From positions 186,001 through 250,000 of the forward strand of contig NZ_FQXT01000004.1 in NCBI RefSeq assembly GCF_900130045.1: a stretch of 64,000 bases of DNA, in the 5' to 3' direction. Below, in pieces: positions 1 to 64,000 of this stretch. This DNA is from Leeuwenhoekiella palythoae. GTDB taxonomy: Bacteria; Bacteroidota; Bacteroidia; Flavobacteriales; Flavobacteriaceae. The first letter of the stretch is position 1; every line of letters begins with the position of its first letter. The notes under the pieces were generated by a model. It was not told the DNA's origin, ran no database searches, and saw only the letters and a list, made by a program, of their open reading frames with translations. A program made the translations under genes and the position numbers.

Positions 1-301
1 TTCTCGTGAAGAGTCTCTTGCAAAATTAGAAAATGACGCAATGGGTGTTGTTCAGGGTGCAAACCTTATTCATAATGAGTATGGTCCACCACTTTTTGCA
101 GACTTCTTTTTCTTCATCACAGGATTTCACGGATTCCACGTATTCTCGGGTGTGATCATCAACATCATTATCTTTATCAACGTGATTTTAGGTACTTATG
201 AGCGTAGAGGAAGTTATGAGATGGTTGAGAAAGTAGGTTTATACTGGCACTTTGTAGATTTAGTGTGGGTATTCGTATTTACATTCTTCTACTTAGTTTA
301 A
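1..301 (+). CDS. Cytochrome c oxidase subunit III, C-terminal part (5' end outside window)
   Basis: This is the C-terminal ~99 residues of a haem-copper oxidase subunit III. The frame is open from base 2 with no stop before the window edge, so the start lies upstream. The visible part has two strongly hydrophobic helices, the HGFHVFSG motif typical of COX3, and the closing pattern YWHFVDLVWVFVF that ends nearly all COX3 proteins. Subunit III sits in the inner membrane beside the catalytic subunit I and stabilises it during turnover. It is followed after 25 bp by a subunit IV gene, the usual flavobacterial oxidase order. Family assignment is secure; the oxidase subtype cannot be decided from this fragment. 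Confidence 0.95.
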   Translation, partial: SREESLAKLENDAMGVVQGANLIHNEYGPPLFADFFFFITGFHGFHVFSGVIINIIIFINVILGTYERRGSYEMVEKVGLYWHFVDLVWVFVFTFFYLV

Positions 302-326
302 TAATAAAGGATTTAAAAAATAGATA

Positions 327-686
327 ATGGCACACGACGCAACAAATCACGGATCAGCCACAAAAAGAATTTGGACGGTTTTTGCAATCCTTTCGGTTGT
401 AACAATTGTAGAAGTTATTTTAGGTATCATCAGACCGGCATTTTTAGTGGAAACTCACTTACTGAGAATGCACTTACTTAACTGGGTCTTTATAATCCTT
501 ACCATTTATAAAGCATATTATATCACTTGGGCATTTATGCACATGGAGCACGAAACTAAAGGGTTACGTCGCTCTATTGTTTGGACAGCCATTTTCTTGA
601 TATGCTACTTGATCTTCATTCTTTTAACCGAAGGTGATTATATCTTTGACGTTTATGATGAAGGATATATCAGCTGGGATTTCTAA
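327..686 (+). CDS. Cytochrome c oxidase subunit IV-like membrane protein
   Basis: A 119-residue protein with three predicted membrane segments (about residues 17-37, 50-70 and 86-103). The pattern matches the prokaryotic COX4 (CtaF/CyoD-like) family, including the HLLRMHLLNWVFIILT helix and the conserved AYYITWAFMHMEHE turn. Subunit IV is a small accessory subunit of haem-copper oxidases. The gene lies 25 bp behind COX3 and is followed by a clear rho-independent terminator at 703-733, so it ends the structural oxidase operon. The ATG start gives a family-typical length. Confidence 0.92.
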   Translation: MAHDATNHGSATKRIWTVFAILSVVTIVEVILGIIRPAFLVETHLLRMHLLNWVFIILTIYKAYYITWAFMHMEHETKGLRRSIVWTAIFLICYLIFILLTEGDYIFDVYDEGYISWDF

Positions 687-702
687 ACAGAACGAATTAT
701 AG

Positions 703-733
703 AAAAAAAGACGGCAAGCGCCGTCTTTTTTTA
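703..733 (+). terminator. Rho-independent terminator after the oxidase operon
   Basis: Stem GACGGC/GCCGTC (710-715 with 720-725), loop AAGC. It is extended by A-tract/T-tract pairing and followed by a run of T on the + strand. It separates the oxidase subunit genes from the assembly-factor unit that starts at 806. Confidence 0.9.
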
Positions 734-744
734 TGCCTTATTTC

Positions 745-772
745 TTGAAAAGCGGTCTGTGATGTACCTTTG
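745..772 (+). promoter_or_regulatory. Bacteroidota-type promoter (TTG-N17-TACCTTTG)
   Basis: TTG at 745-747, a 17-bp spacer and TACCTTTG at 765-772 match the flavobacterial -33/-7 consensus (TTG, 17-23 bp, TAnnTTTG). It stands just after a terminator and 34 bp before the ATG at 806, so it should drive the 806-3001 gene set. Confidence 0.75.
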
Positions 773-805
773 CAACCGCTATAAATACAGCGTAAAAAGG
801 TTGAG

Positions 806-1438
806 ATGAAGAAGTTTATTGTACTGGGAGTATTATTTATTCTACCTATTGTTGCGTATCTCTTTTTTGCTTCTGGGGTACATAATTTTGCTAAACTTCC
901 TGTTTTAGAAGAGCAGTTACCGGAATTGCCCTTTGATCAAAAGGTAAAGCTTCAGGATAAGATCACTGTACTTGGATTTTTAGGAAGTACTATCGAGCGG
1001 GAAGGAGGTGATCTTTTCAACTTAAATCAAAAGATTTTCAAGCCATTTGCTGCCTTTGATGATTTTCAGTTTGTATATCTGGTGCCCGAGGAGATTGATG
1101 ATGCAGCCTTAGAAAAAGTAACCTACGAACTTGGGCAATTAGTAGATTTGTCAAATTGGTATTTTATAAAAACTTCTCAAGAGCGTATACATACAGTGTT
1201 TAACAATTTAAATACTCCATACAGTTTAGAGGCTGATGGCGGATCTCCATACATTTTTATCATCGATAAAGATCGTAACCTTAGAGGGCGGGATGATGAT
1301 GAGGATTACGGGGTGTTGTATGGCTATGATAGTACTGATATCGCAGAATTGGCTGATAAAATGAAAGATGATGTAAAGATTATTTTAGCCGAATACCGCC
1401 TGGCGCTGAAAAAGAATAATGCTGATCGCAAAAAATAA
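806..1438 (+). CDS. Membrane-anchored protein of the cytochrome oxidase assembly cluster, probable thioredoxin-like fold
   Basis: A 210-residue protein with one N-terminal membrane anchor (about residues 4-24). The rest is soluble and should face the periplasm. A region with the feel of a thioredoxin-like fold follows (KITVLGFLGSTIE near 50, then SPYIFIIDKDRNLRGR near 145), but it has no CxxC pair, so a redox role by itself is unlikely. It sits 5 bp before a SCO copper chaperone and behind its own promoter. Genes of this type occur between COX4 and SCO in many flavobacteria. A helper role in copper-centre assembly is inferred from context only; no catalytic motif is visible. Confidence 0.7.
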   Translation: MKKFIVLGVLFILPIVAYLFFASGVHNFAKLPVLEEQLPELPFDQKVKLQDKITVLGFLGSTIEREGGDLFNLNQKIFKPFAAFDDFQFVYLVPEEIDDAALEKVTYELGQLVDLSNWYFIKTSQERIHTVFNNLNTPYSLEADGGSPYIFIIDKDRNLRGRDDDEDYGVLYGYDSTDIAELADKMKDDVKIILAEYRLALKKNNADRKK

Positions 1439-1443
1439 ATGCT

Positions 1444-2193
1444 ATGAATAGAAAAAAAACCTATATAGGAATTGCTGTCATCGTTTTGATTTTTGGAATC
1501 ATTGTAATTCCAAAAATTATCGATAGGTCTATGCGCGGTGAGGTTGTAGATAACGATCGTCTCAATGTTGGGCAATTAGATACTCAGGAAAATGATGGTG
1601 AACTGGCATATATCAATATAAATGGCGCTGATCGCAAAGTCCCGCATTTTGAGTTTATAGATCAGAATAGAGATACGATCACAGAGGAGACTTATAAGGG
1701 AAAAGTCTTTTTAGTGGAATTTTTCTTCACAAGTTGCCCTACTATTTGCATCCCGATGAACAAAAATCTCGTACTTATACAAAACAAGTTTCAAGATAAC
1801 CCTGACTTTGGTATTGCAAGTTTTAGTATTGATCCTGAGCACGACACTCCGGAAGTTTTAAAGGAGTATACTGAAAGCTATGGAATCACCGATCCTGACT
1901 GGCATTTGATGACCGGAGACCGCAAAGAGATTTACGAGCTGGCTAACGTGGGCTTTAATCTTTTGGCGCAGGAAAACCCTAATATTGAAGGTAATTTTCA
2001 GCATTCAGGTTTGTTTGCTTTGGTAGATCAAAATGGTTTTATCCGTTCGCGCAGAGATGAATTTGGAAATCCGCTGATCTACTATAGAGGTTTCATTCCG
2101 TATGGAGCGCCAGAAGTGGAAGGTGAAGAAACTTCACAAATCGATATTTTGATAGAGGATATTAATAAGTTGCTTAATAAGAACAAGAAATAA
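1444..2193 (+). CDS. SCO1/SenC family copper chaperone for cytochrome oxidase
   Basis: A 249-residue protein with an N-terminal membrane anchor (residues 7-23) and a periplasmic thioredoxin-like domain. The family signature TSCPTICIPM carries the copper-ligating pair C98 and C102, and the later FQHSGLF motif gives the third ligand, a histidine. SCO proteins deliver or reduce copper for the CuA site of subunit II. The gene is 5 bp after the preceding membrane protein and abuts the DUF420 gene (stop 2193, ATG 2194), which implies one transcript with tight coupling. Its position next to oxidase subunit genes agrees with the role. Confidence 0.95.
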   Translation: MNRKKTYIGIAVIVLIFGIIVIPKIIDRSMRGEVVDNDRLNVGQLDTQENDGELAYININGADRKVPHFEFIDQNRDTITEETYKGKVFLVEFFFTSCPTICIPMNKNLVLIQNKFQDNPDFGIASFSIDPEHDTPEVLKEYTESYGITDPDWHLMTGDRKEIYELANVGFNLLAQENPNIEGNFQHSGLFALVDQNGFIRSRRDEFGNPLIYYRGFIPYGAPEVEGEETSQIDILIEDINKLLNKNKK

Positions 2194-2769
2194 ATGGAGA
2201 ATCTGGCTCAAAAAGAAAAAGTATATAATCGGTGGATTATTGCATTGTCTATCGCAATTCCTGTGGCTGTTGCGTTTTTGTTTACCATTCGTATTCCTAA
2301 TGTGCCTAGATTAGGCTTTTTGCCGCCTACCTATGCAGCGATCAATGCGCTTACCGCGATACTGCTATTTTCCGCAGTGATTCAGATTAAAAAAGGAAAC
2401 CGCAAATTACACGAGCGATATATTAAAATCTGTATTGTGCTTTCGGTGATTTTCCTGGTTTTGTATGTTTTATATCACGCAACATCAGATTCTACTAAAT
2501 TTGGAGATGCTAATCTAGACGGAATAGTGTCAGAGGCGGAAAGCGCTGCGGTGGGCATCTATAAATACATTTATTATTTTATCCTCATATCTCATATACT
2601 TTTATCTATTGGAGTGATTCCTTTTGTTTTGGTGACTTATGTGAGAGCTATGTTAGGTAAATTTGCACTACACCGAAAGATTGCACGGATCACATTTCCT
2701 ATATGGTTGTATGTTGCCGTAACAGGAGTAATCGTATATTTTATGATTTTTCCGTATTACCCAGCTTAA
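2194..2769 (+). CDS. DUF420 family integral membrane protein with an inserted EF-hand-like loop
   Basis: A 191-residue protein with about five hydrophobic segments, matching DUF420, a family found beside cytochrome oxidase and SCO genes and thought to act in oxidase assembly. Family members have a conserved YHATSDSTKFG-type turn followed by a helix like YIYYFILISH, both present here. Between them lies an acidic stretch, residues 105-116 (D105, N107, D109-G110, S113, E116), that has the exact ligand spacing of a calcium-binding EF-hand loop. It abuts the SCO gene. The molecular function of the family is not established. Confidence 0.85.
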   Translation: MENLAQKEKVYNRWIIALSIAIPVAVAFLFTIRIPNVPRLGFLPPTYAAINALTAILLFSAVIQIKKGNRKLHERYIKICIVLSVIFLVLYVLYHATSDSTKFGDANLDGIVSEAESAAVGIYKYIYYFILISHILLSIGVIPFVLVTYVRAMLGKFALHRKIARITFPIWLYVAVTGVIVYFMIFPYYPA

Positions 2770-2779
2770 ATTGAATGCT

Positions 2780-3001
2780 ATGAAACGTTTCTTACTCACT
2801 GTACTTTTTATTGTAGTTAGTTTTGTAGCTAATGCCCAATGCGCTATGTGTCGAGCGGTTTTAGAAAGTGAGACTGATAACAGTATGGCAGAAGGCGTAA
2901 ACAATGGAATTATCTATTTAGCAGCAATTCCGTACTTATTAATGGGTGGTTTGATTTGGTTTATTTATAAAAGCCGAAAGAAGGCAAATAAAGGCGCGTA
3001 A
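2780..3001 (+). CDS. Small secreted or membrane protein with CxxC motif, oxidase cluster
   Basis: A 73-residue protein. ATG 2780 is preferred over an in-frame TTG at 2771 because it starts exactly at a signal peptide (MKRFLLTVLFIVVSFVANAQ). Directly after the cleavage site comes CAMCRAVLE, a CxxC pair, and then one membrane helix (about residues 46-64) and a basic tail. The two cysteines at the mature N-terminus could bind copper or haem, or act as a disulfide, but no family of known function is recognised. It closes the oxidase-assembly transcript and recurs in this position in flavobacterial genomes as far as I know. Confidence 0.7.
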   Translation: MKRFLLTVLFIVVSFVANAQCAMCRAVLESETDNSMAEGVNNGIIYLAAIPYLLMGGLIWFIYKSRKKANKGA

Positions 3002-3072
3002 CGGCTATTCAAATTATTTTCTTCCTGTTTTCGTGTAACAAATGATAGGTTTTTGGGTCTATTAAACAGATA

Positions 3073-3092
3073 AGCGTTAAAAATTTAACGTT
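3073..3092. promoter_or_regulatory. Inverted repeat upstream of the export operon, candidate operator
   Basis: CGTTAAA (3075-3081) and TTTAACG (3084-3090) form a perfect 7-bp inverted repeat with a 2-bp centre, 31-46 bp before the ATPase start. Position and symmetry suit a dimeric repressor, but no regulator gene is adjacent, so the identity is open. Confidence 0.4.
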
Positions 3093-3120
3093 CGTCAATA
3101 CACTTAACCATCACTTGTTT

Positions 3121-3822
3121 ATGATCACCATTAAAGATTTGCATAAATCTTATACCATGGGAACAAATTCTCTTCATGTTCTCAAGGGTATTAATTTTTC
3201 GGTTCAAGAAGGCGAACTCGTTTCTATTATGGGTTCTTCAGGTTCAGGAAAGTCTACGCTACTTAATATTTTAGGAATGCTAGATGAGGCCGATCAAGGT
3301 TCTTACACACTTGATGGGGTTCCTATTAAAAATCTTAATGAGAAAATTGCAGCCCAATATCGCAATAAGTTTCTTGGTTTTATTTTTCAGTCCTTCAATC
3401 TAATTAACTATAAAAGTGCCCTAGATAATGTAGGTATGCCGTTGTATTATCAAGGAATGAAGCGTAAAGAGCGTACGGAAAAAGCCATGGCTTATTTAGA
3501 GAAAGTGGGATTGGCAAACTGGGCACATCATATGCCTAACGAACTTTCCGGAGGTCAAAAGCAGCGTGTTGCTATCGCCAGAGCTTTAGCTAGTGATCCT
3601 AAAGTCCTGCTGGCAGATGAACCTACCGGTGCATTAGACACCAAAACCAGCTACGAAGTGATGGATCTTATTCAGGGGATTAACGATGAGGGTAAAACTA
3701 TTCTTATCGTAACGCACGAAGACGATATCGCCCACATGACTAAACGTATTGTAAACCTCAAAGACGGTCTTATAATCGATGACGCCCCGGTAAATCAAAT
3801 ACGAGCTGCAAGTCATGTTTAG
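3121..3822 (+). CDS. ABC transporter ATP-binding protein, MacB/LolD type
   Basis: A 233-residue nucleotide-binding subunit. Walker A is GSSGSGKS (38-45), the signature is LSGGQKQRVAIARAL, and Walker B is LLADEPTGALD. The TSYEVMDLI stretch after the D-loop is typical of the MacB/LolD/FtsE group that powers mechanotransmission permeases. ATG 3121 is preferred over TTG 3115 because MITIKDLHKSY is the normal family start. Its last 8 bp overlap the first permease (3815), implying translational coupling. It most likely energises export from the periplasm with the two permeases, the adaptors and TolC downstream. Confidence 0.93.
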   Translation: MITIKDLHKSYTMGTNSLHVLKGINFSVQEGELVSIMGSSGSGKSTLLNILGMLDEADQGSYTLDGVPIKNLNEKIAAQYRNKFLGFIFQSFNLINYKSALDNVGMPLYYQGMKRKERTEKAMAYLEKVGLANWAHHMPNELSGGQKQRVAIARALASDPKVLLADEPTGALDTKTSYEVMDLIQGINDEGKTILIVTHEDDIAHMTKRIVNLKDGLIIDDAPVNQIRAASHV

Positions 3823-5059
3823 TCTGGAGCGCTGGCAAGAAATACTCGAAACGATTTCTAAAAACAAACTGCGTACGTTTTTAACCGGACTTTCTGTGGC
3901 ATCGGGAATTTTCATTCTGGTCATTCTTCTGGGTTTTGGTCAGGGAATGCAAAACGGAATCAGCGCCGAATTTCAACGGGATGCTGCGAATAGAATTTCG
4001 GTTTATAGCGGGGTTACATCAATGGGGTATAAAGGGCTCAATCCTGGGCGTTTCATTGAGATGACCAATGATGATTATAACTACCTGATCACAAAATATG
4101 AAGATGATATCGAATTTAAATCTTCGGTCTATCGCATCTGGAGCGGAACGTTAAACTATGGTAATGAAAGCGGAAGCTATCGCGTCGAAGGCGTTTATCC
4201 TGATTATCAATTTTTAGAAAACGAAAATCTTGTTGCGGGGCGCTATATCAATTATGATGATCAGCGCTTAAAATCCAAGATTATGGTTATTGGTAACAAG
4301 GTGCAGCAAGATCTTTTTGCAGGCAAAAGTGCGGTTGGCGAATATGTTCAAATCAATGGAATCAATTTTAAAGTTGTTGGAGTGTATTCAGATCCGGGTG
4401 GTGAGCGCGAAGAAACCCGTGTGTTTGTCCCGCTTTCGACTTCGCAGCGTGTTTTTGGAGGAGCAGACAAAGTGCGCAATCTGGGATTCACACTAAAACC
4501 CCAGGAGAATTTTGAAGATGCTCTGGCGCAATCGCTTCAGTTTTCTGCAGAAATAGAAGAATTTCTAAAAGAGCGCCACTTGGTTGCTCCTGAAGATACG
4601 AGTGCGATCAATGTCAATAATACATTAGAGAGCGCTAAACGATTTTATGATCTAATTGGGATGATCAAAACCTTTTTCTGGGTAGTGGGTATTTGTACCA
4701 TTATTGCAGGAGTGGTTGGGGTGAGTAATATTATGCTCATCATCGTAAAAGAGCGTACTAAGGAAATTGGTATTCGCAAGGCGCTAGGAGCACAACCTTT
4801 ATCTATAATCGGGATGGTGTTGCACGAATCTATTTTTGTTACGGCAATAGCAGGCTTTACCGGTCTTATTTTGAGTATGGCCTTGCTTGAGGTTCTAGGG
4901 CCTAATATGCAAATGGATTATATTAAAAATCCGTCTGTAAACTTTAATGTTGCGATTACCACAGTGTTTATTTTGGTGTTTGCCGGAGCGTTGGCGGGCT
5001 TTGTGCCTGCGTGGAGAGCCGCACGCATTAAACCCATAACCGCCCTTCGGGAAGAATAA
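3815..5059 (+). CDS. ABC transporter permease, MacB/FtsX type (first of two)
   Basis: A 414-residue permease with the MacB topology: an N-terminal helix (about 20-42), a large periplasmic MacB_PCD domain (about 45-265) and a C-terminal FtsX domain with three helices. The conserved stretch VSNIMLIIVKERTKEIGIRKALGA, which contacts the ATPase, is intact; it exceeds a short motif and spans roughly 302-325. It overlaps the ATPase gene by 8 bp and is followed after 9 bp by a paralogous permease. The pair therefore probably forms a heterodimer with the single ATPase, unlike E. coli MacB where ATPase and permease are fused. Confidence 0.92.
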   Translation: MFSLERWQEILETISKNKLRTFLTGLSVASGIFILVILLGFGQGMQNGISAEFQRDAANRISVYSGVTSMGYKGLNPGRFIEMTNDDYNYLITKYEDDIEFKSSVYRIWSGTLNYGNESGSYRVEGVYPDYQFLENENLVAGRYINYDDQRLKSKIMVIGNKVQQDLFAGKSAVGEYVQINGINFKVVGVYSDPGGEREETRVFVPLSTSQRVFGGADKVRNLGFTLKPQENFEDALAQSLQFSAEIEEFLKERHLVAPEDTSAINVNNTLESAKRFYDLIGMIKTFFWVVGICTIIAGVVGVSNIMLIIVKERTKEIGIRKALGAQPLSIIGMVLHESIFVTAIAGFTGLILSMALLEVLGPNMQMDYIKNPSVNFNVAITTVFILVFAGALAGFVPAWRAARIKPITALREE

Positions 5060-5068
5060 CTTAAGCGT

Positions 5069-6328
5069 ATGTTTAGTAAAGATCGTTGGGATGAAATTAT
5101 TGAAGCACTAAGCCAAAATTGGTTTAGAACTGCCCTTACCGCTTTTGGAGTGCTTTGGGGAATCTTTATTTTGGTAGTGCTTCTCGCCGCCGGAAAGGGG
5201 TTGGAAAACGGAGTCAAAAAGGATTTCGGAGGTATTGCCACAAACACGATGTTTATGTGGACGCAGACTATCTCTAAACCCTATAAAGGCTTACCTAAAG
5301 GCCGAAGATTTAATTATGATCTTGACGATGTAGCGGCTTTAAAACAGAATATACCACAGTTGCGGTTTGTATCTCCACGCAATCAGCTAGGAGGTTTTGG
5401 AGGTGCAAACAATGTGGTTCGTGGCCTGAACTCCGGGGCATTTAATGTGTATGGCGACTATCCTGAATATATAGAGCAGCAACCTATGAATATCACTTCG
5501 GGGCGTTTTATGAATTATGGCGATATTCAGCAAAAGCGTAAAGTTGCGATCATTGGAGAAGGCGTAAAAAATGCGCTTTACGATAAGGGGGAAGAACCTA
5601 TAGGTACATACATCAAGATCAATGGTGTCAACTTTATGGTGGTTGGGACTTACGCTAAAGTGGCGAGCGAAGGCGATTCCGAAGAAAATCAAAAAGAGAT
5701 TTATGTACCGTTTACGGCTTTTTCTCAGGCATTCAATATGGGTAATCGCGTGGGATGGATGGCTGTTACCGCAAAAGACGGGTTTTCTATCACGGCATTA
5801 AAGCCCAAAGTTTTTGATGTGATCAAGTCACGTCACAGCATTCACCCGGAAGATGAGCGCGCCATAGGTAATTTTGACCTTTATGAACAATATCAAAAAG
5901 TAGACGGACTCTTTATAGCGCTGAAGATCGTGGCTTATTTTGTGGGGATTTTGGTATTGCTTTCGGGTATTATTGGGATCAGCAATATAATGCTCATCGT
6001 TGTCAAAGAACGTACAAAAGAGATAGGAATACGTCGTGCTTTAGGCGCGAGCCCTTGGTCTATCCGCGGGCAAATTTTAATGGAATCTGTGTTTTTGACC
6101 ATTATTTCAGGAATGGTTGGGATTTCTCTAGGAGCAGCATTGATTTATGTACTCAATAAAATTCTTGATGCAAACGGCCCTGTGGAGATGTTCGCAAATC
6201 CTAGTGTTGATTTAGGAACAGTGATTACCGCACTTTTTATTCTAATATTCTCAGGACTCTTAGCCGGTTTTATTCCTGCTCAGAATGCCATAAAAGTTAA
6301 ACCCATAGATGCCTTGCGCACCGAATAA
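5069..6328 (+). CDS. ABC transporter permease, MacB/FtsX type (second of two)
   Basis: A 419-residue paralogue of the preceding permease with the same order: N-terminal helix, MacB_PCD periplasmic domain, FtsX domain with ISNIMLIVVKERTKEIGIRR as the coupling region. The N-terminus has the same framework (FSKDRWDEIIEALSQN versus FSLERWQEILETISKN), showing descent from a duplication. It ends with PIDALRTE, the usual family terminus. It sits 9 bp after the first permease and 31 bp before the adaptor gene, in one operon. Confidence 0.92.
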   Translation: MFSKDRWDEIIEALSQNWFRTALTAFGVLWGIFILVVLLAAGKGLENGVKKDFGGIATNTMFMWTQTISKPYKGLPKGRRFNYDLDDVAALKQNIPQLRFVSPRNQLGGFGGANNVVRGLNSGAFNVYGDYPEYIEQQPMNITSGRFMNYGDIQQKRKVAIIGEGVKNALYDKGEEPIGTYIKINGVNFMVVGTYAKVASEGDSEENQKEIYVPFTAFSQAFNMGNRVGWMAVTAKDGFSITALKPKVFDVIKSRHSIHPEDERAIGNFDLYEQYQKVDGLFIALKIVAYFVGILVLLSGIIGISNIMLIVVKERTKEIGIRRALGASPWSIRGQILMESVFLTIISGMVGISLGAALIYVLNKILDANGPVEMFANPSVDLGTVITALFILIFSGLLAGFIPAQNAIKVKPIDALRTE

Positions 6329-6359
6329 CAATTTCATCAATAAAACGAATATCTAACCC

Positions 6360-7511
6360 ATGAAAAAATCTGTTACTATTGTTGTCCTGGCAGTTATTGC
6401 TGTCATTTTTATAGGATCACTCTATTATTTGTACCAAAAAAATCAGGAAGATCCAGTGGTCTACACTACTGAAAGTCCGTCTACGCAAACCATCGTTAAA
6501 AAAACGGTGGCTACGGGAAGCATTGTTCCTCGTGAAGAAGTACTGATCAAGCCGAATATTTCTGGGATTATAAAAGAAATTCTTGTCGAAGCAGGACAGT
6601 TTGTTGAAGCTGGTGATCTACTGGCGCAAATAGAGGTCGTGCCTAACGCGTCGTCTTTGGTAAGTTCGCGCAATACGATTCAGACTGCAAAAACAAATTT
6701 GGAAACCGCTAAGCTTACGCTAGAAAATCAAGAAAGCATTTATCAAAGACAAAAAACACTATTTGATAAAGGTGTGGTAAGTGCCAACGATTTTGATAAC
6801 AGTCAGCGGGAGTATAATCAGGCAGTACAAAACTATAAGCAACAACAGGTAAGTCTGGCGAGTGCGCAACAAAATTATGATATCGTAAAAACGGGAACCA
6901 CTACTGGTTTGGGCAATAACGCCACTACTTCGGTGCGTGCTACCATAACCGGGATGGTTTTAGAAGTTCCTGTTAAAGAAGGGAATCAGGTGATCGAGTC
7001 TAACAACTTTAATGACGGGACTACAATTGCCTCTTTAGCGAACGTAAACGATATGATTTTTGAAGGAAAAGTTGACGAAAGTGAAGTAGGTAAAATAAAA
7101 GAAGACCTTCCGCTAGAGATCACTGTGGGTGCTATTGAAAATAAAAAATTTGATGCCACTTTAGATTATATCGCTCCTAAAGGAGTAGCAGAAAATGGCG
7201 CAATTCAGTTTGAAATAAAAGGGACATTGGCTAAAAAAGATTCCACTTTTATTCGTGCAGGATTGAGTGCCAATGCTTCTATAATTCTTGAGCGAGCAGA
7301 CGAAGTTTTAGCGATCAAAGAAGCTTTAGTGCAATACGATTCTAAAACGCAAGAGCCTTTTGTAGAGGTCGAGGTCGGTGAGCAAGAATTTGAAAAACGT
7401 GACATTAAACTGGGAGTTAGCGACGGTATTTATGTTGAAATTTTAGATGGAGTTTCAGCAGATGACAAGATCAAAGTTTGGAATGCGGTTAAGCCTGCTC
7501 AAAGTTTTTAA
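6360..7511 (+). CDS. Periplasmic adaptor (membrane fusion protein), HlyD/MacA-like, first copy
   Basis: A 383-residue adaptor with an N-terminal membrane anchor (residues 4-24), a split biotinyl-lipoyl domain starting at about residue 55 (SGIIKEILVEAGQFVEAGD), an alpha-helical hairpin rich in Q, N and A (about 105-170), and beta-barrel and membrane-proximal domains. It should bridge the MacB-like permeases to TolC in the periplasm. It precedes tolC by 66 bp. A second adaptor lies on the other side of tolC, so two adaptor types serve this locus. Confidence 0.9.
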   Translation: MKKSVTIVVLAVIAVIFIGSLYYLYQKNQEDPVVYTTESPSTQTIVKKTVATGSIVPREEVLIKPNISGIIKEILVEAGQFVEAGDLLAQIEVVPNASSLVSSRNTIQTAKTNLETAKLTLENQESIYQRQKTLFDKGVVSANDFDNSQREYNQAVQNYKQQQVSLASAQQNYDIVKTGTTTGLGNNATTSVRATITGMVLEVPVKEGNQVIESNNFNDGTTIASLANVNDMIFEGKVDESEVGKIKEDLPLEITVGAIENKKFDATLDYIAPKGVAENGAIQFEIKGTLAKKDSTFIRAGLSANASIILERADEVLAIKEALVQYDSKTQEPFVEVEVGEQEFEKRDIKLGVSDGIYVEILDGVSADDKIKVWNAVKPAQSF

Positions 7512-7577
7512 CAAAATATAAAACCTATTGTGTAACACTTTATTCTTAAGTACTACATATCATACAGAAATTAAATC

Positions 7578-8903
7578 ATGAGAAACGCAATACTCTTTTT
7601 TATTTTAGTTTTTTCGGTAGCTTCTGGTTTTTCACAGAAAAAGTGGACGCTGCAAGAGTGTATTCAGCGCGCTTTAGACGAAAACATCCAGATTCGTCAG
7701 GCACAGCTTGATGTTGAGGCGGCTGCTTTAGACAAATCTGATGCAGACGGTAGCTTTTTACCTACCTTAAATGCAAACGCTTCAGTTTCAGAAAACACGG
7801 GTTTGAACTTTGATCCTACGAGTAACCTAGCAACTACAACCCAGTTCTTGTCAGCGAGTGGTGGGATCAACACTTCTTATAATCTTTTTGACGGACTTCG
7901 AAACTTTAAGCAAGTACAGCGTGCAAAGCTTTCGGCTTTAGCTGCACAATACGGCTATGAGAAGCTTGAAGATGATATCGCGCTCAATGTGGCTAACGGC
8001 TACCTTCAGGTGATATTAAATAAAGAAAATTTAAAGGTGTTACGCTCGCAAAACGAGGTGACGCAGCAACAGCTTCAGCAAACTACTGACCTTGTAGAAG
8101 GTGGTGTTGCCCCAAGAGGTGATTTGCTTGAGGTACAGGCGCAAAATGCTAACGAAGTTCAAAATATTGTGGCAGCAGAAAATGCGGTGCAGATCTCGTT
8201 AATAAGTCTTGCGCAAACTTTGTTGATCAGAGATTATAAAAACTTTGATATTGCAGATGGTGATTATCAGATTTACGGTGAAGACGTACTGCTAAAAACC
8301 CCAGCTGAAATTACAGATGCTGCTAAAGAGGAGCGTTATGAGGTTAAAATCGCTGAAAATAATCTGGAATTAGCAGAGAAGGATGTAGAGATCGCTAAAG
8401 GTGCTGCCTGGCCTACACTTTCCGCTTTCTTTGGGTACAGCACGCGATACTCTGAGCAAGATGTTTTAAACTCGTTTCAAGAGCAGTTGTATTTAAATGA
8501 CGGGGTTTCTTACGGGCTGCGTTTAAATGTTCCTATTCTTAATGGTTTTCAGACAAGAAATAATGTACGCCGAAGCAAGATCGCTGCAGACCGTGCGGCT
8601 ATTAATTTAGAGCAGGCACAGTTAGATTTAGAATCTACCGTGTATCAGGCTTATTTAGATGCCAAGGGTGCGCTTAAAACTTTTGAAGCAGCACAGACCG
8701 CTGTAGAATCTCAGGAGTTAGCGTTCTCATACTCTCAAGATCGCTATGAGGTGGGACTGATCAATGCTTTTGATTTCAGCCAATCTAAACAACGTTTTGA
8801 CAATGCGCAGATCGACTTGAATCGCGCAAAATATGATTATATATTCAAGCTGAAAGTACTCGAATTGTATTTTGGAGTTCCGGTTGAGGAGCTAAAATTC
8901 TAA
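7578..8903 (+). CDS. TolC family outer membrane efflux protein
   Basis: A 441-residue protein with a signal peptide (MRNAILFFILVFSVASGFSQ) and two repeated OEP domains, each mostly long heptad-like helices that build the periplasmic tunnel; the strand segments fall near 85-110 and 295-315. The opening of the mature protein, WTLQECIQRALDENIQIRQA, and the repeat marker YEVGLINAFDF are standard for TolC homologues in Bacteroidota. TolC gives the outer-membrane exit for the exporter upstream. It lies between two adaptor genes, 35 bp before the second. Confidence 0.93.
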   Translation: MRNAILFFILVFSVASGFSQKKWTLQECIQRALDENIQIRQAQLDVEAAALDKSDADGSFLPTLNANASVSENTGLNFDPTSNLATTTQFLSASGGINTSYNLFDGLRNFKQVQRAKLSALAAQYGYEKLEDDIALNVANGYLQVILNKENLKVLRSQNEVTQQQLQQTTDLVEGGVAPRGDLLEVQAQNANEVQNIVAAENAVQISLISLAQTLLIRDYKNFDIADGDYQIYGEDVLLKTPAEITDAAKEERYEVKIAENNLELAEKDVEIAKGAAWPTLSAFFGYSTRYSEQDVLNSFQEQLYLNDGVSYGLRLNVPILNGFQTRNNVRRSKIAADRAAINLEQAQLDLESTVYQAYLDAKGALKTFEAAQTAVESQELAFSYSQDRYEVGLINAFDFSQSKQRFDNAQIDLNRAKYDYIFKLKVLELYFGVPVEELKF

Positions 8904-8938
8904 TTACAAAACGATCGCTTTCTCGTAATAAGTAAAAG

Positions 8939-10201
8939 ATGAATAGAAAGACCCTTATCATTATTCTGGTTGTAGCAGTTGTTTTAATTGCTGCATTAAT
9001 TGGTGGAAAAAAAGCCGGATTGTTTGGTAAAACCGGCGAATTTAAGCCTGTGGAAACTCAGGAGATCGCCTTGGCGAGTGTTGTAGAAACCGTTGCTGCT
9101 ACCGGAAAAATTCAGCCGGAAACTGAGGTTAAAATTTCTTCTGAAGTTTCAGGGGAGATTATAGAACTTCCGGTTGTTGAAGGGCAGCAGGTAGAAAAAG
9201 GAGATCTTCTGGTGCGCATCAACCCAGATTTGATTCAATCTGCCCTAACGCAAGCACAGGCATCTTTACAGAATGTAAAAGCGAATCAAGCCCAATCTGA
9301 AGCTGCTCTAAAAGTGGCTAAAGCGAATTATGAGCGTAATCAAAAATTGTTTGAGAAAGGGGTTATTTCACGGTCAGAGTGGGATCAATCAATCTCTGAT
9401 TATGAGATTGCGCAAGCCAATGTAAAATCGGCTTTCTATAACGTACAAAGTGCTGCGGCAAATGTGAATCAGTCTCGCGATAACTTATCGCGTACCAGCA
9501 TTTATGCGCCTATAAGCGGAACGATCTCTAAACTTGATGTAGAATTGGGAGAGCGCGTTGTGGGAACTCAGCAAATGGCCGGTACCGAAATGATGCGCGT
9601 GGCAGACTTAGGCAATATGGAAGTTGAGGTAGATGTAAATGAAAATGACATTGTAAAAATTAATATAGGTGATTCTACCCGCGTGGAGGTTGATGCTTAT
9701 CTTAAAAAGCGATTTAAAGGTGAAGTAACAGAGATCGCTAATTCTGCTGAAAGTAACCTGACCGCTGATCAGGTGACCAACTTTAAAGTCAAAGTGCGTA
9801 TTTTAGAAGAATCCTATAAAGACCTGGTTGAAGGGAAACCTGAAGCGTATTCGCCGTTCAGACCGGGAATGACAGCGACGGTTGATATCATCACCAATAG
9901 AGTAGATGATGCGATTTCAGTGCCTATCAGTGCTATTGTGATTAAAAATGATACTATAGCGACCACTGGTTTTGGAACTAGTCAATACGAGGCGGTTTTT
10001 GTTAAAAACGGAGATAAAGCTTCATTAAAACGCATTAAAACCGGAATTCAAGATGATTCTAATATCGTTGTTTCAGAAGGTTTAGAAACCGGTGATGAAG
10101 TGATTACAGGGCCTTACAATACGGTGACCAAATTACTTAAAGACGGAGATATGGTTGAGGTTAAAAAAGATGCTAAATTTGGTGCTTCAGAAGAAGACTA
10201 A
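8939..10201 (+). CDS. Periplasmic adaptor (membrane fusion protein), MacA-like, second copy
   Basis: A 420-residue adaptor: membrane anchor (residues 5-24), lipoyl half-motif SGEIIELPVVEGQQVEKGD near 67, a helical hairpin (about 100-175), second lipoyl half (YAPISGTISKLDVELGERV), then beta-barrel and membrane-proximal domains. It is a paralogue of the adaptor at 6360 but clearly diverged. Its stop is 3 bp before tsaB, so tsaB is probably transcribed with the exporter. The substrate is not readable from sequence; macrolides, peptides and lipoproteins are all handled by relatives. Confidence 0.9.
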   Translation: MNRKTLIIILVVAVVLIAALIGGKKAGLFGKTGEFKPVETQEIALASVVETVAATGKIQPETEVKISSEVSGEIIELPVVEGQQVEKGDLLVRINPDLIQSALTQAQASLQNVKANQAQSEAALKVAKANYERNQKLFEKGVISRSEWDQSISDYEIAQANVKSAFYNVQSAAANVNQSRDNLSRTSIYAPISGTISKLDVELGERVVGTQQMAGTEMMRVADLGNMEVEVDVNENDIVKINIGDSTRVEVDAYLKKRFKGEVTEIANSAESNLTADQVTNFKVKVRILEESYKDLVEGKPEAYSPFRPGMTATVDIITNRVDDAISVPISAIVIKNDTIATTGFGTSQYEAVFVKNGDKASLKRIKTGIQDDSNIVVSEGLETGDEVITGPYNTVTKLLKDGDMVEVKKDAKFGASEED

Positions 10202-10204
10202 ATT

Positions 10205-10879
10205 ATGGCGCTTATACTTTGCTTAGAAACTACAACCACTAACTGTTCTGTAGCCCTTTCTCGTGACGGAAATGTTATCGCGTTAAAAGAGGATATGGGG
10301 CTTAATTACAGTCACGCAGAGCGCTTGCATCAGTATATTGATGCAGTATTGGCAGAAGCAAGTCTAAACAAGCAAGATTTAGATGCTGTTGCTGTTAGCA
10401 AAGGCCCGGGATCTTATACCGGTCTTCGTATAGGAGTGAGCAGTGCTAAAGGTTTATGTTTTGCTTTAGACATTCCTCTAATTGCTACAAATACGCTCAA
10501 GGCGTTAGCAATGCAAGCAGATACCACAGATGTGCAGACTATTATCCCGGTGCTTGATGCCCGTAGAATGGAAGTTTATAGCGCAATTTTTGATGCCGAA
10601 TTTAAAGAGCTTCGGGGGATCGAAGCGCAAATTATTGAAGAAGACTCCTTTCAAGAACAACTCACTAATGGAAAGTGCCTATTTATAGGAAATGGTTCCG
10701 AAAAGTTAAAAGATATTTTAAACCATACTAATGCGCATTTTGCTACCGAAGCATTGCCTTCAGCACGTGAAATGGCACATTTAGCCGAAGCCAAATATAA
10801 AATAAGCGACACCGAAGATGTCGCTTATTTTGAACCTTTTTATTTGAAAGACTTTTTAGTAACTAAGTCTAAAAAATAG
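10205..10879 (+). CDS. tsaB: tRNA threonylcarbamoyladenosine biosynthesis protein TsaB
   Basis: A 224-residue protein of the ASKHA fold. It starts with LCLETTTTNCSVAL, the phosphate-binding loop of TsaB, and carries the family signature GPGSYTGLRIGVSSAKGL (about residues 67-84). TsaB is the non-catalytic partner that binds TsaD and TsaE in making N6-threonylcarbamoyladenosine at position 37 of ANN-decoding tRNAs. It starts 3 bp after the adaptor stop and ends 4 bp before the convergent mscS gene, with no terminator between. The link to an efflux operon appears positional only. Confidence 0.93.
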   Translation: MALILCLETTTTNCSVALSRDGNVIALKEDMGLNYSHAERLHQYIDAVLAEASLNKQDLDAVAVSKGPGSYTGLRIGVSSAKGLCFALDIPLIATNTLKALAMQADTTDVQTIIPVLDARRMEVYSAIFDAEFKELRGIEAQIIEEDSFQEQLTNGKCLFIGNGSEKLKDILNHTNAHFATEALPSAREMAHLAEAKYKISDTEDVAYFEPFYLKDFLVTKSKK

Positions 10880-10883
10880 CAAG

Positions 10884-11744
10884 TTATTCTTTACTGCTAA
10901 AGGTCGCACCGCTTTCATTAAAAACGTGTACATCGCGTTGTGGAAACGGAATAACAATACCTTTATCTTCAAGGCGTCTTTTACCTTCTTCAAGAATATA
11001 CCAGTGCAATGCCCAGTAATCGTCATTAGTCGCCCAGAAGCGTAGTGACATATTTACGGAACTATCTGCAAGTTCGGTAACTACGATCATAGGTTCCGGA
11101 TGTGGATCGTGTAAAACAGTCTCTTGCTCGTTTACAAGCTCCAATAAAATATCTTTAGCAAGTTTAATATCGCTGTCATAAGAGATTCCCCAAGTCTGCG
11201 CATTTCTTCTGATACCTAAAGAAGAATAGTTGATGATGTTGTCATTAGAAAGTTTTCCGTTAGGGATCACGGCTTCTTGATTCCCGAAGGTAACCAAGCG
11301 TGTGTTGAAAATTGAAATTTCCTTTACCGAACCATCAACACCCTGAGCAGAGATCCAATCGCCTACTTTAAACGGGCGCAATAATAAGATGAGAACTCCA
11401 CCGGCAAAGTTGGCTAATGATCCTTGCAGTGCAAGACCAATTGCCAAACCAGCGGCACCAATTACAGCGACTAAAGATGCAGATTCAACGCCTAGTTGGG
11501 TAACCACTAACACAAAAAGTAAAATCTTTAACGTCCAATTGATTAGATCTGCGATAAACTTTTCTAGGGTTGCGTCGTAATCTTTTTTAGCAAAGAATTT
11601 TTTTACAAGCCTGTTGATCATTTTAATGATCCAAAGACCTATGAACAGCGTTAAAACTGCCCCGATCAAACTCGGAATAAAATCTATAATCTTAGCGCCA
11701 AATCTTGAGGCGTAATCTTCCCATTGGGTAATGTCAAAATCCAT
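10884..11744 (-). CDS. Small-conductance mechanosensitive channel, MscS family
   Basis: A 286-residue protein with three N-terminal membrane helices. The pore-lining helix is unmistakable: GLAIGLALQGSLANFAGGV, followed by LRPFKVGDWI, the MscS signature. The C-terminal vestibule domain follows. MscS opens on membrane tension to release solutes during hypo-osmotic shock. I chose ATG 11744 over an in-frame GTG at 11774 because MDFDITQWEDY is the usual flavobacterial start. The length is that of the short, E. coli MscS-like group. It is convergent with tsaB. Confidence 0.93.
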   Translation of the reverse strand: MDFDITQWEDYASRFGAKIIDFIPSLIGAVLTLFIGLWIIKMINRLVKKFFAKKDYDATLEKFIADLINWTLKILLFVLVVTQLGVESASLVAVIGAAGLAIGLALQGSLANFAGGVLILLLRPFKVGDWISAQGVDGSVKEISIFNTRLVTFGNQEAVIPNGKLSNDNIINYSSLGIRRNAQTWGISYDSDIKLAKDILLELVNEQETVLHDPHPEPMIVVTELADSSVNMSLRFWATNDDYWALHWYILEEGKRRLEDKGIVIPFPQRDVHVFNESGATFSSKE

Positions 11745-11887
11745 AAATAATTTTTTAGTTTCTGCAAAGGTCACAGATAGGTGGCATAAATAAAAAATAC
11801 GAGTGTTTAAATATCGTTAATTGTTAAAACCTTAATAGTTTTTGGGAGGTGCGGTATTTTAATAGGTAATCAAATATTGATAACAAT

Positions 11888-11914
11888 AAAAAATCCCGCA
11901 ATAGCGGGATTTTA
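11888..11914 (-). terminator. Rho-independent terminator after the dodecin gene
   Basis: AAATCCCGC (11891-11899) pairs with GCGGGATTT (11904-11912), loop AATA. On the minus strand it is followed by TTTTTTATTG, so it stops transcripts from the dodecin gene before mscS. Confidence 0.9.
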
Positions 11915-11935
11915 AATACTTATAAATGCAAAGTG

Positions 11936-12136
11936 TTACTTGACTTCAAAAGTGATTTTTACATTCACTCTGAATTCTGAAACCGTATCGCCGGTTACTA
12001 CAGCGCTTTGCTCATTTACATAAACAGAGCGAATATTTTTTACGGTTTTTGAAGCTTCTTTCACTGCATTTGCTGTGGCTTGTTCCCAACTTTTGTTAGA
12101 ACTCGCCAATACTTCGATTACTTTTAAAACTGCCAT
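11936..12136 (-). CDS. Dodecin family flavin-binding protein
   Basis: A 66-residue protein that matches dodecin over its full length: MAVLKVIEVLASSNKSWEQA, then a helix, and the strand with VVTGDTVSEFRVNVKITFEV. Dodecins form hollow dodecamers that store or buffer flavins (or CoA) in the cytoplasm; they have no catalytic activity. The gene is monocistronic with its own terminator. Most dodecins have a Trp that stacks on the flavin; W17 occupies a region near the first helix, while the usual binding strand position here reads YVNEQSA, so ligand choice is uncertain. Confidence 0.9.
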   Translation of the reverse strand: MAVLKVIEVLASSNKSWEQATANAVKEASKTVKNIRSVYVNEQSAVVTGDTVSEFRVNVKITFEVK

Positions 12137-12221
12137 AATTATTAGTTTAGTTAATTTCTAAGTCGAAATTTGAATATACAATAATCTAAGCGGTTATAAA
12201 AGAGAATGTATTGTTAATGTG

Positions 12222-13127
12222 TTAACCGTTTATAGCTTCTACGCTATTGATCTTTCCGCGAAGCATTTCTTTGAGCATCGTTTCAATACCGTTCTTCAAC
12301 GTGAAGGTAGAAGAAGGGCAACCGCTACAAGCCCCTTGCAGAATCACTTTTACATTTTTTGATTCAGGATCATAATGTTTAAAAAGAATATTACCACCAT
12401 CGCTCGCAACTGCAGGCTTCACATATTCTTCAATAATATTGGCGATTTCTTTTGAGGTATCATCGAGCGCTTCAAACTCCACTTCTTTTTGCTGTTCAAC
12501 AGCTTGAGGCGTTTTTTTGAAATTTTCAGAAACGATTTCTTTACCTTCTTCAATGTAGTTTTTAATAAACTCACGTACTTCTTGAAAAACATCATCCCAC
12601 TCGGCTACTTCATATTTTTGAACACTCACGTAGTTAGAGTCCATAAAGACTTCCTTCACAAAAGGAAAATGAAATAATGCCAAGGCCAATGGAGCATTTT
12701 TTGCCTCATCAATATTCTTGAACTCTAGCGTTTCGGTTACGATCTTTTTATTAGTGACAAATTTAAGTACTGCAGGGTTCGGCGTACTTTCGGCATAAAC
12801 CGTTACGGGAATCTTCTTAGCAGTGGAGGCATCTTCAATGATCACCACACCGTTGTCATTTAAAAAGTTCTCAATCTGACCTGAAAGTTCATCCTGAATA
12901 TCAATCCATTCTACGATATTAAATTTTTCGATCGCAATAAAATTTTGCGCGATGTATACCGTTTTTACAAATGGAAGGTAGAATAATTGCTGGGCTAGTG
13001 GAGAATTCTTTGCTTCATCAATATTCTTAAATTCATAACTGTTATGATCTACCAGAAATGAATTAGCCTGAAATTTTTTAATCGCAGGATTAGAAGTAGG
13101 TTCTATAGTGATATTAAAAGTACTCAT
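12222..13127 (-). CDS. NifU-like Fe-S scaffold/carrier with duplicated Nfu N-terminal domain
   Basis: A 301-residue protein with three modules. Two tandem Nfu_N domains (about 1-95 and 105-195) share markers such as EFKNIDEAKN(S/A)PLA and FVK.V, so the domain was duplicated. The C-terminal NifU domain (about 220-301) carries the cluster-binding C267-x2-C270 (CSGCPSS). Such proteins carry assembled 4Fe-4S clusters to apo-enzymes in the cytoplasm. The duplicated N-domain form is common in Bacteroidota. It stands alone, with a -7 element TAAATTTG about 15-22 bp before the ATG. Confidence 0.93.
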   Translation of the reverse strand: MSTFNITIEPTSNPAIKKFQANSFLVDHNSYEFKNIDEAKNSPLAQQLFYLPFVKTVYIAQNFIAIEKFNIVEWIDIQDELSGQIENFLNDNGVVIIEDASTAKKIPVTVYAESTPNPAVLKFVTNKKIVTETLEFKNIDEAKNAPLALALFHFPFVKEVFMDSNYVSVQKYEVAEWDDVFQEVREFIKNYIEEGKEIVSENFKKTPQAVEQQKEVEFEALDDTSKEIANIIEEYVKPAVASDGGNILFKHYDPESKNVKVILQGACSGCPSSTFTLKNGIETMLKEMLRGKINSVEAING

Positions 13128-13141
13128 GGTTTTATTTTGTA

Positions 13142-13149
13142 CAAATTTA
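13142..13149 (-). promoter_or_regulatory. Putative -7 element (TAAATTTG) of the nifU-like gene
   Basis: The minus strand reads TAAATTTG just upstream of the start codon at 13127, matching TAnnTTTG. No convincing -33 TTG is seen at the proper distance, and the distance to the ATG would give a very short leader. Confidence 0.4.
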
Positions 13150-13270
13150 ACTAATTTATAAGTGCTGCTTCTTTTTTTAGTCGTGTATCATGCCATCTCC
13201 TTATATTATTTATTTAGATTTACAAGGTTAACGTTTTATAAAACTGAGCTATAAAAAGCCGAAGATTATT

Positions 13271-14260
13271 TTGAGAAAAGTACTACTCTTAATTTGCTTA
13301 GTGTGTGGTTTTTATGCAAAAGGTCAAGAGGGTATTCCTGTTTATTGGGATTACCTTACCGAAAATCTTTATCTGTTGCACCCCTCAATGGCCGGCGCTG
13401 CAAATGCTAATCAAATACGACTTACCGGGCGTCAACAATGGTTTGATGTTGAAGATGCGCCTAATTTGTATACGGCTGCGGTAAACGGTAGAGTGGGAGA
13501 AAAGGTAGGTTTGGGAATGCAGCTATTTTCTGATGAGAATGGTAATTTTTCTCAGCGCGGTGTTTATGGGACGTTTGCTTATCATTTATTGCTATCGCGT
13601 AATTATGTTGATTTAAACCAACTTTCTTTTGGTGTAAGCGTGGGGCTTATGCAAAATACGCTTGACGAAAGCAGTTTTGATCTTACCGATTTTGATCCCA
13701 TAATAAGCGGTGGGAGTCAAACAGATAACTACTTTAATGTAGATATCGGTATGTCGTATTATTTTCTAGATTTTTGGGCGCATGCTACTGTGAAGAATGT
13801 GCTTCCGCGAAATAGAGCGATGTTTACAGCTTTAGAGTCTACCAATCAACGCCGGTATTTAGCTTCTGCGGGGTATGTATTCGGAAAATTAAACAGTCCG
13901 TGGAGTTATGAGCCTTCAGTGATGTTTCAGGCAACAGATGAAACGCAGGAAGTCTCTGTTGATATCAACGGAAAAGTCTACCGCAAGTTTGACTGGGGTA
14001 AACTCTGGGGCGGTTTGTCGTACCGAAGAAACCTAGACGGAGCACAGTACTTGAATAGCGACGGAGACGTAGAAAGTCAAAAATCGCAGTATTTAACACC
14101 GTTTCTGGGCGTCAACTATAAGCGCTTTTTAGTGGGCTATACCTATACCTATCAGCAGAATGATATTGTGCTGTCTAATGGATTTCATCAGATTACCTTA
14201 GGCTACGATTTTGGCGAGCGTCGCGAACCTTATGAATGTAATTGTCCTGCGGTCAATTAA
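13271..14260 (+). CDS. PorP/SprF family type IX secretion system membrane protein
   Basis: A 329-residue outer-membrane beta-barrel protein with a signal peptide (about residues 1-18). The signature of the PorP/SprF family is present near residue 35 (YLLHPSMAGAANANQIRLTGRQQW). Family members assist type IX secretion or export of individual gliding adhesins such as SprB. The start is TTG 13271; there is no ATG upstream in frame, and the signal peptide begins exactly there. It ends with ECNCPAVN and overlaps the convergent murI by 4 bp. No large T9SS cargo gene stands next to it, so it is an orphan member. Confidence 0.88.
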   Translation: MRKVLLLICLVCGFYAKGQEGIPVYWDYLTENLYLLHPSMAGAANANQIRLTGRQQWFDVEDAPNLYTAAVNGRVGEKVGLGMQLFSDENGNFSQRGVYGTFAYHLLLSRNYVDLNQLSFGVSVGLMQNTLDESSFDLTDFDPIISGGSQTDNYFNVDIGMSYYFLDFWAHATVKNVLPRNRAMFTALESTNQRRYLASAGYVFGKLNSPWSYEPSVMFQATDETQEVSVDINGKVYRKFDWGKLWGGLSYRRNLDGAQYLNSDGDVESQKSQYLTPFLGVNYKRFLVGYTYTYQQNDIVLSNGFHQITLGYDFGERREPYECNCPAVN

Positions 14261-15048
14261 AAATCAAGAAAAGAAACGCTTCGGTTTACAGGTACATCTT
14301 CGGTAAGCGCTTGTAGCACTTCAATTGAAGCATTGCTGAACAAGGTATGCTTTCCTTCCTTTTCACCTTCAAAAAGCAACTTATTTTCACTTAGAATACG
14401 TTCTGTCTGTTTAGCCACCGCTTGACCGCTATCTATGATCTGAACGTGCTCTGGAAGTATTTTCTTTAAAACTGGTATTAAATACGGGTAGTGGCTGCAA
14501 CCCAAAACCAGATAATCAATATTTTGATCCATCATGGGTTGAACGTAGCTTTTGAGTAGTTTAAAAAGTTCTTCAGAATGCAATTTTCCGCCTTCAATAA
14601 GTTCAACGAGACCAGTACCTATAACTTCAATTACATTTAGGTCTGTGGTGTATAAACTAGAAGTCCGGGCAAACAAGGCGCTGCTGAGCGTGCCTTTGGT
14701 GGCGAGTATCCCGATGGCTTTGGTTTTTGAAGCCAAAGCAGCAGGTTTAATGGCGGGTTCGATCCCAATGAAGGGAATGGCATAATTCGCACGTAGAACG
14801 TCAATGGCATTGGTTGTAGCGGTGTTACAGGCGACCACAATAATCTTACAGCCTTGACTGATGAGGTATTCTGTATTTTTAATGGAAAGCGCTAGAATAA
14901 CTTCTTTGGAGCGTTCTCCGTACGGTGCATTTTTGATATCCGCTAAATAGATTGTGTCTTCCTGGGGAAGTTTGTGTACGATCTCTTTCCATATCGAAGT
15001 GCCGCCTACGCCACTGTCAAAAACGCCTATTGGTTGCTTGTGTTGCAT
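14257..15048 (-). CDS. murI: Glutamate racemase
   Basis: A 263-residue enzyme that interconverts L- and D-glutamate, giving D-Glu for peptidoglycan. Both catalytic cysteines sit in their motifs: C74 in VACNTATT and C184 in LGCSHYPYL. The N-terminal GVFDSGVGG loop is also conserved. It is cytoplasmic. It lies downstream of the two ompH genes but a hairpin at 15061-15092 separates them. It ends in a 4-bp overlap with the convergent porP-like gene. Confidence 0.95.
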   Translation of the reverse strand: MQHKQPIGVFDSGVGGTSIWKEIVHKLPQEDTIYLADIKNAPYGERSKEVILALSIKNTEYLISQGCKIIVVACNTATTNAIDVLRANYAIPFIGIEPAIKPAALASKTKAIGILATKGTLSSALFARTSSLYTTDLNVIEVIGTGLVELIEGGKLHSEELFKLLKSYVQPMMDQNIDYLVLGCSHYPYLIPVLKKILPEHVQIIDSGQAVAKQTERILSENKLLFEGEKEGKHTLFSNASIEVLQALTEDVPVNRSVSFLDF

Positions 15049-15060
15049 AGGCCAAATATA

Positions 15061-15092
15061 AAAAGCCCTTCTGAATCAACAGAAGGGCTTTT
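15061..15092. terminator. Hairpin terminator between ompH and murI
   Basis: A perfect 13-bp stem (AAAAGCCCTTCTG 15061-15073 with its complement 15080-15092) and a 6-base loop. T-tracts are short (4-5) on both strands, so it may stop most but not all transcription from the ompH genes into murI. Confidence 0.75.
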
Positions 15093-15116
15093 GAAAATTA
15101 TAAGCTTTTTAAAGTA

Positions 15117-15629
15117 TTAGATACCTAATTCTTTTTTAACGTCAGCCATTAGATCGTATCCGTCAGCAAGGATAAGACCAGTACCGGTTGTGCTGTCTAA
15201 TACATACTTGTATCCTTTAGCACGTGCTACTTTTTGAATTGCTGTACGCGCTTTTTCTACGATAGGTTGTAGCGCTTCAGATTCTTTTTTCTGTAGATCT
15301 CTAAGTGCATTTTGACGATACTCCATAATTTTATTACGAGTTTGCTCTACCTCTGCTTGACGCTGTAGGTTAGTCTCGTCAGTTTGACTTTGAGCTTCAT
15401 TACCATAACGCTCCATAGTTTTCTTAAGCTCATTTGCCATCGTGTTCATTTCAGCATCGTAAGAATTCTGAAGTTTCTCTAAGTCAGCTTGAGCTTTCTT
15501 GTATTCAGGCATTGAAGTTAATAATTCTTGAGTTGCAATATGCGCTACTTTAGAATCCTGAGCTTGAACAAATCCTGTTGTTCCTAAAATTAAAGCTAAG
15601 GCTACAACTAGGGTTTTAACGTGTTTCAT
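15117..15629 (-). CDS. OmpH/Skp family periplasmic chaperone, short copy
   Basis: A 170-residue protein with a signal peptide (about 1-23, ending VQAQ), then a beta core and a long coiled coil (about 45-130) rich in E, Q, N and K, and the returning strand GYKYVLDSTTGTGLILAD. This is the Skp (OmpH) pattern, a trimeric jellyfish-like holdase that escorts unfolded outer-membrane proteins through the periplasm. It follows a longer OmpH paralogue and bamA on the same strand, the expected envelope-biogenesis context. Confidence 0.93.
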   Translation of the reverse strand: MKHVKTLVVALALILGTTGFVQAQDSKVAHIATQELLTSMPEYKKAQADLEKLQNSYDAEMNTMANELKKTMERYGNEAQSQTDETNLQRQAEVEQTRNKIMEYRQNALRDLQKKESEALQPIVEKARTAIQKVARAKGYKYVLDSTTGTGLILADGYDLMADVKKELGI

Positions 15630-15694
15630 TTTAGTAATATTAAGTGTTATAATTATTTAAGTTTTAGGTGCCAATTATGACCTGTTGACAAGGT

Positions 15695-16504
15695 TTAATT
15701 TATAGAGTCTTTTACTTTTTTTCTTGCTTCTAATATAGAGTCTCTTCTGCGTTGACGCTCTTCTAATAATTTTTGTCTGCGCGCTTCGTACTCTGCTTTA
15801 CGAGCTGCTTGAATAGAGTCTCGCGTTGCTTTACGCTCTGCGATGATCTGTTCTCGCTCTGTTTGTTGGGCTTGCGCTTCTGCTTCCCGTTCTTCTCGCT
15901 CATTTACCTGATCTAAGGTTAAGGCTTCGTCGCGCTTCAATTCTTCTTTGTCAGCTCTAGAGTTTACCTGCGTACGTTTTGAGGAACGCTTGATGCTTAA
16001 TAAAATTTGATCGCTAATATCGTGTCTTTTATTTGCATACAGCATCACTAAGTCTGAGGATTTGTCTAAGACAAAGTCATATTGTCTGGCTTCTGCAATC
16101 TCTTGAACGGCATTAAATACCTGATCTTGAATAGGCTCAACTAAAATGCTGCGCTGTTTCATCAAATCACCTTCAGGGCCAAAACGCTTCTGCTGGTATT
16201 GTAAAACTTCATTTTCAACGAACTTGATCTCATCTTCACGCTCTTTGATCAACTCTTGAGTGAGCAGTACACGCTCATTCTCGAGCGCTTTTTTCATTTG
16301 ATCAATCTCTTTGGTACGCTTTTCAATTTCCTTTTTCCAGTCGGCTACGCGCTTATCTAGTTGCGCTTGTGCTTCCTGATACTCGGGGACATTTTCTAAG
16401 ATGTAATTCATGTCTACATACCCTATACGAATACTACGTTGTGCTTCTGCGGTAAGCCCTAAGAAAATGAGGGCGATACTAAGAAAAATAACGTTGTTTT
16501 TCAT
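15695..16504 (-). CDS. OmpH/Skp family periplasmic chaperone, long copy with charged tail
   Basis: A 269-residue Skp-like protein: signal peptide (1-21), IRIGYVDMNYILENVPEYQ core, coiled coil (about 45-125), then YDFVLDKSSDLVMLYA. Beyond the normal Skp fold (about 170 residues) it has an extra ~95-residue, extremely charged tail rich in Arg, Glu and Gln, probably a long helix. ATG 16504 is preferred over TTG 16510, as it starts the signal peptide. It lies 35 bp after bamA and 65 bp before the second ompH. Confidence 0.92.
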   Translation of the reverse strand: MKNNVIFLSIALIFLGLTAEAQRSIRIGYVDMNYILENVPEYQEAQAQLDKRVADWKKEIEKRTKEIDQMKKALENERVLLTQELIKEREDEIKFVENEVLQYQQKRFGPEGDLMKQRSILVEPIQDQVFNAVQEIAEARQYDFVLDKSSDLVMLYANKRHDISDQILLSIKRSSKRTQVNSRADKEELKRDEALTLDQVNEREEREAEAQAQQTEREQIIAERKATRDSIQAARKAEYEARRQKLLEERQRRRDSILEARKKVKDSIN

Positions 16505-16539
16505 ATGCAATTAGAGTATTAGAAAATATCGTGCCAAAA

Positions 16540-19122
16540 TTAAAACTGCTGTCCAATTATAAAGTGCGTCTCCCATCCGTTAGGTCCACCAACGGTTCCC
16601 GGAATAGGATCAAACCCGTACCCAAAATCAATACCTAGTAAACCAAAGGCTGGCATATAAATACGTACCCCGGCACCGGCAGATCTGTTCATTAAGAACG
16701 GATTATAGTCTCTAAAATTGTCAAACGAAGATCCGGCTTCAGCAAACATCAATGCATAAATAGATGCAGAGGGTTTCAAAGTTATAGGATATCTAAGTTC
16801 AAATTCAAATTTATTAAAAATAGTTGCACCAGTGTTTCCATTTAAAGTACTTGCCTCATCGCGGTCTAATGGAACTACAGATTGGTTTGGATAACCACGT
16901 AAACGAATTACCTCACGACCATCTAGTGCATAACCACCCAGACCATCACCACCTAAGAAGAAACGGTCAAACGGAGGAATACCACGATCGTTATTATAAG
17001 CTCCTAAGAAACCAAAATCTACTTTAGAACTCAATACTAATTTACCAACTAAAGAAGTAAACCACTGTCCTTCAAATTTAACTTTATAATATTCTAACCA
17101 GTTAAAACGCTCTTGATCAATTTCTGCAACTCGGTCATTATTTCCGTTTTCTACAGCGGCTGCACGATCATCTGCAAGTTCTTTATAATCGGTTCCATTC
17201 CAAAGAGAATAAGGTGGCGTTAACTTAGCTGTAAGGCTGAATCGTGATCCTGTTCTTGGGAAAATAGGGTTGACATCCCCTTCGTTACGAGAAATACCAA
17301 TGGTGTACGCTAGGTTTTCAGAAGAACCGTTTCCGAAGGTAAATAAACCTACATTATAATTTTTTAAATCAAAATGCTGAAAGCTTATCGCGTGTGAAAT
17401 GGTAAAGTAGTTATCAGGCACTTCTAGACGTTTAGCAAGACCTAAGGATCCACCCGTGATCAAAAAGCGACGGTCACGATCTACATTAGCACCTGAAGTA
17501 CCATAATTGTATAGATACTGCACACTATGAGAAAAACTCATTTGCAATTGCACCGGCTTTTTACCACCTAACCAAGGTTCTGTCAATGAAGCACTATAGG
17601 TCTGATAAAATGTACTCGCTTGAGCTCTTAAGCTGAATTTTTGCCCATCTCCCATAGGAAGCGGCTGGTATGCGTCTTTATTAAACAGATTCTGGATAGA
17701 GAAATTGTTGAACGAAAGCCCTAAGGTTCCTACAAAACCACCACCACCATAACCACCTTGTAGCTCGATTTGGCTAGCACCTTGCTCTTCTAAAGCATAG
17801 TTGATATCAATAGTACCATCATAAGGGTTCGCATTTAAAAACTGCGGGTTTAAAGTTTCAGGGTTAAAGAATCCGGTTTGACCCAATTCTCGGGTTGTTT
17901 GTAAAACAGCGGCCTGGCTGTAACGTTGACCCGGTTTAGTACGTAAGTTTCGGTAGATTACGCGGTCTTTAGTTTTGTCGTTTCCTGAAATGGTGATGCG
18001 GTCAAAATATGCAAGTTTACCTTCGGTAATTCTAATTTCAAAATCAATGGTGTCATTCTCAACATTAGTTTCCACCGGGTTGATAGAGGAGAATAAATAA
18101 CCACTGTTTTTATAAAGGTTAGAAAGGTCGTCTGCGTTAGGGTCACCATCCTTAGAGATACGTTCTTTTAATAAAACCCCATTGTAAACATCGCCTTTTT
18201 CAAGACCTAATTGTCTTGCTAGTTCACGATCTGAATACACCGTGTTCCCTAAGAAATCAATATCACCAATGTAATATTTATCACCTTCTTCAACGCTTAA
18301 TTTAAGTGTGATCAAATCTTCACCGCTATGAATCAAAGTATCTGAAACGATACGCGCATCTCTAAAACCACGCTCTTTGTATTTGTCAACCACAGAAACT
18401 TTGTCTTCTGCAAAATTCTCAGGGATGTATTTTGAGCGTTTCCAGAAGCGTAATAGGCGCTTTTCTTTAGTGTTTTTCATCGCTTTGCGCAGCTTTGCGT
18501 CAGAAAGTTGCTCATTGCCAATGAACTCAATGTCTTCAATTTTAACGCGATCACTCAAATTAACATTGACTAACATATCTACTTTTTGAGTTTCGGCGGT
18601 ATCTGTAGCCGGACGCGTGATGATGTTAACCTTAGAGTTTAAATACCCTTGCTCTTTGTATTTATTCTCAATGTAAAATTTGGTTTTTGTGATCAGGTTT
18701 TCGGTCACCTTGGTGCCTTTTTTAAGATCATTGTCCTTGATGATGTCTTTAGCCTTCTTTTCTTTGATACCGTTGATGGTAACTTTATTAAGCTCAGGAA
18801 CTTCTTCAATTTCAAATTTAAGATCCACCACGTCACCGTTAATTGTAGCATACAAATTGATGTCGCTAAAGAGATCTAGGTCCCACAAGCGCTTGATCAC
18901 ATTACTTATACGGTCTCCCGGTAAATACACCTGCTCCCCGGCACGCAAACGGGTAAATGCGATCACCGTTTGCTCGTTGTACTGTTTTGCACCCACTACA
19001 GAAATCTCTCCTATAGTATACTGTTTACCGTTAGAAACGGGTAAATCTTCTTGGGCAATTGCGGTTGTAAAAGTTAGGCAGTTTAATAAAAAGGCCAGGA
19101 ACAGGCCTGCTTGTTTAGGCAT
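16540..19122 (-). CDS. bamA: Outer membrane protein assembly factor BamA
   Basis: An 860-residue Omp85 protein: signal peptide (MPKQAGLFLAFLLN...AIAQ), five POTRA domains (about 30-440) and a 16-strand barrel ending in phenylalanine. The lid-lock motif appears as LRGYP near residue 755. BamA inserts beta-barrel proteins into the outer membrane. The start is ATG 19122; the frame is open further upstream into uppS, but only this ATG gives a signal peptide, and it leaves a 4-bp gap after the uppS stop. It is followed by two Skp-like chaperone genes, so folding helper and insertase are co-transcribed. Confidence 0.95.
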   Translation of the reverse strand: MPKQAGLFLAFLLNCLTFTTAIAQEDLPVSNGKQYTIGEISVVGAKQYNEQTVIAFTRLRAGEQVYLPGDRISNVIKRLWDLDLFSDINLYATINGDVVDLKFEIEEVPELNKVTINGIKEKKAKDIIKDNDLKKGTKVTENLITKTKFYIENKYKEQGYLNSKVNIITRPATDTAETQKVDMLVNVNLSDRVKIEDIEFIGNEQLSDAKLRKAMKNTKEKRLLRFWKRSKYIPENFAEDKVSVVDKYKERGFRDARIVSDTLIHSGEDLITLKLSVEEGDKYYIGDIDFLGNTVYSDRELARQLGLEKGDVYNGVLLKERISKDGDPNADDLSNLYKNSGYLFSSINPVETNVENDTIDFEIRITEGKLAYFDRITISGNDKTKDRVIYRNLRTKPGQRYSQAAVLQTTRELGQTGFFNPETLNPQFLNANPYDGTIDINYALEEQGASQIELQGGYGGGGFVGTLGLSFNNFSIQNLFNKDAYQPLPMGDGQKFSLRAQASTFYQTYSASLTEPWLGGKKPVQLQMSFSHSVQYLYNYGTSGANVDRDRRFLITGGSLGLAKRLEVPDNYFTISHAISFQHFDLKNYNVGLFTFGNGSSENLAYTIGISRNEGDVNPIFPRTGSRFSLTAKLTPPYSLWNGTDYKELADDRAAAVENGNNDRVAEIDQERFNWLEYYKVKFEGQWFTSLVGKLVLSSKVDFGFLGAYNNDRGIPPFDRFFLGGDGLGGYALDGREVIRLRGYPNQSVVPLDRDEASTLNGNTGATIFNKFEFELRYPITLKPSASIYALMFAEAGSSFDNFRDYNPFLMNRSAGAGVRIYMPAFGLLGIDFGYGFDPIPGTVGGPNGWETHFIIGQQF

Positions 19123-19126
19123 CTGC

Positions 19127-19867
19127 TTAATTAATTTGCTCGCTCGTCTTTCCAAATCGTCGTTCTCTTTTCTGATAATTATAAATTGCTTCGTACAGAT
19201 GTTTTCTTGTAAAATCAGGCCATAGTACAGGTGTGAAATATAACTCTGCATAGGCGATTTGCCATAATAAAAAATTACTTATCCGCTGCTCTCCGCTTGT
19301 GCGAATAAGTAAATCAACATCAGGCATATCGTGAGTATACAAATGCTCCTTAATGACTGACTCATTTATTGAATGTGGCGAAATTAAGTTTTTTTTAACT
19401 TTATGACTGATGTCTTGTATAGTTTTTACTAACTCCTCGCGAGACCCGTAGCTGAGCGCAAGGGTAAGCTTAAGGCGAGTATTATTCTTAGTCTTTTCAA
19501 TAACTTCTTTGAGTTCGCGTTGTGCTTTTTCGGGCAAGTTATTGAGACTTCCAATGGCAGATAAGGAGATGTTGTTGTCTTGTAAGGTTTTGATTTCCTT
19601 TTTAAGAGAAGAAACCAAAAGATTCATCAACGTATCCACCTCAAGTTTAGGACGGTTCCAGTTTTCGGTAGAAAAGGCGTAGAGCGTAACAAATGCTACA
19701 CCTAGTTCTGCGCAGGCTTCAATGGTTTCCCGTACAGCTTTAGTCCCTTTTTTATGACCTTTTACACGCAGAAGTCCTTGATTTTTAGCCCAACGACCGT
19801 TACCGTCCATTATCACGGCAATATGCTTAGGGAGCTTATGTTGATCTATTTCGTCTAAAAAATCCAT
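19127..19867 (-). CDS. uppS: Isoprenyl transferase (undecaprenyl diphosphate synthase)
   Basis: A 246-residue cis-prenyltransferase. The active-site loop IMDGNGRWA (19-27, catalytic D21) and the C-terminal RTSGEQRISNFLLWQIAYAE are both intact. It condenses isopentenyl diphosphate onto farnesyl diphosphate to make the C55 carrier used for peptidoglycan and O-antigen. It lies between the DUF6089 gene (9 bp) and bamA (4 bp) in one minus-strand transcript, a gene order frequent in Bacteroidota. Confidence 0.96.
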   Translation of the reverse strand: MDFLDEIDQHKLPKHIAVIMDGNGRWAKNQGLLRVKGHKKGTKAVRETIEACAELGVAFVTLYAFSTENWNRPKLEVDTLMNLLVSSLKKEIKTLQDNNISLSAIGSLNNLPEKAQRELKEVIEKTKNNTRLKLTLALSYGSREELVKTIQDISHKVKKNLISPHSINESVIKEHLYTHDMPDVDLLIRTSGEQRISNFLLWQIAYAELYFTPVLWPDFTRKHLYEAIYNYQKRERRFGKTSEQIN

Positions 19868-19876
19868 TATTCGTCA

Positions 19877-20569
19877 TTAAAAACCGCAATAACACGGTTG
19901 TCTGCCAAAGGTATAGGTTACAGTGATTCCTGAAAACATATACCAGTCTTTATTATTAATGTTGCCAAAACTGGCATAATTATATTCTTCGGTCCCCGGA
20001 AAATTTCCGTCAAGGTTATCGGTAAAGGTGTACCGTGCACCTAACTCTGCAGCAAGTACGATGCTGCCGCCAATGTACGCTTTGTAACCAATAACCATTG
20101 GGATTGCCAGATCCCATTCAGAACTTGTGTTAACCAATGCATCTTCTACGGGATCAAGCGCAAAAGAATCGTGGTAAAAGTAAGTAAATCCTGTATATAA
20201 ATACGGAGTATGCGGCTTATCAAAGCTTTGATGCATGTCAAAATCCCAAAAGTTATATTCAATACCTACTGATCCTTCAATGACAGTGTTTGTGAAACTA
20301 TATCCGCGGTTTTGACGTCTGGCATCATTACTGTCTGTGTCTGAAGCCTCTAAGTTGGTAAAAAGAATACTTGCTCTAAATGCATGTCTGGCGCTTCGGT
20401 TCCATTTAGCGATTCCGCCGAAAACAATGTTGTTTGGAGAAATATAATTCGTTCTGCCTACATCGCCTATAAAATTGCTTCCTCCTGCGAGTACACCCAC
20501 CTCGTACGTCTGGCTTTGTGTAGAACCAACGGCGAATAAAACAAGTGTAAATACTAAAAGATACCTCAT
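19877..20569 (-). CDS. DUF6089 family outer membrane beta-barrel protein
   Basis: A 230-residue protein with a signal peptide (about 1-19, ending TQSQ) and alternating beta-strand pattern with aromatic girdle residues, expected to form an 8-strand barrel. The motif EVGVLAGGSNFIGDVG at the mature N-terminus and the terminal GRQPCYCGF are typical of DUF6089, which is nearly always found before uppS and bamA in Bacteroidota. The function is unknown. A TATATTTG -7 element upstream (20587-20594) suggests it can start a transcript of its own. Confidence 0.85.
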   Translation of the reverse strand: MRYLLVFTLVLFAVGSTQSQTYEVGVLAGGSNFIGDVGRTNYISPNNIVFGGIAKWNRSARHAFRASILFTNLEASDTDSNDARRQNRGYSFTNTVIEGSVGIEYNFWDFDMHQSFDKPHTPYLYTGFTYFYHDSFALDPVEDALVNTSSEWDLAIPMVIGYKAYIGGSIVLAAELGARYTFTDNLDGNFPGTEEYNYASFGNINNKDWYMFSGITVTYTFGRQPCYCGF

Positions 20570-20586
20570 AGGCTGTAAAAAGTTTG

Positions 20587-20594
20587 CAAATATA
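20587..20594 (-). promoter_or_regulatory. Putative -7 element (TATATTTG) for DUF6089-uppS-bamA-ompH
   Basis: The minus strand reads TATATTTG 18-25 bp upstream of the start at 20569, matching TAnnTTTG; no clear TTG was found 17-23 bp further upstream. Confidence 0.5.
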
Positions 20595-20668
20595 ACAATA
20601 TTGTTTAGGTGCTTCTTATTAAGACGAATGCATCTGCTGAATAAACAAGAAAGTGTAAAAAATATTGC

Positions 20669-21553
20669 CTAGTTGCGCTTGTCTTCGCCCCACAATAATT
20701 TTTTGCGTAATGTGGTCAGGAAAGTGTCTTCTTCTAAAAGCACCAGTTTAATATTGAAGGGTGCTTTGGTAAGTGTGATCTCTGTTTCTACCGGAAGCGT
20801 GGCGATTCGAGAATCTAGTGATACCAGATGTTCTTCTTCTCTACCGCTCACTTTTAATTTTATTTCGGTAGAATCAGGAACCACAATAGGTCTGGCGTTG
20901 AGGTTATGTGGTGCTATGGGTGTAAGTATAAAACTTGAAGTTTTTGGCATAATTACCGGTCCGCCGCAACTTAGGGAATATCCTGTAGATCCTGTGGGAG
21001 TTGAAATGATTAAGCCGTCTGCCCAGTAATTTGTGAGACGTTCACCGTTTAGCGAAGTATCTACAGAGATCATCGAGGTAGAATTTTTTCGGCTTACTGT
21101 AACCTCATTGAGTGCAAAGTTGAGTCCGCCAAAAGTTTCTTCCCCTTTGGAAGTTTTGATACTTATTAAAGATCGCTCAGTGATGCTATAGTTGTTTTTG
21201 AGAATTTCATCTACAGAACTAACTAGTTTCTCTTTATTTACTGTGGCTAAAAATCCTAAGCGTCCGGTGTTGATACCCACTATGGGAATGTCAAGGTCGC
21301 GTACATAGGTAACTGTTTGCAGGATCGTGCCATCACCGCCAATGCTAAAAAAAAGATCGTAGGTGTTATCTAACTCTTCAAAAGTGCTGAAGTGTGAATA
21401 GGTTTTGTCAATTTCTTCATTTTCATGAATCAACTTCAGAAAATTCTCTTCAATTATAACTTCAACGTCCTTTTGATTTAAAAGATCAAGCAGTTGTTGA
21501 ACGTAATGTCCTGAATTCTTATGATAAAATTGACCGTAGATACCTACTTTCAT
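20669..21553 (-). CDS. nadK: NAD kinase
   Basis: A 294-residue enzyme that phosphorylates NAD+ to NADP+ with ATP. The catalytic GGDGT motif is at 72-76 (FFSIGGDGTILQ), followed by NTGRLGFLA and the second family region DGLIISTPTGSTGYSLS with GGP. It is cytoplasmic. It lies 5 bp after a CBS-domain gene and upstream of DUF6089-uppS-bamA, an order shared by many Bacteroidota. Confidence 0.96.
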   Translation of the reverse strand: MKVGIYGQFYHKNSGHYVQQLLDLLNQKDVEVIIEENFLKLIHENEEIDKTYSHFSTFEELDNTYDLFFSIGGDGTILQTVTYVRDLDIPIVGINTGRLGFLATVNKEKLVSSVDEILKNNYSITERSLISIKTSKGEETFGGLNFALNEVTVSRKNSTSMISVDTSLNGERLTNYWADGLIISTPTGSTGYSLSCGGPVIMPKTSSFILTPIAPHNLNARPIVVPDSTEIKLKVSGREEEHLVSLDSRIATLPVETEITLTKAPFNIKLVLLEEDTFLTTLRKKLLWGEDKRN

Positions 21554-21558
21554 ACATT

Positions 21559-22221
21559 TTAAATGTTGAGATATTTATCTAAATATTGAGAGCGATCACG
21601 TAAATCTTTTATAAAGGCATCTTCTTGATGCTCAGAAACGACTACGTAGCCATAGCGCCTAAAGGCTTGAAGAATCGTATTAAAGCTCGTGTCTGATCCA
21701 ATCTTTATGGAAATTTGAGCAACCTCATTTTTTACCTGAGAAATGAATGCGCCTAGCACTTTACCGTCATTAGACTCAATGATCTGGCTGATTTCACTAA
21801 AGCTGTAATCATAAATGCCGTGCTCAATAACGATGATGCTTCCGTTTTTGCTTAAAAAAGGCGTGCTGTTAAAATACGTCATCACATCTGCAAGCTCGTA
21901 GTAGCCCAGATAAGAAGCGTTTTCCTCATCAAGTACAGGCATCAAGTTAGCGTTGTTTTGAGCGAATGCTTCTAAAACATTGAGCCAGTTAGTGTCAGTA
22001 CGTACAAAAAACACTTCGTACATATGATTGTTTTCTGCGATCACTTCTTTTGCATCCAGACAGTGTACATCATTTTCATTCAGGCAACCTACATAAACTC
22101 CTTCTCTTAAAATAGGCACGTGGGAGTAGGTGGTTTGTGTAAACAGTTCTTGAGCCTCGCCCATGAGCACATGCTCGTCAAGCGGGTCAATATCCTTAAT
22201 GATGTAATCTGTGATTTTCAT
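21559..22221 (-). CDS. CBS domain protein, probable regulatory protein
   Basis: A 220-residue protein with two CBS motifs (about 1-60 and 70-130), for example FTQTTYSHVPILREG and AQNNANLMPVLDEENASYLGYYE, which form a Bateman module for adenine nucleotides. After it comes an ACT-like stretch (about 138-200; IIVIEHGIYDYSFSEISQIIES). Proteins of this form lie directly before nadK in Bacteroidota, 5 bp here. A nucleotide-sensing role linked to NAD(P) metabolism is plausible but only by context. It is divergent from pdxJ. Confidence 0.8.
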   Translation of the reverse strand: MKITDYIIKDIDPLDEHVLMGEAQELFTQTTYSHVPILREGVYVGCLNENDVHCLDAKEVIAENNHMYEVFFVRTDTNWLNVLEAFAQNNANLMPVLDEENASYLGYYELADVMTYFNSTPFLSKNGSIIVIEHGIYDYSFSEISQIIESNDGKVLGAFISQVKNEVAQISIKIGSDTSFNTILQAFRRYGYVVVSEHQEDAFIKDLRDRSQYLDKYLNI

Positions 22222-22276
22222 AGCCTCTTTGATGCAATTTAATTAAAAAAGTAGGGTCAGAGCCTGTGTTACTTCG

Positions 22277-22284
22277 TATTTTTG
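22277..22284 (+). promoter_or_regulatory. Putative -7 element (TATTTTTG) of pdxJ
   Basis: TATTTTTG at 22277-22284 fits TAnnTTTG and lies 24 bp before the pdxJ ATG, giving a short leader. A -33 TTG at consensus distance is not evident. Confidence 0.55.
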
Positions 22285-22307
22285 CAAGCAAAGTTACAAT
22301 TATTGAG

Positions 22308-23021
22308 ATGACAAAATTAAGTGTAAATGTTAATAAGATCGCAACATTACGTAACGCCAGAGGGGGTAATGTTCCTGATTTAATTAAGACTGTAAAAGAT
22401 ATTGAATCTTTTGGAGCGCAGGGAATTACCATTCACCCAAGGCCCGATGAGCGTCATATTAGATATCAGGATGCCCGAGACTTAAAAACGGTTGTAAAAA
22501 CCGAATTGAATATAGAAGGTAATCCGGTTGAGAAGTTCATTAACTTGGTTTTAGAAGTTCAGCCAGATCAGGTGACATTAGTACCAGATTCTGTAGATGC
22601 AATCACTTCAAATGCAGGTTGGGACACGTTAAAGAACAAAGTCTTTTTAAAAGAAGTTATCGCCGAATTTAAATCTCATGGAATTCGCACCTCTATTTTT
22701 GTTGATCCGGTTGCCGAAATGATTGAAGGAGCAAAGGAAACCGGTACAGATCGCATCGAGCTGTACACCGAAGCTTTTGCGGTAGGTTTTAAAGAAGGAC
22801 ATCCTAATGCAGTTAAGCCTTATGTAGATGCTGCATTGCTAGCTCAGGACTTAGATTTGGGGCTCAATGCCGGGCACGATCTTTCGTTAGAAAACATCAA
22901 GTTTTTTGCTGATAGTATTCCGGGGCTGTTAGAAGTTTCTATAGGGCACGCATTGATCGCCGAAGCGCTTTATGACGGACTAGAAAAAACCATCAAATCG
23001 TATTTAGACGCCTTAATTTAA
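22308..23021 (+). CDS. pdxJ: Pyridoxine 5'-phosphate synthase
   Basis: A 237-residue TIM-barrel enzyme. It condenses 1-deoxy-D-xylulose 5-phosphate with 3-amino-2-oxopropyl phosphate to give pyridoxine 5'-phosphate, the last step of the DXP-dependent vitamin B6 route. The motifs [26 protein letters not shown] (43-51), the ELYTE loop and [10 protein letters not shown] are conserved. ATG 22308 is chosen over an upstream in-frame start at 22266, since the latter overlaps the promoter and [15 protein letters not shown] is the family start. It is followed after 3 bp by a hydrolase gene. Confidence 0.96.
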
Positions 23022-23024
23022 TTT

Positions 23025-23795
23025 ATGATTTTACACAGCAGTATTACCGGCTCAGGAAAACCCTTTGTGATTTTACACGGTTTTCTGGGAATGGGAGATA
23101 ATTGGAAAACTTTAGCCAATCAGTTTGCAGAAGCCGGATATCAAATGCATTTGGTTGATCAGCGCAACCACGGAAGAAGTTTTCATAGCGACACTTTTAA
23201 CTACGAAGTTCTAGCTGAAGATCTAAAGAATTATTGTCAGGAGCATGGCTTGAAAGATATTGTGCTGCTGGGGCATTCTATGGGAGGCAAAACCGCAATG
23301 CTCTTCGCTATGCGCTATCCGGAATACATTAATAAACTTATTATTGCTGATATCGCACCAAAATACTACGCGCCGCATCATCAGCAAATTTTAAAAGGTT
23401 TAACGGCATTATCTGAAAATCACGAAGCAAGAACCTCACGTGGAAACGCAGATGACTTTTTAAAAGAATACATCTCAGACTGGGGAACGCGCCAATTCTT
23501 ATTAAAAAACTTGTATTGGCAGAAGGATAAAACTTTAGCCTTGAGAGTCAATCTGCCGGTACTCAAAAGGGAAGTAGAGGCTATAGGTGAAGGATTACCA
23601 ACTCAAACGGTTTATGAAGGGGCGACTTTATTTTTAAATGGATTAAAGTCTGATTACATCACTGAAGATGATAAACCACTAATCAAAGCACATTTTCCTG
23701 CTGCCAAAATTATAGGGATTGAAAAAGCCGGTCATTGGTTACACGCAGAAAACCCGAAAGACTTTTATGCGGAAGTAATGAAATTCCTAGAGTAG
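23025..23795 (+). CDS. Alpha/beta-fold hydrolase, YbfF-like esterase
   Basis: A 256-residue serine hydrolase: oxyanion region VILHGFLGMGDNW, the DQRNHGRS motif characteristic of the YbfF/ABHD11 group, nucleophile S85 in GHSMGG, and the C-terminal histidine in KAGHWLHAENP. YbfF relatives hydrolyse acyl-CoA and simple esters; the physiological substrate here is unknown. It follows pdxJ by 3 bp, so the two are co-transcribed, as seen in other Bacteroidota. No signal peptide, so cytoplasmic. Confidence 0.9.
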   Translation: MILHSSITGSGKPFVILHGFLGMGDNWKTLANQFAEAGYQMHLVDQRNHGRSFHSDTFNYEVLAEDLKNYCQEHGLKDIVLLGHSMGGKTAMLFAMRYPEYINKLIIADIAPKYYAPHHQQILKGLTALSENHEARTSRGNADDFLKEYISDWGTRQFLLKNLYWQKDKTLALRVNLPVLKREVEAIGEGLPTQTVYEGATLFLNGLKSDYITEDDKPLIKAHFPAAKIIGIEKAGHWLHAENPKDFYAEVMKFLE

Positions 23796-23968
23796 GGCTT
23801 TGTCTTTTTCGATAAACGTTTCCTTCTTAAGATGAACTTCAGCTTTGTAATAAATTAAAGTTCTTATTGCTATTACTGCTAGTGCTTAAACGAATTAGTT
23901 GTTAGGTAATCATAAAATCACTATAAATCCTATTACAACTCAATAAATTTTTATAACATTGTTGAAGG

Positions 23969-23994
23969 TATTTATTGTGCATGCATAATAAATA
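23969..23994. promoter_or_regulatory. 26-bp palindrome upstream of the fadL-like gene, candidate operator
   Basis: A near-perfect 26-bp palindrome centred on TGCATGCA (23978-23985), with arms TATTTATT and AATAAATA; only the pair 23977/23986 mismatches. It lies 72 bp before the ATG at 24066 in a 270-bp AT-rich gap. TGCATGCA-centred dyads of this size are typical of MarR or TetR-type regulators. Confidence 0.6.
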
Positions 23995-24065
23995 TGGTTA
24001 ATTTTTATGAGATTCTTAAAAAATTTCACCTCAATTATTAAATTATAATTTTACCCTTTTAAAGT

Positions 24066-25328
24066 ATGAAGAGAGTTTTAGCAACGTCTTTATTTTTATT
24101 AGCCTCGGCGATAACGTTTGCGGGAGGTTATAGAGTTGGACTTCAAGGTCAGCGTGCCCTTGCGATGGGGCATACCGGAGTGGCTTATGTAAACAGTGCC
24201 GAGTTGGCCTTTTTCAATCCTGCCGGTTTAGTGTATTTAGAGAACAAGATTAATGCTTCAGCCGGTGGTTTTGGTGTTTTTTCTAGTGTGGCGTGGCAAA
24301 ATGAGAGTACCGGTCAGTTTGCCAATACTGATAGCCCTATGGGAACTCCATTTTACCTATACGGCTCTTATGCATTAAATGAGCAATTGAGTTTAGGGCT
24401 CGCAGTATATACACCTTATGGTAGTACAGTAGAATGGCCAACTGATTGGGCAGGTTCGCATCTGGTTAACAATATTGAGTTGGCGGCCGTGTTTATTCAA
24501 CCTTTGATTTCTTTTAAAATCAGCGATAAATTCAGTGTTGGTGGTGGGCCTATTTTTGTAACAGGTAATGTAAACTTTAACCGAAATGCCAATCGTTTCT
24601 TAACCGATCAAGAGGGTAATCGCTCTAACGTAACTATTGATGATAGTGGGGTAACCAATTGGGGATGGTCTGTAGGTGGTATGTTTAGAGCTACTGAAAA
24701 CCTGACTTTTGGGGCAAATTATCGTTCTGAAATTATTTTGGAATCTGAAGATGGTGCGGCAACCTTCGCAAACTTTCCTAATGACAGTGGTCAACCTGTA
24801 GTCGTAGGAGGAACTGCAATTCCTTCAAACGGAACTCAAGGTTTTAATGCATCACTTCCACTTCCAGCAGAACTTACTGTAGGTGCTTCGTATAGCAAAG
24901 ATAAGTGGGTGGTTAATGTGGATTATACCAGAACATATTGGGATGTTTATGAAGATCTGGATATTGTTTTTGCAGATGGTTCAGAATCTATAAACCCTCG
25001 TAACTATAAAAATTCTTCTATTTATAAGTTTGGTGTAGGCTATGCGGCAAGTGAAAAATTCATGCTGCGTGCAGGTTATTATTTTGACGAATCACCGGTG
25101 CAGTCGGGCTACTTCGCTCCTGAGACACCGCGTAACGATAGTAATGGTTTTTCAGCCGGACTTTCTTATGCGATCTCAAGCAGTTTTGCTATTGACGCCT
25201 CGTTCCTTTATGTGCGCTTTAAAGAGATCAATGAATCTTATGATTATGTAGATGACGGGTCTTCTTTTGGGGGTACTTATAAATCAAGTGCGTTTGTGCC
25301 GGGAATTGGTTTGACTTATAAACTTTAA
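24066..25328 (+). CDS. OmpP1/FadL family outer membrane transporter
   Basis: A 420-residue beta-barrel with a signal peptide (about 1-19, ending TFAGG). The N-terminal plug signature is present (GLQGQRALAMGHTGVAYVNSAELAFFNPAGL in outline, with NPAG at the end), as are the FadL pattern AELTVGASY and the terminal strand FVPGIGLTYKL. FadL channels bring long-chain fatty acids or other hydrophobic molecules across the outer membrane by lateral diffusion. It is followed after 13 bp by an SGNH-hydrolase lipoprotein, which suggests hydrolysis at the surface coupled to uptake. A palindrome at 23969-23994 may control it. Confidence 0.93.
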   Translation: MKRVLATSLFLLASAITFAGGYRVGLQGQRALAMGHTGVAYVNSAELAFFNPAGLVYLENKINASAGGFGVFSSVAWQNESTGQFANTDSPMGTPFYLYGSYALNEQLSLGLAVYTPYGSTVEWPTDWAGSHLVNNIELAAVFIQPLISFKISDKFSVGGGPIFVTGNVNFNRNANRFLTDQEGNRSNVTIDDSGVTNWGWSVGGMFRATENLTFGANYRSEIILESEDGAATFANFPNDSGQPVVVGGTAIPSNGTQGFNASLPLPAELTVGASYSKDKWVVNVDYTRTYWDVYEDLDIVFADGSESINPRNYKNSSIYKFGVGYAASEKFMLRAGYYFDESPVQSGYFAPETPRNDSNGFSAGLSYAISSSFAIDASFLYVRFKEINESYDYVDDGSSFGGTYKSSAFVPGIGLTYKL

Positions 25329-25341
25329 AAAGAGCTATACG

Positions 25342-26835
25342 ATGAAAAATTATATTAAATATATGGCTTTGTCAGCCGTGCTTTTAACAGCTTGTGAGGC
25401 AGAATTAGACAATCCTATTGAAGATGGCGGCTTTTATAGCAGTGGCTCGGCAGATTTTTCTAACTATGTTGCTGTTGGAAATTCACTGACCTCAGGTTAT
25501 GCTGATGGCGCATTATACATAAGTGGGCAACAGAATAGTTTTCCTAATATTTTAGCAGGTCAATTTGCCTTAGCTGGCGGAGGCTTGTTTTCACAGCCTC
25601 TTGTTGATGATAATACGGGTGGTTTGTTAGCTAATGGTACGCAAATTCAACCGAATCGTTTTGTATTGACCTTAGATGCTGATGGTAATCCAGGACCAAC
25701 ACCTTTGCAGGGTACACCTACGACTGATATTGCAAATGTTTTAGAAGGACCTTTTAATAATATGGGTGTTCCTGGGGCAAAAAGTTTTCATTTAGTAGCA
25801 CCGGGTTATGGTAATATTGCCGGGGTAGCAGCAGGTGCAGCAAACCCCTATTTTGTGCGTTTTGCGTCAAGTACTGATGCTACAATAATAGGAGATGCGG
25901 CAGCTCAAAGTCCGTCGTTTTTCTCACTTTGGATCGGTAACAATGATATTTTAAGCTATGCAACGAGCGGGGGAACTGGAGTAGACCAGACCGGAAATTT
26001 AGACCCGACGACGTACGGTGCTAATGATATTACAGACCCTAATGTGTTTGCGAGTGTATATAATCAAGAAGTTCAAGCTTTAACAGCTTCGGCTTCTGGC
26101 GGAGTGGTTTTTAACATTCCTGACGTGACTTCTATACCGTTTTTTACGACGGTGCCTTATAACGCAATTCCTTTAGATGAGGCTACTGCAGCAGGAGTAA
26201 ATCAAGCATATGTGCAATATAATGGTGCTTTAGCGCAGTATGCGGCTTTAGGAGTTATCACTACTGAAGAGCGTGACGCAAGAACTATTAATTTTACAGC
26301 GGGTCAAAACGCGATTGTGATCGAAGATGAAAATCTTACCACATTGCTTAATCCTACCAATGGTCAGGAAATCCCAAAAATAAGACAAGCGACTCCAGAT
26401 GATCTTTTTGTGTTAACATCATCAAGTATTATCGGGACTCTTGCAGACCCTAGTAATCCTAATTCTGTAATTGGAGTAGGAGTGCCTGTTGGAGATCAAT
26501 ATGTTTTGATTCCTGAAGAGCAGGCGATGATCGCTACTGCGCAGGCTTCGTATAATGCTACAATACAAGGTTTAGCTCAAGCTAACGGGCTAGCATTTGT
26601 TGATGCGCGTGCTATTTTAAACCAACTGGCAGAAAGTGGTATCGCTTTTGACGCAGGAACATTGACTTCTACTTTTGCTACCGGTGGAGCGTTCTCTTTA
26701 GATGGTGTGCACCCTACACCAAGAGGCTATGCCTATTTAGCAAATCAAGCAATTGCTGCAATAAATGAAACTTACGGTTCTACATTACCAATGGTTAACG
26801 TAGGTGATTACGGAACGGTGAACATCAGTAATTAA
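25342..26835 (+). CDS. SGNH/GDSL-type hydrolase lipoprotein
   Basis: A 497-residue lipoprotein (lipobox LLTAC, C18). SGNH blocks are visible: block I as GNSLTSGY with S48 as nucleophile (Asn replaces the usual Asp of GDSL), block III as GNNDIL, and block V as DGVHPTPRGY with the catalytic D and H. The protein is much longer than a simple GDSL esterase (about 200-250) because of Ala/Gly-rich inserts. It should be tethered to the outer membrane and cleave ester bonds, probably of lipids, next to the FadL-like channel encoded 13 bp upstream. This pair is recurrent in Bacteroidota. Confidence 0.88.
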   Translation: MKNYIKYMALSAVLLTACEAELDNPIEDGGFYSSGSADFSNYVAVGNSLTSGYADGALYISGQQNSFPNILAGQFALAGGGLFSQPLVDDNTGGLLANGTQIQPNRFVLTLDADGNPGPTPLQGTPTTDIANVLEGPFNNMGVPGAKSFHLVAPGYGNIAGVAAGAANPYFVRFASSTDATIIGDAAAQSPSFFSLWIGNNDILSYATSGGTGVDQTGNLDPTTYGANDITDPNVFASVYNQEVQALTASASGGVVFNIPDVTSIPFFTTVPYNAIPLDEATAAGVNQAYVQYNGALAQYAALGVITTEERDARTINFTAGQNAIVIEDENLTTLLNPTNGQEIPKIRQATPDDLFVLTSSSIIGTLADPSNPNSVIGVGVPVGDQYVLIPEEQAMIATAQASYNATIQGLAQANGLAFVDARAILNQLAESGIAFDAGTLTSTFATGGAFSLDGVHPTPRGYAYLANQAIAAINETYGSTLPMVNVGDYGTVNISN

Positions 26836-26861
26836 GCTAAAACATTAAGTTTACTTTATAG

Positions 26862-26893
26862 AAATCGCTATCTGTGAGGATAGCGATTTTTTT
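26862..26893 (+). terminator. Rho-independent terminator after the SGNH lipoprotein gene
   Basis: An 11-bp perfect stem AAATCGCTATC / GATAGCGATTT (26862-26872, 26879-26889), 6-base loop TGTGAG, then TTTTTTT. It ends the fadL-SGNH transcript. Confidence 0.95.
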
Positions 26894-26974
26894 ATTTTTA
26901 CGTAAATCCTAATATGCCTAAAATCGGTTTCTTTATGGTTTCGATTCTAGTTTATTATGATTTGACTGGATGGC

Positions 26975-27095
26975 TTTGAATGGCATCGCCAAAGGGTTGG
27001 ATATTTCGCCGATAGCGATCGAAATACATTAAAATTAAAAATTTTTTACTAACCAATGCCTCACGGACTTGCTCTTAGGTAGTTTACTTTAACTT
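26975..27095. repeat. Dispersed intergenic repeat, copy A
   Basis: The gap 26894-27106 holds no gene. Its right half resembles 31024-31140 downstream of clpX: shared blocks include AATGCCTCA, ACTTGC/GCTTGC, TTAG.TAGTTT and an A-rich/T-rich lead (AAAAATTT). Each copy also has a small inverted repeat upstream of these blocks (here around GCCGATAGCGATCG). The copies are diverged, about 70-75% by eye over the best 60 bp. Origin unknown. Confidence 0.5.
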
Positions 27096-27106
27096 GACCT
27101 AACCTT

Positions 27107-27448
27107 ATGAAAACCTTAATCAAATTATTACTTACCGCATTAGCCGTTATCATTTTAGGGTATTTGCTACCGGGTGTAGGGGTAACCTCATTTTTTACAG
27201 CTTTTATCGTCGCTGTGGTAATCGCGCTGTTGCGATTGATCGTGAAACCTATTTTAGTCATACTTACGCTGCCGATCACGATAGTAACGTTTGGAATTTT
27301 TCTGCTTTTCATCAATGCGATCATCATTTTGATAGCAGATTATTTCGTGGGCGGTTTTGCAGTAGATGGTATCTGGTGGGCATTGATTTTTAGTTTGTTG
27401 CTCTCCTTGTTTCAGTCCTTGCTTTTTGCACTTATAAAAGAGGATTAG
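27107..27448 (+). CDS. Phage holin family / YvlD-like small membrane protein
   Basis: A 113-residue protein with four hydrophobic segments (about 5-24, 28-48, 52-77, 85-108) and the conserved ALLRLIVKPILVILTLPITIVTFG core found in the YvlD/Phage_holin_4_2 family. Despite the family name these are chromosomal membrane proteins of unknown function, widespread in bacteria and not evidence of a prophage. It stands alone between a repeat region and the tig promoter. Confidence 0.88.
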   Translation: MKTLIKLLLTALAVIILGYLLPGVGVTSFFTAFIVAVVIALLRLIVKPILVILTLPITIVTFGIFLLFINAIIILIADYFVGGFAVDGIWWALIFSLLLSLFQSLLFALIKED

Positions 27449-27478
27449 AAGCTTGCTGAATACCAAATGCTTATAAAC

Positions 27479-27509
27479 TTTGTGGGGATATAAAAAAGAT
27501 GTACTTTTG
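27479..27509 (+). promoter_or_regulatory. Bacteroidota-type promoter of tig (TTTG-N19-TACTTTTG)
   Basis: TTTG at 27479-27482, a 19-bp spacer and TACTTTTG at 27502-27509 match the -33/-7 consensus well. The element lies 34 bp before the tig ATG. Confidence 0.8.
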
Positions 27510-27543
27510 CACTCCAAATTTTATAGGAAAATATCACTAGAAG

Positions 27544-28866
27544 ATGAATATTACACGCGAGAATATTGATGATTTAAATGCAGTACTTAAGGTAGATATT
27601 GCAAAAGATGACTATAATGACAAAGTACAGAAAGTACTTAAAGATTATAGAAAATCTGCAAACATTCCTGGTTTTAGAAAAGGGCACGTGCCTATGGGTC
27701 TTGTTCAAAAGCAGTACGGTAAGGCCGTTTTGGTAGATGAGGTAAACAAGCTTTTACAAGATAGTCTGCAAAAATATCTTACTGAAGAAAAACTTGATGT
27801 GTTAGGTAATCCATTACCTAAAGATCAAGAAGATCTTAATTGGGATGCCGGTGATTATACCTTTGAATTTGAATTAGGTCTTGCGCCTAAGTTTGAAATA
27901 GATCTTCAGCCTAAAAAAGCGATCACAAGCTATACTATTGTTGTTGATGATAAAATGGTAGATAATCAAATCACTACTATTCAAAAGCAATACGGAAAAA
28001 TCACAAGCAAGCAGGAGGTAGAGAAAGACGATGAGGTTTCTGGAAGCTTTGTTAATGAAGAAGCTGAGTTTGAGAAGAAAACCATGTTTGAAGTAAACAA
28101 ACTTAAAGGTAAAGCAAATACTTCGGCGTTTGTGGGTGCAAAAGTAGGTGACACGGTTACTGTTTCTACTAAAGGTTTGTTTAAAGAAGCGGGTGACTAC
28201 CGTTCTTTCTTAGGTCTTTCAGAAGAAGAAGCAAAAGAGAAAAATCTTGAAGTTTCTTTTACTATTGAAGAAGTTAACCACAGAGAGCCTGCAGATTTAG
28301 ATCAGGATCTTTTTGATAAGCTTTACGGTCCGGGTGTTATTACTTCGGTAACTGAGCTTAAGGAAAAAATTAAAGAAGAAGGTGAAAATCAATTCAAGCA
28401 GCAAAGCGATCAGCAGTTGCTTAATGATGTAACCGAAAGATTGATCGAGAATACAGAATTTGATCTTCCTGCTGAATTTTTAAAGAAATGGATTCAGAGA
28501 AGTGGTGAGAAGGAGTTGACTTTTGAAGAAGCTGTTGAAGAGTACGAGCGTTCTGAAAAGGGACTACGTTACCAGTTGATCGAAGGTAAGATCATTGCGG
28601 ATAACGAGCTGCAGATCACTTTTGAAGAGATCAAAGCTTACGCTAAAGAAATGATCAAAGCACAGATGGCACAGTTTGGTCAAAACGATCCTAAAGATGA
28701 AGAATTAGAAGGTATCGCAGCACGTATTTTGAGTAATCAGGATGAGGTTAAAAGACTTTCTGAGCAATTGATGAACAAAAAATTGCTTGATTTCTTTAAA
28801 GAGAATGTAAAATTAAAAGAGAAAGAAGTGACTTTTGACGAGTTTGTCAAAGAAGTTTACAACTAG
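27544..28866 (+). CDS. tig: Trigger factor
   Basis: A 440-residue ribosome-associated chaperone. The N-terminal ribosome-binding domain has the signature loop IPGFRKGHVPMGLVQKQYG (about residues 41-59), the GFRKG core being the L23 contact. A shortened, diverged PPIase-like region follows, then a long helical C-terminal chaperone domain. Trigger factor binds nascent chains at the exit tunnel. It has its own promoter and is followed by two tandem terminators before clpP; the tig-clpP-clpX order is widely conserved, but here tig is transcriptionally separated. Confidence 0.96.
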   Translation: MNITRENIDDLNAVLKVDIAKDDYNDKVQKVLKDYRKSANIPGFRKGHVPMGLVQKQYGKAVLVDEVNKLLQDSLQKYLTEEKLDVLGNPLPKDQEDLNWDAGDYTFEFELGLAPKFEIDLQPKKAITSYTIVVDDKMVDNQITTIQKQYGKITSKQEVEKDDEVSGSFVNEEAEFEKKTMFEVNKLKGKANTSAFVGAKVGDTVTVSTKGLFKEAGDYRSFLGLSEEEAKEKNLEVSFTIEEVNHREPADLDQDLFDKLYGPGVITSVTELKEKIKEEGENQFKQQSDQQLLNDVTERLIENTEFDLPAEFLKKWIQRSGEKELTFEEAVEEYERSEKGLRYQLIEGKIIADNELQITFEEIKAYAKEMIKAQMAQFGQNDPKDEELEGIAARILSNQDEVKRLSEQLMNKKLLDFFKENVKLKEKEVTFDEFVKEVYN

Positions 28867-28893
28867 TAATTCTCTAATTTATATAGTATCTTT

Positions 28894-28927
28894 AAGGCGT
28901 TTTAACGGTATGTTGAAACGCCTTTTT
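28894..28927 (+). terminator. First of two tandem terminators after tig
   Basis: AAGGCGTTT (28894-28902) pairs with AAACGCCTT (28916-28924) with a 13-base loop, followed by TTTTT. Confidence 0.85.
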
Positions 28928-28941
28928 ACTTAAAAATTAGT

Positions 28942-28966
28942 AAGGTGTTTTAAACACCTTTTTTAT
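28942..28966 (+). terminator. Second tandem terminator after tig
   Basis: AAGGTGTTT-T-AAACACCTT (28942-28960) is a 9-bp perfect palindrome with a 1-base centre followed by TTTTTT. A hairpin needs to open a few central pairs as loop. It lies 15 bp after the first terminator and shares the AAGG.GTTT arm. Confidence 0.8.
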
Positions 28967-29018
28967 TGAACTTTTATTTTGAAGCCTTAGCGCGCTTCAG
29001 GAATTAGAAAAAAATACT

Positions 29019-29693
29019 ATGAACTACGCAGACGAATTTAAAAAATACGCGATTAAAGATCAGGGCGTAAACAGCATGTACTACGATAAAATCATGAGTA
29101 GCATGTACCCGGTAGGTCTTACTCCAAATATTATCGAAGAACGTCAGATGAACGCTGTGGCGATGGACGTTTTTTCACGTTTGATGATGGATCGCATCAT
29201 CTTTTTGGGGACTGGTATCAATGACCAGGTAGCAAATATTGTTCAGGCACAATTACTTTTCTTAGAAAGTACAGACGCTTCTAAAGATATTCAGATTTAT
29301 ATTAACTCTCCTGGAGGTAGTGTGTATGCAGGTCTAGGGATCTATGATACCATGCAATTTATTAAACCTGATGTGGCTACTATTTGTACCGGTATGGCGG
29401 CCTCTATGGGCGCAGTTTTGCTTTGTGCTGGTGCACAAGGAAAACGTAGTGGATTAACACACTCACGAGTGATGATTCACCAGCCATTAGGTGGAGCACA
29501 AGGACAAGCGAGTGATATCGAGATCACCGCGCGTGAAATCCTTACGCTTAAAGAAGAATTGTATAAGATTATTGCAAAGCATTCAGGTCAGCCTTACGAT
29601 AAGGTTTATGAAGACAGTGATCGTGATTACTGGATGAAAGCTGATAAAGCTTTAGAATACGGAATGATTGACGAAATTCTGGCGAGAGAATAA
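29019..29693 (+). CDS. clpP: ATP-dependent Clp protease proteolytic subunit
   Basis: A 224-residue serine peptidase. The triad is visible: S129 in [12 protein letters not shown]154 in [11 protein letters not shown], and an Asp in the ...[10 protein letters not shown] region near 203. The N-terminal ~40 residues before PNIIEERQ are longer than in E. coli ClpP and are probably cut off as a propeptide. It forms the double heptamer that degrades substrates unfolded by ClpX. clpX follows after 45 bp on the same strand. Confidence 0.97.
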
Positions 29694-29738
29694 GTCAGAA
29701 CAACGTTGAAGTTGTTGAATTACCCAAATGATTGAATT

Positions 29739-30971
29739 ATGGCGAAAGAAGAATTAGAATGTTCATTTTGTGGCAGAAAAAAGTCTGAGACTAACTTGCT
29801 TATTGCAGGGCTGGACGCACACATTTGCGACCGTTGCATCGAGCAAGCACACGGTATTGTACTTGAGGAAGCCAAAGACGTGAACAAAAATGGGTTAGAT
29901 GGAGAGCTGACACTCAAGAAGCCTAAAGAGATTAAAGATTTTCTAGATGAGTATATCATCGGTCAGGACTTTACAAAAAAGGTAATGGCCGTAGCGGTGT
30001 ATAATCATTACAAACGTCTATTACAACCTGAGACCGAAGATGAGATCGAGATTCAGAAGAGTAATATTGTAATGGTAGGGCAAACCGGTACCGGTAAAAC
30101 GCTTATGGCAAAAACCATTGCGCGTATGCTGAATGTGCCGCTTGCTATTGTAGATGCTACCGTTTTGACCGAAGCAGGTTACGTAGGAGAAGATGTAGAG
30201 AGTATTTTAACGCGCTTGTTACAAGCAGCAGATTACAATCTTGAAAAAGCGCAACGCGGAATCGTTTTTATTGATGAGATCGATAAAATCGCACGTAAGA
30301 GTGATAACCCTTCGATCACACGAGATGTGAGCGGAGAAGGCGTACAACAAGCGTTATTGAAGCTTTTAGAAGGAACTACTGTAAACGTTCCGCCTAAGGG
30401 AGGTCGAAAACATCCTGATCAGAAGTTTATTGAAGTCAATACAGAGCATATCTTGTTTATTGCAGGTGGTGCGTTTGATGGTATTGAGCGTGTGATCAGC
30501 AAACGCTTGAATATGCAGGCAGTAGGCTTCAGTGCGAGTATGAGCGACGAAGTGATTGACCGCGAAAATCTTTTGAAATACATTATTCCTAAAGACTTGA
30601 AAGATTTTGGTTTGATCCCAGAAATTATTGGTCGTCTTCCGGTACTCACACATATGGATCCGCTTGATGCAAAAACCTTGCGAGCAATTCTTACCGAGCC
30701 TAAAAATGCTATTATAAAGCAGTACGAAAAGCTCTTTGAGATGGATGATATCGAATTTGAGATCACTGCACCGGCGCTGGATTATATTGTGGATAAAGCG
30801 ATCGAATATAAGTTGGGTGCGCGTGGATTACGCTCACTTTGTGAAGCGATCTTTACTGATGCGATGTTTGATCTGCCAAGTTCTGATCTTACTACCTTTA
30901 AAGTAGATAAAGAATATGCGCAGTTTAAGCTAGAGAAATCAACTATTAAAAAGCTTAAGGCAGTTTCTTAA
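29739..30971 (+). CDS. clpX: ATP-dependent Clp protease ATP-binding subunit ClpX
   Basis: A 410-residue AAA+ unfoldase. It has the N-terminal zinc-binding domain (C8, C11, C30, C33), Walker A GQTGTGKT (114-121), Walker [12 protein letters not shown], and the IGRLPV region near the ClpP-contact loop (IGF-like loop region around 260-275). ClpX unfolds tagged proteins and feeds them to ClpP encoded just upstream. It is closed by a strong terminator at 30991-31019. Confidence 0.97.
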
Positions 30972-30990
30972 GCTGAAATACATAAAGATG

Positions 30991-31019
30991 AAAAAGCTCG
31001 GTATTGCCGAGCTTTTTTT
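30991..31019 (+). terminator. Rho-independent terminator after clpX
   Basis: An 11-bp stem AAAAAGCTCGG / CCGAGCTTTTT with loop TATTG and a T7 tail, closing the clpP-clpX transcript. Confidence 0.95.
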
Positions 31020-31023
31020 ATTG

Positions 31024-31140
31024 GCCCCCGCGAAAGGCTTGAATACTCTGTCCCAATAACTATTGGGAAGCTTCGAAATCAAAAATTTACTTCCAGCTAA
31101 TGCCTCAAGAGCTTGCCTTTAGCTAGTTTGCTGATGGAAG
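31024..31140. repeat. Dispersed intergenic repeat, copy B
   Basis: Second copy of the element at 26975-27095. It starts with CCCGCGAAAGGCTTGAATA, contains a TCCCAATA-AC-TATTGGGA hairpin (31050-31067, approximate), and then AAAAATTTAC, AATGCCTCA, GCTTGC and TTTAGCTAGTTT. Like copy A it sits directly downstream of a terminator. No ORF in it looks real. Confidence 0.5.
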
Positions 31141-31162
31141 GTTATTCCATTAACTAGCTCGC

Positions 31163-32110
31163 TTAAAATCCAGCTACCGAAGCTGTGTGCTCATACTGAT
31201 AAACATTCATCTTTTGGCTCAACGAATTCTTATTAGAACTGAAATAGCCCTTAGTTGTGGTAACTGGTACAAAACCTACTTCATCTGCCGCGGAGTTGAT
31301 CGCCGAACCTAAAGTTTGAGCAGAACTATACAGCTCAGCATCGGTATATGCGCGATACAGATCATAGCCGCCATAAGCTCCCGGGCGATCAGATGCGAAA
31401 TAGAGTATATGGTTCTCAACGCTTAAGCTGGGATATTTTTCGTTAGCTGAAGTATTGATGTTTTTACCAAGATTTTTTGGTGTTGTAAATCTTCCGTTAG
31501 GTAAAATTTCAACGGAATATAAGTCGTAACCGCCATAACCACCGGGCATATCACTCGAAAAATACAACGTTTTGCCATTGCGACTTAACCACGGATTTTC
31601 AACAGAATATCCTTTAGGAGCTAAGGTTAAACGTTTTGGGGCAAACCATTGTGCGGGGTTTTTAGGATTTCGGGTGGCAACGTATAGTTGATAATTTGTA
31701 CTACCTGCTTCGGTTTTAGTGTAAAACACCTGCGTTTGTGTTTTATTAAATGTGAGACCGCCGTGGTTGGTTTTTCCTGTAAAAACTCCAGCAAGTAAAT
31801 GAGGATTCCGCCAGTTGTTTTTAAATTTTGAAAAACCTAAAAGTTTGTATTCGCTTTGATCTAAAACTGTAGAACTTCCGGACCGTGAAGTGATTTTTCG
31901 GTTGGAGACCACAACTAGTTTATCTTCAAACAAACACGTGGCATACTCATCTGAAGCAGTGTTGAAACTGAGTTCAGAAACGATATAGGTATGGTCATTT
32001 GGCGATGACGTGTACCTTTTTGCAAATAAATTAGGTGAGGAGTTTGAATTGAAAGCGATCGTAGTTTCGCTTTTTTTACTTTGACACTGATAGTAACCCG
32101 CTTTGCAGGG
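31163..32110 (-). pseudogene. WD40-like (PD40) beta-propeller protein, N-terminus out of frame
   Basis: The frame encodes PD40-type blades, e.g. NPWLSRNGKTLYFSSDMPGG and YPSLSVENHILYFASDRPGA, each followed by YGGYDLY, as in TolB-like or OmpA-associated envelope proteins. The first usable start in frame is TTG 31933 (256 residues), but the frame stays open to 32110 and its upstream part (SELSFNTASDEYATCLFEDK) matches the normal blade entry, so coding once ran further. No ATG, GTG or TTG exists between 31934 and 32110. A separate frame (32201-32076) supplies a signal-peptide-like start. A frameshift inside the hairpin at 32079-32128 would join them. It could instead be a 5'-truncated gene. Confidence 0.65.
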
Positions 32111-32201
32111 TTACTATCAGTGTCAAAGCTATTAGCTTCGAAAAGCTTGAGTAATTTGAGTTGTGATTTGTTGCAGCCAATTTAGGGGAGACTGGGCGCA
32201 T
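32076..32201 (-). other. Small frame with signal-peptide-like sequence, probable displaced N-terminus of the PD40 gene
   Basis: ATG 32201 to TAA 32076, 41 codons. Residues 19-34 (SFSKLIALTLIVTLQS) look like the h-region and cleavage region of a Sec signal peptide. It runs through the 21-bp inverted repeat and stops right after it, overlapping the upstream extension of the PD40 frame in another phase. Most likely it is the original start of the downstream gene, put out of phase by an indel. It is too short to stand as a gene on its own evidence. Confidence 0.4.
32079..32128. repeat. Perfect 21-bp inverted repeat (strong hairpin)
   Basis: Arms 32079-32099 and 32108-32128 are exact reverse complements (arm core TTTGACACTGATAGTAACC), with loop GCTTTGCA. 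No T-tract follows on either strand, so it is not an ordinary terminator. It lies exactly where the reading frame of the PD40 gene is broken. The surrounding gap 31934-32257 contains nothing else convincing. Confidence 0.85.
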
Positions 32202-32257
32202 ATGCTAATATTTTAGTTGAAGCGGGATTAAAATTCGTTGAAGTGAAAATCTAGGGG

Positions 32258-33787
32258 TTATCCTTGTGTGCAGGCGGCGTTTAAAACCAGCAATTCTTCT
32301 ACTAATTCTCTAGAATTACTGAGTCTGGGAACTTTGTGCTGACCACCAAGCTTATTTTTTGATTTTAACCAATCGTAAAATAGATCGGTACGGGCGTAGT
32401 GTATAGTGGGTGGATTTAAAGTCATATTATTTTTGCGTTTGGCTTCATAATCGCTATTGATCTCCTGTAAAGCCTTGTCAAAAAGTTGATTAAAATGCTC
32501 GGGATCCTTAGGAGCCACTTTAAATTCAATGAACCATTCGTGAGCACCTTTTTCTTTTCCATCCATAAAAATAGGTGCAGCTGTGTAGTCTACGATTTCA
32601 GACTGGGTAAGCGCTGTTGCTTTCTTTAGGGCTTCTTCGGCATTCTCAATGATCAATTCTTCGCCAAAGGCATTAATGTGGTGTTTAGTGCGCCCACTCA
32701 CGCGTATACGATACGGATTTATAGAAGTAAATCGCACCGTGTCACCTACGCGATAGCGCCACAATCCGCTGTTGGTAGTAATCACAATAGCGTAGTTTTT
32801 TCCTTTTTCAACTTCGCTAAGCGGAATAATTTTCTGACCGGGCTGCCCATAGCAATCCATTGGGATGAATTCATAGAAAATTCCGTAGTCTAACATAAGC
32901 AAGAGATCGCTACGTTCGTTTTTATCCTGAAGCGCAAAAAAACCTTCAGAAGCATTATAGATCTCATAATACTTAAAGTCGTGACGCGGCAATACTTTTC
33001 TGTACTGATCGCGATAAGGTTCAAAACTTACACCCCCGTGAAAATAGACTTCCAGATTGGGCCAAACCTCAAAAAGGCTTTGTTTGCCGGTTGTAGCTAA
33101 AATATTGTTGATGAGCACCAGCATCCAAGAAGGTACACCGGCAAGACTCGTAACTTTTTCTTGAATGGTTTCCTGAACGATAGCTTGCATTTTAACTTCC
33201 CAATCGCTCATCAAGGAAACCTCATTCCCGGGAGTACTGCTAAACTCTGCCCAAAACGGCATATTATCGATCAATATCGCTGAGAGATCACCATACGAGG
33301 TGCCGTTACTTTCATAAAGGCGTTTGCTTCCGCCCAGGCGCAAGCTTTTTCCGGTAAACAATTGAGAGTCGGGATTGTTATTTAGATAAACACAAAGTAG
33401 ATCTTTACTCGCTGCATAATGGCAATCTTCAAGCGCTTCAGGGCTTACCGGGATGTATTTGCTTTTTGCGTTTGTTGTTCCGCTGCTTTGCGCAAATAGT
33501 TTGACGGGGGAAGGCCAGAAGATGTTGCTTTCCCCACGACGCGCACGCTCGATCATTTCGTGCGAGGCTTCATAATTGGTTATGGGAACTTGTTGTGCAA
33601 AATCGTTATAGGAACGAATATCTTTAAAACCGTATTTTTTACCGATCTCTGTATTTTTAGCTTTGTGTACTAACTTCAGCAGCAATTCATTTTGAACTTC
33701 GTGAGGATATTTTAGAAACAATTCCATTTGGTGAATACGCTTTTTGAGAAACCAGCTGGCGATAGAATTGACTAAGGGTATCGGCAT
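32258..33787 (-). CDS. GH3 auxin-responsive promoter family protein (ANL-type adenylate-forming enzyme)
   Basis: A 509-residue protein of the GH3 family. The ATP-binding P-loop SSGTTNAKSKYIPV (about 104-117), the GGVSFEPYR and YNASEGFFALQ regions that follow the acyl site, and the YRVGDTVRF motif match. Plant GH3 enzymes adenylate carboxylates such as jasmonate or IAA and join them to amino acids. Bacterial homologues, common in Bacteroidota, have no settled substrate. It has no signal peptide and is monocistronic, divergent from the DUF2797 gene. Confidence 0.9.
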   Translation of the reverse strand: MPIPLVNSIASWFLKKRIHQMELFLKYPHEVQNELLLKLVHKAKNTEIGKKYGFKDIRSYNDFAQQVPITNYEASHEMIERARRGESNIFWPSPVKLFAQSSGTTNAKSKYIPVSPEALEDCHYAASKDLLCVYLNNNPDSQLFTGKSLRLGGSKRLYESNGTSYGDLSAILIDNMPFWAEFSSTPGNEVSLMSDWEVKMQAIVQETIQEKVTSLAGVPSWMLVLINNILATTGKQSLFEVWPNLEVYFHGGVSFEPYRDQYRKVLPRHDFKYYEIYNASEGFFALQDKNERSDLLLMLDYGIFYEFIPMDCYGQPGQKIIPLSEVEKGKNYAIVITTNSGLWRYRVGDTVRFTSINPYRIRVSGRTKHHINAFGEELIIENAEEALKKATALTQSEIVDYTAAPIFMDGKEKGAHEWFIEFKVAPKDPEHFNQLFDKALQEINSDYEAKRKNNMTLNPPTIHYARTDLFYDWLKSKNKLGGQHKVPRLSNSRELVEELLVLNAACTQG

Positions 33788-33795
33788 TTTGTTAG

Positions 33796-33803
33796 TATAT
33801 TTG
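33796..33803 (+). promoter_or_regulatory. Putative -7 element (TATATTTG) of the DUF2797 gene
   Basis: TATATTTG on the + strand, matching TAnnTTTG, 83 bp before the ATG at 33887. The nearest upstream TTG (33768-33770) is 25 bp away, slightly too far. Confidence 0.35.
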
Positions 33804-33886
33804 AGCTCTAGTTTATTAGGATTGATAAAAAATCACGCCTAAAAATACTTTTTTTAAACTGAATTAATTCAACATCCTTCACTTTT

Positions 33887-34684
33887 ATGCAATACCAAGG
33901 CGTACTTACCAAAATGCAAACCGAACTCCAAAATCCGGTGCAATATTATTTGGTTTTTGAAGATGATTTTATTCACGTCAACCAGCTTTTAGACAAAGAA
34001 ATACGCATCGAATTTTTAAAATATCAATGCCTTGCGTGCGGCCTGAATAAAAAAATATACCGTCAAGGTTATTGTTATGAAGACTTCTATAAAGTGCCTC
34101 AAGCAGCCGACTGGATTATGAAACCGGAGCTTAGCAAAGCGCATTTAGATCAAGAAGATCGCGATCTGGAGTATGAAAAGAAAGTGCAACTGCAGCCGCA
34201 TATTGTATATCTGGCAAACAGCAGCAATATAAAAGTTGGGGTTACGCGCAAAACGCAAGTACCTACGCGTTGGATAGATCAAGGCGCGCATGAAGCGATT
34301 GAGATCGTCGAGGTTCCAAATCGGTATTTAGCAGGAATCACCGAAGTCGCTCTTAAAGAACATATCGCTGATAAAACCAACTGGCGTAAAATGCTCAAAA
34401 ATGAGATCGAAGATGAGAATCTGGTCGAGCAGCGCGACGCCTTAAAACAGTACATTCCAGAGGAGGCGCTAGAGTACTACATCGCCAGCAATCAGGAAAC
34501 CAATATAGAATTCCCGGTTTTACAATACCCTAAGAAATTAAAGAGCCTTAACCTTGAAAAAACGCCGGAGTATCAAGGTGTTTTAAAAGGAATAAAAGGG
34601 CAGTATCTTCTATTTGAGGACGGAACCGTCTTTAATGTACGCAACTGGGAGGGCTATGTAGTAAGCCTTAGCGTTTCGGCCTAA
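33887..34684 (+). CDS. DUF2797 family protein
   Basis: A 265-residue cytoplasmic protein. The N-terminal part has cysteines C48 and C51 (CLACGLNKKIYRQGYCY) with C63, probably a zinc site. The central block IKVGVTRKTQVPTRWIDQGA resembles the catalytic core of GIY-YIG nucleases (short-strand, VGxT, R-W), which is the relation proposed for DUF2797. The activity is not known. It stands between a divergent GH3 gene and the BlaI operon. Confidence 0.85.
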   Translation: MQYQGVLTKMQTELQNPVQYYLVFEDDFIHVNQLLDKEIRIEFLKYQCLACGLNKKIYRQGYCYEDFYKVPQAADWIMKPELSKAHLDQEDRDLEYEKKVQLQPHIVYLANSSNIKVGVTRKTQVPTRWIDQGAHEAIEIVEVPNRYLAGITEVALKEHIADKTNWRKMLKNEIEDENLVEQRDALKQYIPEEALEYYIASNQETNIEFPVLQYPKKLKSLNLEKTPEYQGVLKGIKGQYLLFEDGTVFNVRNWEGYVVSLSVSA

Positions 34685-34764
34685 ACCTTAGTATTTACAG
34701 TAATTCGCACCAATCTGAAGGATGCTTTTTCTTTAGGTTGGCAAACTTTTTTTAAAATTAATTG

Positions 34765-34828
34765 AACTAATATGTTAGTTAAACTAATTAATTAGTTATA
34801 TTTGAATAGTTCAATAACAAAACTAATT
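34765..34828. promoter_or_regulatory. Tandem palindromic operators overlapping the blaI promoter
   Basis: Operator 1 is AACTAATATGTTAGTT (34765-34780; 6-bp arms). Operator 2 is AACTAATTAATTAGTT (34782-34797), a perfect 16-bp palindrome. A half-site AACTAATT lies at 34821-34828. Operator 2 abuts the -7 element TATATTTG (34797-34804). Two adjacent 16-bp dyads overlapping the promoter of a BlaI/MecI repressor gene are the expected arrangement for autorepression. Confidence 0.8.
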
Positions 34829-34846
34829 CCCTAAACAGTATAAATT

Positions 34847-35206
34847 ATGAAACAGTTAACCAAAGCCGAAGAAGAAGTAATGCAGATCTTATGGGATCTG
34901 GGAGAAGCCAATGTAGCTGCGATGCTTGAGGTGATGCCGGAGCCTAAACCGGCTTATAATACGGTGTCTACTATTGTGCGTATTCTGGAAACCAAAGAAT
35001 TTGTGGGCTACAAAAAGGAGGGTAGAGGACATATTTATTTTCCGCTGGTGAAAAAATCAGATTACAGTAGTGCCTCGATGTCTAAAATGGTCAACGATTA
35101 TTTCAATGGAAGCTTCAAAAGTATGGTTTCCTTCTTTGTGAAAAAGAAAGAAATGAGCGCGAGTGAACTCGAATCTATTTTAAAAGAAATTAATAAAGAC
35201 GACTAG
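34847..35206 (+). CDS. BlaI/MecI/CopY family transcriptional repressor
   Basis: A 119-residue winged-helix repressor. It opens with KQLTKAEEEVMQILWDLGEA, and YNTVSTIVRILETKEFVGYKKEGRGHIYFPLV covers the recognition helix and wing. The C-terminal half is the dimerisation region, where the partner protease cuts in BlaI/MecI. It likely binds the twin palindromes just upstream. The M56 protease gene begins 2 bp after its stop, the classical repressor/sensor pair, though no beta-lactamase gene is nearby. Confidence 0.93.
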   Translation: MKQLTKAEEEVMQILWDLGEANVAAMLEVMPEPKPAYNTVSTIVRILETKEFVGYKKEGRGHIYFPLVKKSDYSSASMSKMVNDYFNGSFKSMVSFFVKKKEMSASELESILKEINKDD

Positions 35207-35208
35207 TT

Positions 35209-36642
35209 ATGGTAAGATATATACTCGAAGTTATTGTTTTTCAGGCATTGTTTTTAGCCGTGTACCAGCTTTGGTTTCGCAAAGAAACCTTCTTCAATAT
35301 CAATAGAATTTATTTGATAAGTACAGCGCTTTTAGCTTTCGTTTTGCCCTTTATGCAATTTGAATTATTTGAAAATCAAATTCCGCTGCGCGAAAACATA
35401 TTTTTTCTACCGGAAGTAGTGGTAACTGCTGAAGCAAGTGAAGTTGCACATGCACCGGAACCACAAGAAACAGACTGGAGTATCTATCTATTACTTTATG
35501 CAGCCGGAGTGTTTTTTAGCACGGGAATGCTGTTCAGAAAATATCAAGAGATTCAGCGCTACTTCAGGTTTAAGCGTAAAAATGATACGACGCCTAAGAT
35601 CATCACCATACCTAATAGTGATGCTGCCTTCACGTTTATGGGGACCATTTTTATTGGCGAAAATATCAATGCTGAAGCTAAAGCGCATATTATGGCTCAC
35701 GAAGAGGTGCATCTCAAACACTGGCACGGTCTTGACCTGATGCTGTTTGAGCTGATGCGCGTAGTCTTTTGGTTCAATCCGCTGGTGTATATCTATCAAA
35801 ATAAACTAGCCGAAATACACGAATTTATCGCAGATGCTCAGGCAATGCGTAAAACCGAAATGAAAGCCTATTACAATCAGTTATTAAATACTGCTTTTGG
35901 TACGCAACATATTTCATTCATCAATACATTTTTCAATCATTCATTAATCAAAAAACGAATCGTTATGTTACAAAAACAAAGTAAACAAAGAGCCGGACTC
36001 AAATATTTAGTCCTGATCCCAGTCATTGCGGGAATTCTAACCTATGTAGGGTGTACCGATGACAACGGTCTCGCCGAAAATAAAGCTGCACTTACGCTTG
36101 AGGAACAAGTGGCGGATCTAGAGGCAACTTTAGATGCCAAAGAAGAGATAAGCACTGAAGAGCGCGAACTTGTAAGTAATCTTTTAAATAAGGCGAATCA
36201 AAAAGCTTTGCCACCGCCACCGCCTTCGCCTAACGAAGATGCTGTTATAGAAGTGGTAGAAACTCAAAGCCAAAAAGAAATTAATGATGTTCCTTTTGCT
36301 GTAGTGGAAGAAGTACCTGTTTTTCCGGGGTGTGAAAGTCTGCAAACCAATGCAGAACGTAAAAAATGTATGTCAGAGCAGGTGTCACAATTAATAAATG
36401 CAAATTTCAATACCAAAGTCGGGGAAGAGTTGCAATTGAAAGGAGTTCAAAGGATTTATACAAGATTTCGTATTAATGAAAATGGCGATATCGTAGATAT
36501 AGAATCTAGAGCCAGTGTACCTGAATTGGAAAAAGAGGCAGAACGTGTAGTTAGTCTATTGCCAAAAATAACTCCCGGAAAACATAAAGGAAAAAATGTA
36601 GGTGTTTTGTATTCATTACCTATTGTTTTTCAGACGAAGTAA
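35209..36642 (+). CDS. M56 family (BlaR1-like) membrane metallopeptidase with TonB-type C-terminal domain
   Basis: A 477-residue protein. Three or four membrane helices (about 5-25, 35-55, 90-110 and 265-283) flank a cytoplasmic zinc protease domain with HEEVH (164-168) and the downstream glutamate in EIHEFIADAQA. After the last helix (YLVLIPVIAGILTYVGC) comes an extracytoplasmic region: a helical segment, a PPPPPSP linker and a TonB_C-like domain (about 395-477). It lacks the penicillin-binding sensor of BlaR1. It probably cleaves the BlaI repressor upon an envelope signal. Confidence 0.9.
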   Translation: MVRYILEVIVFQALFLAVYQLWFRKETFFNINRIYLISTALLAFVLPFMQFELFENQIPLRENIFFLPEVVVTAEASEVAHAPEPQETDWSIYLLLYAAGVFFSTGMLFRKYQEIQRYFRFKRKNDTTPKIITIPNSDAAFTFMGTIFIGENINAEAKAHIMAHEEVHLKHWHGLDLMLFELMRVVFWFNPLVYIYQNKLAEIHEFIADAQAMRKTEMKAYYNQLLNTAFGTQHISFINTFFNHSLIKKRIVMLQKQSKQRAGLKYLVLIPVIAGILTYVGCTDDNGLAENKAALTLEEQVADLEATLDAKEEISTEERELVSNLLNKANQKALPPPPPSPNEDAVIEVVETQSQKEINDVPFAVVEEVPVFPGCESLQTNAERKKCMSEQVSQLINANFNTKVGEELQLKGVQRIYTRFRINENGDIVDIESRASVPELEKEAERVVSLLPKITPGKHKGKNVGVLYSLPIVFQTK

Positions 36643-36660
36643 TCCTTTAAAATATACATT

Positions 36661-37293
36661 ATGAAAAAGATTGTTTACTTGTCTATAGGTATTGCCGTTT
36701 TTGCATTGACATCGTGCTCTTCAGAAAAGGAAAATAGAGATGTAGCTCAACTTTCTTTTAAAGATAGAGTTGCGAATCTTGATGCTGCTCTAGAAGCTAA
36801 AGCCGAATTGAATGAAACAGAACGAGAGCAAATTGCAAGTTTAAACCAAATGGTTTTGAACAAATCTCAAAAACCCTTTATTACGACTGCACCGCCTAAT
36901 AAGAGTTTTAATTTTGATGATCTGGGTGCTGATCGCGTCGAGTTTAATGCGATCACACAACCGCCATATTATAGTTCTTGTGAAGATGCTAATATGGAAG
37001 TGCAACGTGTGTGCGTTGAAGAAGCAATTGCTACTTATGTCTCCTCCCATTTCAATGCTGAAGTTTACAAAGCCTCTAAAGTGCGCGGCCGCTATGAAAT
37101 GACCGCAAGCTTTTTAATTGATACAGAAGGAAAGATTCAGGATGTAAAGATTAGAAATGACTATGACAAAGCATTAAGCGCTGAAGCAAAACGGGTAATT
37201 AAAGATCTACCACAAATGCAACCGGGTAAACATAAAGGAAAGCCAATGGCGGCATTATTTACGTTACCTATTGTTTATGATTTAAAACCTTAA
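36661..37293 (+). CDS. Lipoprotein with TonB-type C-terminal domain, duplicate of the M56 sensor region
   Basis: A 210-residue lipoprotein (lipobox ALTSC). It aligns with the extracytoplasmic part of the preceding M56 protein over its full mature length: RVANLDAALEAKAELNETER against QVADLEATLDAKEEISTEER, and PGKHKGKPMAALFTLPIVY against PGKHKGKNVGVLYSLPIVF. It therefore arose by partial duplication, with the last helix turned into a lipobox signal. It may compete for the sensor ligand or act as a periplasmic partner. It lies 18 bp after the M56 gene. Confidence 0.85.
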   Translation: MKKIVYLSIGIAVFALTSCSSEKENRDVAQLSFKDRVANLDAALEAKAELNETEREQIASLNQMVLNKSQKPFITTAPPNKSFNFDDLGADRVEFNAITQPPYYSSCEDANMEVQRVCVEEAIATYVSSHFNAEVYKASKVRGRYEMTASFLIDTEGKIQDVKIRNDYDKALSAEAKRVIKDLPQMQPGKHKGKPMAALFTLPIVYDLKP

Positions 37294-37303
37294 GCACTCA
37301 AAA

Positions 37304-38521
37304 ATGCGCAGTTTTTATCTATTTATATTTTTAGTACTAGCCAGCCGGGCCGAAGCACAAGAGGTTTCGGCTTTGGCCATTGGCGATAGTTTATATGCTG
37401 TGGGAAACTACAGCAAGGCCATTGAGAGCTATGAACAAATTAAAGCTAAAAACGAGCGTGTTTATTTAAAGTTAGCGCGTGCCCATCAAGCTAAAGGGAC
37501 CCTTGATGATGCGTTGGTCAACTATAAATTGGCAGCAACAGGTACAGACGAAGTTATCGCGATGAATGAGTATGGAAAACTGCTCATCACCAAACGTCAG
37601 TTTAAGGAGGCAGATAGTGTTTTTTCAGCTTTAATTTCAGTTTATGATACCAATCCAGACTTTTATTACCAGCGCGGCCGCGCTAATGAAAACCGACCTA
37701 GGGATATTTCAGGAAAAGAGTCTGATAGTGTTTTAGTAGAAAAGCTTGCAAAAGTTCACGATCCTTTAGAAGATTATGAAAGAGCTATCGCCTTAGACAG
37801 TACGCACCAAAAAGCACTTGCCGAAGTTGCGACCTCTTATCTTAAACAAAAGGACTTTGCGATGGTTGAAAAACTGGCGTTTAAAGCCTTAGAAAGTTAT
37901 CCTACTAATGTGGAGATCATCAGCACGCTCGCTCAAAGTTATTATTACAAGGGATGGAATGAGGAAGGCATCCAGTGGTTTGAAAAATTATTGGCACTGG
38001 GGCAAGACACCCAATTCATCAGAGAAAAACTGGGCAATCTTTATTATAAAAAACGACAGTACGAGGATGCTATCGAGCAGTATCTTGGCGCTTTAAAGTT
38101 CGCTCCTGAAGATGCTTACGATCACGCAACCCTAGCCAAATTATATAATTTCACAGCCGATTTAGATGCTGCTGAAATGCACGGCTTGTTTGCAGTTCTT
38201 TACAAAGACCAACCATTGTTTGAGGAGTACTATACCTTATCGCGAACCTACGAGATGAAAAAAGAATGGGCCAGCGCTATGAAGTATGTCAACCGGTCTT
38301 TGGATGAAAACCCTAGAAATAAGAGCGCAGAATATACTAAAGCGATCATCGCCGACAATTATTACGAAGACCGCCGTGCGGTGCTCAAACTGTACGAAGA
38401 CTTCATTAAAAAATATGAGGATGGTAAATACGCAAAGTTTGATCATACACTAAAGCTCGCTAAAGAACGTCGCGATAAACTCAATCGGGAGATCTTTATG
38501 GCTGAGGGAGAAGAGGAGTAA
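37304..38521 (+). CDS. Tetratricopeptide repeat protein
   Basis: A 405-residue protein with a signal peptide (about 1-18, ending AEA). TPR-like helix pairs run through the rest, for example LYAVGNYSKAIESYEQI, DFYYQRGRANENR, GNLYYKKRQYEDAIEQYLGAL and the terminal AKERRDKL segment. TPRs are protein-binding scaffolds; it should be periplasmic. It begins 11 bp after the TonB-type lipoprotein and is the last gene of the BlaI-M56 operon, so it may serve the same envelope response. No enzymatic domain is seen. Confidence 0.85.
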   Translation: MRSFYLFIFLVLASRAEAQEVSALAIGDSLYAVGNYSKAIESYEQIKAKNERVYLKLARAHQAKGTLDDALVNYKLAATGTDEVIAMNEYGKLLITKRQFKEADSVFSALISVYDTNPDFYYQRGRANENRPRDISGKESDSVLVEKLAKVHDPLEDYERAIALDSTHQKALAEVATSYLKQKDFAMVEKLAFKALESYPTNVEIISTLAQSYYYKGWNEEGIQWFEKLLALGQDTQFIREKLGNLYYKKRQYEDAIEQYLGALKFAPEDAYDHATLAKLYNFTADLDAAEMHGLFAVLYKDQPLFEEYYTLSRTYEMKKEWASAMKYVNRSLDENPRNKSAEYTKAIIADNYYEDRRAVLKLYEDFIKKYEDGKYAKFDHTLKLAKERRDKLNREIFMAEGEEE

Positions 38522-38638
38522 GTTGTTCTGTTACATTGAGCGCTTCCGAGATACTTTTAAATTCTCAGTATATAATTCGTAATTACAATATCAATAATTA
38601 AAGCAGTTGCTTACTTTTAGCATTCTTAATCAAAGGCT

Positions 38639-39391
38639 GTGAAAAATTACCTACTTCTATCTTTTAGCTTTATCTTTTTTCTTTCCTGTAACTCAGAAAA
38701 AGGACTCAATTGTTTTCAAGCTGAAGGGGAGCGCATCGAACAAGAAATCCCGGTTGAAGCATTTTCTAAGATTATTGTTGAAGAGCGTTTGCAGCTTATT
38801 GTAAAACAAGGCGAAACGCAAAAAGTTGTGCTTGCAACCGGTGAAAATTTGGTCAATGATATCGAAGTAAGCGTTACCGATGGCATTCTCACGCTGTTTA
38901 ACGATAACGGCTGCAATCTCGTGCGCGACTACAACATCAGCAAAGTTTATGTAACCACTCCAGAGCTTACCGAAATACGTAATGCTTCAGGATATGAAGT
39001 GCAAAGCGATGGCGTGTTGTCTTTTGATTCCTTAACGCTGACTAGTGAAGATGTTGAAGAAGAAGATTTTTATCATAAAGACGGCGATTTTAGGTTGGAG
39101 CTGGATGTGAATACGCTCAACATCACCGCAAACGGACTCAGCAATTTCTTTATTTCCGGCGCAGCCGAAACAGCAACTATTGAATTTCTAGAAGGCGATA
39201 TTCGTTTTGAAGGCGAAAATTTTGCCATTCAAAATGCCAATATCTATCATCGCGGAACCAATAAAGTGATCGTAAATCCCATTCAGTCTTTGCGCGGAAG
39301 TGTTCTAAGCACGGGAGATTTAATTTCAGTCAATCGCCCGCCCATTGTTGAGGTTGAAGAGACGTACACCGGACGCTTGATTTTCCAGTAG
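38639..39391 (+). CDS. Head-GIN domain (DUF2807) lipoprotein
   Basis: A 250-residue lipoprotein. The start is GTG 38639, immediately before a signal peptide with lipobox (FFLSC). The rest is a right-handed beta-helix with repeated short strands, containing FSKIIVEERLQLIVKQGE near 42 and ITANGLSNFFISGAAET, the pattern of DUF2807 putative auto-transporter adhesin head-GIN domains. Such proteins are abundant in Bacteroidota and poorly understood. A TACTTTTA box about 22 bp upstream could be its -7. A 9-bp hairpin covers the stop codon (39378-39399). Confidence 0.82.
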   Translation: MKNYLLLSFSFIFFLSCNSEKGLNCFQAEGERIEQEIPVEAFSKIIVEERLQLIVKQGETQKVVLATGENLVNDIEVSVTDGILTLFNDNGCNLVRDYNISKVYVTTPELTEIRNASGYEVQSDGVLSFDSLTLTSEDVEEEDFYHKDGDFRLELDVNTLNITANGLSNFFISGAAETATIEFLEGDIRFEGENFAIQNANIYHRGTNKVIVNPIQSLRGSVLSTGDLISVNRPPIVEVEETYTGRLIFQ

Positions 39392-39477
39392 GAAAATCAC
39401 TTTAGTCATTTCCGCGAAGGCGGAAATCTCACAAATTTCATTCATTTCGAAATCCTGCATCCGTGATTACAGGATGC
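39378..39477. repeat. Cluster of three short hairpins between the head-GIN gene and era
   Basis: Hairpin 1 is TGATTTTCC-agta-GGAAAATCA (39378-39399). Hairpin 2 is ATTTCCGC-gaag-GCGGAAAT (39408-39427), like widespread REP-type palindromes. Hairpin 3 uses ATCCTG/CAGGAT (39452-39475), with an alternative GCATCC/GGATGC pairing. None has a T-tail. The rest of the 170-bp gap has only the era promoter. Confidence 0.6.
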
Positions 39478-39524
39478 TCTAATTTTCCATACCTATCAAA
39501 ATCTCAAACGCTGATTTTAAACCG

Positions 39525-39532
39525 TATCTTTG
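39525..39532 (+). promoter_or_regulatory. Putative -7 element (TATCTTTG) of era
   Basis: TATCTTTG fits TAnnTTTG and lies 29 bp before the TTG start of era; no clear -33 TTG. Confidence 0.6.
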
Positions 39533-39561
39533 CAGCTTAAAACCTCAAAAACACCTCAATC

Positions 39562-40491
39562 TTGGAAGCTCAAAATAATAATCCATTGCAATCTGAAGCT
39601 GAAAATAAATCGCATAAAGCCGGTTTTGTAAACATCATCGGGAACCCAAATGTGGGTAAATCTACCTTGATGAATGCGATCGTGGGTGAGCGCCTTTCGA
39701 TCATTACTTCAAAAGCGCAAACCACGCGGCATCGTATTTTAGGTATCGTAAATGGTGATGATTTTCAAGCGATTTTTAGCGATACTCCGGGAATTATCAA
39801 ACCCGCATACGAGCTGCAAGCGTCAATGATGGACTTTGTAAAGTCGGCTTTTGAGGATGCCGATGTGTTGATCTATATGGTTGAGTTGGGTGAAAAAGAA
39901 TTGAAAGACGAAGACTTCTTCAATAAAATTCGCAATACGGATATTCCGGTGTTGCTGCTCATCAACAAGATCGATAAAGGAAATGAGGAGCTGCTTGAAG
40001 CCAGCCGCATGCATTGGCAAGAAAAAGTCCCTAATGCAGAGATTTTCGCTATTTCAGCTTTGGAAAATTTTGGGGTAAGTCAGGTGTTTGATCGTATTCT
40101 TGACGCTTTACCGGTGTCCCCACCATTTTACCCAAAAGATGCGTTGACCGACAAACCCGAACGCTTTTTTGTAAATGAGATCATACGGGAGAAGATTCTG
40201 ATGCATTACAAAAAGGAGGTCCCGTATTCTGTAGAGATCGACACCGAAGAGTTTTTTGAAGAAGAAAATATCATTAGAATGCGCAGCATCATTATGGTGG
40301 AGCGCGATAGTCAAAAGGGAATCATCATCGGGCATAAAGGTTCGGCGCTAAAACGCATCGGTGTAGAAGCCCGAAAGGATCTCGAGATTTTCTTTGGCAA
40401 ACAAGTGCATTTAGAACTCTATGTAAAAGTTAATAAAGACTGGCGCAGCAGCGAGCGTGAATTGCGTCGCTTTGGGTATAATGGGAAGTAA
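39562..40491 (+). CDS. era: GTPase Era
   Basis: A 309-residue GTPase for 16S rRNA maturation and 30S assembly. Motifs: G1 GNPNVGKS (27-34), G2 around TTRHRILG, G3 DTPG, G4 NKID, and the C-terminal KH domain with IIGHKGSALKRIG. The start is TTG 39562; no ATG is available before G1, and the length agrees with the family plus a ~20-residue leader. A -7 box lies 29 bp upstream. It is followed after 6 bp by an unrelated secreted-protein gene. Confidence 0.96.
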   Translation: MEAQNNNPLQSEAENKSHKAGFVNIIGNPNVGKSTLMNAIVGERLSIITSKAQTTRHRILGIVNGDDFQAIFSDTPGIIKPAYELQASMMDFVKSAFEDADVLIYMVELGEKELKDEDFFNKIRNTDIPVLLLINKIDKGNEELLEASRMHWQEKVPNAEIFAISALENFGVSQVFDRILDALPVSPPFYPKDALTDKPERFFVNEIIREKILMHYKKEVPYSVEIDTEEFFEEENIIRMRSIIMVERDSQKGIIIGHKGSALKRIGVEARKDLEIFFGKQVHLELYVKVNKDWRSSERELRRFGYNGK

Positions 40492-40497
40492 AATCCT

Positions 40498-41319
40498 ATG
40501 AAAGTTGTTTTTATAATTATACTCGTTTTTAGTTATTCTTTTAATGTTTTAGCTTGTAGCTGTGATATTCCAAAGCCTGCTATTGAGTTTTATGCTTCAG
40601 ATTATGTTTTTGAAGGAGAAGTTATTAGTAAAATCTATGCTAAAGACTCATTAACATATACCGTAAAGTTTAAGGTTTTAAAGCATTATAAATTTGGTGA
40701 TGAGCCAGAATTTATAAGCTATACATTTCCTGCTGAAGGAGAGTTTCCAGGTCATTTTACATCCTGCGATTGGAGTGTTGATTTTGGGGAGAGATGGCTT
40801 GTTTACAGTAATTTATACAACGGAAAGCAAAGTTTTAGTTTTTATTGTTCAAATAGTAAACCTATTAATGAACATTATGGGATCAGAAAATCAGAGCAAA
40901 AAGTTTTAGATAATGGTAATAAACTTGAGCTTGAAAATTACAGGTTTATTAATCACGAGGCAAAGCCGATAACTGATGTAGACTCTATTCTGTCAGCATA
41001 TAATTCAAAAGATTTGAACTTAGAATCAAAGACATTTGCTCCTTTCTGGATAGATGTAGATAAAGAGGGAAATTTGACAAGTGTAAATTTGAGCCCTCGA
41101 GAAAATAGAGAAATGGAAGTTGTAGATACTATTTACGGGCTTAATATTCGTAAAAATCAATATTCTAAACCGAGAAATGAATTTGAATCAGTAGCGCTTG
41201 AAATTGCCAAAAAGGTTAAAAAATGGGATACATATGTTTTTCACGGCAAGCAGGTAAGGTATAGAACATTTTTAACTTTTATCTTGGATGAAAATTCGAA
41301 AATAGTTCTTTATAACTAA
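40498..41319 (+). CDS. Secreted protein with N-terminal CxC (TIMP/netrin-like) domain
   Basis: A 273-residue protein with a signal peptide ending LAC. The mature N-terminus is CSCDIPKPAIEFYASDYVFEGEV (C20 and C22), the opening typical of TIMP/NTR-like OB-fold domains: CxC, a proline, then a strand reading VFxGEV. Two further cysteines lie near 90 and 120. The second half is unlike anything I recognise; it has a Gly-poor TonB-C-like feel (LTFILDENSKIVLYN at the end). The DNA is clearly more AT-rich than era next door, perhaps acquired. The biological role is unknown. Confidence 0.65.
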   Translation: MKVVFIIILVFSYSFNVLACSCDIPKPAIEFYASDYVFEGEVISKIYAKDSLTYTVKFKVLKHYKFGDEPEFISYTFPAEGEFPGHFTSCDWSVDFGERWLVYSNLYNGKQSFSFYCSNSKPINEHYGIRKSEQKVLDNGNKLELENYRFINHEAKPITDVDSILSAYNSKDLNLESKTFAPFWIDVDKEGNLTSVNLSPRENREMEVVDTIYGLNIRKNQYSKPRNEFESVALEIAKKVKKWDTYVFHGKQVRYRTFLTFILDENSKIVLYN

Positions 41320-41346
41320 AAAAAAAGCCCCACATCGCGGGGCTAT
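41317..41346 (-). terminator. Rho-independent terminator of the arsenosugar operon
   Basis: AGCCCC (41326-41331) pairs with GGGGCT (41339-41344), with extra G-C pairing near the loop. On the minus strand it is followed by nine T. It ends the long minus-strand operon after arsM, facing the convergent TIMP-like gene. Confidence 0.9.
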
Positions 41347-41376
41347 ATATTTCTGCCACCGGCTGCAAGCCAGCGG

Positions 41377-42345
41377 TTAGCAGCATCCACCACCATCATA
41401 GTGAAAGGTGCTTTCACTGATAAATATATCGTCGCGACCTAAAGCAGCAAGAGCACCAGCCGTCTTATCGCAAACAGCCAATGGTTGGTTTTTCAATAAA
41501 ACGTGGCCTTTTTTATCATCAAAATAATCCTCAGCGCCGTAATAGATGGCAGCTTTTCCGGTGAAGATACACGGGCCATCCTCGGGCATCGGGTCTTTGA
41601 TCGCTGCAACCTCAATCGATTCGATGTAGATGAGTTCGTCTGTCGGGTAGTTTTTAGGATCAAGAATGCGATACGGCTTGCGCGCACGGATTTCGATAGT
41701 GCCAAAACCGGCGTCGGTCAAGGCTTTTACATATTCTTTTATAGGTAAACTTCCGCTTAGGCATAATGCACGTAGGCGCTCATCGTTGCGCAAGGTTTCA
41801 TTTATTTCCTGCTCACAAGTAGGATCGCTCATTACGAGTCTTCCGTGAGGTTTGAGCACGCGGTACATCTCTTCGATCGCTTTTTTCAGCTCTTCTGCTT
41901 TAAAAATATTAAAGAGGCAATTTTGAGCAGCTACATCAATGCTGTTATCTTCCACAGGTAAGTGGAGCGCGTCTCCTTTTTTAAGATCTACAAATTCACT
42001 CTTGAACCAAGGATTCAACTCCTCAGCTTCCTCAAAGTTTTTACGCGAAGCTTCGAGCATTTCATCGACCACATCCACGCCAACCACGCCGCTTTTTTGG
42101 CGCGAGAAATAAGCGAACTGTAAGAGCTCCATTCCGCCGCCTACACCCACATAAAGTACGCGCGGATCGTTAGTAAGATCACATGCATTTACGGTGCTTC
42201 CGCAGCCGTAATTCATCTCTTGCATGATCTTAGGGATTTTCAATCCCGGTAATTCCCAGATAGGATTTGTAGTGCAACAAAGTCCAACGTCTGGAGTGAG
42301 TGCAGCGTCACGATATACATTTTTGGTGGTTTCTAAATAGCTCAT
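41377..42345 (-). CDS. arsM: Arsenosugar-type arsenite S-adenosylmethionine methyltransferase
   Basis: A 322-residue methyltransferase of the ArsM subgroup linked to arsenosugar synthesis. The SAM motif is YVGVGGGMEL (65-74), and DVVDEMLEASR follows. Cysteines suited to As(III) are C23/C24, C48, C55 and the one in AAQNCLFN; the tail is DGGGCC. The C-terminal part (GKAAIYYGAEDYFDDKKGHVL) is specific to this subgroup. It methylates trivalent arsenic stepwise, giving the dimethylarsenite used by ArsS, encoded in the same operon. It is the last gene, 27 bp after a phosphoesterase-like gene and just before the terminator. Confidence 0.9.
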   Translation of the reverse strand: MSYLETTKNVYRDAALTPDVGLCCTTNPIWELPGLKIPKIMQEMNYGCGSTVNACDLTNDPRVLYVGVGGGMELLQFAYFSRQKSGVVGVDVVDEMLEASRKNFEEAEELNPWFKSEFVDLKKGDALHLPVEDNSIDVAAQNCLFNIFKAEELKKAIEEMYRVLKPHGRLVMSDPTCEQEINETLRNDERLRALCLSGSLPIKEYVKALTDAGFGTIEIRARKPYRILDPKNYPTDELIYIESIEVAAIKDPMPEDGPCIFTGKAAIYYGAEDYFDDKKGHVLLKNQPLAVCDKTAGALAALGRDDIFISESTFHYDGGGCC

Positions 42346-42372
42346 AATTTCGTTTTTTTAGATTAATACCTT

Positions 42373-43200
42373 TTAAAGTTGAATGCCAAAACCTTGCAAC
42401 CCGCTTTCATATGCCGGCAAAATTTCGGTGTTGTCCCAAATTCCTGTGATCAGGGTTCGGGCGTATTCCTGCGGTAAAAAGTCGGTTTGCATATGTTGGT
42501 TTGCCAATTTGTAATTGTAATCCATCGTGTGATGCGTAAACTTAAGTTGGCCATCCTGTTCCTCTAAAATCGCATACCACACGTGCGGACTTCCATCATT
42601 TGCAGGCATCCCGATCACTCCGGGATTGAGCCAGAGTTTTTCATTCTGACTGTGATTAAAAGGTAAACCGCAATGACCAGCGATGATCACATCGGCACCC
42701 GTTGCATCAAAGTTTTTCTGTTTAAGGGACCAATCGGTAGACTTATATACAAATTCAGAGACGTTAAAAAAGTCGCCGTGAACCATAACGAACTTTTTAT
42801 CCACAAAGCGGAATTGTATGTGATCAGGCAAAGTGGCAATGAAGTCTAACGAACTTTTACTGAGTTTACTTTGCGCGTACGGAAACCACATTTGACTAAA
42901 CCCATCGCAACGCGAACCTTTTCTAAAATCACAACCGCAATCTTCTGCACCATCCCGCAACTGGATCTCCACATTACCTAAAACACTTTGCGCTCCCCAA
43001 ATTTTAAAGAGTTGCACGACTTCTTCGGGTTGTGCGCAATACCCCACAATGTCCCCTGTGCACAAGCAATTTTGTGGTGCGATGTGTTGTGCTTCGGCTA
43101 TTCGCTTCAGCGCTTCTAAAGCTTGAAGATTGCTGTACACTCCACCAAACAAAAGCACCTTTCCGTCAAGGTTGCCAAGGTCTACCACAGTTTTATCCAT
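42373..43200 (-). CDS. Metallophosphoesterase-like protein of the arsenosugar operon, degenerate metal motifs
   Basis: A 275-residue protein (ATG 43200) with the calcineurin-like phosphoesterase frame. The motifs are altered: the usual D-x-H-x-N is GGVYSN (19-24); GDIVG (49-53) is intact; GN(H/C)D is GNVE (75-78); VHGDF (140-144) is present; GHTH is GHCG (175-178). Losing the first Asp and His should weaken two-metal catalysis. Added cysteines are C45, C47, C55, C88, C90, C98 and C177. Its start overlaps the symporter gene by 19 bp and arsM follows by 27 bp. It may act on a phosphoester of the arsenical or bind arsenic; both are inference. Confidence 0.75.
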   Translation of the reverse strand: MDKTVVDLGNLDGKVLLFGGVYSNLQALEALKRIAEAQHIAPQNCLCTGDIVGYCAQPEEVVQLFKIWGAQSVLGNVEIQLRDGAEDCGCDFRKGSRCDGFSQMWFPYAQSKLSKSSLDFIATLPDHIQFRFVDKKFVMVHGDFFNVSEFVYKSTDWSLKQKNFDATGADVIIAGHCGLPFNHSQNEKLWLNPGVIGMPANDGSPHVWYAILEEQDGQLKFTHHTMDYNYKLANQHMQTDFLPQEYARTLITGIWDNTEILPAYESGLQGFGIQL

Positions 43201-44519
43201 GCCGGTATCATATATAAAATTAAACAACATCCCGCGGCCCAAATGTTGGCCCATAGTAGGTCTGCATAGCGACCTTGAGTTAAAATCCAACATTCAGGAA
43301 TCAGGTTAAAAACCAATAAAAGTCCGAAACCGATCCCGCAAAAAACACTCAGGTAAAAACTGAGTTTAGGGGCAGGGAGTTTCCAAAAGAAAAATATAGG
43401 CGTAAGGCCAATAACCATCGTGCCTGAAATGGTTGTTGCCGATAAAATTTCAGCATCTAAAAAGATAGGAATTGTACCCAGAACTACCAATACACACATC
43501 GCTAAACGACCAAAACTGATACTTTCGCCGAGTTTTAAATCCACTGCTGCCAACTTGGAAAATGATGAAAACGTAGAGTCTAAAGTCGAAGCCGCTGAGG
43601 TGATCATTATAAAATTGATGATCAACAAGATTACGCTACCAAAGGCTTTTCCTACTTCAACTGCAGCTTGGCCTTGCATTCCCATTGCTTTGGCATAAAC
43701 GCCAATGACGCTGAAAAGCACAATACAGATCGCTCCTAAAATTCCTGCCCAAAGAAAACTTCTAAGCGTGACTTTTGGCGAACTTAAAAAGCCGCGGTCT
43801 GTCAAAACGGGGTCGTGAAAGGGATAACTCAAACTTTGAATGAGCGCGGCAAACAATAAATTCAAACCAGTGTCAAAACCCCAAACTCCAGATTGCAAGG
43901 TTTCTGCCACTGTAAAATTAGTAGTCGAATAAATGCTCGCCAAGATCACAAACAGCAGAATCCCAAAAAGTCCCATTTGCAAAACGTCGGTAAAAATCGA
44001 ACTGCTCAAGCCACCCTTGAGCGAATACGCAAGCGTCAATAGCGTAAAAACAATGATCGAGGCGTAATATGGAGTGCTGCCAATATCTCCAAAATAACTT
44101 CCGATCACCATCGTATTACTCCAAACCTCATTAAACAGTCGTATCGCGATCAACACCGAAAACACACGCATCGCATTTTTACCGAAGCGCGAGGTGAGAA
44201 ACTGATGCAAACTGGTAAAACCACCTTGCGTACGCAGCGAATAAATAAGAATACCGGCCATTACAAATGAGAGGTAATATGCTGCGTAGGCGACACCACC
44301 CACGATGCCGAACTCCAACCCCAGATTGGCTGCATTGGTAATACTTTTGGCAAAAATCCAGGAAATGATCAAGCTACCGGTAAGCATAAAGGCATTGGGC
44401 GCCTTCCTGCGATGCGTTGCTTTAAAAAAATCATCGGTTGTTTTTGCCAGAGGCGAAAGGAAAAAGAGCGTCACACTAGACGCAATAATCAAGATCCACT
44501 GCCAGATTGCTATATCCAA
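43182..44519 (-). CDS. Sodium:solute symporter family protein in the arsenosugar operon
   Basis: A 445-residue inner-membrane protein with 12-13 hydrophobic segments of the SSS (SLC5-like) family. Typical features are NAANLGLEFGIVGGVAYAAYY near 62, a helix with TLAYSLKGGLSSSIFTDVLQ (sodium-binding region), and ITSAASTLDSTFSS, which holds the SS/ST pair of the Na2 site. The start is TTG 44519, 10 bp after the susD stop; its end overlaps the next gene by 19 bp. With SusC and SusD it would complete a two-membrane import path. The substrate is unknown. Confidence 0.85.
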   Translation of the reverse strand: MDIAIWQWILIIASSVTLFFLSPLAKTTDDFFKATHRRKAPNAFMLTGSLIISWIFAKSITNAANLGLEFGIVGGVAYAAYYLSFVMAGILIYSLRTQGGFTSLHQFLTSRFGKNAMRVFSVLIAIRLFNEVWSNTMVIGSYFGDIGSTPYYASIIVFTLLTLAYSLKGGLSSSIFTDVLQMGLFGILLFVILASIYSTTNFTVAETLQSGVWGFDTGLNLLFAALIQSLSYPFHDPVLTDRGFLSSPKVTLRSFLWAGILGAICIVLFSVIGVYAKAMGMQGQAAVEVGKAFGSVILLIINFIMITSAASTLDSTFSSFSKLAAVDLKLGESISFGRLAMCVLVVLGTIPIFLDAEILSATTISGTMVIGLTPIFFFWKLPAPKLSFYLSVFCGIGFGLLLVFNLIPECWILTQGRYADLLWANIWAAGCCLILYMIPAWIKLW

Positions 44520-44529
44520 ATTGGTAATT

Positions 44530-45972
44530 TTAATTATCCCACCAAACGGGACTGTTTAAACTGTTGTCATTTGTGGCTGCTGCCGCGGCTTGATAATTAT
44601 CTGCATTCAAAGCTTGTTCTTCTGCCGGATACGGCATACGCACAGGAATGATCCCATCATTCAAGCTCGCTGCAACGGCCCTAAATTCAGGGAAGCCGGT
44701 GCGACGCCATTCGATCCAACCTTCATAACCGTTGATGAGGTTGGCGATCCATTTTTGCGTGATGATCTGTTGTACAGGTGTGGTTCCTGCAGCGTAATAC
44801 GCAGCCGGGCCGGTCAGGTACTCTGCCGGAAGATCGGTCAGCCAATAATCAAAAGCCAACTGAACGCCTTGATTGTATAAAGATTCCGCATCTGCGCTTA
44901 TGAAACCTTTTTCCGCAGCTTCCGCAAGGATAAAATGCGTTTCCCAAGCCGTCATAAAATTAGCATCTAATTGCGCAGTGTTCTCACGGAAAAGTGTTCC
45001 GGCCAACGAATAATTAGCAGGCTCGATCGAAGTTTGTGAGGCATCAATTCCGTTGATGAGTCCGTTAAATTCACCGGAAGTGGAATTGGCAAAAGGACGG
45101 AAAAATACCGAAATACGATCATCGTCAAGATCGGTCAAAATATCCTCCATAGTTTCAGAAAGCACAAAGTTGTTGAAATCTCCTGCGCGCAATTGTGCAA
45201 AGCGGAAACTATTAGGAGCACTTGAAGTAAAATCAAAAACGGCATTATCTGCATTAGTAGTGATAAAATTTCCTTCCGCATAAATTGAAGCGATAGCGGC
45301 TGCTACATTTTCCTGACTTGAAATACGCATCAAAGCTTTTAGCTTTAAAGAGTTTGCAAACTGTATCCATTTGCTGAGGTCTCCGTCAAAAAACAGATCG
45401 CCTTCTAGAGCCACAGCGCCGGAGTAGGCATTGATCGCGGCAATCCCCTGATCCAGGTTGTCCAGAATTCCGCCTTCTGCTAAATAGATGTTTTCTTGAG
45501 CATCATAAGGGGCGGTTACGGTTCCGTCAATTCCATTAAATGCTTCAAAATAGGGAACATCGCCAAACAAATCGGTAAGACCTTGCGCCATATAAGCTTT
45601 GAGAATCAATGCCGGTCCTTCATAAACTTTAAAGGTTTCAACTTCTTGAGCCTGTTTAAGCAAGAGTTCGTTGTCTCTGAGATTGGTGTAAAAAATAGGC
45701 CAGGGATTTCCACCCAATTGCGGCGATTTTAGTGCGTGTCGGTCAAAGAGGTTAAAGTCTAAAGCCGTGCGATGCTGCGAAAGGAGATCGCCTGCGGCAA
45801 AACCTTCATAGCTCATTTGCTCGCCAAAATCATAAATAACCTGGCGTAAAAGCAATCCCGGTTGCACGCTTACCGGCGCATTGGGATTGGTGTTTTTTTC
45901 TTCAAAATCTGTAGTACAAGCCGTAAAGAAGCTCAGACTCAAGATCAGAATGGTATATATCGTGTTTTTCAT
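44530..45972 (-). CDS. SusD/RagB-like substrate-binding outer membrane lipoprotein
   Basis: A 480-residue lipoprotein (lipobox FFTAC, C19). The opening CTTDFEEKNTNPNAPV and the helical TPR-like body with EGPALILKAYMAQGLTDLFGDVPYFEA match the SusD-like families, and the end RMPYPAEEQALNADNYQAA is the usual SusD C-terminal box. SusD lids the SusC channel and captures ligand at the cell surface. It follows susC by 30 bp. The type is closer to SusD-like_2 than to starch SusD. No glycoside hydrolase accompanies it, so a small molecule or peptide ligand is more likely than a polysaccharide. Confidence 0.9.
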   Translation of the reverse strand: MKNTIYTILILSLSFFTACTTDFEEKNTNPNAPVSVQPGLLLRQVIYDFGEQMSYEGFAAGDLLSQHRTALDFNLFDRHALKSPQLGGNPWPIFYTNLRDNELLLKQAQEVETFKVYEGPALILKAYMAQGLTDLFGDVPYFEAFNGIDGTVTAPYDAQENIYLAEGGILDNLDQGIAAINAYSGAVALEGDLFFDGDLSKWIQFANSLKLKALMRISSQENVAAAIASIYAEGNFITTNADNAVFDFTSSAPNSFRFAQLRAGDFNNFVLSETMEDILTDLDDDRISVFFRPFANSTSGEFNGLINGIDASQTSIEPANYSLAGTLFRENTAQLDANFMTAWETHFILAEAAEKGFISADAESLYNQGVQLAFDYWLTDLPAEYLTGPAAYYAAGTTPVQQIITQKWIANLINGYEGWIEWRRTGFPEFRAVAASLNDGIIPVRMPYPAEEQALNADNYQAAAAATNDNSLNSPVWWDN

Positions 45973-46002
45973 CTTCTAACTAGTTTTGATAGGCTTCAAG
46001 CC

Positions 46003-49000
46003 TTAGAAATTAAAGCCTGCTTTTAAACCAATACTGCGCGTGGTAGCGTAGCTCATATCTTCAACCCCGCTTACGAAGCCGGTGCCTTGCACTGCGAGTT
46101 GCTCAGGATCAAAATGCGGTATTTCTGAAAAGGCAAAGAGGTTGCGACCTACAAGTGCCAAGTCGATGTCCATCCCGCTACTTAAGCCTAAAAAGCCATC
46201 CTTTAGATTAAAGGTATACCCCACTGAAAACTGACGAAGCTTTAGATACGAAGCGTCATAAATATTGTTTTCTTCGTGGTTACGATCGTAAAATTGGCGG
46301 TAATAGGTTTCTGCAGAAACCGCTGTGGTATTTTGCACATACTGCGGATTTTCTGCTGTCCCTGTATTGACAACACCTTGCGGAACAATGCCTTCTTCCG
46401 GGCGATTTGCTGTTTCTGCGAGTTGGCCACCCACAGTTCCCAAAGCGCGTGTGCGAGAAACAAGTTCGCCACCTTGTCGCCAGTCAAATAAGAAACTCAA
46501 ACTCCAATTTTTATAGCTGAAGCTGTTGTTCCAACCTAGCATAAAGTCAGGGGTGTAGTTTCCTATTTTTTTGAGGTTATTATCTGCGATATAGCTTCCG
46601 GAAGGAGTTAAGATAAATTGTCCGTCTTCGGTTTTTTGATAGCCGGTTCCATAGATATCGCCAATTTTTCCGCCTTCTTCTACCTGAAACCAAACTGTCT
46701 GATTGGCACTGTCGTAAATTCGGCTGTATGCTAAAGTCAGCCTTCCGTCTGATTGCGGTAAACTTTCCACTCTCGAAGTATTACTACTAAAATTGAACGT
46801 AGTATTCCATTTAAAATTAGCGGTCAGAATCGGTGTGAGATCTGCGATAAGTTCGACCCCTTGTGTACGTACTTCACCGCCATTCACCACTTGTTGATTG
46901 TATCCCGAGGAGATCGCGATGGGTAGCGAAATGATCTGATCCTTAGTCAACGCGTTATAATAGGTCGCATCTAATCGAATACGATCTTTAAGAAATCTGA
47001 TGTCTGCACCTACTTCATACGACGTGGTTTGCTCTGGTTTCAGATTAGCATTAGGTATAAAATTTTGATTGCTGAAAGTGGGTTGCCCATTGTAAGCCGT
47101 CTGCGAAATAAAAGCATCACTGGTTTGATAAGGCTGCGTATCGTTACCTACTTGAGCTACACTCGCGCGAAGTTGCGCATAGGAAAAAGCTTTGGGTAAC
47201 TCAGCCACTTCAGAAAGAATAAAACTCGCCGAAGCCGAAGGATAAAAGAACGAAGTCCCATCTACCGAAAACGGCGTGGCAAGGGCACTTGACCAGTCGT
47301 TACGGCCGGTAAGGTCTAAAAATAAAAAGTCGCGGTAACCCAGTTTTGCAATTCCGTAAAGGGAATTGATGCGCTTATTTGATTCAAATTGAAATACATC
47401 AATTGGCGAAGCGGCATTATTCAGATTGAAAATTCCCGGTTGTGCAAGATTTACCGTTTGCGACTGTTTGGTGCTGGCTTTTTGGTCCAGACGGTTTCCG
47501 CCCAGCGAAACATCAAGAGAAAAGTCGCCAAAGATGTTGTTATAATTCAGTAAGAAATCAGTGTTGATCTCGCGATAAAACACATCGTGCTCGGCATAGC
47601 CTCCATTTTGAAAACGGTTAGAGCTGAAAGCACGACGCAGCTGGCGCGTTTCTGAAGAATAATCCATTCCGGAACGCAGCGAAAGGCTGAGGTTTTCTGT
47701 GATTTGCTGTTTGATAGAAATGTTCCCAAAAACCCGGTCCCGGTTGAAAGAATTCCGGTTTTCATACATCGTAAAAAACGGATTGTCAAAATACGTGTAG
47801 TTAAAGGAGTAGTGCTGCACACCTTCTAATCCCGGTTGCCAATATTGGCGCAAGCTGTTAATGTCTAGCGAGCGCGGTCCCCAAGCCACAAGCGCATAAT
47901 TGACGTTCTCACTTCCGTAGCCGTTAGATGGGCGGTTGTCACTCCCGGAATTCACATAACTGATAGAAGCATTAAACGTGGTTTTGTCAGTAGGTTTAAA
48001 ATTCAGTTTGGTAGCTACCGTTTGGCGGTCCAGATTTACTCCGGGAATGATCGATTCGCTACGTAAATCGGTAAACGAAATGCGATAGTTTCCTTTATCA
48101 AAACCGCTGCCAATTGCCACGTTATTGATCGTGGTCACACCAGTCTCATAAAAATCTTTCAGGTTATCGGGATGCGAATTGAAGGCTGTTGGTGTGATGC
48201 CGATCCCGTTATAAAGCGAAGTGTCTCCACCGCGAACGACCGTTCCGTCAGGTAAGGTTACAGGTGAATCAAATTGTGCGATCAAAGTGCCTTGATCTAA
48301 ACGCGGTCCCCAAGAATAGGAGATAAGATCGTTGACCCCGCCACCTAAACCATCAACAAATTCAAACTGACCGGAATTCCCCTGTCCGTATTGATTTTGA
48401 AATTCAGGAAGTTTAAAAGGCGTATCTACAAAAACCGAAGTATTGATGCTGATGCCTAGACCTTTGCTTTGGCTTCCGTTTTTAGTTTCAATAATGATTA
48501 CACCGTTTGATGCGCGGGTGCCGTAAAGCGCTGCGGCACTTGGGCCTTTAAGCACACTTACCGAAGCAATATCGTCTGGGTTGACTTCCATCGCGCCGTT
48601 ACCAAAATCGATCTCTTGAAAACCGGCTGCGGCTTCGTTACTTTCATTAAAAACCGTGTTGTTATTGATGGGCGTTCCGTCAACGATAAACAGCGGATTG
48701 TTGTTTGAAAAGGAAGCCTCGCCGCGAATGGTGATCTTTGAAGAAGAACCCACGCCGGTAGCGCCTTGTGAAACCGTAACACCGGCTAATTTTCCGGCAA
48801 GGTTGTCGAGGAAGTTCGGCGCTTTTACCGCAGAAACTTCTTCTGCTTCGATGGTTTGCACTACATAACCCAATTCTTTAGTCTCGCGCTCGAGACCGAG
48901 CGCCGTTATGACCACTTCATCGAGGTCTGTAGTAGATTCTTGTAAGGTGATATTAATGGTAGTTCGTCCGTTGATTGATGCGGTTTGGGTGATGAAGCCA

Positions 49001-49218
49001 ATTGCTGAAAAGCGTAGTTCGTTAGCTGCAGCAGGAACCTCCAGCGAAAACATTCCGTTTTCATCGGTTATCGTGGCAGCATCGGTATTTACGGCAATGA
49101 CATTTACAAACGGTACGGTCGTTCCGTCGCTTGAGGTGGTTACCGTACCCGAAATGGTAGTTTGGCTATTGGCAACTGCACACAGCAAGAGCATTAGCCC
49201 AAAATAAAGGTGTTTCAT
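46003..49218 (-). CDS. SusC/RagA-type TonB-dependent transporter
   Basis: A 1071-residue outer-membrane receptor: signal peptide (1-18, ending ANSQ), a carboxypeptidase-like regulatory domain (about 20-100), the plug with SVLKGPSAAALYGTRASNGV and the SusC-specific LAGVTVSQGATGVGSSSKI in outline, and a 22-strand barrel ending in GLKAGFNF. TonB energy drives uptake of ligand captured by SusD. It lies 70 bp after a glycosyltransferase gene and inside the arsenosugar operon, which is an unusual setting for a SusCD pair. There is no adjacent sigma/anti-sigma pair. Confidence 0.93.
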   Translation of the reverse strand: MKHLYFGLMLLLCAVANSQTTISGTVTTSSDGTTVPFVNVIAVNTDAATITDENGMFSLEVPAAANELRFSAIGFITQTASINGRTTINITLQESTTDLDEVVITALGLERETKELGYVVQTIEAEEVSAVKAPNFLDNLAGKLAGVTVSQGATGVGSSSKITIRGEASFSNNNPLFIVDGTPINNNTVFNESNEAAAGFQEIDFGNGAMEVNPDDIASVSVLKGPSAAALYGTRASNGVIIIETKNGSQSKGLGISINTSVFVDTPFKLPEFQNQYGQGNSGQFEFVDGLGGGVNDLISYSWGPRLDQGTLIAQFDSPVTLPDGTVVRGGDTSLYNGIGITPTAFNSHPDNLKDFYETGVTTINNVAIGSGFDKGNYRISFTDLRSESIIPGVNLDRQTVATKLNFKPTDKTTFNASISYVNSGSDNRPSNGYGSENVNYALVAWGPRSLDINSLRQYWQPGLEGVQHYSFNYTYFDNPFFTMYENRNSFNRDRVFGNISIKQQITENLSLSLRSGMDYSSETRQLRRAFSSNRFQNGGYAEHDVFYREINTDFLLNYNNIFGDFSLDVSLGGNRLDQKASTKQSQTVNLAQPGIFNLNNAASPIDVFQFESNKRINSLYGIAKLGYRDFLFLDLTGRNDWSSALATPFSVDGTSFFYPSASASFILSEVAELPKAFSYAQLRASVAQVGNDTQPYQTSDAFISQTAYNGQPTFSNQNFIPNANLKPEQTTSYEVGADIRFLKDRIRLDATYYNALTKDQIISLPIAISSGYNQQVVNGGEVRTQGVELIADLTPILTANFKWNTTFNFSSNTSRVESLPQSDGRLTLAYSRIYDSANQTVWFQVEEGGKIGDIYGTGYQKTEDGQFILTPSGSYIADNNLKKIGNYTPDFMLGWNNSFSYKNWSLSFLFDWRQGGELVSRTRALGTVGGQLAETANRPEEGIVPQGVVNTGTAENPQYVQNTTAVSAETYYRQFYDRNHEENNIYDASYLKLRQFSVGYTFNLKDGFLGLSSGMDIDLALVGRNLFAFSEIPHFDPEQLAVQGTGFVSGVEDMSYATTRSIGLKAGFNF

Positions 49219-49288
49219 TTTTTTGTTTCTGATTAGTAAAAGGAAGCGGCTTGATTGTACAGCACACCGCGAGACAAATGATGTTGTC

Positions 49289-49969
49289 TTAAATACTTAA
49301 ACTAACCGGAGAACCTTTGTTGAAGTAGTTTTGATACTGAAAGGCATCAAAGACGAACTTTTGGTTGGTGATTGGTTGCGTCCCTCCAAAATGTATGCGT
49401 AAAAGCAGTTTTTTGATCAAATATGGAAGTTGCCCGCGATCTAAAAGTGCAGCAACATCAAAAACCGAATCTAAGTCGTGCAGCACCTCAAGTATTGTAG
49501 CCTGAATCTTTTGCTCACGTACTTTTCTCAGAATGATTTGCGTAAGTTTTGAGGTCTGCCAAGGGAGTTCTAAAAGTGCTTGTGCATTAAAATGAGTTTT
49601 GTTTAGACCCATTAAATAGAACCCGCCGTCAACGGAAGGACCAATGACCATCGGGCAATTTTGCAATTCGTTTGCGGCGGTGAGTAGATGCTGTTTGGTT
49701 AAATGCGGACTGTCATTCCCAATACTGATGACATTGTCATAGCCCAGCTCATAAATTTCTGTAAAGGCTTGTGTATAGCGTTCAGCAAACGTGGCTCCTT
49801 TTTGATTTTTTTCAGAATAAATGTAAAAGGGGAGTCCGCTTTGCTTTACCGTTTTTAAAGTCTGCTTATTGAGCGCTTCAAAGAGTTGCACGCCGTTGTG
49901 CATCGACTTGTGTCGTGCATCTTCTTCCGCAGAGCGGGCAAAAATTAATATGGCGGTTTTAGTATTCAA
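49289..49969 (-). CDS. DUF2064/CofC-like glycosyltransferase, divergent second copy
   Basis: A 226-residue protein of the nucleotidyl/glycosyltransferase-A type placed in the family associated with arsenosugar synthesis (TIGR04282/DUF2064). Conserved parts are ISIGNDSPHL (the D-x-D-like site, about 82-91) and IGPSVDGGFYLMGL (about 113-126). The N-terminal nucleotide loop has drifted: where the operon's other copy reads TRNPELGKVKTRLA, this one reads ARSAEEDARHKSM. The start is TTG 49969, after a stop 30 bp upstream. It sits between arsS and susC. Activity may differ from that of the first copy. Confidence 0.8.
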   Translation of the reverse strand: MNTKTAILIFARSAEEDARHKSMHNGVQLFEALNKQTLKTVKQSGLPFYIYSEKNQKGATFAERYTQAFTEIYELGYDNVISIGNDSPHLTKQHLLTAANELQNCPMVIGPSVDGGFYLMGLNKTHFNAQALLELPWQTSKLTQIILRKVREQKIQATILEVLHDLDSVFDVAALLDRGQLPYLIKKLLLRIHFGGTQPITNQKFVFDAFQYQNYFNKGSPVSLSI

Positions 49970-50014
49970 TAAAGCGGTAAACGCAGCGTGTGCTTCTGAT
50001 TATTTTATGTTGAA

Positions 50015-51082
50015 TTAAGCTACAGTTCCCTGGCAGCTGCTTCCTGCGCCGGCAGTACAGCCGTAGCAATGCTGAGAAATGATAATGTTACGATCGTTAA
50101 GCACATCCTCATTATACTCTGAAATATGCTTCACTTTTGAATTTACTTTGAGATCCAGCATTTGATTGAAATCACAATCGTACAACCAGCCGTCCCAACT
50201 AATTGAGATCGTATTAGTACACATCACATTCGCCACCGCAGCCGGGTTGTAAGCCTCAACAAGTTGGTACATATAATCCTCGTAGTTTTCCGAAGCGATC
50301 AAGTAATCCAGAAAGCGTGCGATAGGAAGATTGGTAATTGCAAACAGGTTATGAAACTGAATGCCGAAATCTTCCATCAAGGCTTTTTTGAAATCCTTTT
50401 CCATTCCTGCCTGATCTGAAGGAAGGTAAGCACCGTTAGGATTATACACAAGGTCTAAGCGTAAGTCGCTATCTGGCATTCCGTAACCTACGGCATTTAA
50501 TTCCTGTAAAGCTTTGATCGACTTGTCAAAAACGCCTTCACCACGTTGCTTATCGGTCTTACCACGTGTCCAGTGCGGCATCGAGCTCACCACGTGTACA
50601 TTGTGTTTCTTGAAAAATTCCGGTAGATCGTAGTATTTCTTATTGGCGCGAATGATCGTCAGGTTACTGCGTACAATAAAATCTTTAATCCCTGCTTTAC
50701 TCGCTTCTTCTACAAAACGTCTGAAATTAGGATTCATTTCAGGAGCACCACCGGTAAGATCCAGTGTATGTGCGCCAGTGTTTTTGATCACTTCCAGACA
50801 TTGCTCCATCGTTTCCCAAGTCATTATTTCTTTACGATCGGGACCGGCATCTACGTGACAATGCTCACACACCTGATTACACATATATCCCACATTGATC
50901 TGAAGGATTTCCAGTTTTTTAGGTCGTAACGGAAATTGATTGGTCTCTTTGATCTTTTTGGCAAACGTAGGAAGTTCGCCATCGGCAAAAATTCCACCGG
51001 ATAAAACCTCAAGCTGTTTATTGGCTTGAGCGAGATCGTCGTGACGTTTATGTAGGGATTTTTTTGTTTGAGTTGCAGGCAT
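50015..51082 (-). CDS. arsS: Arsenosugar biosynthesis radical SAM protein
   Basis: A 355-residue radical SAM enzyme. The cluster motif is C68-x3-C72-x2-C75 (GYMCNQVCEHCHVDAGP), followed by TLDLTGGAPEMNP. The C-terminal Cys-rich part ends in HCYGCTAGAGSSCQG, typical of the rSAM/Cys-rich group now linked to arsenosugars. ArsS joins the 5'-deoxyadenosyl group of SAM to dimethylarsenite, giving dimethylarsinoyl-deoxyadenosine. The final motif is GSSCQG, with an ordinary TGC codon where some relatives have selenocysteine. It lies 70 bp after the AhpD-like gene. Confidence 0.92.
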   Translation of the reverse strand: MPATQTKKSLHKRHDDLAQANKQLEVLSGGIFADGELPTFAKKIKETNQFPLRPKKLEILQINVGYMCNQVCEHCHVDAGPDRKEIMTWETMEQCLEVIKNTGAHTLDLTGGAPEMNPNFRRFVEEASKAGIKDFIVRSNLTIIRANKKYYDLPEFFKKHNVHVVSSMPHWTRGKTDKQRGEGVFDKSIKALQELNAVGYGMPDSDLRLDLVYNPNGAYLPSDQAGMEKDFKKALMEDFGIQFHNLFAITNLPIARFLDYLIASENYEDYMYQLVEAYNPAAVANVMCTNTISISWDGWLYDCDFNQMLDLKVNSKVKHISEYNEDVLNDRNIIISQHCYGCTAGAGSSCQGTVA

Positions 51083-51152
51083 AAAAGCGTTTATTTTTCT
51101 TTTTCAGTATTGACTAAGATAGGATTAAGTTGCTAGAATATAGCCTTTAGTG

Positions 51153-51491
51153 CTACATTTCTAGCTTATTCACTTTATTCATCATCATCGTACCGTGTAC
51201 AAGCGTAGCGCCACTCTTGATCGCAGCACCTACGTGAATGGCTTCCATCATTTGTTCTTTGGTCACGCCGCGTTGCAAGGTGTCTTTGGTATACGCGTCG
51301 ATGCAATACGGGCATTGTTCGGTATGCGCAACAGCAAGGGCGATAAGCGCCTTCTCTCGTGCAGTAAGCGCACCTTCTTCAAAAACTTTTCCGTAGTAAT
51401 CAAAGAATTTTGTACCCAGTTCCTCGCTCCATTCGGTGATCTTACCAAATTTTCTCAGGTCTGCCGGATCGTAATAATTGTTGTTAGCCAT
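51153..51491 (-). CDS. AhpD/carboxymuconolactone decarboxylase-like protein of arsenosugar clusters
   Basis: A 112-residue all-helical protein of the CMD/AhpD family. It carries the redox pair C60-x2-C63 (HTEQCPYCIDAYT) with the upstream glutamate, the arrangement of AhpD peroxidase partners. Small proteins of this kind recur beside arsS in arsenosugar loci and are labelled peroxidase-like. A role in reducing As(V) intermediates or a thiol pool for ArsM is reasonable but inferred. It lies between the PNP (about 90 bp) and arsS (70 bp) genes. Confidence 0.88.
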   Translation of the reverse strand: MANNNYYDPADLRKFGKITEWSEELGTKFFDYYGKVFEEGALTAREKALIALAVAHTEQCPYCIDAYTKDTLQRGVTKEQMMEAIHVGAAIKSGATLVHGTMMMNKVNKLEM

Positions 51492-51581
51492 GATGATTTT
51501 TTGTTTTGAGTTATAAAAAGCATAACTACACGAGTAGTTACGGAGATAATTGTGTTGTGGTTTTTTTAATGCGGAAAAACC

Positions 51582-52394
51582 CTAAAGTTTTTCAATAAGC
51601 TGCGTAAAAAGTTTAACCATATCAGGTTCTGCTTTTCCGGCGGCAGCCATAATATCTTGAATGTCTACAGGTGCCAGGTTTTCTGGGTCGCACTCATCGG
51701 TAATTACTGAAACGGCAGCAACCGGCAAATCGAGATGGTTGGCGACAATCACTTCTGGAACGGTGCTCATTCCAACCGTGTCAGAGCCGATGATCTTAAG
51801 GAATCTATATTCGGCGCGGGTTTCAAGCTGTGGACCAACTACAGATGCATAAACACCTTCGTGTAACGTGATTTCTTCGGTCTTTGCGATATCCTTAAGA
51901 ATGTTGCGCATAGACACGTCGTATGGTTCGCTCATATCAGTAAAACGTGAACCTAATTGTTCAACCCCTTTAAACGCAAGGGGAGAACCACCTTGCAAGT
52001 TGATGTGATCTTCAATAAGCATAATCTCGCCTTTTTTAAAGTTGAGGTTGATCGCGCCGGCTGCATTACTGATGAGTAGTTTTTTAATACCAAGTTCGTT
52101 CATAACACGCACCGGGTAGCTCACATCGCGTAACGTGTAGCCTTCATAAATATGAAAACGACCTTGCATCACGATCACTTTTTTTCCGCCTAAAGTTCCG
52201 TAGATCAGTTTTCCGGTATGGAATTCAACCGTGGCAGTTGGAAAATTAGGAATGTGGTTGTAGCTCACCGAACTGATGATCTCAACTTTATCTACAAATT
52301 GGCCAAGACCGGTACCTAAAATAATACCGATTTCCGGAGCTTCAAAACCGCGCTCTTTTAAAAACTGCGCAGATTCTTCAATAAATTTTTTCAT
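51582..52394 (-). CDS. Purine-nucleoside phosphorylase, trimeric type
   Basis: A 270-residue PNP of the trimeric (family 2) class: ILGTGLGQF phosphate loop, MQGRFHIYEGY, NAAGAIN, GPQLETRAEYR (E191) and MSTVPEVIVA. It cleaves nucleosides with phosphate to base and ribose 1-phosphate. The residue equal to Asn243 of human PNP, which selects 6-oxopurines, is Asp here (D233 in VITDECDP), a change known to favour 6-aminopurines. In this operon it fits removal of adenine from the ArsS product, yielding an arsinoyl-deoxyribose 1-phosphate. It sits 6 bp after the glycosyltransferase gene. Confidence 0.93.
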   Translation of the reverse strand: MKKFIEESAQFLKERGFEAPEIGIILGTGLGQFVDKVEIISSVSYNHIPNFPTATVEFHTGKLIYGTLGGKKVIVMQGRFHIYEGYTLRDVSYPVRVMNELGIKKLLISNAAGAINLNFKKGEIMLIEDHINLQGGSPLAFKGVEQLGSRFTDMSEPYDVSMRNILKDIAKTEEITLHEGVYASVVGPQLETRAEYRFLKIIGSDTVGMSTVPEVIVANHLDLPVAAVSVITDECDPENLAPVDIQDIMAAAGKAEPDMVKLFTQLIEKL

Positions 52395-52400
52395 GGATTT

Positions 52401-53081
52401 TTATTTCAAATGTTCTGGTAAAAAAGGCTTGAAGGCCTCAATACCTTTTATGTCTTCGTAATAGTCTACATCATTACGGGTTTCTAGCAATTTAACAGAT
52501 TCTGAGCTTAAATCGGCAAGCGTGTCTTTAAGAACGGTTTCGGTTCCCCAAGTTTTATTACTGAAAAGTTCTGGCTTTAGGAAGGTCATTCCAAGTAAAT
52601 AATACCCACCGTCTTCAGCCGGACCTACCACAAAATCGTGCTCATCAAGCGCTGCAAATGCTTCTTCTAGATCTTTTTGAGAAAGGTCATACATATCGCT
52701 ACCAATGATGATCGCTTTTTTATAGCCGCTCGCAAAAGCTCCTGAAAACGCCTTTTGCATTCGAGCTCCCAGATCATCACCGTGTTGTAATTTTTTGGTA
52801 AACGTGTTTTTATCCCAATAATCTGAAGCACGTATTTTTTCTGAATAATAAACCTGTTTATCTACGCTCAAATTTTGGGTGATGTTAACCGTGTGCTGAA
52901 GCAAAAACTTATAGATCTCAAGCGCTGCAGCATCACCCACACCGCTTGCAAGTCGGGTTTTTACTTTACCCAATTCGGGATTGCGGGTAAAGATTAAAAG
53001 GGCTTTATCTGAGGTAGGGAAATGAAATTCTGTCTCGAAATCTTTTTCAGAATCGGTGTCTTTTTTACTTAATAGACCCAT
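52401..53081 (-). CDS. TIGR04282-type arsenosugar biosynthesis glycosyltransferase
   Basis: A 226-residue protein with a 25-residue leader and then the nucleotide-binding start ALLIFTRNPELGKVKTRLA. Further blocks are LQHGDDLGARMQKAF, IIIGSDMYDL (metal site) and VVGPAEDGGYYLLGM. This is the full DUF2064/TIGR04282 pattern, assigned to arsenosugar clusters. It probably moves the arsinoyl-ribose unit to an acceptor such as glycerol or a phosphoglycerol, but no direct evidence is visible. It lies 29 bp after the rhodanese gene and 6 bp before PNP. Confidence 0.87.
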   Translation of the reverse strand: MGLLSKKDTDSEKDFETEFHFPTSDKALLIFTRNPELGKVKTRLASGVGDAAALEIYKFLLQHTVNITQNLSVDKQVYYSEKIRASDYWDKNTFTKKLQHGDDLGARMQKAFSGAFASGYKKAIIIGSDMYDLSQKDLEEAFAALDEHDFVVGPAEDGGYYLLGMTFLKPELFSNKTWGTETVLKDTLADLSSESVKLLETRNDVDYYEDIKGIEAFKPFLPEHLK

Positions 53082-53110
53082 TAGATGTTGTTAATTGATA
53101 AAAGTCAAAT

Positions 53111-53596
53111 TTAATGAACCGCAATTCCCGTACTTAAATAATCTTCCCAATTTTTTGAAAAGGTGTGTACTTTTTGAGTGCTTTTGCCTTTGGCATTCAC
53201 AATTTTAAAGCCTGCGTCTTTCCAAGCAAAAATTCCGCCGTAGAGATTATACGCAGTTTTGCCGGTTTTACGTTCAAGCTTTTCGCCAAAATCTTCGCTA
53301 CGAATGCCCACGGTGCAATACACTACAATTGGCTTTTTCTTATTTGATATGGAATCTAAAAATGCATTTTGAGGTCTTTCTCCAACCCAAATCGCTGACG
53401 GAAGATGGCTAACCTCAAACTCTTCTCTTTTGCGTGTATCTAGAATGGTGTAAGCTTCGAGATTCATTTTGAGTTCTTGCACAGAAATATAAGGAATGCT
53501 TCGGGTGTTGTAGGTTTCCAGAAGTTTATCAATAGATTTTTTCTGGCAGAAGCCAAAAAGAGGAAGTAGAAGAGCGAGAAGCAGGTGAAATTTCAT
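53111..53596 (-). CDS. Secreted rhodanese-like domain protein, first gene of the arsenosugar operon
   Basis: A 161-residue protein with a signal peptide (1-18, cleavage near CQKK) and a single rhodanese domain. The catalytic C94 lies in VVYCTVGIRSE, and DTRKREEFEVSHLPSAIW is the typical entry. The domain transfers sulfur or handles other thiol chemistry; in an arsenical pathway it might make thio-arsenicals or reduce arsenate, as Acr2/Cdc25-like relatives do. Location is periplasmic by the signal peptide. It is the promoter-proximal gene, divergent from galM. Confidence 0.88.
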   Translation of the reverse strand: MKFHLLLALLLPLFGFCQKKSIDKLLETYNTRSIPYISVQELKMNLEAYTILDTRKREEFEVSHLPSAIWVGERPQNAFLDSISNKKKPIVVYCTVGIRSEDFGEKLERKTGKTAYNLYGGIFAWKDAGFKIVNAKGKSTQKVHTFSKNWEDYLSTGIAVH

Positions 53597-53684
53597 TCTG
53601 AAATATTAAAAAGGCAGTTTCTTAGTTCTGGTAAAACTTACGAAGAAGCGCTTTTTTTGGTTTGATTTTAAAGGAATCGATAAG

Positions 53685-53728
53685 CACGTGAATTACAGCA
53701 CGCTTTAAAAGAGGGCGGTAATTCCGTG
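53685..53728. promoter_or_regulatory. Inverted repeat in the divergent region between arsenosugar operon and galM
   Basis: CACGTGAATTAC (53685-53696) and GTAATTCCGTG (53718-53728) are inverted copies apart from one missing base, spaced 21 bp, centred about 110 bp from the rhodanese start. No classical -7 box is obvious here on the minus strand. A regulator site is possible; no arsR-like gene is nearby. Confidence 0.4.
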
Positions 53729-53778
53729 ATGTTTCCCTTTAGTATTTCATATATTTAGCTTTAAAAAACAACGTTCCT

Positions 53779-54789
53779 TTGATAACAATAAAACCCTTTG
53801 ATACCACGCAAGACGGTCGTCCCGTTTTAAGTGTAAAACTGAAAAACTCCTCAGGGATGGAAGCGCATTTCATCACCTATGGCGCCATACTACAACGATT
53901 AATTGTTCCGGACGCCGGCGGATTTACCGATGTGGTTTTGGGATATAATGACTTGCATTCTTATGAAGAAGATACCTTTTTTATGGGGCAATTGGTGGGT
54001 CGAAGCGCAAACCGCATCGCTAATGCAACAGTGAGCCTAGACGGAAAAAAAGTTGCGTTGAGTGCCAACGAAGGCACAAATCATCTTCACGGCGGTTTTG
54101 AAGGTTTCGGTAAGAAAATTTGGGAGGTTGCTGAGCTGGAAGATGAGGTGATTTTTTCCTATTTGAGTAAAGATGGCGAAGAAGGTTATCCCGGGAATTT
54201 AGAGACTAAAATGTTTGTCAAACTAACTGAAGAGAATGCGCTAGAAATGCGTCTCGAAGCTACAACCGACAAAGAAACTATTGTAAATCTTACCCGCCAC
54301 GAATATTTCAATCTGAATCCTTCAAGTGGAAAAAGTATTGCAAAGCATCAACTATTGATTAACGGAGAAGGAATTTTACCAAAAACAGAGCAGAACGTTC
54401 CTGACGGAAGCGTAAAACCGGTGGAGAACACACCTTTTGATCTGCGTGAACTTCGCTTTTTAGAACAGCCACTGGCTCAACTTGAAGGTGGTTTTGATCA
54501 TAATTATGTTTTGGAAAAATACAGTAAAGAAGTACCGGCTGCAGTACTTGCTGCACCTTCGGGATCGCCTAAAATGGAATTGTACTGCACCCAACCGGGA
54601 ATCCAGTTTTATAGCGCCAACGGAATTGAAAAGATAGAGAACAAGACAGTAATGATTCAAGGACCTTCGCCGGCCTTATGTTTAGAACCACAGTTTTTTC
54701 CGGATACGCCCAATCACCCCAATTTTCCGTCAACGGTTTTAAAACCGGGAGAACAGTATAAGCATACCATCACGTATAAATTTTTATAA
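53779..54789 (+). CDS. galM: Aldose 1-epimerase (galactose mutarotase)
   Basis: A 336-residue mutarotase. The start is TTG 53779, followed by ITIKPFDTTQDGRPV. Motifs are ITYGAILQRLIVPD, the catalytic-site region NRIANATVSLDGK, GTNHLHGGFEGFGKKIWE, the NLTRHEYFNL histidine block, and GGFDHNYVLEK. It interconverts alpha- and beta-aldohexoses and feeds GalK. It abuts the glycerol kinase fusion gene (stop 54789, ATG 54790), so the two are translated together. It has no signal peptide. Confidence 0.93.
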   Translation: MITIKPFDTTQDGRPVLSVKLKNSSGMEAHFITYGAILQRLIVPDAGGFTDVVLGYNDLHSYEEDTFFMGQLVGRSANRIANATVSLDGKKVALSANEGTNHLHGGFEGFGKKIWEVAELEDEVIFSYLSKDGEEGYPGNLETKMFVKLTEENALEMRLEATTDKETIVNLTRHEYFNLNPSSGKSIAKHQLLINGEGILPKTEQNVPDGSVKPVENTPFDLRELRFLEQPLAQLEGGFDHNYVLEKYSKEVPAAVLAAPSGSPKMELYCTQPGIQFYSANGIEKIENKTVMIQGPSPALCLEPQFFPDTPNHPNFPSTVLKPGEQYKHTITYKFL

Positions 54790-57700
54790 ATGGAAACTTC
54801 ATATATCATCGCTTTTGATCAGGGAACAACCAGTACTCGGGCCATTTTATTTGATGAGCACGGTAAGGTTGTTGCTATTTCACAAAAGGAATTGAAACAA
54901 TATTATCCGCAGTCCGGTTGGGTAGAACACGATCCGGAAATGATCTTTAATGATCAAAAGGAAGTTTTTGAGGCGGTGGTCCAAAAAGCAAAAGTTCCAC
55001 TTGAAGCTATAAAAGGAATTGGAATCACCAATCAGCGTGAGACTACTGTTGTATGGGATAAGAAAACAGGAAAACCGGTTTATAATGCGATTTGCTGGTT
55101 AGATAAACGTACCGAAGCGATTTGCGAAGGTTTACGGGAGCGCGGCCTTTCAAGATATATTCTTAAAAACACCGGACTGGTAATTGACAGTTATTTTTCG
55201 GCAACCAAAATAAAGTGGATTCTAGATAATGTAGAAGGAGCGCGTGAAAAAGCTGAAGCTGGTGATCTGCTCTTTGGTACGGTAGATAGCTGGTTGATCT
55301 TCAAGTTCACCGGCAAACACCGTACAGACCATACTAATGCGTGCCGAACTATGCTGTACAATATTAAAGATATGGCTTGGGATCAGGAGTTGCTTGAGGA
55401 ATTGACTATTCCGAAAAAAATGTTGCCTAAAGTGCAACCTTCATCTTCAGATTTTGGGAGGATAACGTATCAAGATGCTGAGTTTCCTATTTATGGAGTT
55501 GCCGGTGATCAACAGGCGGCGCTTTTTGGGCAAGGCGGTTACAAATCAGGAATGGCAAAAAACACCTATGGAACAGGTTGTTTTATGCTGCTCAATACCG
55601 GGAAAAAACCTTCGTTTTCTAAAAACGGACTCATAACAACCTTATGCTGTACGCTCGAAGATAAAAAGCCAAAATATGCTTTAGAAGGAAGTGTCTTTGT
55701 GGGAGGTGCATCGATTCAATGGTTGCGGGATCAAGTGGGAATCATTGAGAATGCCGAAGAAACTAATGCGATTTGTCAAAGTATTCCGCCACTTGAAGAT
55801 CTGTTTTTTGTTCCTGCATTCAACGGACTTGGAGCTCCATATTGGGATGGAAATGCGAAAGGAAGTATTCAAGGATTGACCTTTTCAACAGGTCGCAAAG
55901 AACTAGTGAAAGCTACGGTTGAAGCGCTTGCCTATCAAGTAACCGACTTGATCAAAGCGATGGAAGAAGACAGCGGCAAGCAAATAAAAACCTTAAAAGT
56001 TGACGGTGGCGCTTGTGCTAATGATTACTTGATGCAATTTCAAGCAGATCTTTTAGATGCGCAGGTAGATCGCCCAGAAATGCTTGAAGTTACCGCCTGG
56101 GGTGCAGCTTTATTAGCGGGAATTAAAGTGGGTATTTGGACGCAAAAAGACATTGCTACATTGCGTAGTGCTGATCAGGTTTTTGAACCTGAAATGGATG
56201 TAAGAACGCGTAACCACAAGCAAGAAAGCTGGGAGCTTGCGGTGATGCGCACACGCTCTGGTTATGCCGAAACCATTGAGAAAGAAAAAGAACCTTTACG
56301 TTTTAGCGTGCGTGACCGTAAGCGTTACATCAAAAAAGCGAAAAAGAAAAAATTTGATTTAGTCATCATTGGTGGCGGAGTTACCGGAGCAGGGATCGCG
56401 CTCGATGCAGCGACCCGCGGTATGAGCGTTTGCCTGATCGAGAAAAATGATTTCGCTTCAGGAACCAGTAATAAAAGTACCAAATTGGTACACGGCGGTT
56501 TGCGCTATTTAAAGCAGATGGAAATCGGTCTGGTCAAAGAATCAGGAACTGAGCGCGCTATCGTACACAAGTTGGCCCCTCACCTTGTGGTGCCCGAGAA
56601 AATGCTCTTACCACTTATTGAGGGTGGGCAATATGGTAAATTTTTGACTTCTGTAGGACTGAAAGTTTATGACTTGCTGGCCAATGTAGATGATGAAGAC
56701 AAACGCCGTATGTTGACCAAAGAAGAGACGCTTGAGCGCGAACCCATTCTTGATGAGAGCACTTTGCTGGGTGGTGGTTTTTATGCGGAATATAGAACTG
56801 ACGATGCTCGTCTCACCATTGAGTTGATGAAAAAAGCAGCCGGTTTTGGTGCGATTTGCCTCAACTACTGCGAGATGGATGATTTTGTGTACAACTACAA
56901 AGGCAAGATCACCGCGGTAAACTGCAAAGATCACAACACAGGGAAAACCTTTGAAGTAGAAGGAAGAACGTTTGTTTCTGCGACAGGACCTTGGGTTGAT
57001 AAGCTTCGGAAGAAAGATGAGTCGATGAACAACAAACATTTGCATTTGACTAAAGGGGTGCATTTGGTCTTTCCGAAGGAAAAATTACCCGTACATCAAT
57101 CGCTCTATTTTGACGTTCCAGACGGGCGTATGATTTTTGCGATTCCGCGAGGTAGAGTGACCTATGTGGGAACCACAGATACTAATTACTCCGGGAGTTT
57201 AGATCGTGTGGTGGCAACCAAAGCTGATATTAAATATTTGCTTGATGCCGTTAACGGAACCTTCCCTGATATTAATTTAACCGAAGAAGATATCGAGTCG
57301 AGCTGGGCAGGACTTCGACCACTCATTCACGAGGATGAGAAAGATCCTTCAGAATTATCGCGAAAGGATGAGACATTTATTAGTAAAAGTGGCTTGATCT
57401 CTATTGCCGGCGGAAAACTTACCGGATATCGTAAAATGGCCCAACGTGTAAACGAAACAGTAAGCAAGCGACTCAAAGAGAAATTTGGTAAAACCTATGA
57501 TGAGTCGCGCACTCAGCATATTGCCTTGACTTCTCACGCATTGCGGAATACCCAAGAGGTAGAAGATTATCAAAACTACTTGGAGCAGGAGTTAGAATTT
57601 ATGCAAATTGACAACGCCGCTTTTAAAGCTTGGTATTTGGTTTCCACTTACGGAAAGCAAACAGATATCATCAAAAATAAGATCAATTATTTTAGAGATG

Positions 57701-57966
57701 CAGACGTAAATGATAGACTAGTGCGCGCTGAATTGTGGTACAGTGTTAATTATGAAATGACCAACAGTCTGGCAGATTTCTTTGTACGTCGTACCGGGAG
57801 ACTCTATTTTAATATCGAAACGGTAACGCAGTATCGTCAACAAGCAGTGCAGGATTTTATCAATTATTTAGATTGGGATGAAGAGCGCGTTGCTTTTGAA
57901 AATAAAAAGCTTGACGAGTTGTTATACGATGCAACGCATTTTTATGAATCTGAGATTCTTAGCTAA
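54790..57966 (+). CDS. Bifunctional glycerol kinase / glycerol-3-phosphate dehydrogenase fusion
   Basis: A single 1058-codon frame. Residues 1-495 are a full glycerol kinase (AFDQGTTSTRAI at 8-19, NQRETTVVWD, GGACANDYLMQF). Residues 520-1058 are a full GlpD-type FAD-dependent glycerol-3-phosphate dehydrogenase (GGGVTGAG 528-535, FASGTSNKSTKLVHGGLRY, IPRGRVTYVGTTDT, GGKLTGYR). A basic linker of ~25 residues joins them. Together they turn glycerol into dihydroxyacetone phosphate. There is no stop or frameshift at the join; an in-frame GTG (56308) could give a separate GlpD. Usual genes are separate. It abuts galM and precedes a HAD phosphatase; no glpF is nearby. Confidence 0.93.
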   Translation: METSYIIAFDQGTTSTRAILFDEHGKVVAISQKELKQYYPQSGWVEHDPEMIFNDQKEVFEAVVQKAKVPLEAIKGIGITNQRETTVVWDKKTGKPVYNAICWLDKRTEAICEGLRERGLSRYILKNTGLVIDSYFSATKIKWILDNVEGAREKAEAGDLLFGTVDSWLIFKFTGKHRTDHTNACRTMLYNIKDMAWDQELLEELTIPKKMLPKVQPSSSDFGRITYQDAEFPIYGVAGDQQAALFGQGGYKSGMAKNTYGTGCFMLLNTGKKPSFSKNGLITTLCCTLEDKKPKYALEGSVFVGGASIQWLRDQVGIIENAEETNAICQSIPPLEDLFFVPAFNGLGAPYWDGNAKGSIQGLTFSTGRKELVKATVEALAYQVTDLIKAMEEDSGKQIKTLKVDGGACANDYLMQFQADLLDAQVDRPEMLEVTAWGAALLAGIKVGIWTQKDIATLRSADQVFEPEMDVRTRNHKQESWELAVMRTRSGYAETIEKEKEPLRFSVRDRKRYIKKAKKKKFDLVIIGGGVTGAGIALDAATRGMSVCLIEKNDFASGTSNKSTKLVHGGLRYLKQMEIGLVKESGTERAIVHKLAPHLVVPEKMLLPLIEGGQYGKFLTSVGLKVYDLLANVDDEDKRRMLTKEETLEREPILDESTLLGGGFYAEYRTDDARLTIELMKKAAGFGAICLNYCEMDDFVYNYKGKITAVNCKDHNTGKTFEVEGRTFVSATGPWVDKLRKKDESMNNKHLHLTKGVHLVFPKEKLPVHQSLYFDVPDGRMIFAIPRGRVTYVGTTDTNYSGSLDRVVATKADIKYLLDAVNGTFPDINLTEEDIESSWAGLRPLIHEDEKDPSELSRKDETFISKSGLISIAGGKLTGYRKMAQRVNETVSKRLKEKFGKTYDESRTQHIALTSHALRNTQEVEDYQNYLEQELEFMQIDNAAFKAWYLVSTYGKQTDIIKNKINYFRDADVNDRLVRAELWYSVNYEMTNSLADFFVRRTGRLYFNIETVTQYRQQAVQDFINYLDWDEERVAFENKKLDELLYDATHFYESEILS

Positions 57967-57997
57967 TTTTCTGCTTAAGCTTTCTAGCTCTTAAAAA

Positions 57998-58020
57998 TTA
58001 AACGTTATTTTTACGTTTAA
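57998..58020. promoter_or_regulatory. Inverted repeat before the HAD-galE unit, candidate operator
   Basis: TTAAACGT (57998-58005) and ACGTTTAA (58013-58020) are perfect 8-bp arms with a 7-bp AT spacer that contains a TATTTTTA -7-like box. It lies 13 bp before the HAD ATG. The half-site ACGTTTAAA also occurs at the galK palindrome (63247-63266), suggesting a shared regulator. Confidence 0.5.
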
Positions 58021-58032
58021 ATAAACAGCCCA

Positions 58033-58839
58033 ATGGACAAAGGATTTTTAATAGATATGGACGGAGTCATTTACAGCGGTAATGACTTGATTCCGGGAGC
58101 AGATACTTTTATAAAAACATTGCAAGATCGGGGAATTCCGTTCTTGTTTATGACCAATAACAGTCAGCGTAGCCCCATTGATGTTGTGAATAAACTACGC
58201 CCGATGGGAATTCACATTAAAGAAGAAAATGTGTACACTAGCGCTATGGCAACGGCTTGGTTTTTAGGTTTTACAAAGCCTAACGGTACCGCTTACGTTC
58301 TAGGTGAGGGCGGACTTCTAAGCAGCTTGCACGAAAATGGGTACAGCTTGGTGACTCAAGATCCAGATTATGTTGTGGTGGGTGAAGGCCGAAATTTCAC
58401 TTTAGAAATGGCAAACAATGCCGTAGATATGATTCTTGGGGGCGCTAAACTGATCGCGACCAATTTAGATCCTTCGCCTAAGAAAATCGGCTGGTCTAAT
58501 CTAGGGATCAAAGCAATCGTTAAGATGATCGAAGAAGCAACCGGGCGTAAAGCATTTTCGGTAGGAAAACCTAGTCCTGTAATGATGCGTGCCGCTCGAA
58601 AAAAATTAGGCTTAACCACAGATCAAACCATAGTAATAGGAGACACGATGGATACTGATATTCTGGGCTCTATTCAAATGGGGTACAAGACTATCCTTAC
58701 TCTGTCAGGAGTTTCGAAGCAAGAGGAAATAGGTACGTATGCATTTGGTCCTGATATGGTCATCGACTCACTCAAAGATTTTAACATCGACGAGGCTTTA
58801 GAGAAGCTTTCCGTTGAAAATAACGTAGCAGAATTTTGA
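58033..58839 (+). CDS. HAD-IIA family phosphatase
   Basis: A 268-residue HAD enzyme: FLIDMDGVIYSG with D8 nucleophile and D10, FMTNNSQRS (motif II, Thr/Asn), a C2-type cap (about 80-175) as in NagD and PGP, then KPSPVMM lysine and IGDTMDTDILG. Relatives dephosphorylate phosphoglycolate, glycerol 3-phosphate, pyridoxal phosphate or NMP. Standing right after the glycerol kinase/GlpD fusion, glycerol-3-phosphate phosphatase or sugar phosphatase activity is worth considering. It overlaps galE by 4 bp. Confidence 0.88.
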   Translation: MDKGFLIDMDGVIYSGNDLIPGADTFIKTLQDRGIPFLFMTNNSQRSPIDVVNKLRPMGIHIKEENVYTSAMATAWFLGFTKPNGTAYVLGEGGLLSSLHENGYSLVTQDPDYVVVGEGRNFTLEMANNAVDMILGGAKLIATNLDPSPKKIGWSNLGIKAIVKMIEEATGRKAFSVGKPSPVMMRAARKKLGLTTDQTIVIGDTMDTDILGSIQMGYKTILTLSGVSKQEEIGTYAFGPDMVIDSLKDFNIDEALEKLSVENNVAEF

Positions 58840-59858
58840 AAATACTAGTAACCGGCGGACTCGGATTTATAGGTTCGCATACCGTAGTCGAATTACAAAA
58901 TGCAGGATACGAGGTGGTCATTATTGACGATCTGTCTAATGCTTCAGAAGATGTTTTAGATGGAATAGAAGCCATTACCGGCAAAAGGCCTGAGTTTGAA
59001 AAATTGGATCTAAGAGATCGCAACGCGGTTTCAGCTTTCTTTAAAAAATATGCAGACGTAAGCGGGGCGATTCATTTTGCGGCTTCAAAAGCAGTAGGCG
59101 AAAGTGTTCATAAGCCCCTGTTGTATTATGAAAACAACCTAAGCTCCTTAGTGTATCTGCTGAAAGAACTCACGGGAAAAGCTTCGGCTAATTTTATATT
59201 CAGTTCGTCGTGCACGGTTTACGGGCAGGCAGAAGAATTACCTATAACCGAAAGCGCACCGGTAAAACCTGCTGAATCTCCGTATGGAAATACCAAGCAG
59301 ATCGGCGAGGAGATCATTAGAGATACGGCTAAAGTTTACGAGAATTTTAAAGCTATAGCGCTACGCTATTTTAATCCGATTGGAGCACACGAAAGCGTGG
59401 AAATAGGGGAGTTGCCGCTAGGCGTTCCGCAGAATTTGGTGCCGTTTATTACGCAGACAGCAGCCGGATTGCGTGAGGAACTTAGTGTGTTTGGCAATGA
59501 TTATCCTACCGAAGATGGTACGTGTGTACGTGATTATATTCACGTGGTTGACTTAGCCAAAGCGCACGTAAAAGCGCTAACACGTTTGGTGGAAAGCGAA
59601 AATAAAAGCAATTACGAAGTATTTAATTTAGGAACCGGCACCGGAAGTTCTGTGCTTGAAGTGATCAATACTTTTGAAGAAGTTTCCGGAGTGCAATTGC
59701 CTTATAAGATCGTAGACCGAAGAGAAGGTGACGTGGTTGCTGCCTATGCAGACACCGAACACGCCAATAACGAACTCGGTTGGAAATCAGAGTTGACACT
59801 TGCTGATGCACTCGACTCTGCCTGGAAATGGGAGAAGAAAGTTCGCGGTATTAAGTAA
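58836..59858 (+). CDS. galE: UDP-glucose 4-epimerase
   Basis: A 340-residue SDR enzyme: NAD-binding GGLGFIG (7-13), DDLSNAS, the FSSSCTVYG block with catalytic Ser, and the YxxxK pair in SPYGNTK. FNPIGAHES and DGTCVRDYIHV are further typical epimerase blocks. It interconverts UDP-galactose and UDP-glucose. The start is TTG 58836, overlapping the HAD stop as TTGA, so its translation should be coupled. It completes the Leloir set together with galK and galT, which face it across a shared terminator. Confidence 0.95.
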   Translation: MKILVTGGLGFIGSHTVVELQNAGYEVVIIDDLSNASEDVLDGIEAITGKRPEFEKLDLRDRNAVSAFFKKYADVSGAIHFAASKAVGESVHKPLLYYENNLSSLVYLLKELTGKASANFIFSSSCTVYGQAEELPITESAPVKPAESPYGNTKQIGEEIIRDTAKVYENFKAIALRYFNPIGAHESVEIGELPLGVPQNLVPFITQTAAGLREELSVFGNDYPTEDGTCVRDYIHVVDLAKAHVKALTRLVESENKSNYEVFNLGTGTGSSVLEVINTFEEVSGVQLPYKIVDRREGDVVAAYADTEHANNELGWKSELTLADALDSAWKWEKKVRGIK

Positions 59859-59879
59859 TTTGAAAAGCGATGTAAAACA

Positions 59880-59913
59880 CAAAAGCCCAAATCTTGAAGA
59901 TCTGGGCTTTTTT
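59880..59913. terminator. Bidirectional terminator between galE and lacI
   Basis: AAAAGCCCA-ATC pairs with GAT-TGGGCTTTT around loop TTGA (one internal mismatch), with T-runs on the + strand and A-runs before it that give T on the minus strand. It serves both convergent transcripts. Confidence 0.88.
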
Positions 59914-59935
59914 ATTTTTTTAAAGAATGTATGTT

Positions 59936-60946
59936 TTAAAGTTTGCGTGTGCTGTTGCGAATCACCAATTCGGTTTCTATAACTTCTTGTTTGGGTGCTT
60001 CTTTTTCTTTAGCGTTGATGTTTTTAAGTGCGATCTCGATCGCTTTTTTTCCCATAATTTCGGCTTGTTGCTTTACTGTGGTCACCGATGGGAAATAATT
60101 TCGCGCCAGCGTTCCGTCAGTAAACCCTATAACACTTACATCATTAGGAACTTCTAAGCCTTTAGTGCGAATGGTGTTCATCGCGTAGATCGCGCTAGAT
60201 TCGTCTGTGGTGATCAGAGCGTCTATCTCATTCTTGTCAAGAAAAGTTCCTAAATCCTGTTCTAGCGTTGCCAGCTTGGTATATAAAACTTTGGGAACCG
60301 CACCTGCTTCTTTTGAAACGGCCGCTTGATATCCCGCGAGTCTTTTATTCCCCACCGAAGTATTGCTCAATGTAGACAATAACGCCACATTTTTACAACC
60401 GGTTTTATAGAGATAACTGGTCGCTTCAAAAGCTCCGGAGAAATCATTAATTACCACGCTATCACAAGCTACATCGGTATTTGCACGGTCAAACATTACT
60501 AACGGAATATCATAATGCAATACATCATTGAGATGCTCGATTTCGTTAGATTCCTGCGTCTCAGAAGTAAGGCTGATAATAATCGCATCTACCGAAACAT
60601 CGCTCAGCATATTGAGGCTCTGCTTTTCTTTTTCTAGAGATTCGTTAGAGATGCAGGTAACCAGACTGTAACCATTTTTTGTGGCTTCTTCTTCCATCCC
60701 CACGATGACCTTTGCAAAAAAGTTATGCATAATGTTAGGGATCACCACACCAAGGGTATTGGTACGGCTGCTTTTTAATCCCCGAGCCATCGCATTAGGG
60801 CGGTATTTAAGTTGTCTGGCTGCTGTTTTTACTAAAAGTTTTGTAGCCTCACTTATTTCTGGGCTGTCTGCTAATGCTTTTGAGACTGTAGAAATAGATA
60901 AGTTGAGGTGTTCTGCAATTCCTTTTAATGTGGTTTTAGTAGACAT
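59936..60946 (-). CDS. LacI family transcriptional regulator of the gal locus
   Basis: A 336-residue LacI/GalR protein. The N-terminal HTH is TTLKGIAEHLNLSISTVSKAL, followed by the hinge MARGLKSSRTNTLGVVIPN and a periplasmic-binding-like effector domain with IDALITTDESSAIYAM and VSVIGFTDG. It lies 1 bp after galT and is the third gene of galK-galT-lacI, so it is autoregulated and most likely responds to galactose or a derivative. Palindromes at 63249-63266 and 57998-58020 are the best candidates for its sites. Confidence 0.92.
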   Translation of the reverse strand: MSTKTTLKGIAEHLNLSISTVSKALADSPEISEATKLLVKTAARQLKYRPNAMARGLKSSRTNTLGVVIPNIMHNFFAKVIVGMEEEATKNGYSLVTCISNESLEKEKQSLNMLSDVSVDAIIISLTSETQESNEIEHLNDVLHYDIPLVMFDRANTDVACDSVVINDFSGAFEATSYLYKTGCKNVALLSTLSNTSVGNKRLAGYQAAVSKEAGAVPKVLYTKLATLEQDLGTFLDKNEIDALITTDESSAIYAMNTIRTKGLEVPNDVSVIGFTDGTLARNYFPSVTTVKQQAEIMGKKAIEIALKNINAKEKEAPKQEVIETELVIRNSTRKL

Positions 60947-60947
60947 T

Positions 60948-61985
60948 TTAATTTTTAGTGTAATGTGTGTCTGCTAAATTACGTAAAGTTTTTGCAGCCA
61001 TCTCTGCTGTGATGTCTCTTTGTGGTGTAGCAAACATTTCATAGCCTACCATAAACTTCTTAACCGTTGCTGAGCGCAGTAATGGCGGGTAGAATGACAT
61101 ATGAAAATGCCAGCAGTCCCAATCCTGACCATCAGTAGGTGCCTGATGAATTCCTGAACTGTAAGGGAATGAGATCTTAAACAGGTTGTCATATTTAATG
61201 GTTACCGCTTTAATGATCTTAGCGTAATCGAGACGTTCTGCTTCAGAAAGGGTTAAAATAGTTCTGTGTTGTTTTTTAGGTAGAATCATCACTTCGTAAG
61301 GCCATACTGCCCAATAAGGCACCAGAGCTACAAAGTATTCGGTTTCTACAATGATACGCTCTTGCAAGGCAAGCTCTTCTTTTAAATATTCAGCTAAAAG
61401 ACTAACACCGTTATCATTCCAGTATTCTCTAAGGTGTTTGTTTTTTTTAGCAACCTCCTGCGGAATGGTGCGCTGCGCCCAAATTTGACCGTGCGGGTGC
61501 GGATTGCTGCATCCCATGGTTGCGCCTTTGTTTTCAAAGATCTGCACGTGGTTGATATCACTTTTTTTGCCCAATTCGCGATATTCTCTTTGCCAAAGCG
61601 CGATGACTTTGTCAATATTTTCAACATCCATAACAGGAAGTGTTAGAGAATGATCAGGCGAGAAACATACCACTTTACAAATCCCACTTTCAGATTCAGC
61701 TTTTAGTAAACCGCTTTTAAATTTGGCTTGAGGCACATCATTTTTAAGTGCAGCAAAATCATTAACAAATGACCAAGGTTCGGTGTAATTTTCGTTGATA
61801 TGACCACCGGCACGCTCATTTCCGGGGCATAAATAACAATTGGGATCGTAAGAAGGGCGCTCTTCAACAACGATATCTTCTTCTTTACCTTGCCACGGAC
61901 GTTTAGTTCTGTGCGGAGAAACCAAAATCCATTCTCCTGTGAGTATGTTGTAACGTCTGTGTGAATTATCATTAAAATCTACCAT
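60948..61985 (-). CDS. galT: Galactose-1-phosphate uridylyltransferase
   Basis: A 345-residue HIT-superfamily transferase. The zinc ligands C50 and C53 are in YDPNCYLCPGN, and the active-site HPH is at 163-165 (NPHPHGQIWA). It exchanges galactose 1-phosphate with UDP-glucose, giving UDP-galactose and glucose 1-phosphate. It is 17 bp after galK and 1 bp before lacI. It is cytoplasmic. Confidence 0.96.
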   Translation of the reverse strand: MVDFNDNSHRRYNILTGEWILVSPHRTKRPWQGKEEDIVVEERPSYDPNCYLCPGNERAGGHINENYTEPWSFVNDFAALKNDVPQAKFKSGLLKAESESGICKVVCFSPDHSLTLPVMDVENIDKVIALWQREYRELGKKSDINHVQIFENKGATMGCSNPHPHGQIWAQRTIPQEVAKKNKHLREYWNDNGVSLLAEYLKEELALQERIIVETEYFVALVPYWAVWPYEVMILPKKQHRTILTLSEAERLDYAKIIKAVTIKYDNLFKISFPYSSGIHQAPTDGQDWDCWHFHMSFYPPLLRSATVKKFMVGYEMFATPQRDITAEMAAKTLRNLADTHYTKN

Positions 61986-62002
61986 AATCAGGCTTGTATT
62001 GT

Positions 62003-63172
62003 TTAGTGTATACGTTCTCCACCATTTGCAGGCATTGCCGTAAATGTAGAGAGTTTAATATTGAATTGTTTATGATATGCTTTTTTAGCAGCTTCCACAT
62101 AGGCGTCAATGTGGTCCTCGTGAATTAGATTGATGGTACAGCCACCAAAACCACCGCCCATCATTCGGCAACCTAAAACAGCATCATAATTCTTAGAAAA
62201 ATCGGTAAGAAAATCTAATTCTTTACAACTCACTTGATATTTGTGCTGAAGTCCTTCGTGAGAACCATACATTAAAGTTCCGAAGGTTTTTAGATCTTCT
62301 GCTTTAAGCGCTTTAGCCGCTAACGCCACACGCTGGTTTTCTTCTAAAACATATTCACATCGCTTATAAACCACGGGATCAAAATCGGCTTTGTGTTTTT
62401 GCAACTGTTCTAAAGTTACATCACGCAGGGTTATGATCTCAGGATACCACTTTTGTAGCAATGCGACGCCTGCTTCACATTCTGCTCTGCGTACATTGTA
62501 CTCGCTCGTAGACAGACTGTGAGAAACATTGGTGTTCAATAGGAGCAACTTGTAAGGTTCAATGGCAAACGGAAGCAATTGATATTCGAGACTTTGACAA
62601 TCCAATTGGATCACGTGGTTCTCTTTGCTCATCACAGAAGCAAATTGATCCATAACACCACATTTGGTGCCAACATAGTTGTGCTCAGCCATTTGTGATA
62701 ATTTGATGATTTCCAGATCAGTCAAGCCTAAATCAAAAAGTTCATTAATCCCTTTGGCTAAACCACATTCTAAAGCCGCTGAAGAACTGATGCCGGCCCC
62801 CATAGGCAGATTGCTGTACATCATACAATCAAAACCTTTAAGGCTATGCCCCAGTTTTTTAATTTCTTCCACAACACCAACAATATATCGTGTCCATTCG
62901 GCGCCGTTAGGATCATAGGTCGCAACGTCAAAACTAAAATGCGAATCATAGTTTAAACTGGTGATGCGTGCCTGAGACGGAGTACCATTCTTTTTTAAAT
63001 AAAACTGAATGGTTTTATCAATTGCGGTAGGCATCACAAAACCATTATTATAGTCAGTATGCTCACCAATAAGGTTGACGCGTCCTGGTGAATTGATAAC
63101 AACCTCGGCTTTAAATGCACCTAGCTGCGCAATATGTTCGGGAGATTGCGAATGTGTAATTTGCTGTTCCAA
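62003..63172 (-). CDS. galK: Galactokinase
   Basis: A 389-residue GHMP kinase. It has the galactokinase signature GRVNLIGEHTDYNNG (30-44), the ATP loop PMGAGISSSAALECG, and the third motif GGGFGGCTIN. It phosphorylates alpha-galactose from GalM. The start is TTG 63172, since a stop lies five codons upstream and no ATG precedes the signature. A TATCTTTG -7 box lies 41-48 bp upstream, and a perfect 18-bp palindrome further up. It heads the galK-galT-lacI operon. Confidence 0.96.
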   Translation of the reverse strand: MEQQITHSQSPEHIAQLGAFKAEVVINSPGRVNLIGEHTDYNNGFVMPTAIDKTIQFYLKKNGTPSQARITSLNYDSHFSFDVATYDPNGAEWTRYIVGVVEEIKKLGHSLKGFDCMMYSNLPMGAGISSSAALECGLAKGINELFDLGLTDLEIIKLSQMAEHNYVGTKCGVMDQFASVMSKENHVIQLDCQSLEYQLLPFAIEPYKLLLLNTNVSHSLSTSEYNVRRAECEAGVALLQKWYPEIITLRDVTLEQLQKHKADFDPVVYKRCEYVLEENQRVALAAKALKAEDLKTFGTLMYGSHEGLQHKYQVSCKELDFLTDFSKNYDAVLGCRMMGGGFGGCTINLIHEDHIDAYVEAAKKAYHKQFNIKLSTFTAMPANGGERIH

Positions 63173-63212
63173 AATACCGTTGAGGATTTAGATTAGTTGT
63201 GTAAATGAATGT

Positions 63213-63220
63213 CAAAGATA
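63213..63220 (-). promoter_or_regulatory. Putative -7 element (TATCTTTG) of galK-galT-lacI
   Basis: The minus strand reads TATCTTTG at 63220-63213, matching TAnnTTTG and 40 bp upstream of the galK start. No -33 TTG was found at proper distance. Confidence 0.6.
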
Positions 63221-63248
63221 CATATATAATATTAAATGTAATTTGTAC

Positions 63249-63266
63249 GTTTAAAAATTTTTAAAC
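63249..63266. promoter_or_regulatory. Perfect 18-bp palindrome upstream of galK, candidate LacI-family operator
   Basis: GTTTAAAAATTTTTAAAC is its own reverse complement. It lies 28-45 bp upstream of the galK -7 element, near the -35 to -50 region of the minus-strand promoter and in the divergent gap to the symporter gene. The remaining gap (63173-63582) shows a possible + strand -7 (TACATTTG, 63510-63517) and no gene. Confidence 0.6.
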
Positions 63267-63509
63267 TATTTTTGTGAAATTCAATAAGATACTGATGGTG
63301 TGAACGATGCGCTCAGGTGCTTTTTGAGCAATACCATTTTGAACTTTAAAAAAGTAAGGTGAATAGGGCAATTAGTTTTTGGAAGACTTTGATTAATCGC
63401 GCTTCTAAAAAACACAACAAAATCTTGTGGTGAATAAAAATTGACGCATTTTTGTAGGGTTTTGACATTTTTTGAGCCCTATTTTTAATAAATACCAAAT
63501 CGTTTAGTT

Positions 63510-63517
63510 TACATTTG
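63510..63517 (+). promoter_or_regulatory. Putative -7 element (TACATTTG) of the symporter gene
   Basis: TACATTTG fits TAnnTTTG and lies 65 bp before the ATG at 63583. Confidence 0.5.
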
Positions 63518-63582
63518 GAGGCAGAAAAAATGAGCATTCATAACACCTAACTACAACGGTGTAGTTTGATAAACTTAAATTT

Positions 63583-64000
63583 ATGGCATTAATTTCCTTT
63601 TTAGCATTTACCATTTTAGTAGCGGTCATTTCTTGGCTGGCTGTTCGAAAATCTGATGAATCTACCTCTGACGGTTACTTTTTAGGTGGACGTAGTTTAA
63701 CCGCCGGAGTGATCGCAGGTTCTTTACTTCTAACCAACTTATCTACTGAGCAGATCGTAGGTCTAAACGGAAGCGCTTATAAAGACGGTTTATCTGTAAT
63801 GGCCTGGGAAACGCTGGCAGCACTCTCTATCGTTGTAACGGCGATCTTTTTATTGCCGCGCTATTTAAAAGGAGGGATCACCACAGTACCGCAATTTTTA
63901 GCGGAACGTTTTGATACCACGACTAAGACCATCACTTCAGGCTTGTTTTTAACCGGTTATGTAGTGGTTTTACTTCCCGTGATCTTATACTCTGGTTCTG
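63583..64000 (+). CDS. Sodium/sugar symporter, SSS family (3' end outside window)
   Basis: The first 139 residues of an SSS transporter, starting at ATG 63583 (MALISFLAFTILVAVISWLA). Typical features are TSDGYFLGGRSLTAG near residue 30, SLLLTNLSTEQIVGLNGSAY (the first unwound helix with sodium and sugar ligands), and the next helix with LPRYLKGGITTVPQFLAERF. This matches the SGLT-like solute:sodium group. Being divergent from galK-galT-lacI and sharing the palindrome, it is a good candidate for galactose or other hexose uptake. The gene runs off the window. Confidence 0.92.
   Translation, partial: MALISFLAFTILVAVISWLAVRKSDESTSDGYFLGGRSLTAGVIAGSLLLTNLSTEQIVGLNGSAYKDGLSVMAWETLAALSIVVTAIFLLPRYLKGGITTVPQFLAERFDTTTKTITSGLFLTGYVVVLLPVILYSGS

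Follow-up and report, generated by a model that had tools for sequence, protein, structure and literature searches.

Five adjacent genes encoding GT2, SusC, SusD, SSS and MPE proteins form a conserved cassette that is strongly tied to the arsenosugar enzyme ArsS across genomes, an association that is newly recognised here. The cassette lies in the window, the stretch of 64,000 nucleotides of Leeuwenhoekiella palythoae DNA that was analysed (contig NZ_FQXT01000004.1), within a run of arsenosugar genes (Table 1). We propose with moderate confidence an operon for making or remodelling arsenosugars that has its own, dedicated uptake cassette, the likeliest cargo of which would be a ready-made arsenosugar or a close arsenoriboside.

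Table 1. Features of the arsenosugar gene run and its uptake cassette, in order of transcription (positions of the window; scores in bits)
Feature	Position	Strand	Evidence
Rhodanese-domain protein; opens the run	53111..53596	-	PF00581 61.6; NF045521 185.9 (cut-off 145)
GT1, TIGR04282 CofC-like transferase	52401..53081	-	TIGR04282 220 (cut-off 134)
PNP, purine-nucleoside phosphorylase	51582..52394	-	NF006054 336 (cut-off 218); TIGR01700 295.3 (cut-off 293.35)
AhpD-like arsenosugar-associated protein	51153..51491	-	TIGR04169 190 (cut-off 120)
ArsS, radical SAM enzyme, arsenosugar biosynthesis	50015..51082	-	TIGR04167 438 (cut-off 300); PF04055 and DUF3641
GT2, divergent DUF2064 transferase; opens the uptake cassette	49289..49969	-	PF09837; TIGR04282 96 (below cut-off 134)
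SusC, TonB-dependent outer-membrane receptor	46003..49218	-	TIGR04056 599 (cut-off 368); TIGR04057 signature
SusD-like surface lipoprotein (SusD-like_2)	44530..45972	-	PF12771 309; lipobox Cys19 by eye
SSS, sodium/solute symporter	43182..44519	-	TIGR00813 36.8 (below cut-off 184); predicted fold
MPE, calcineurin-like phosphoesterase-fold protein	42373..43293	-	PF12850 41.8; start probably 43200
ArsM, arsenosugar type; ends the run	41377..42345	-	NF038099 571.8 (cut-off 400)
Terminator-like hairpin and T run, 3' of arsM	41326..41344	-	Pattern scan; consensus match only

Eleven co-directional open reading frames occupy positions 41377-53596 of the minus strand in the ORF listing of the window, with intergenic distances of 29, 6, 90, 70, 45, 70, 30, 10, -112 and 27 bp. 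The first-pass annotation had described eleven minus-strand genes with a largest gap of about 90 bp and a terminator after arsM; the measured maximum is 90 bp, and a pattern scan located there, as a consensus match, a strong hairpin of 8 pairs followed by eight T that resembles a terminator. The spacing suggests that all eleven genes are co-transcribed. Promoters were sought over 41300-54000 through exact matches to TAnnTTTG, the flavobacterial -7 promoter motif, with a -33 TTG required 17-23 bp upstream. Two matches were obtained, one within arsS (50969) and one at 53113-53106, which overlaps both the stop codon of the rhodanese gene and the 29-bp gap before GT1; neither had a TTG at 17-23 bp upstream. 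The same exact search over 41300-54000 gave no TAnnTTTG upstream of the rhodanese gene or in the gaps flanking SusCD.

Family assignments in the run were made with NCBIfam and Pfam profiles, NCBIfam matches being judged by curated cut-offs. ArsS and ArsM both score above their cut-offs, which identifies the run, on profile scores, as a probable arsenosugar biosynthesis operon. The activities of ArsM and ArsS are established, as described in PMC8552651 and PMC12159101. The run resembles the Synechocystis arsM-arsS system in its arsenosugar-type ArsM and its ArsS, here accompanied by TIGR04282, TIGR04169 and PNP genes within the run, and differs from it by the uptake cassette built in; in passages of PMC12159101, PMC8552651 and PMC8787705 we found no mention of arsenosugar genes together with SusC, SusD or a symporter. 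It also differs from the ArsS loci of relatives, which commonly carry TIGR04283, DUF547 and OlsE-like genes that are absent from this run. The gene content given in the first-pass annotation held for ArsM, ArsS, PNP, the AhpD-like protein, the rhodanese, SusC and SusD, and for one of two CofC-like transferases (GT1), the other (GT2) falling under the family cut-off; its sodium symporter was upheld by predicted fold and not by the TIGR00813 cut-off. That list covered ten of the eleven genes and left out the metallophosphoesterase-like gene at 42373-43293.

In alignments, GT2 is without the N-terminal GKVKTR-type motif and has a conserved C-terminal NKGSP, which we read as a protein motif because codons vary while NKGSP persists. 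A regulatory RNA between GT2 and SusC, a candidate prompted by this conserved C-terminus, was rejected: an Rfam search gave nothing credible there, its sole match being SNORD115 (E 0.95) on the opposite strand inside the SSS gene. SusC (plug and barrel domains) and SusD follow in tandem with a 30-bp gap, and in a tree SusC groups with the other cassette SusC sequences at 100/100. A signal sequence and lipobox were read by eye in SusD, the lipobox Cys19 being invariant in 19 aligned rows. A SusC above the TIGR04056 cut-off followed by a SusD lipoprotein assigns the pair to the SusCD importers. With the SusCD importers that serve Bacteroidota for glycans and nutrients the pair shares its tandem order, its plug and barrel domains and the signal sequence and lipobox read by eye. 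It differs from them in its company: no glycoside hydrolase or sensor occurs in this run, SusC and SusD stand with a symporter and with a phosphoesterase-like protein that is degenerate, and the whole set goes with ArsS.

The SSS protein stays far short of the TIGR00813 cut-off, has no Pfam family at E 0.001, and found no real relative in a PDB sequence search (best E 0.56). Its predicted structure (pLDDT: 70) nevertheless assigns it the SSS fold: the first 36 Foldseek rows were all SSS proteins (TM-score by query length: 0.66-0.77), and matches included SGLT1/2, CHT1, SiaT, vSGLT, NIS, SMCT1 and DUR3. A relative with 46% identity lies on a Marinobacter plasmid, close to chemotaxis genes. For MPE, the true start is more likely at 43200 than at 43293, because Met32 is well conserved in alignments, and its overlap with the SSS gene would therefore shrink to 19 bp. 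The MPE model (pLDDT: 81.8) has as its closest folds the Ap4A hydrolase/phosphodiesterase SapH (3qfm) and 3rqz. Across 18 aligned rows, Asp81, Asn107, His172 and His207 are invariant, whereas no row keeps the first motif's Asp and His or the last His; under the metal-ligand motif assignment used here, MPE falls short of the full ligand set of a working calcineurin-like metallophosphoesterase. The protein carries conserved cysteines. Relatives of MPE were seen on plasmids, in Roseomonas beside PhnC/D/E-type genes and in Flammeovirga adjoining arsA.

The tie between cassette and ArsS was determined in two genome samples. In the first, 198 related genomes (89 with ArsS, 109 without), orthologous SusD (64% or more) occurred in 24 genomes and orthologous SSS in 25, all of them ArsS-bearing; neither was found in the 109 genomes without ArsS. 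The chance of 24 SusD genomes all having ArsS is ~6e-10, or ~3e-5 counted by genus, with relatedness ignored in both values. An ArsS-anchored neighbourhood count, set beforehand as a check on the first-pass annotation, placed SusC, SusD, SSS and MPE inside 23/89 ArsS loci. The cassette is thereby held in the ArsS locus, at varying positions within it, by 23 of the 24 SusD genomes, and in the 24th it lies about 180 kb from that locus. Among the best 80 SSS loci in a public collection, 78 contain ArsS and the remaining two are on cut contigs. The second sample was class-wide (345 genomes, 55 with ArsS): SSS was present in 11 genomes, all among the 55, and in none of the 290 without ArsS. Since linkage to ArsS was not observed for the cassette in 7 of these 11, neighbourhood alone does not cause the tie. 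The earlier claim of an association between the SusCD-SSS set and the genes for arsenosugars therefore stands, also where linkage is not seen.

The cassette is an accessory module and not general to arsenosugar operons, because 65/89 ArsS genomes lack it; arsenosugar making therefore does not need it. GT2 is also present in seven ArsS loci lacking SusCD. ArsM of the NF038099 type is missing from 6/24 cassette genomes; a test for an excess of the cassette among ArsM-less genomes was not significant (Fisher's exact test: 0.56; 0.18 with one Leeuwenhoekiella).

Under the reading we prefer, SusD and SusC would carry a scarce compound across the outer membrane, energised by TonB, and the SSS protein would carry it across the inner membrane with sodium. 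The cargo would be a ready-made arsenosugar or a close arsenoriboside shed by algae or other bacteria. Once inside, it would feed into the endogenous route at 5-deoxy-5-dimethylarsinoyl-ribose (1-phosphate), the stage that ArsM, ArsS and PNP would supply de novo. The arsenosugars that the operon is proposed to make or remodel are 5-deoxy-5-dimethylarsinoyl-ribosides. We infer the direction of transport, as we do the cargo, the place given to PNP and what MPE and GT2 do.

An indirect argument for this cargo comes from relatives without ArsS. Among 13 Leeuwenhoekiella genomes, nine have ArsS, ArsM and the SSS cassette, and the four without ArsS and ArsM have a cassette of GT2, a related SusC-SusD, an ABC importer and a nucleoside hydrolase. 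In one of these four (L180), the ABC cassette directly follows rhodanese-GT1-PNP, beside apparently the same flanking genes. Three of the four have, next to the hydrolase, a kinase whose closest match is methylthioribose kinase (TIGR01767: 4e-28 to 3e-33), and for one such kinase (L177) PDB 2olc was also matched. It speaks against the reading that hydrolase and kinase occur in these relatives and not in the operon of the window, which has MPE, a protein without an assigned step, in their place. GT1 is retained with PNP in 5/6 ABC-cassette genomes without ArsS. The pairing of nucleoside hydrolase and methylthioribose-kinase-like protein resembles methylthioadenosine salvage, with which it shares a two-step logic acting on a 5-deoxy-5-substituted riboside. 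It differs in that the kinases stay below the TIGR01767 cut-off of 275 bits (98.5-115.4 bits in four loci, 129.5 in L195) and that none of the 7 genomes examined has mtnA, a gene of methionine salvage. The ABC cassette looks like a salvage route for 5-deoxy-5-substituted ribosides, the scaffold on which arsenosugars are built: the hydrolase would free 5-deoxy-5-dimethylarsinoyl-ribose and the kinase-like enzyme would phosphorylate that sugar. The two cassette kinds are not strictly exclusive, because one genome (G075, locus L048) has ArsS and yet an ABC importer behind GT2, with a different receptor. The first-pass annotation had proposed import of a substrate or acceptor, with glycerol glycosides or arsenosugars scavenged from algae as examples; the membership of SusCD-SSS with the arsenosugar genes is sustained, and the evidence on the cargo leans indirectly towards arsenosugar-type ribosides because the ArsS-less relatives have these hydrolase and kinase-like genes. 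A wider proposal is possible, and we advance it tentatively: marine Bacteroidota would import arsenosugars, ArsS species via SusCD-SSS, and some relatives without ArsM and ArsS would have abandoned arsenosugar synthesis and live on salvage alone via SusCD and an ABC importer, the hydrolase, the kinase and the retained GT1, GT2 and PNP.

The cargo may instead be organophosphorus, because PbfA-bearing phosphonate loci are among the closest related SusCD groups. The cassette would then import phosphonates or phosphate esters, and arsenosugar synthesis would be linked to it since phosphate starvation brings in arsenate, which would make the cell require the two at the same time. Besides the ABC-linked group, these phosphonate-type loci hold the nearest relatives found (SusC: 43-45%; SusD: 33-38%), with PbfA, phosphodiesterases and phosphatases, a purple-acid phosphatase included, alongside (PbfA is above cut-off in L090, the others being named by BLAST); GT2, SSS and MPE were not recognised in the stretches of these loci that were read. 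A PiT/CysP-like permease in 6/88 arsenosugar loci (one representative scanned, below cut-offs), a PstS-like ABC importer in one arsenosugar operon (L061; 192.5 bits against a cut-off of 206.6) and the phosphonate-type neighbours of the Roseomonas MPE relative point the same way. On the other hand, MPE has lost metal ligands expected in a working phosphoesterase, and such an importer would be useful without ArsS too, yet ArsS-less genomes of both samples have no orthologous SSS and those of the first no SusD. We consider this explanation unlikely.

In known arsenosugars the riboside is formed with a glycerol derivative, and the cassette could bring in an acceptor (glycerol, glycosyl-glycerol or a glycerophospho compound) that the transferases then decorate. 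A glycerol kinase/glycerol-3-phosphate dehydrogenase fusion and an aldose epimerase adjoin the operon, and the modelled phosphodiesterase-type fold of MPE would fit; these glycerol genes, however, are on the opposite strand and divergent from the operon, glycerol uptake is not known to require a SusCD, and the hydrolase and methylthioribose-kinase-like gene of ArsS-less relatives would have the sugar, not the acceptor, as their target, which leaves acceptor import improbable. Import of simple methylated arsenicals such as dimethylarsinate as ArsS feedstock is more doubtful still. It would suit the cassette genomes that have ArsS without NF038099 ArsM, and several alternative transporters in arsenosugar operons are of oxyanion type; the association with ArsM absence is not significant, however, dimethylarsinate is small enough for porins, and a related cassette occurs in ArsS-less genomes, where such feedstock would be useless. 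An ordinary nutrient importer that landed here by chance and persisted through linkage, conceivable in a genome with 62 TonB-receptor plug-domain matches, where SusCD near any operon is not rare, was rejected as highly improbable, because the orthologous set is conserved in many genera at varying operon positions and confined to ArsS genomes even where linkage is not seen, as counted in both samples and the best 80 SSS loci.

Arsenosugars are a main organic arsenic form in seaweeds, and we found no account of their uptake by bacteria in the open-licence literature, judged from search listings. If the arsenosugar reading is true, this widely conserved cassette could serve as a gene marker by which uptake in the marine arsenic cycle is told apart from synthesis, a single-gene deletion would be enough to test arsenosugar scavenging, and the SusCD pair would serve an organometalloid and not a glycan. 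The cassette also draws attention to a phosphoesterase-like protein with cysteines, which is met again on a plasmid of Roseomonas. The finding suggests that bacteria with this cassette, besides carrying genes for making arsenic sugars, import such sugars or related compounds.

The run on the minus strand consists of eleven genes identified from open reading frames (ORFs) and profile matches, which are transcribed in the order rhodanese, CofC-like transferase (GT1, TIGR04282), purine-nucleoside phosphorylase (PNP), AhpD-like protein (TIGR04169), radical SAM enzyme ArsS (TIGR04167), divergent DUF2064 transferase (GT2), SusC, SusD, sodium/solute symporter (SSS), metallophosphoesterase-like protein (MPE) and arsenosugar-type ArsM (NF038099). 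Intergenic gaps are ≤90 bp, and a terminator-like hairpin lies 3' of arsM. The SSS and SusD proteins are 95% and 97% identical, respectively, to those of the nearest named relative, L. blandensis MED217. The first-pass annotation had placed an import route inside this arsenosugar operon; the gene arrangement behind this reading is real, and the case is strengthened by the wider data, in which the uptake cassette (GT2-SusC-SusD-SSS-MPE) follows ArsS across the class. Genes for an aldose epimerase and a glycerol kinase/glycerol-3-phosphate dehydrogenase fusion (1058 aa) adjoin the operon divergently; in the other Leeuwenhoekiella loci, L001-L008, the same place holds two ORFs comparable in length and orientation, the first of 336-362 aa and the second truncated at 633-717 aa by the end of the stretch.

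Coordinates of features in the window and in compared loci
Feature	Sequence	Coordinates
Arsenosugar run	window (minus strand)	41377-53596
MPE	window	42373-43293
GT2 C-terminus	window	49289-49321
Aldose epimerase and glycerol kinase fusion	window	53779-57966
PstS-like ABC set	L061	5857-9268
Different importer after GT2	L048	7647-15186
SusCD with PbfA	L090 (G011)	7609-18028
Genes ahead of rhodanese-GT1-PNP	L195 (G013)	10525-12896

ArsS was found above cut-off in 89 of 198 related genomes. Neighbourhoods of ≤20 kb were taken for all 88 other ArsS genomes (several shortened by contig ends), and their genes were labelled by BLASTP against the window proteins. Of the 88 loci, 22 contain all four of SusC, SusD, SSS and MPE: 8 come from the other ArsS-bearing Leeuwenhoekiella genomes and 14 from additional genomes; with the window included, the ArsS-anchored count suggested by the first reading is 23/89. 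GT2 is present in 19 of the 22, and in the remaining three (L039, L042, L059) the stretch stops within SusC. The position of the cassette varies, mostly after ArsS and GT2, and ahead of ArsS in the same three loci. A single locus among the 88 (L009) has SSS and MPE without SusCD. GT2 is not strictly tied to SusCD, because seven loci without SusCD (L024, L027, L061, L069, L083, L084, L086) carry it, as does L048 with a different importer. The importer set after GT2 in the L048 arsenosugar operon comprises a TonB receptor that lacks a SusD partner, an ABC importer of the YnjB type and a small radical SAM protein. L191 and L192 again pair this receptor with the radical SAM protein, with no arsenosugar genes in view. 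Other arsenosugar operons hold importers of phosphate type, either a PstS-like ABC set (L061) or a PiT/CysP-like permease (L021, L040, L053, L062, L065, L082; one representative scanned).

Using the window proteins as queries against the 198 genomes, we found 24 SusD orthologues at ≥64% identity (next group ≤40%) and 25 SSS orthologues at ≥66% identity, and every genome with either also has ArsS. The chance of 24/24 SusD genomes having ArsS is ~6e-10, or ~3e-5 with each genus counted once, both figures ignoring relatedness. Only one SusD orthologue (G099) lies away from the ArsS locus, in an intact five-gene cassette ~180 kb distant. When a public genome collection was scanned with an SSS alignment, 335 relatives were recovered, and the best 80 of them (69-95% identity; some genomes shared with the 198) were used. 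These are mostly Flavobacteriaceae by title, with one Weeksellaceae among the rows used in the tree, for which alone family was shown. ArsS, sought at the loci only, is within 78 of these best 80; the other two (L103, L124) are cut contigs that still have GT1 or PNP. SusC, SusD, SSS and MPE are all present in 77 of the best 80 (misses: L111 and the cut contigs L114 and L127), and GT2 could be identified in 73.

In an even sample of the class (345 genomes, the window genome among them), the SSS orthologue is present in 11 (54-70% identity outside the window genome) and ArsS in 55, and all 11 fall within the 55. The chance of this overlap is ~7e-10, or 2e-8 with the window's family removed as far as that family was listed. 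The cassette is at ArsS in 4/11 (window genome, G443, G522, G438), ~69 and ~91 kb from it in G304 and G396, respectively, and on a different contig in the other five. Since the tie holds where cassette and ArsS were not seen linked, it is not explained by shared neighbourhood alone. The order GT2-SusC-SusD-SSS-MPE was found again in L209-L213, L215 and L216, the last with SusCD of a more distant type (43/38%); MPE is on the opposite side and strand in L214, and L217 and L218 have no recognised GT2.

Within Leeuwenhoekiella, 9 of 13 sampled genomes combine the SSS cassette with ArsS and ArsM, and the remaining four (G007, G008, G009, G012) have neither ArsS nor NF038099 ArsM, a split with a chance of 1 in 715 taking genomes as independent. 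Each of the four instead has an ABC cassette made up of GT2, SusCD (~45/35% identity), an ABC importer whose binding protein is YnjB-type (PRK11622), and a nucleoside hydrolase. G013, also without ArsS, has a cassette of the same kind; G185, without ArsS, has a partly similar set with no hydrolase within the 12 kb read, starting at a contig end; and G075, with ArsS, has a version with a different receptor. In G009 (L180) the ABC cassette directly follows rhodanese-GT1-PNP, and ORFs of 338 and 649 aa (cut) further out resemble the window's aldose epimerase and glycerol kinase fusion by size and orientation. GT1 lies beside PNP and rhodanese elsewhere in the genome in G007, G008 and G013, and beside PNP in G185; only GT2 was found in G012 (81% complete).

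A kinase adjoins the hydrolase in L177, L179 and L180, and its best NCBIfam match is methylthioribose kinase (L176 ends before this position). Similar genes occur in L178 (G185), with no hydrolase in view, and in G013 with rhodanese-GT1-PNP-DUF547-TIGR04283. The matches in L177-L180 have E-values of 4e-28 to 3e-33, with scores well below the family cut-off; the best PDB match of the L177 kinase is 2olc. In L195, from G013, which also lacks ArsM, a weakly ADP-ribosylglycohydrolase-like gene accompanies the kinase-like gene. The gene for the next methionine-salvage step, mtnA, was found in 0/7 genomes tested and in 9/14 control genomes. Because arsenosugars are 5-deoxy-5-dimethylarsinoyl-ribosides, their salvage would need a riboside-opening hydrolase and a kinase for 5-substituted ribose, and the genes of the ABC cassette thus point to ribosides. 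The obvious alternative is that the ABC cassette salvages methylthioadenosine or 5'-deoxyadenosine.

Trees were built from 35 SusD and 35 SusC rows, including 18 cassette rows picked from many (the unlinked L089 among them). Both trees gather the cassette rows into a single, fully supported group and place the ABC-linked rows in a second one. These groups are neighbours in the SusC tree (91/95), with phosphonate-type rows outside; the SusD tree instead joins the ABC group weakly with the phosphonate rows (83/50), and the program warns of long branches. From these trees, the cassette SusCD may descend from an importer of the phosphonate type, and part of the cargo could resemble a phosphonate. 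Related SusCD occur with PbfA ((R)-1-hydroxy-2-aminoethylphosphonate ammonia-lyase), phosphodiesterases and purple-acid phosphatase in L090, L173, L174, L181-L183 and L186, which are probably phosphonate-use loci of Flavobacteriaceae.

The fold of MPE matches that of SapH-type Ap4A hydrolase/phosphodiesterases. Canonical phosphoesterases have D.HGN as first and GH.H as last motif; all 18 aligned MPE rows instead have GG(V/I)YSN and GHCG, and retain Asp81, Asn107, His172 and His207. Several of the metal ligands are thus missing, and cysteines are conserved. Among 113 proteins selected from fetched loci by the GG.YSN.QA motif (some genomes counted twice), 112 contain C.C.F..G..C and 108 GHCG.PF. 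A relative on a Roseomonas plasmid (37%) shows the same motif losses and has Cys119, Cys121, Cys129 and Cys208; its gene (L189) adjoins TIGR04282, DUF547, two radical SAM genes and phosphonate-type ABC genes of PhnC/D/E type. As a guess, MPE may be an altered phosphoesterase that binds soft ligands, for example trivalent arsenic. GT2 is without the GKVKTR-type motif of GT1, and its C-terminus, mostly NKGSP, is strongly conserved after a variable stretch, at the protein level because the codons vary.

There is good support for a role of the cassette in the arsenosugar pathway, and arsenosugars themselves are our first choice among the candidate cargoes.
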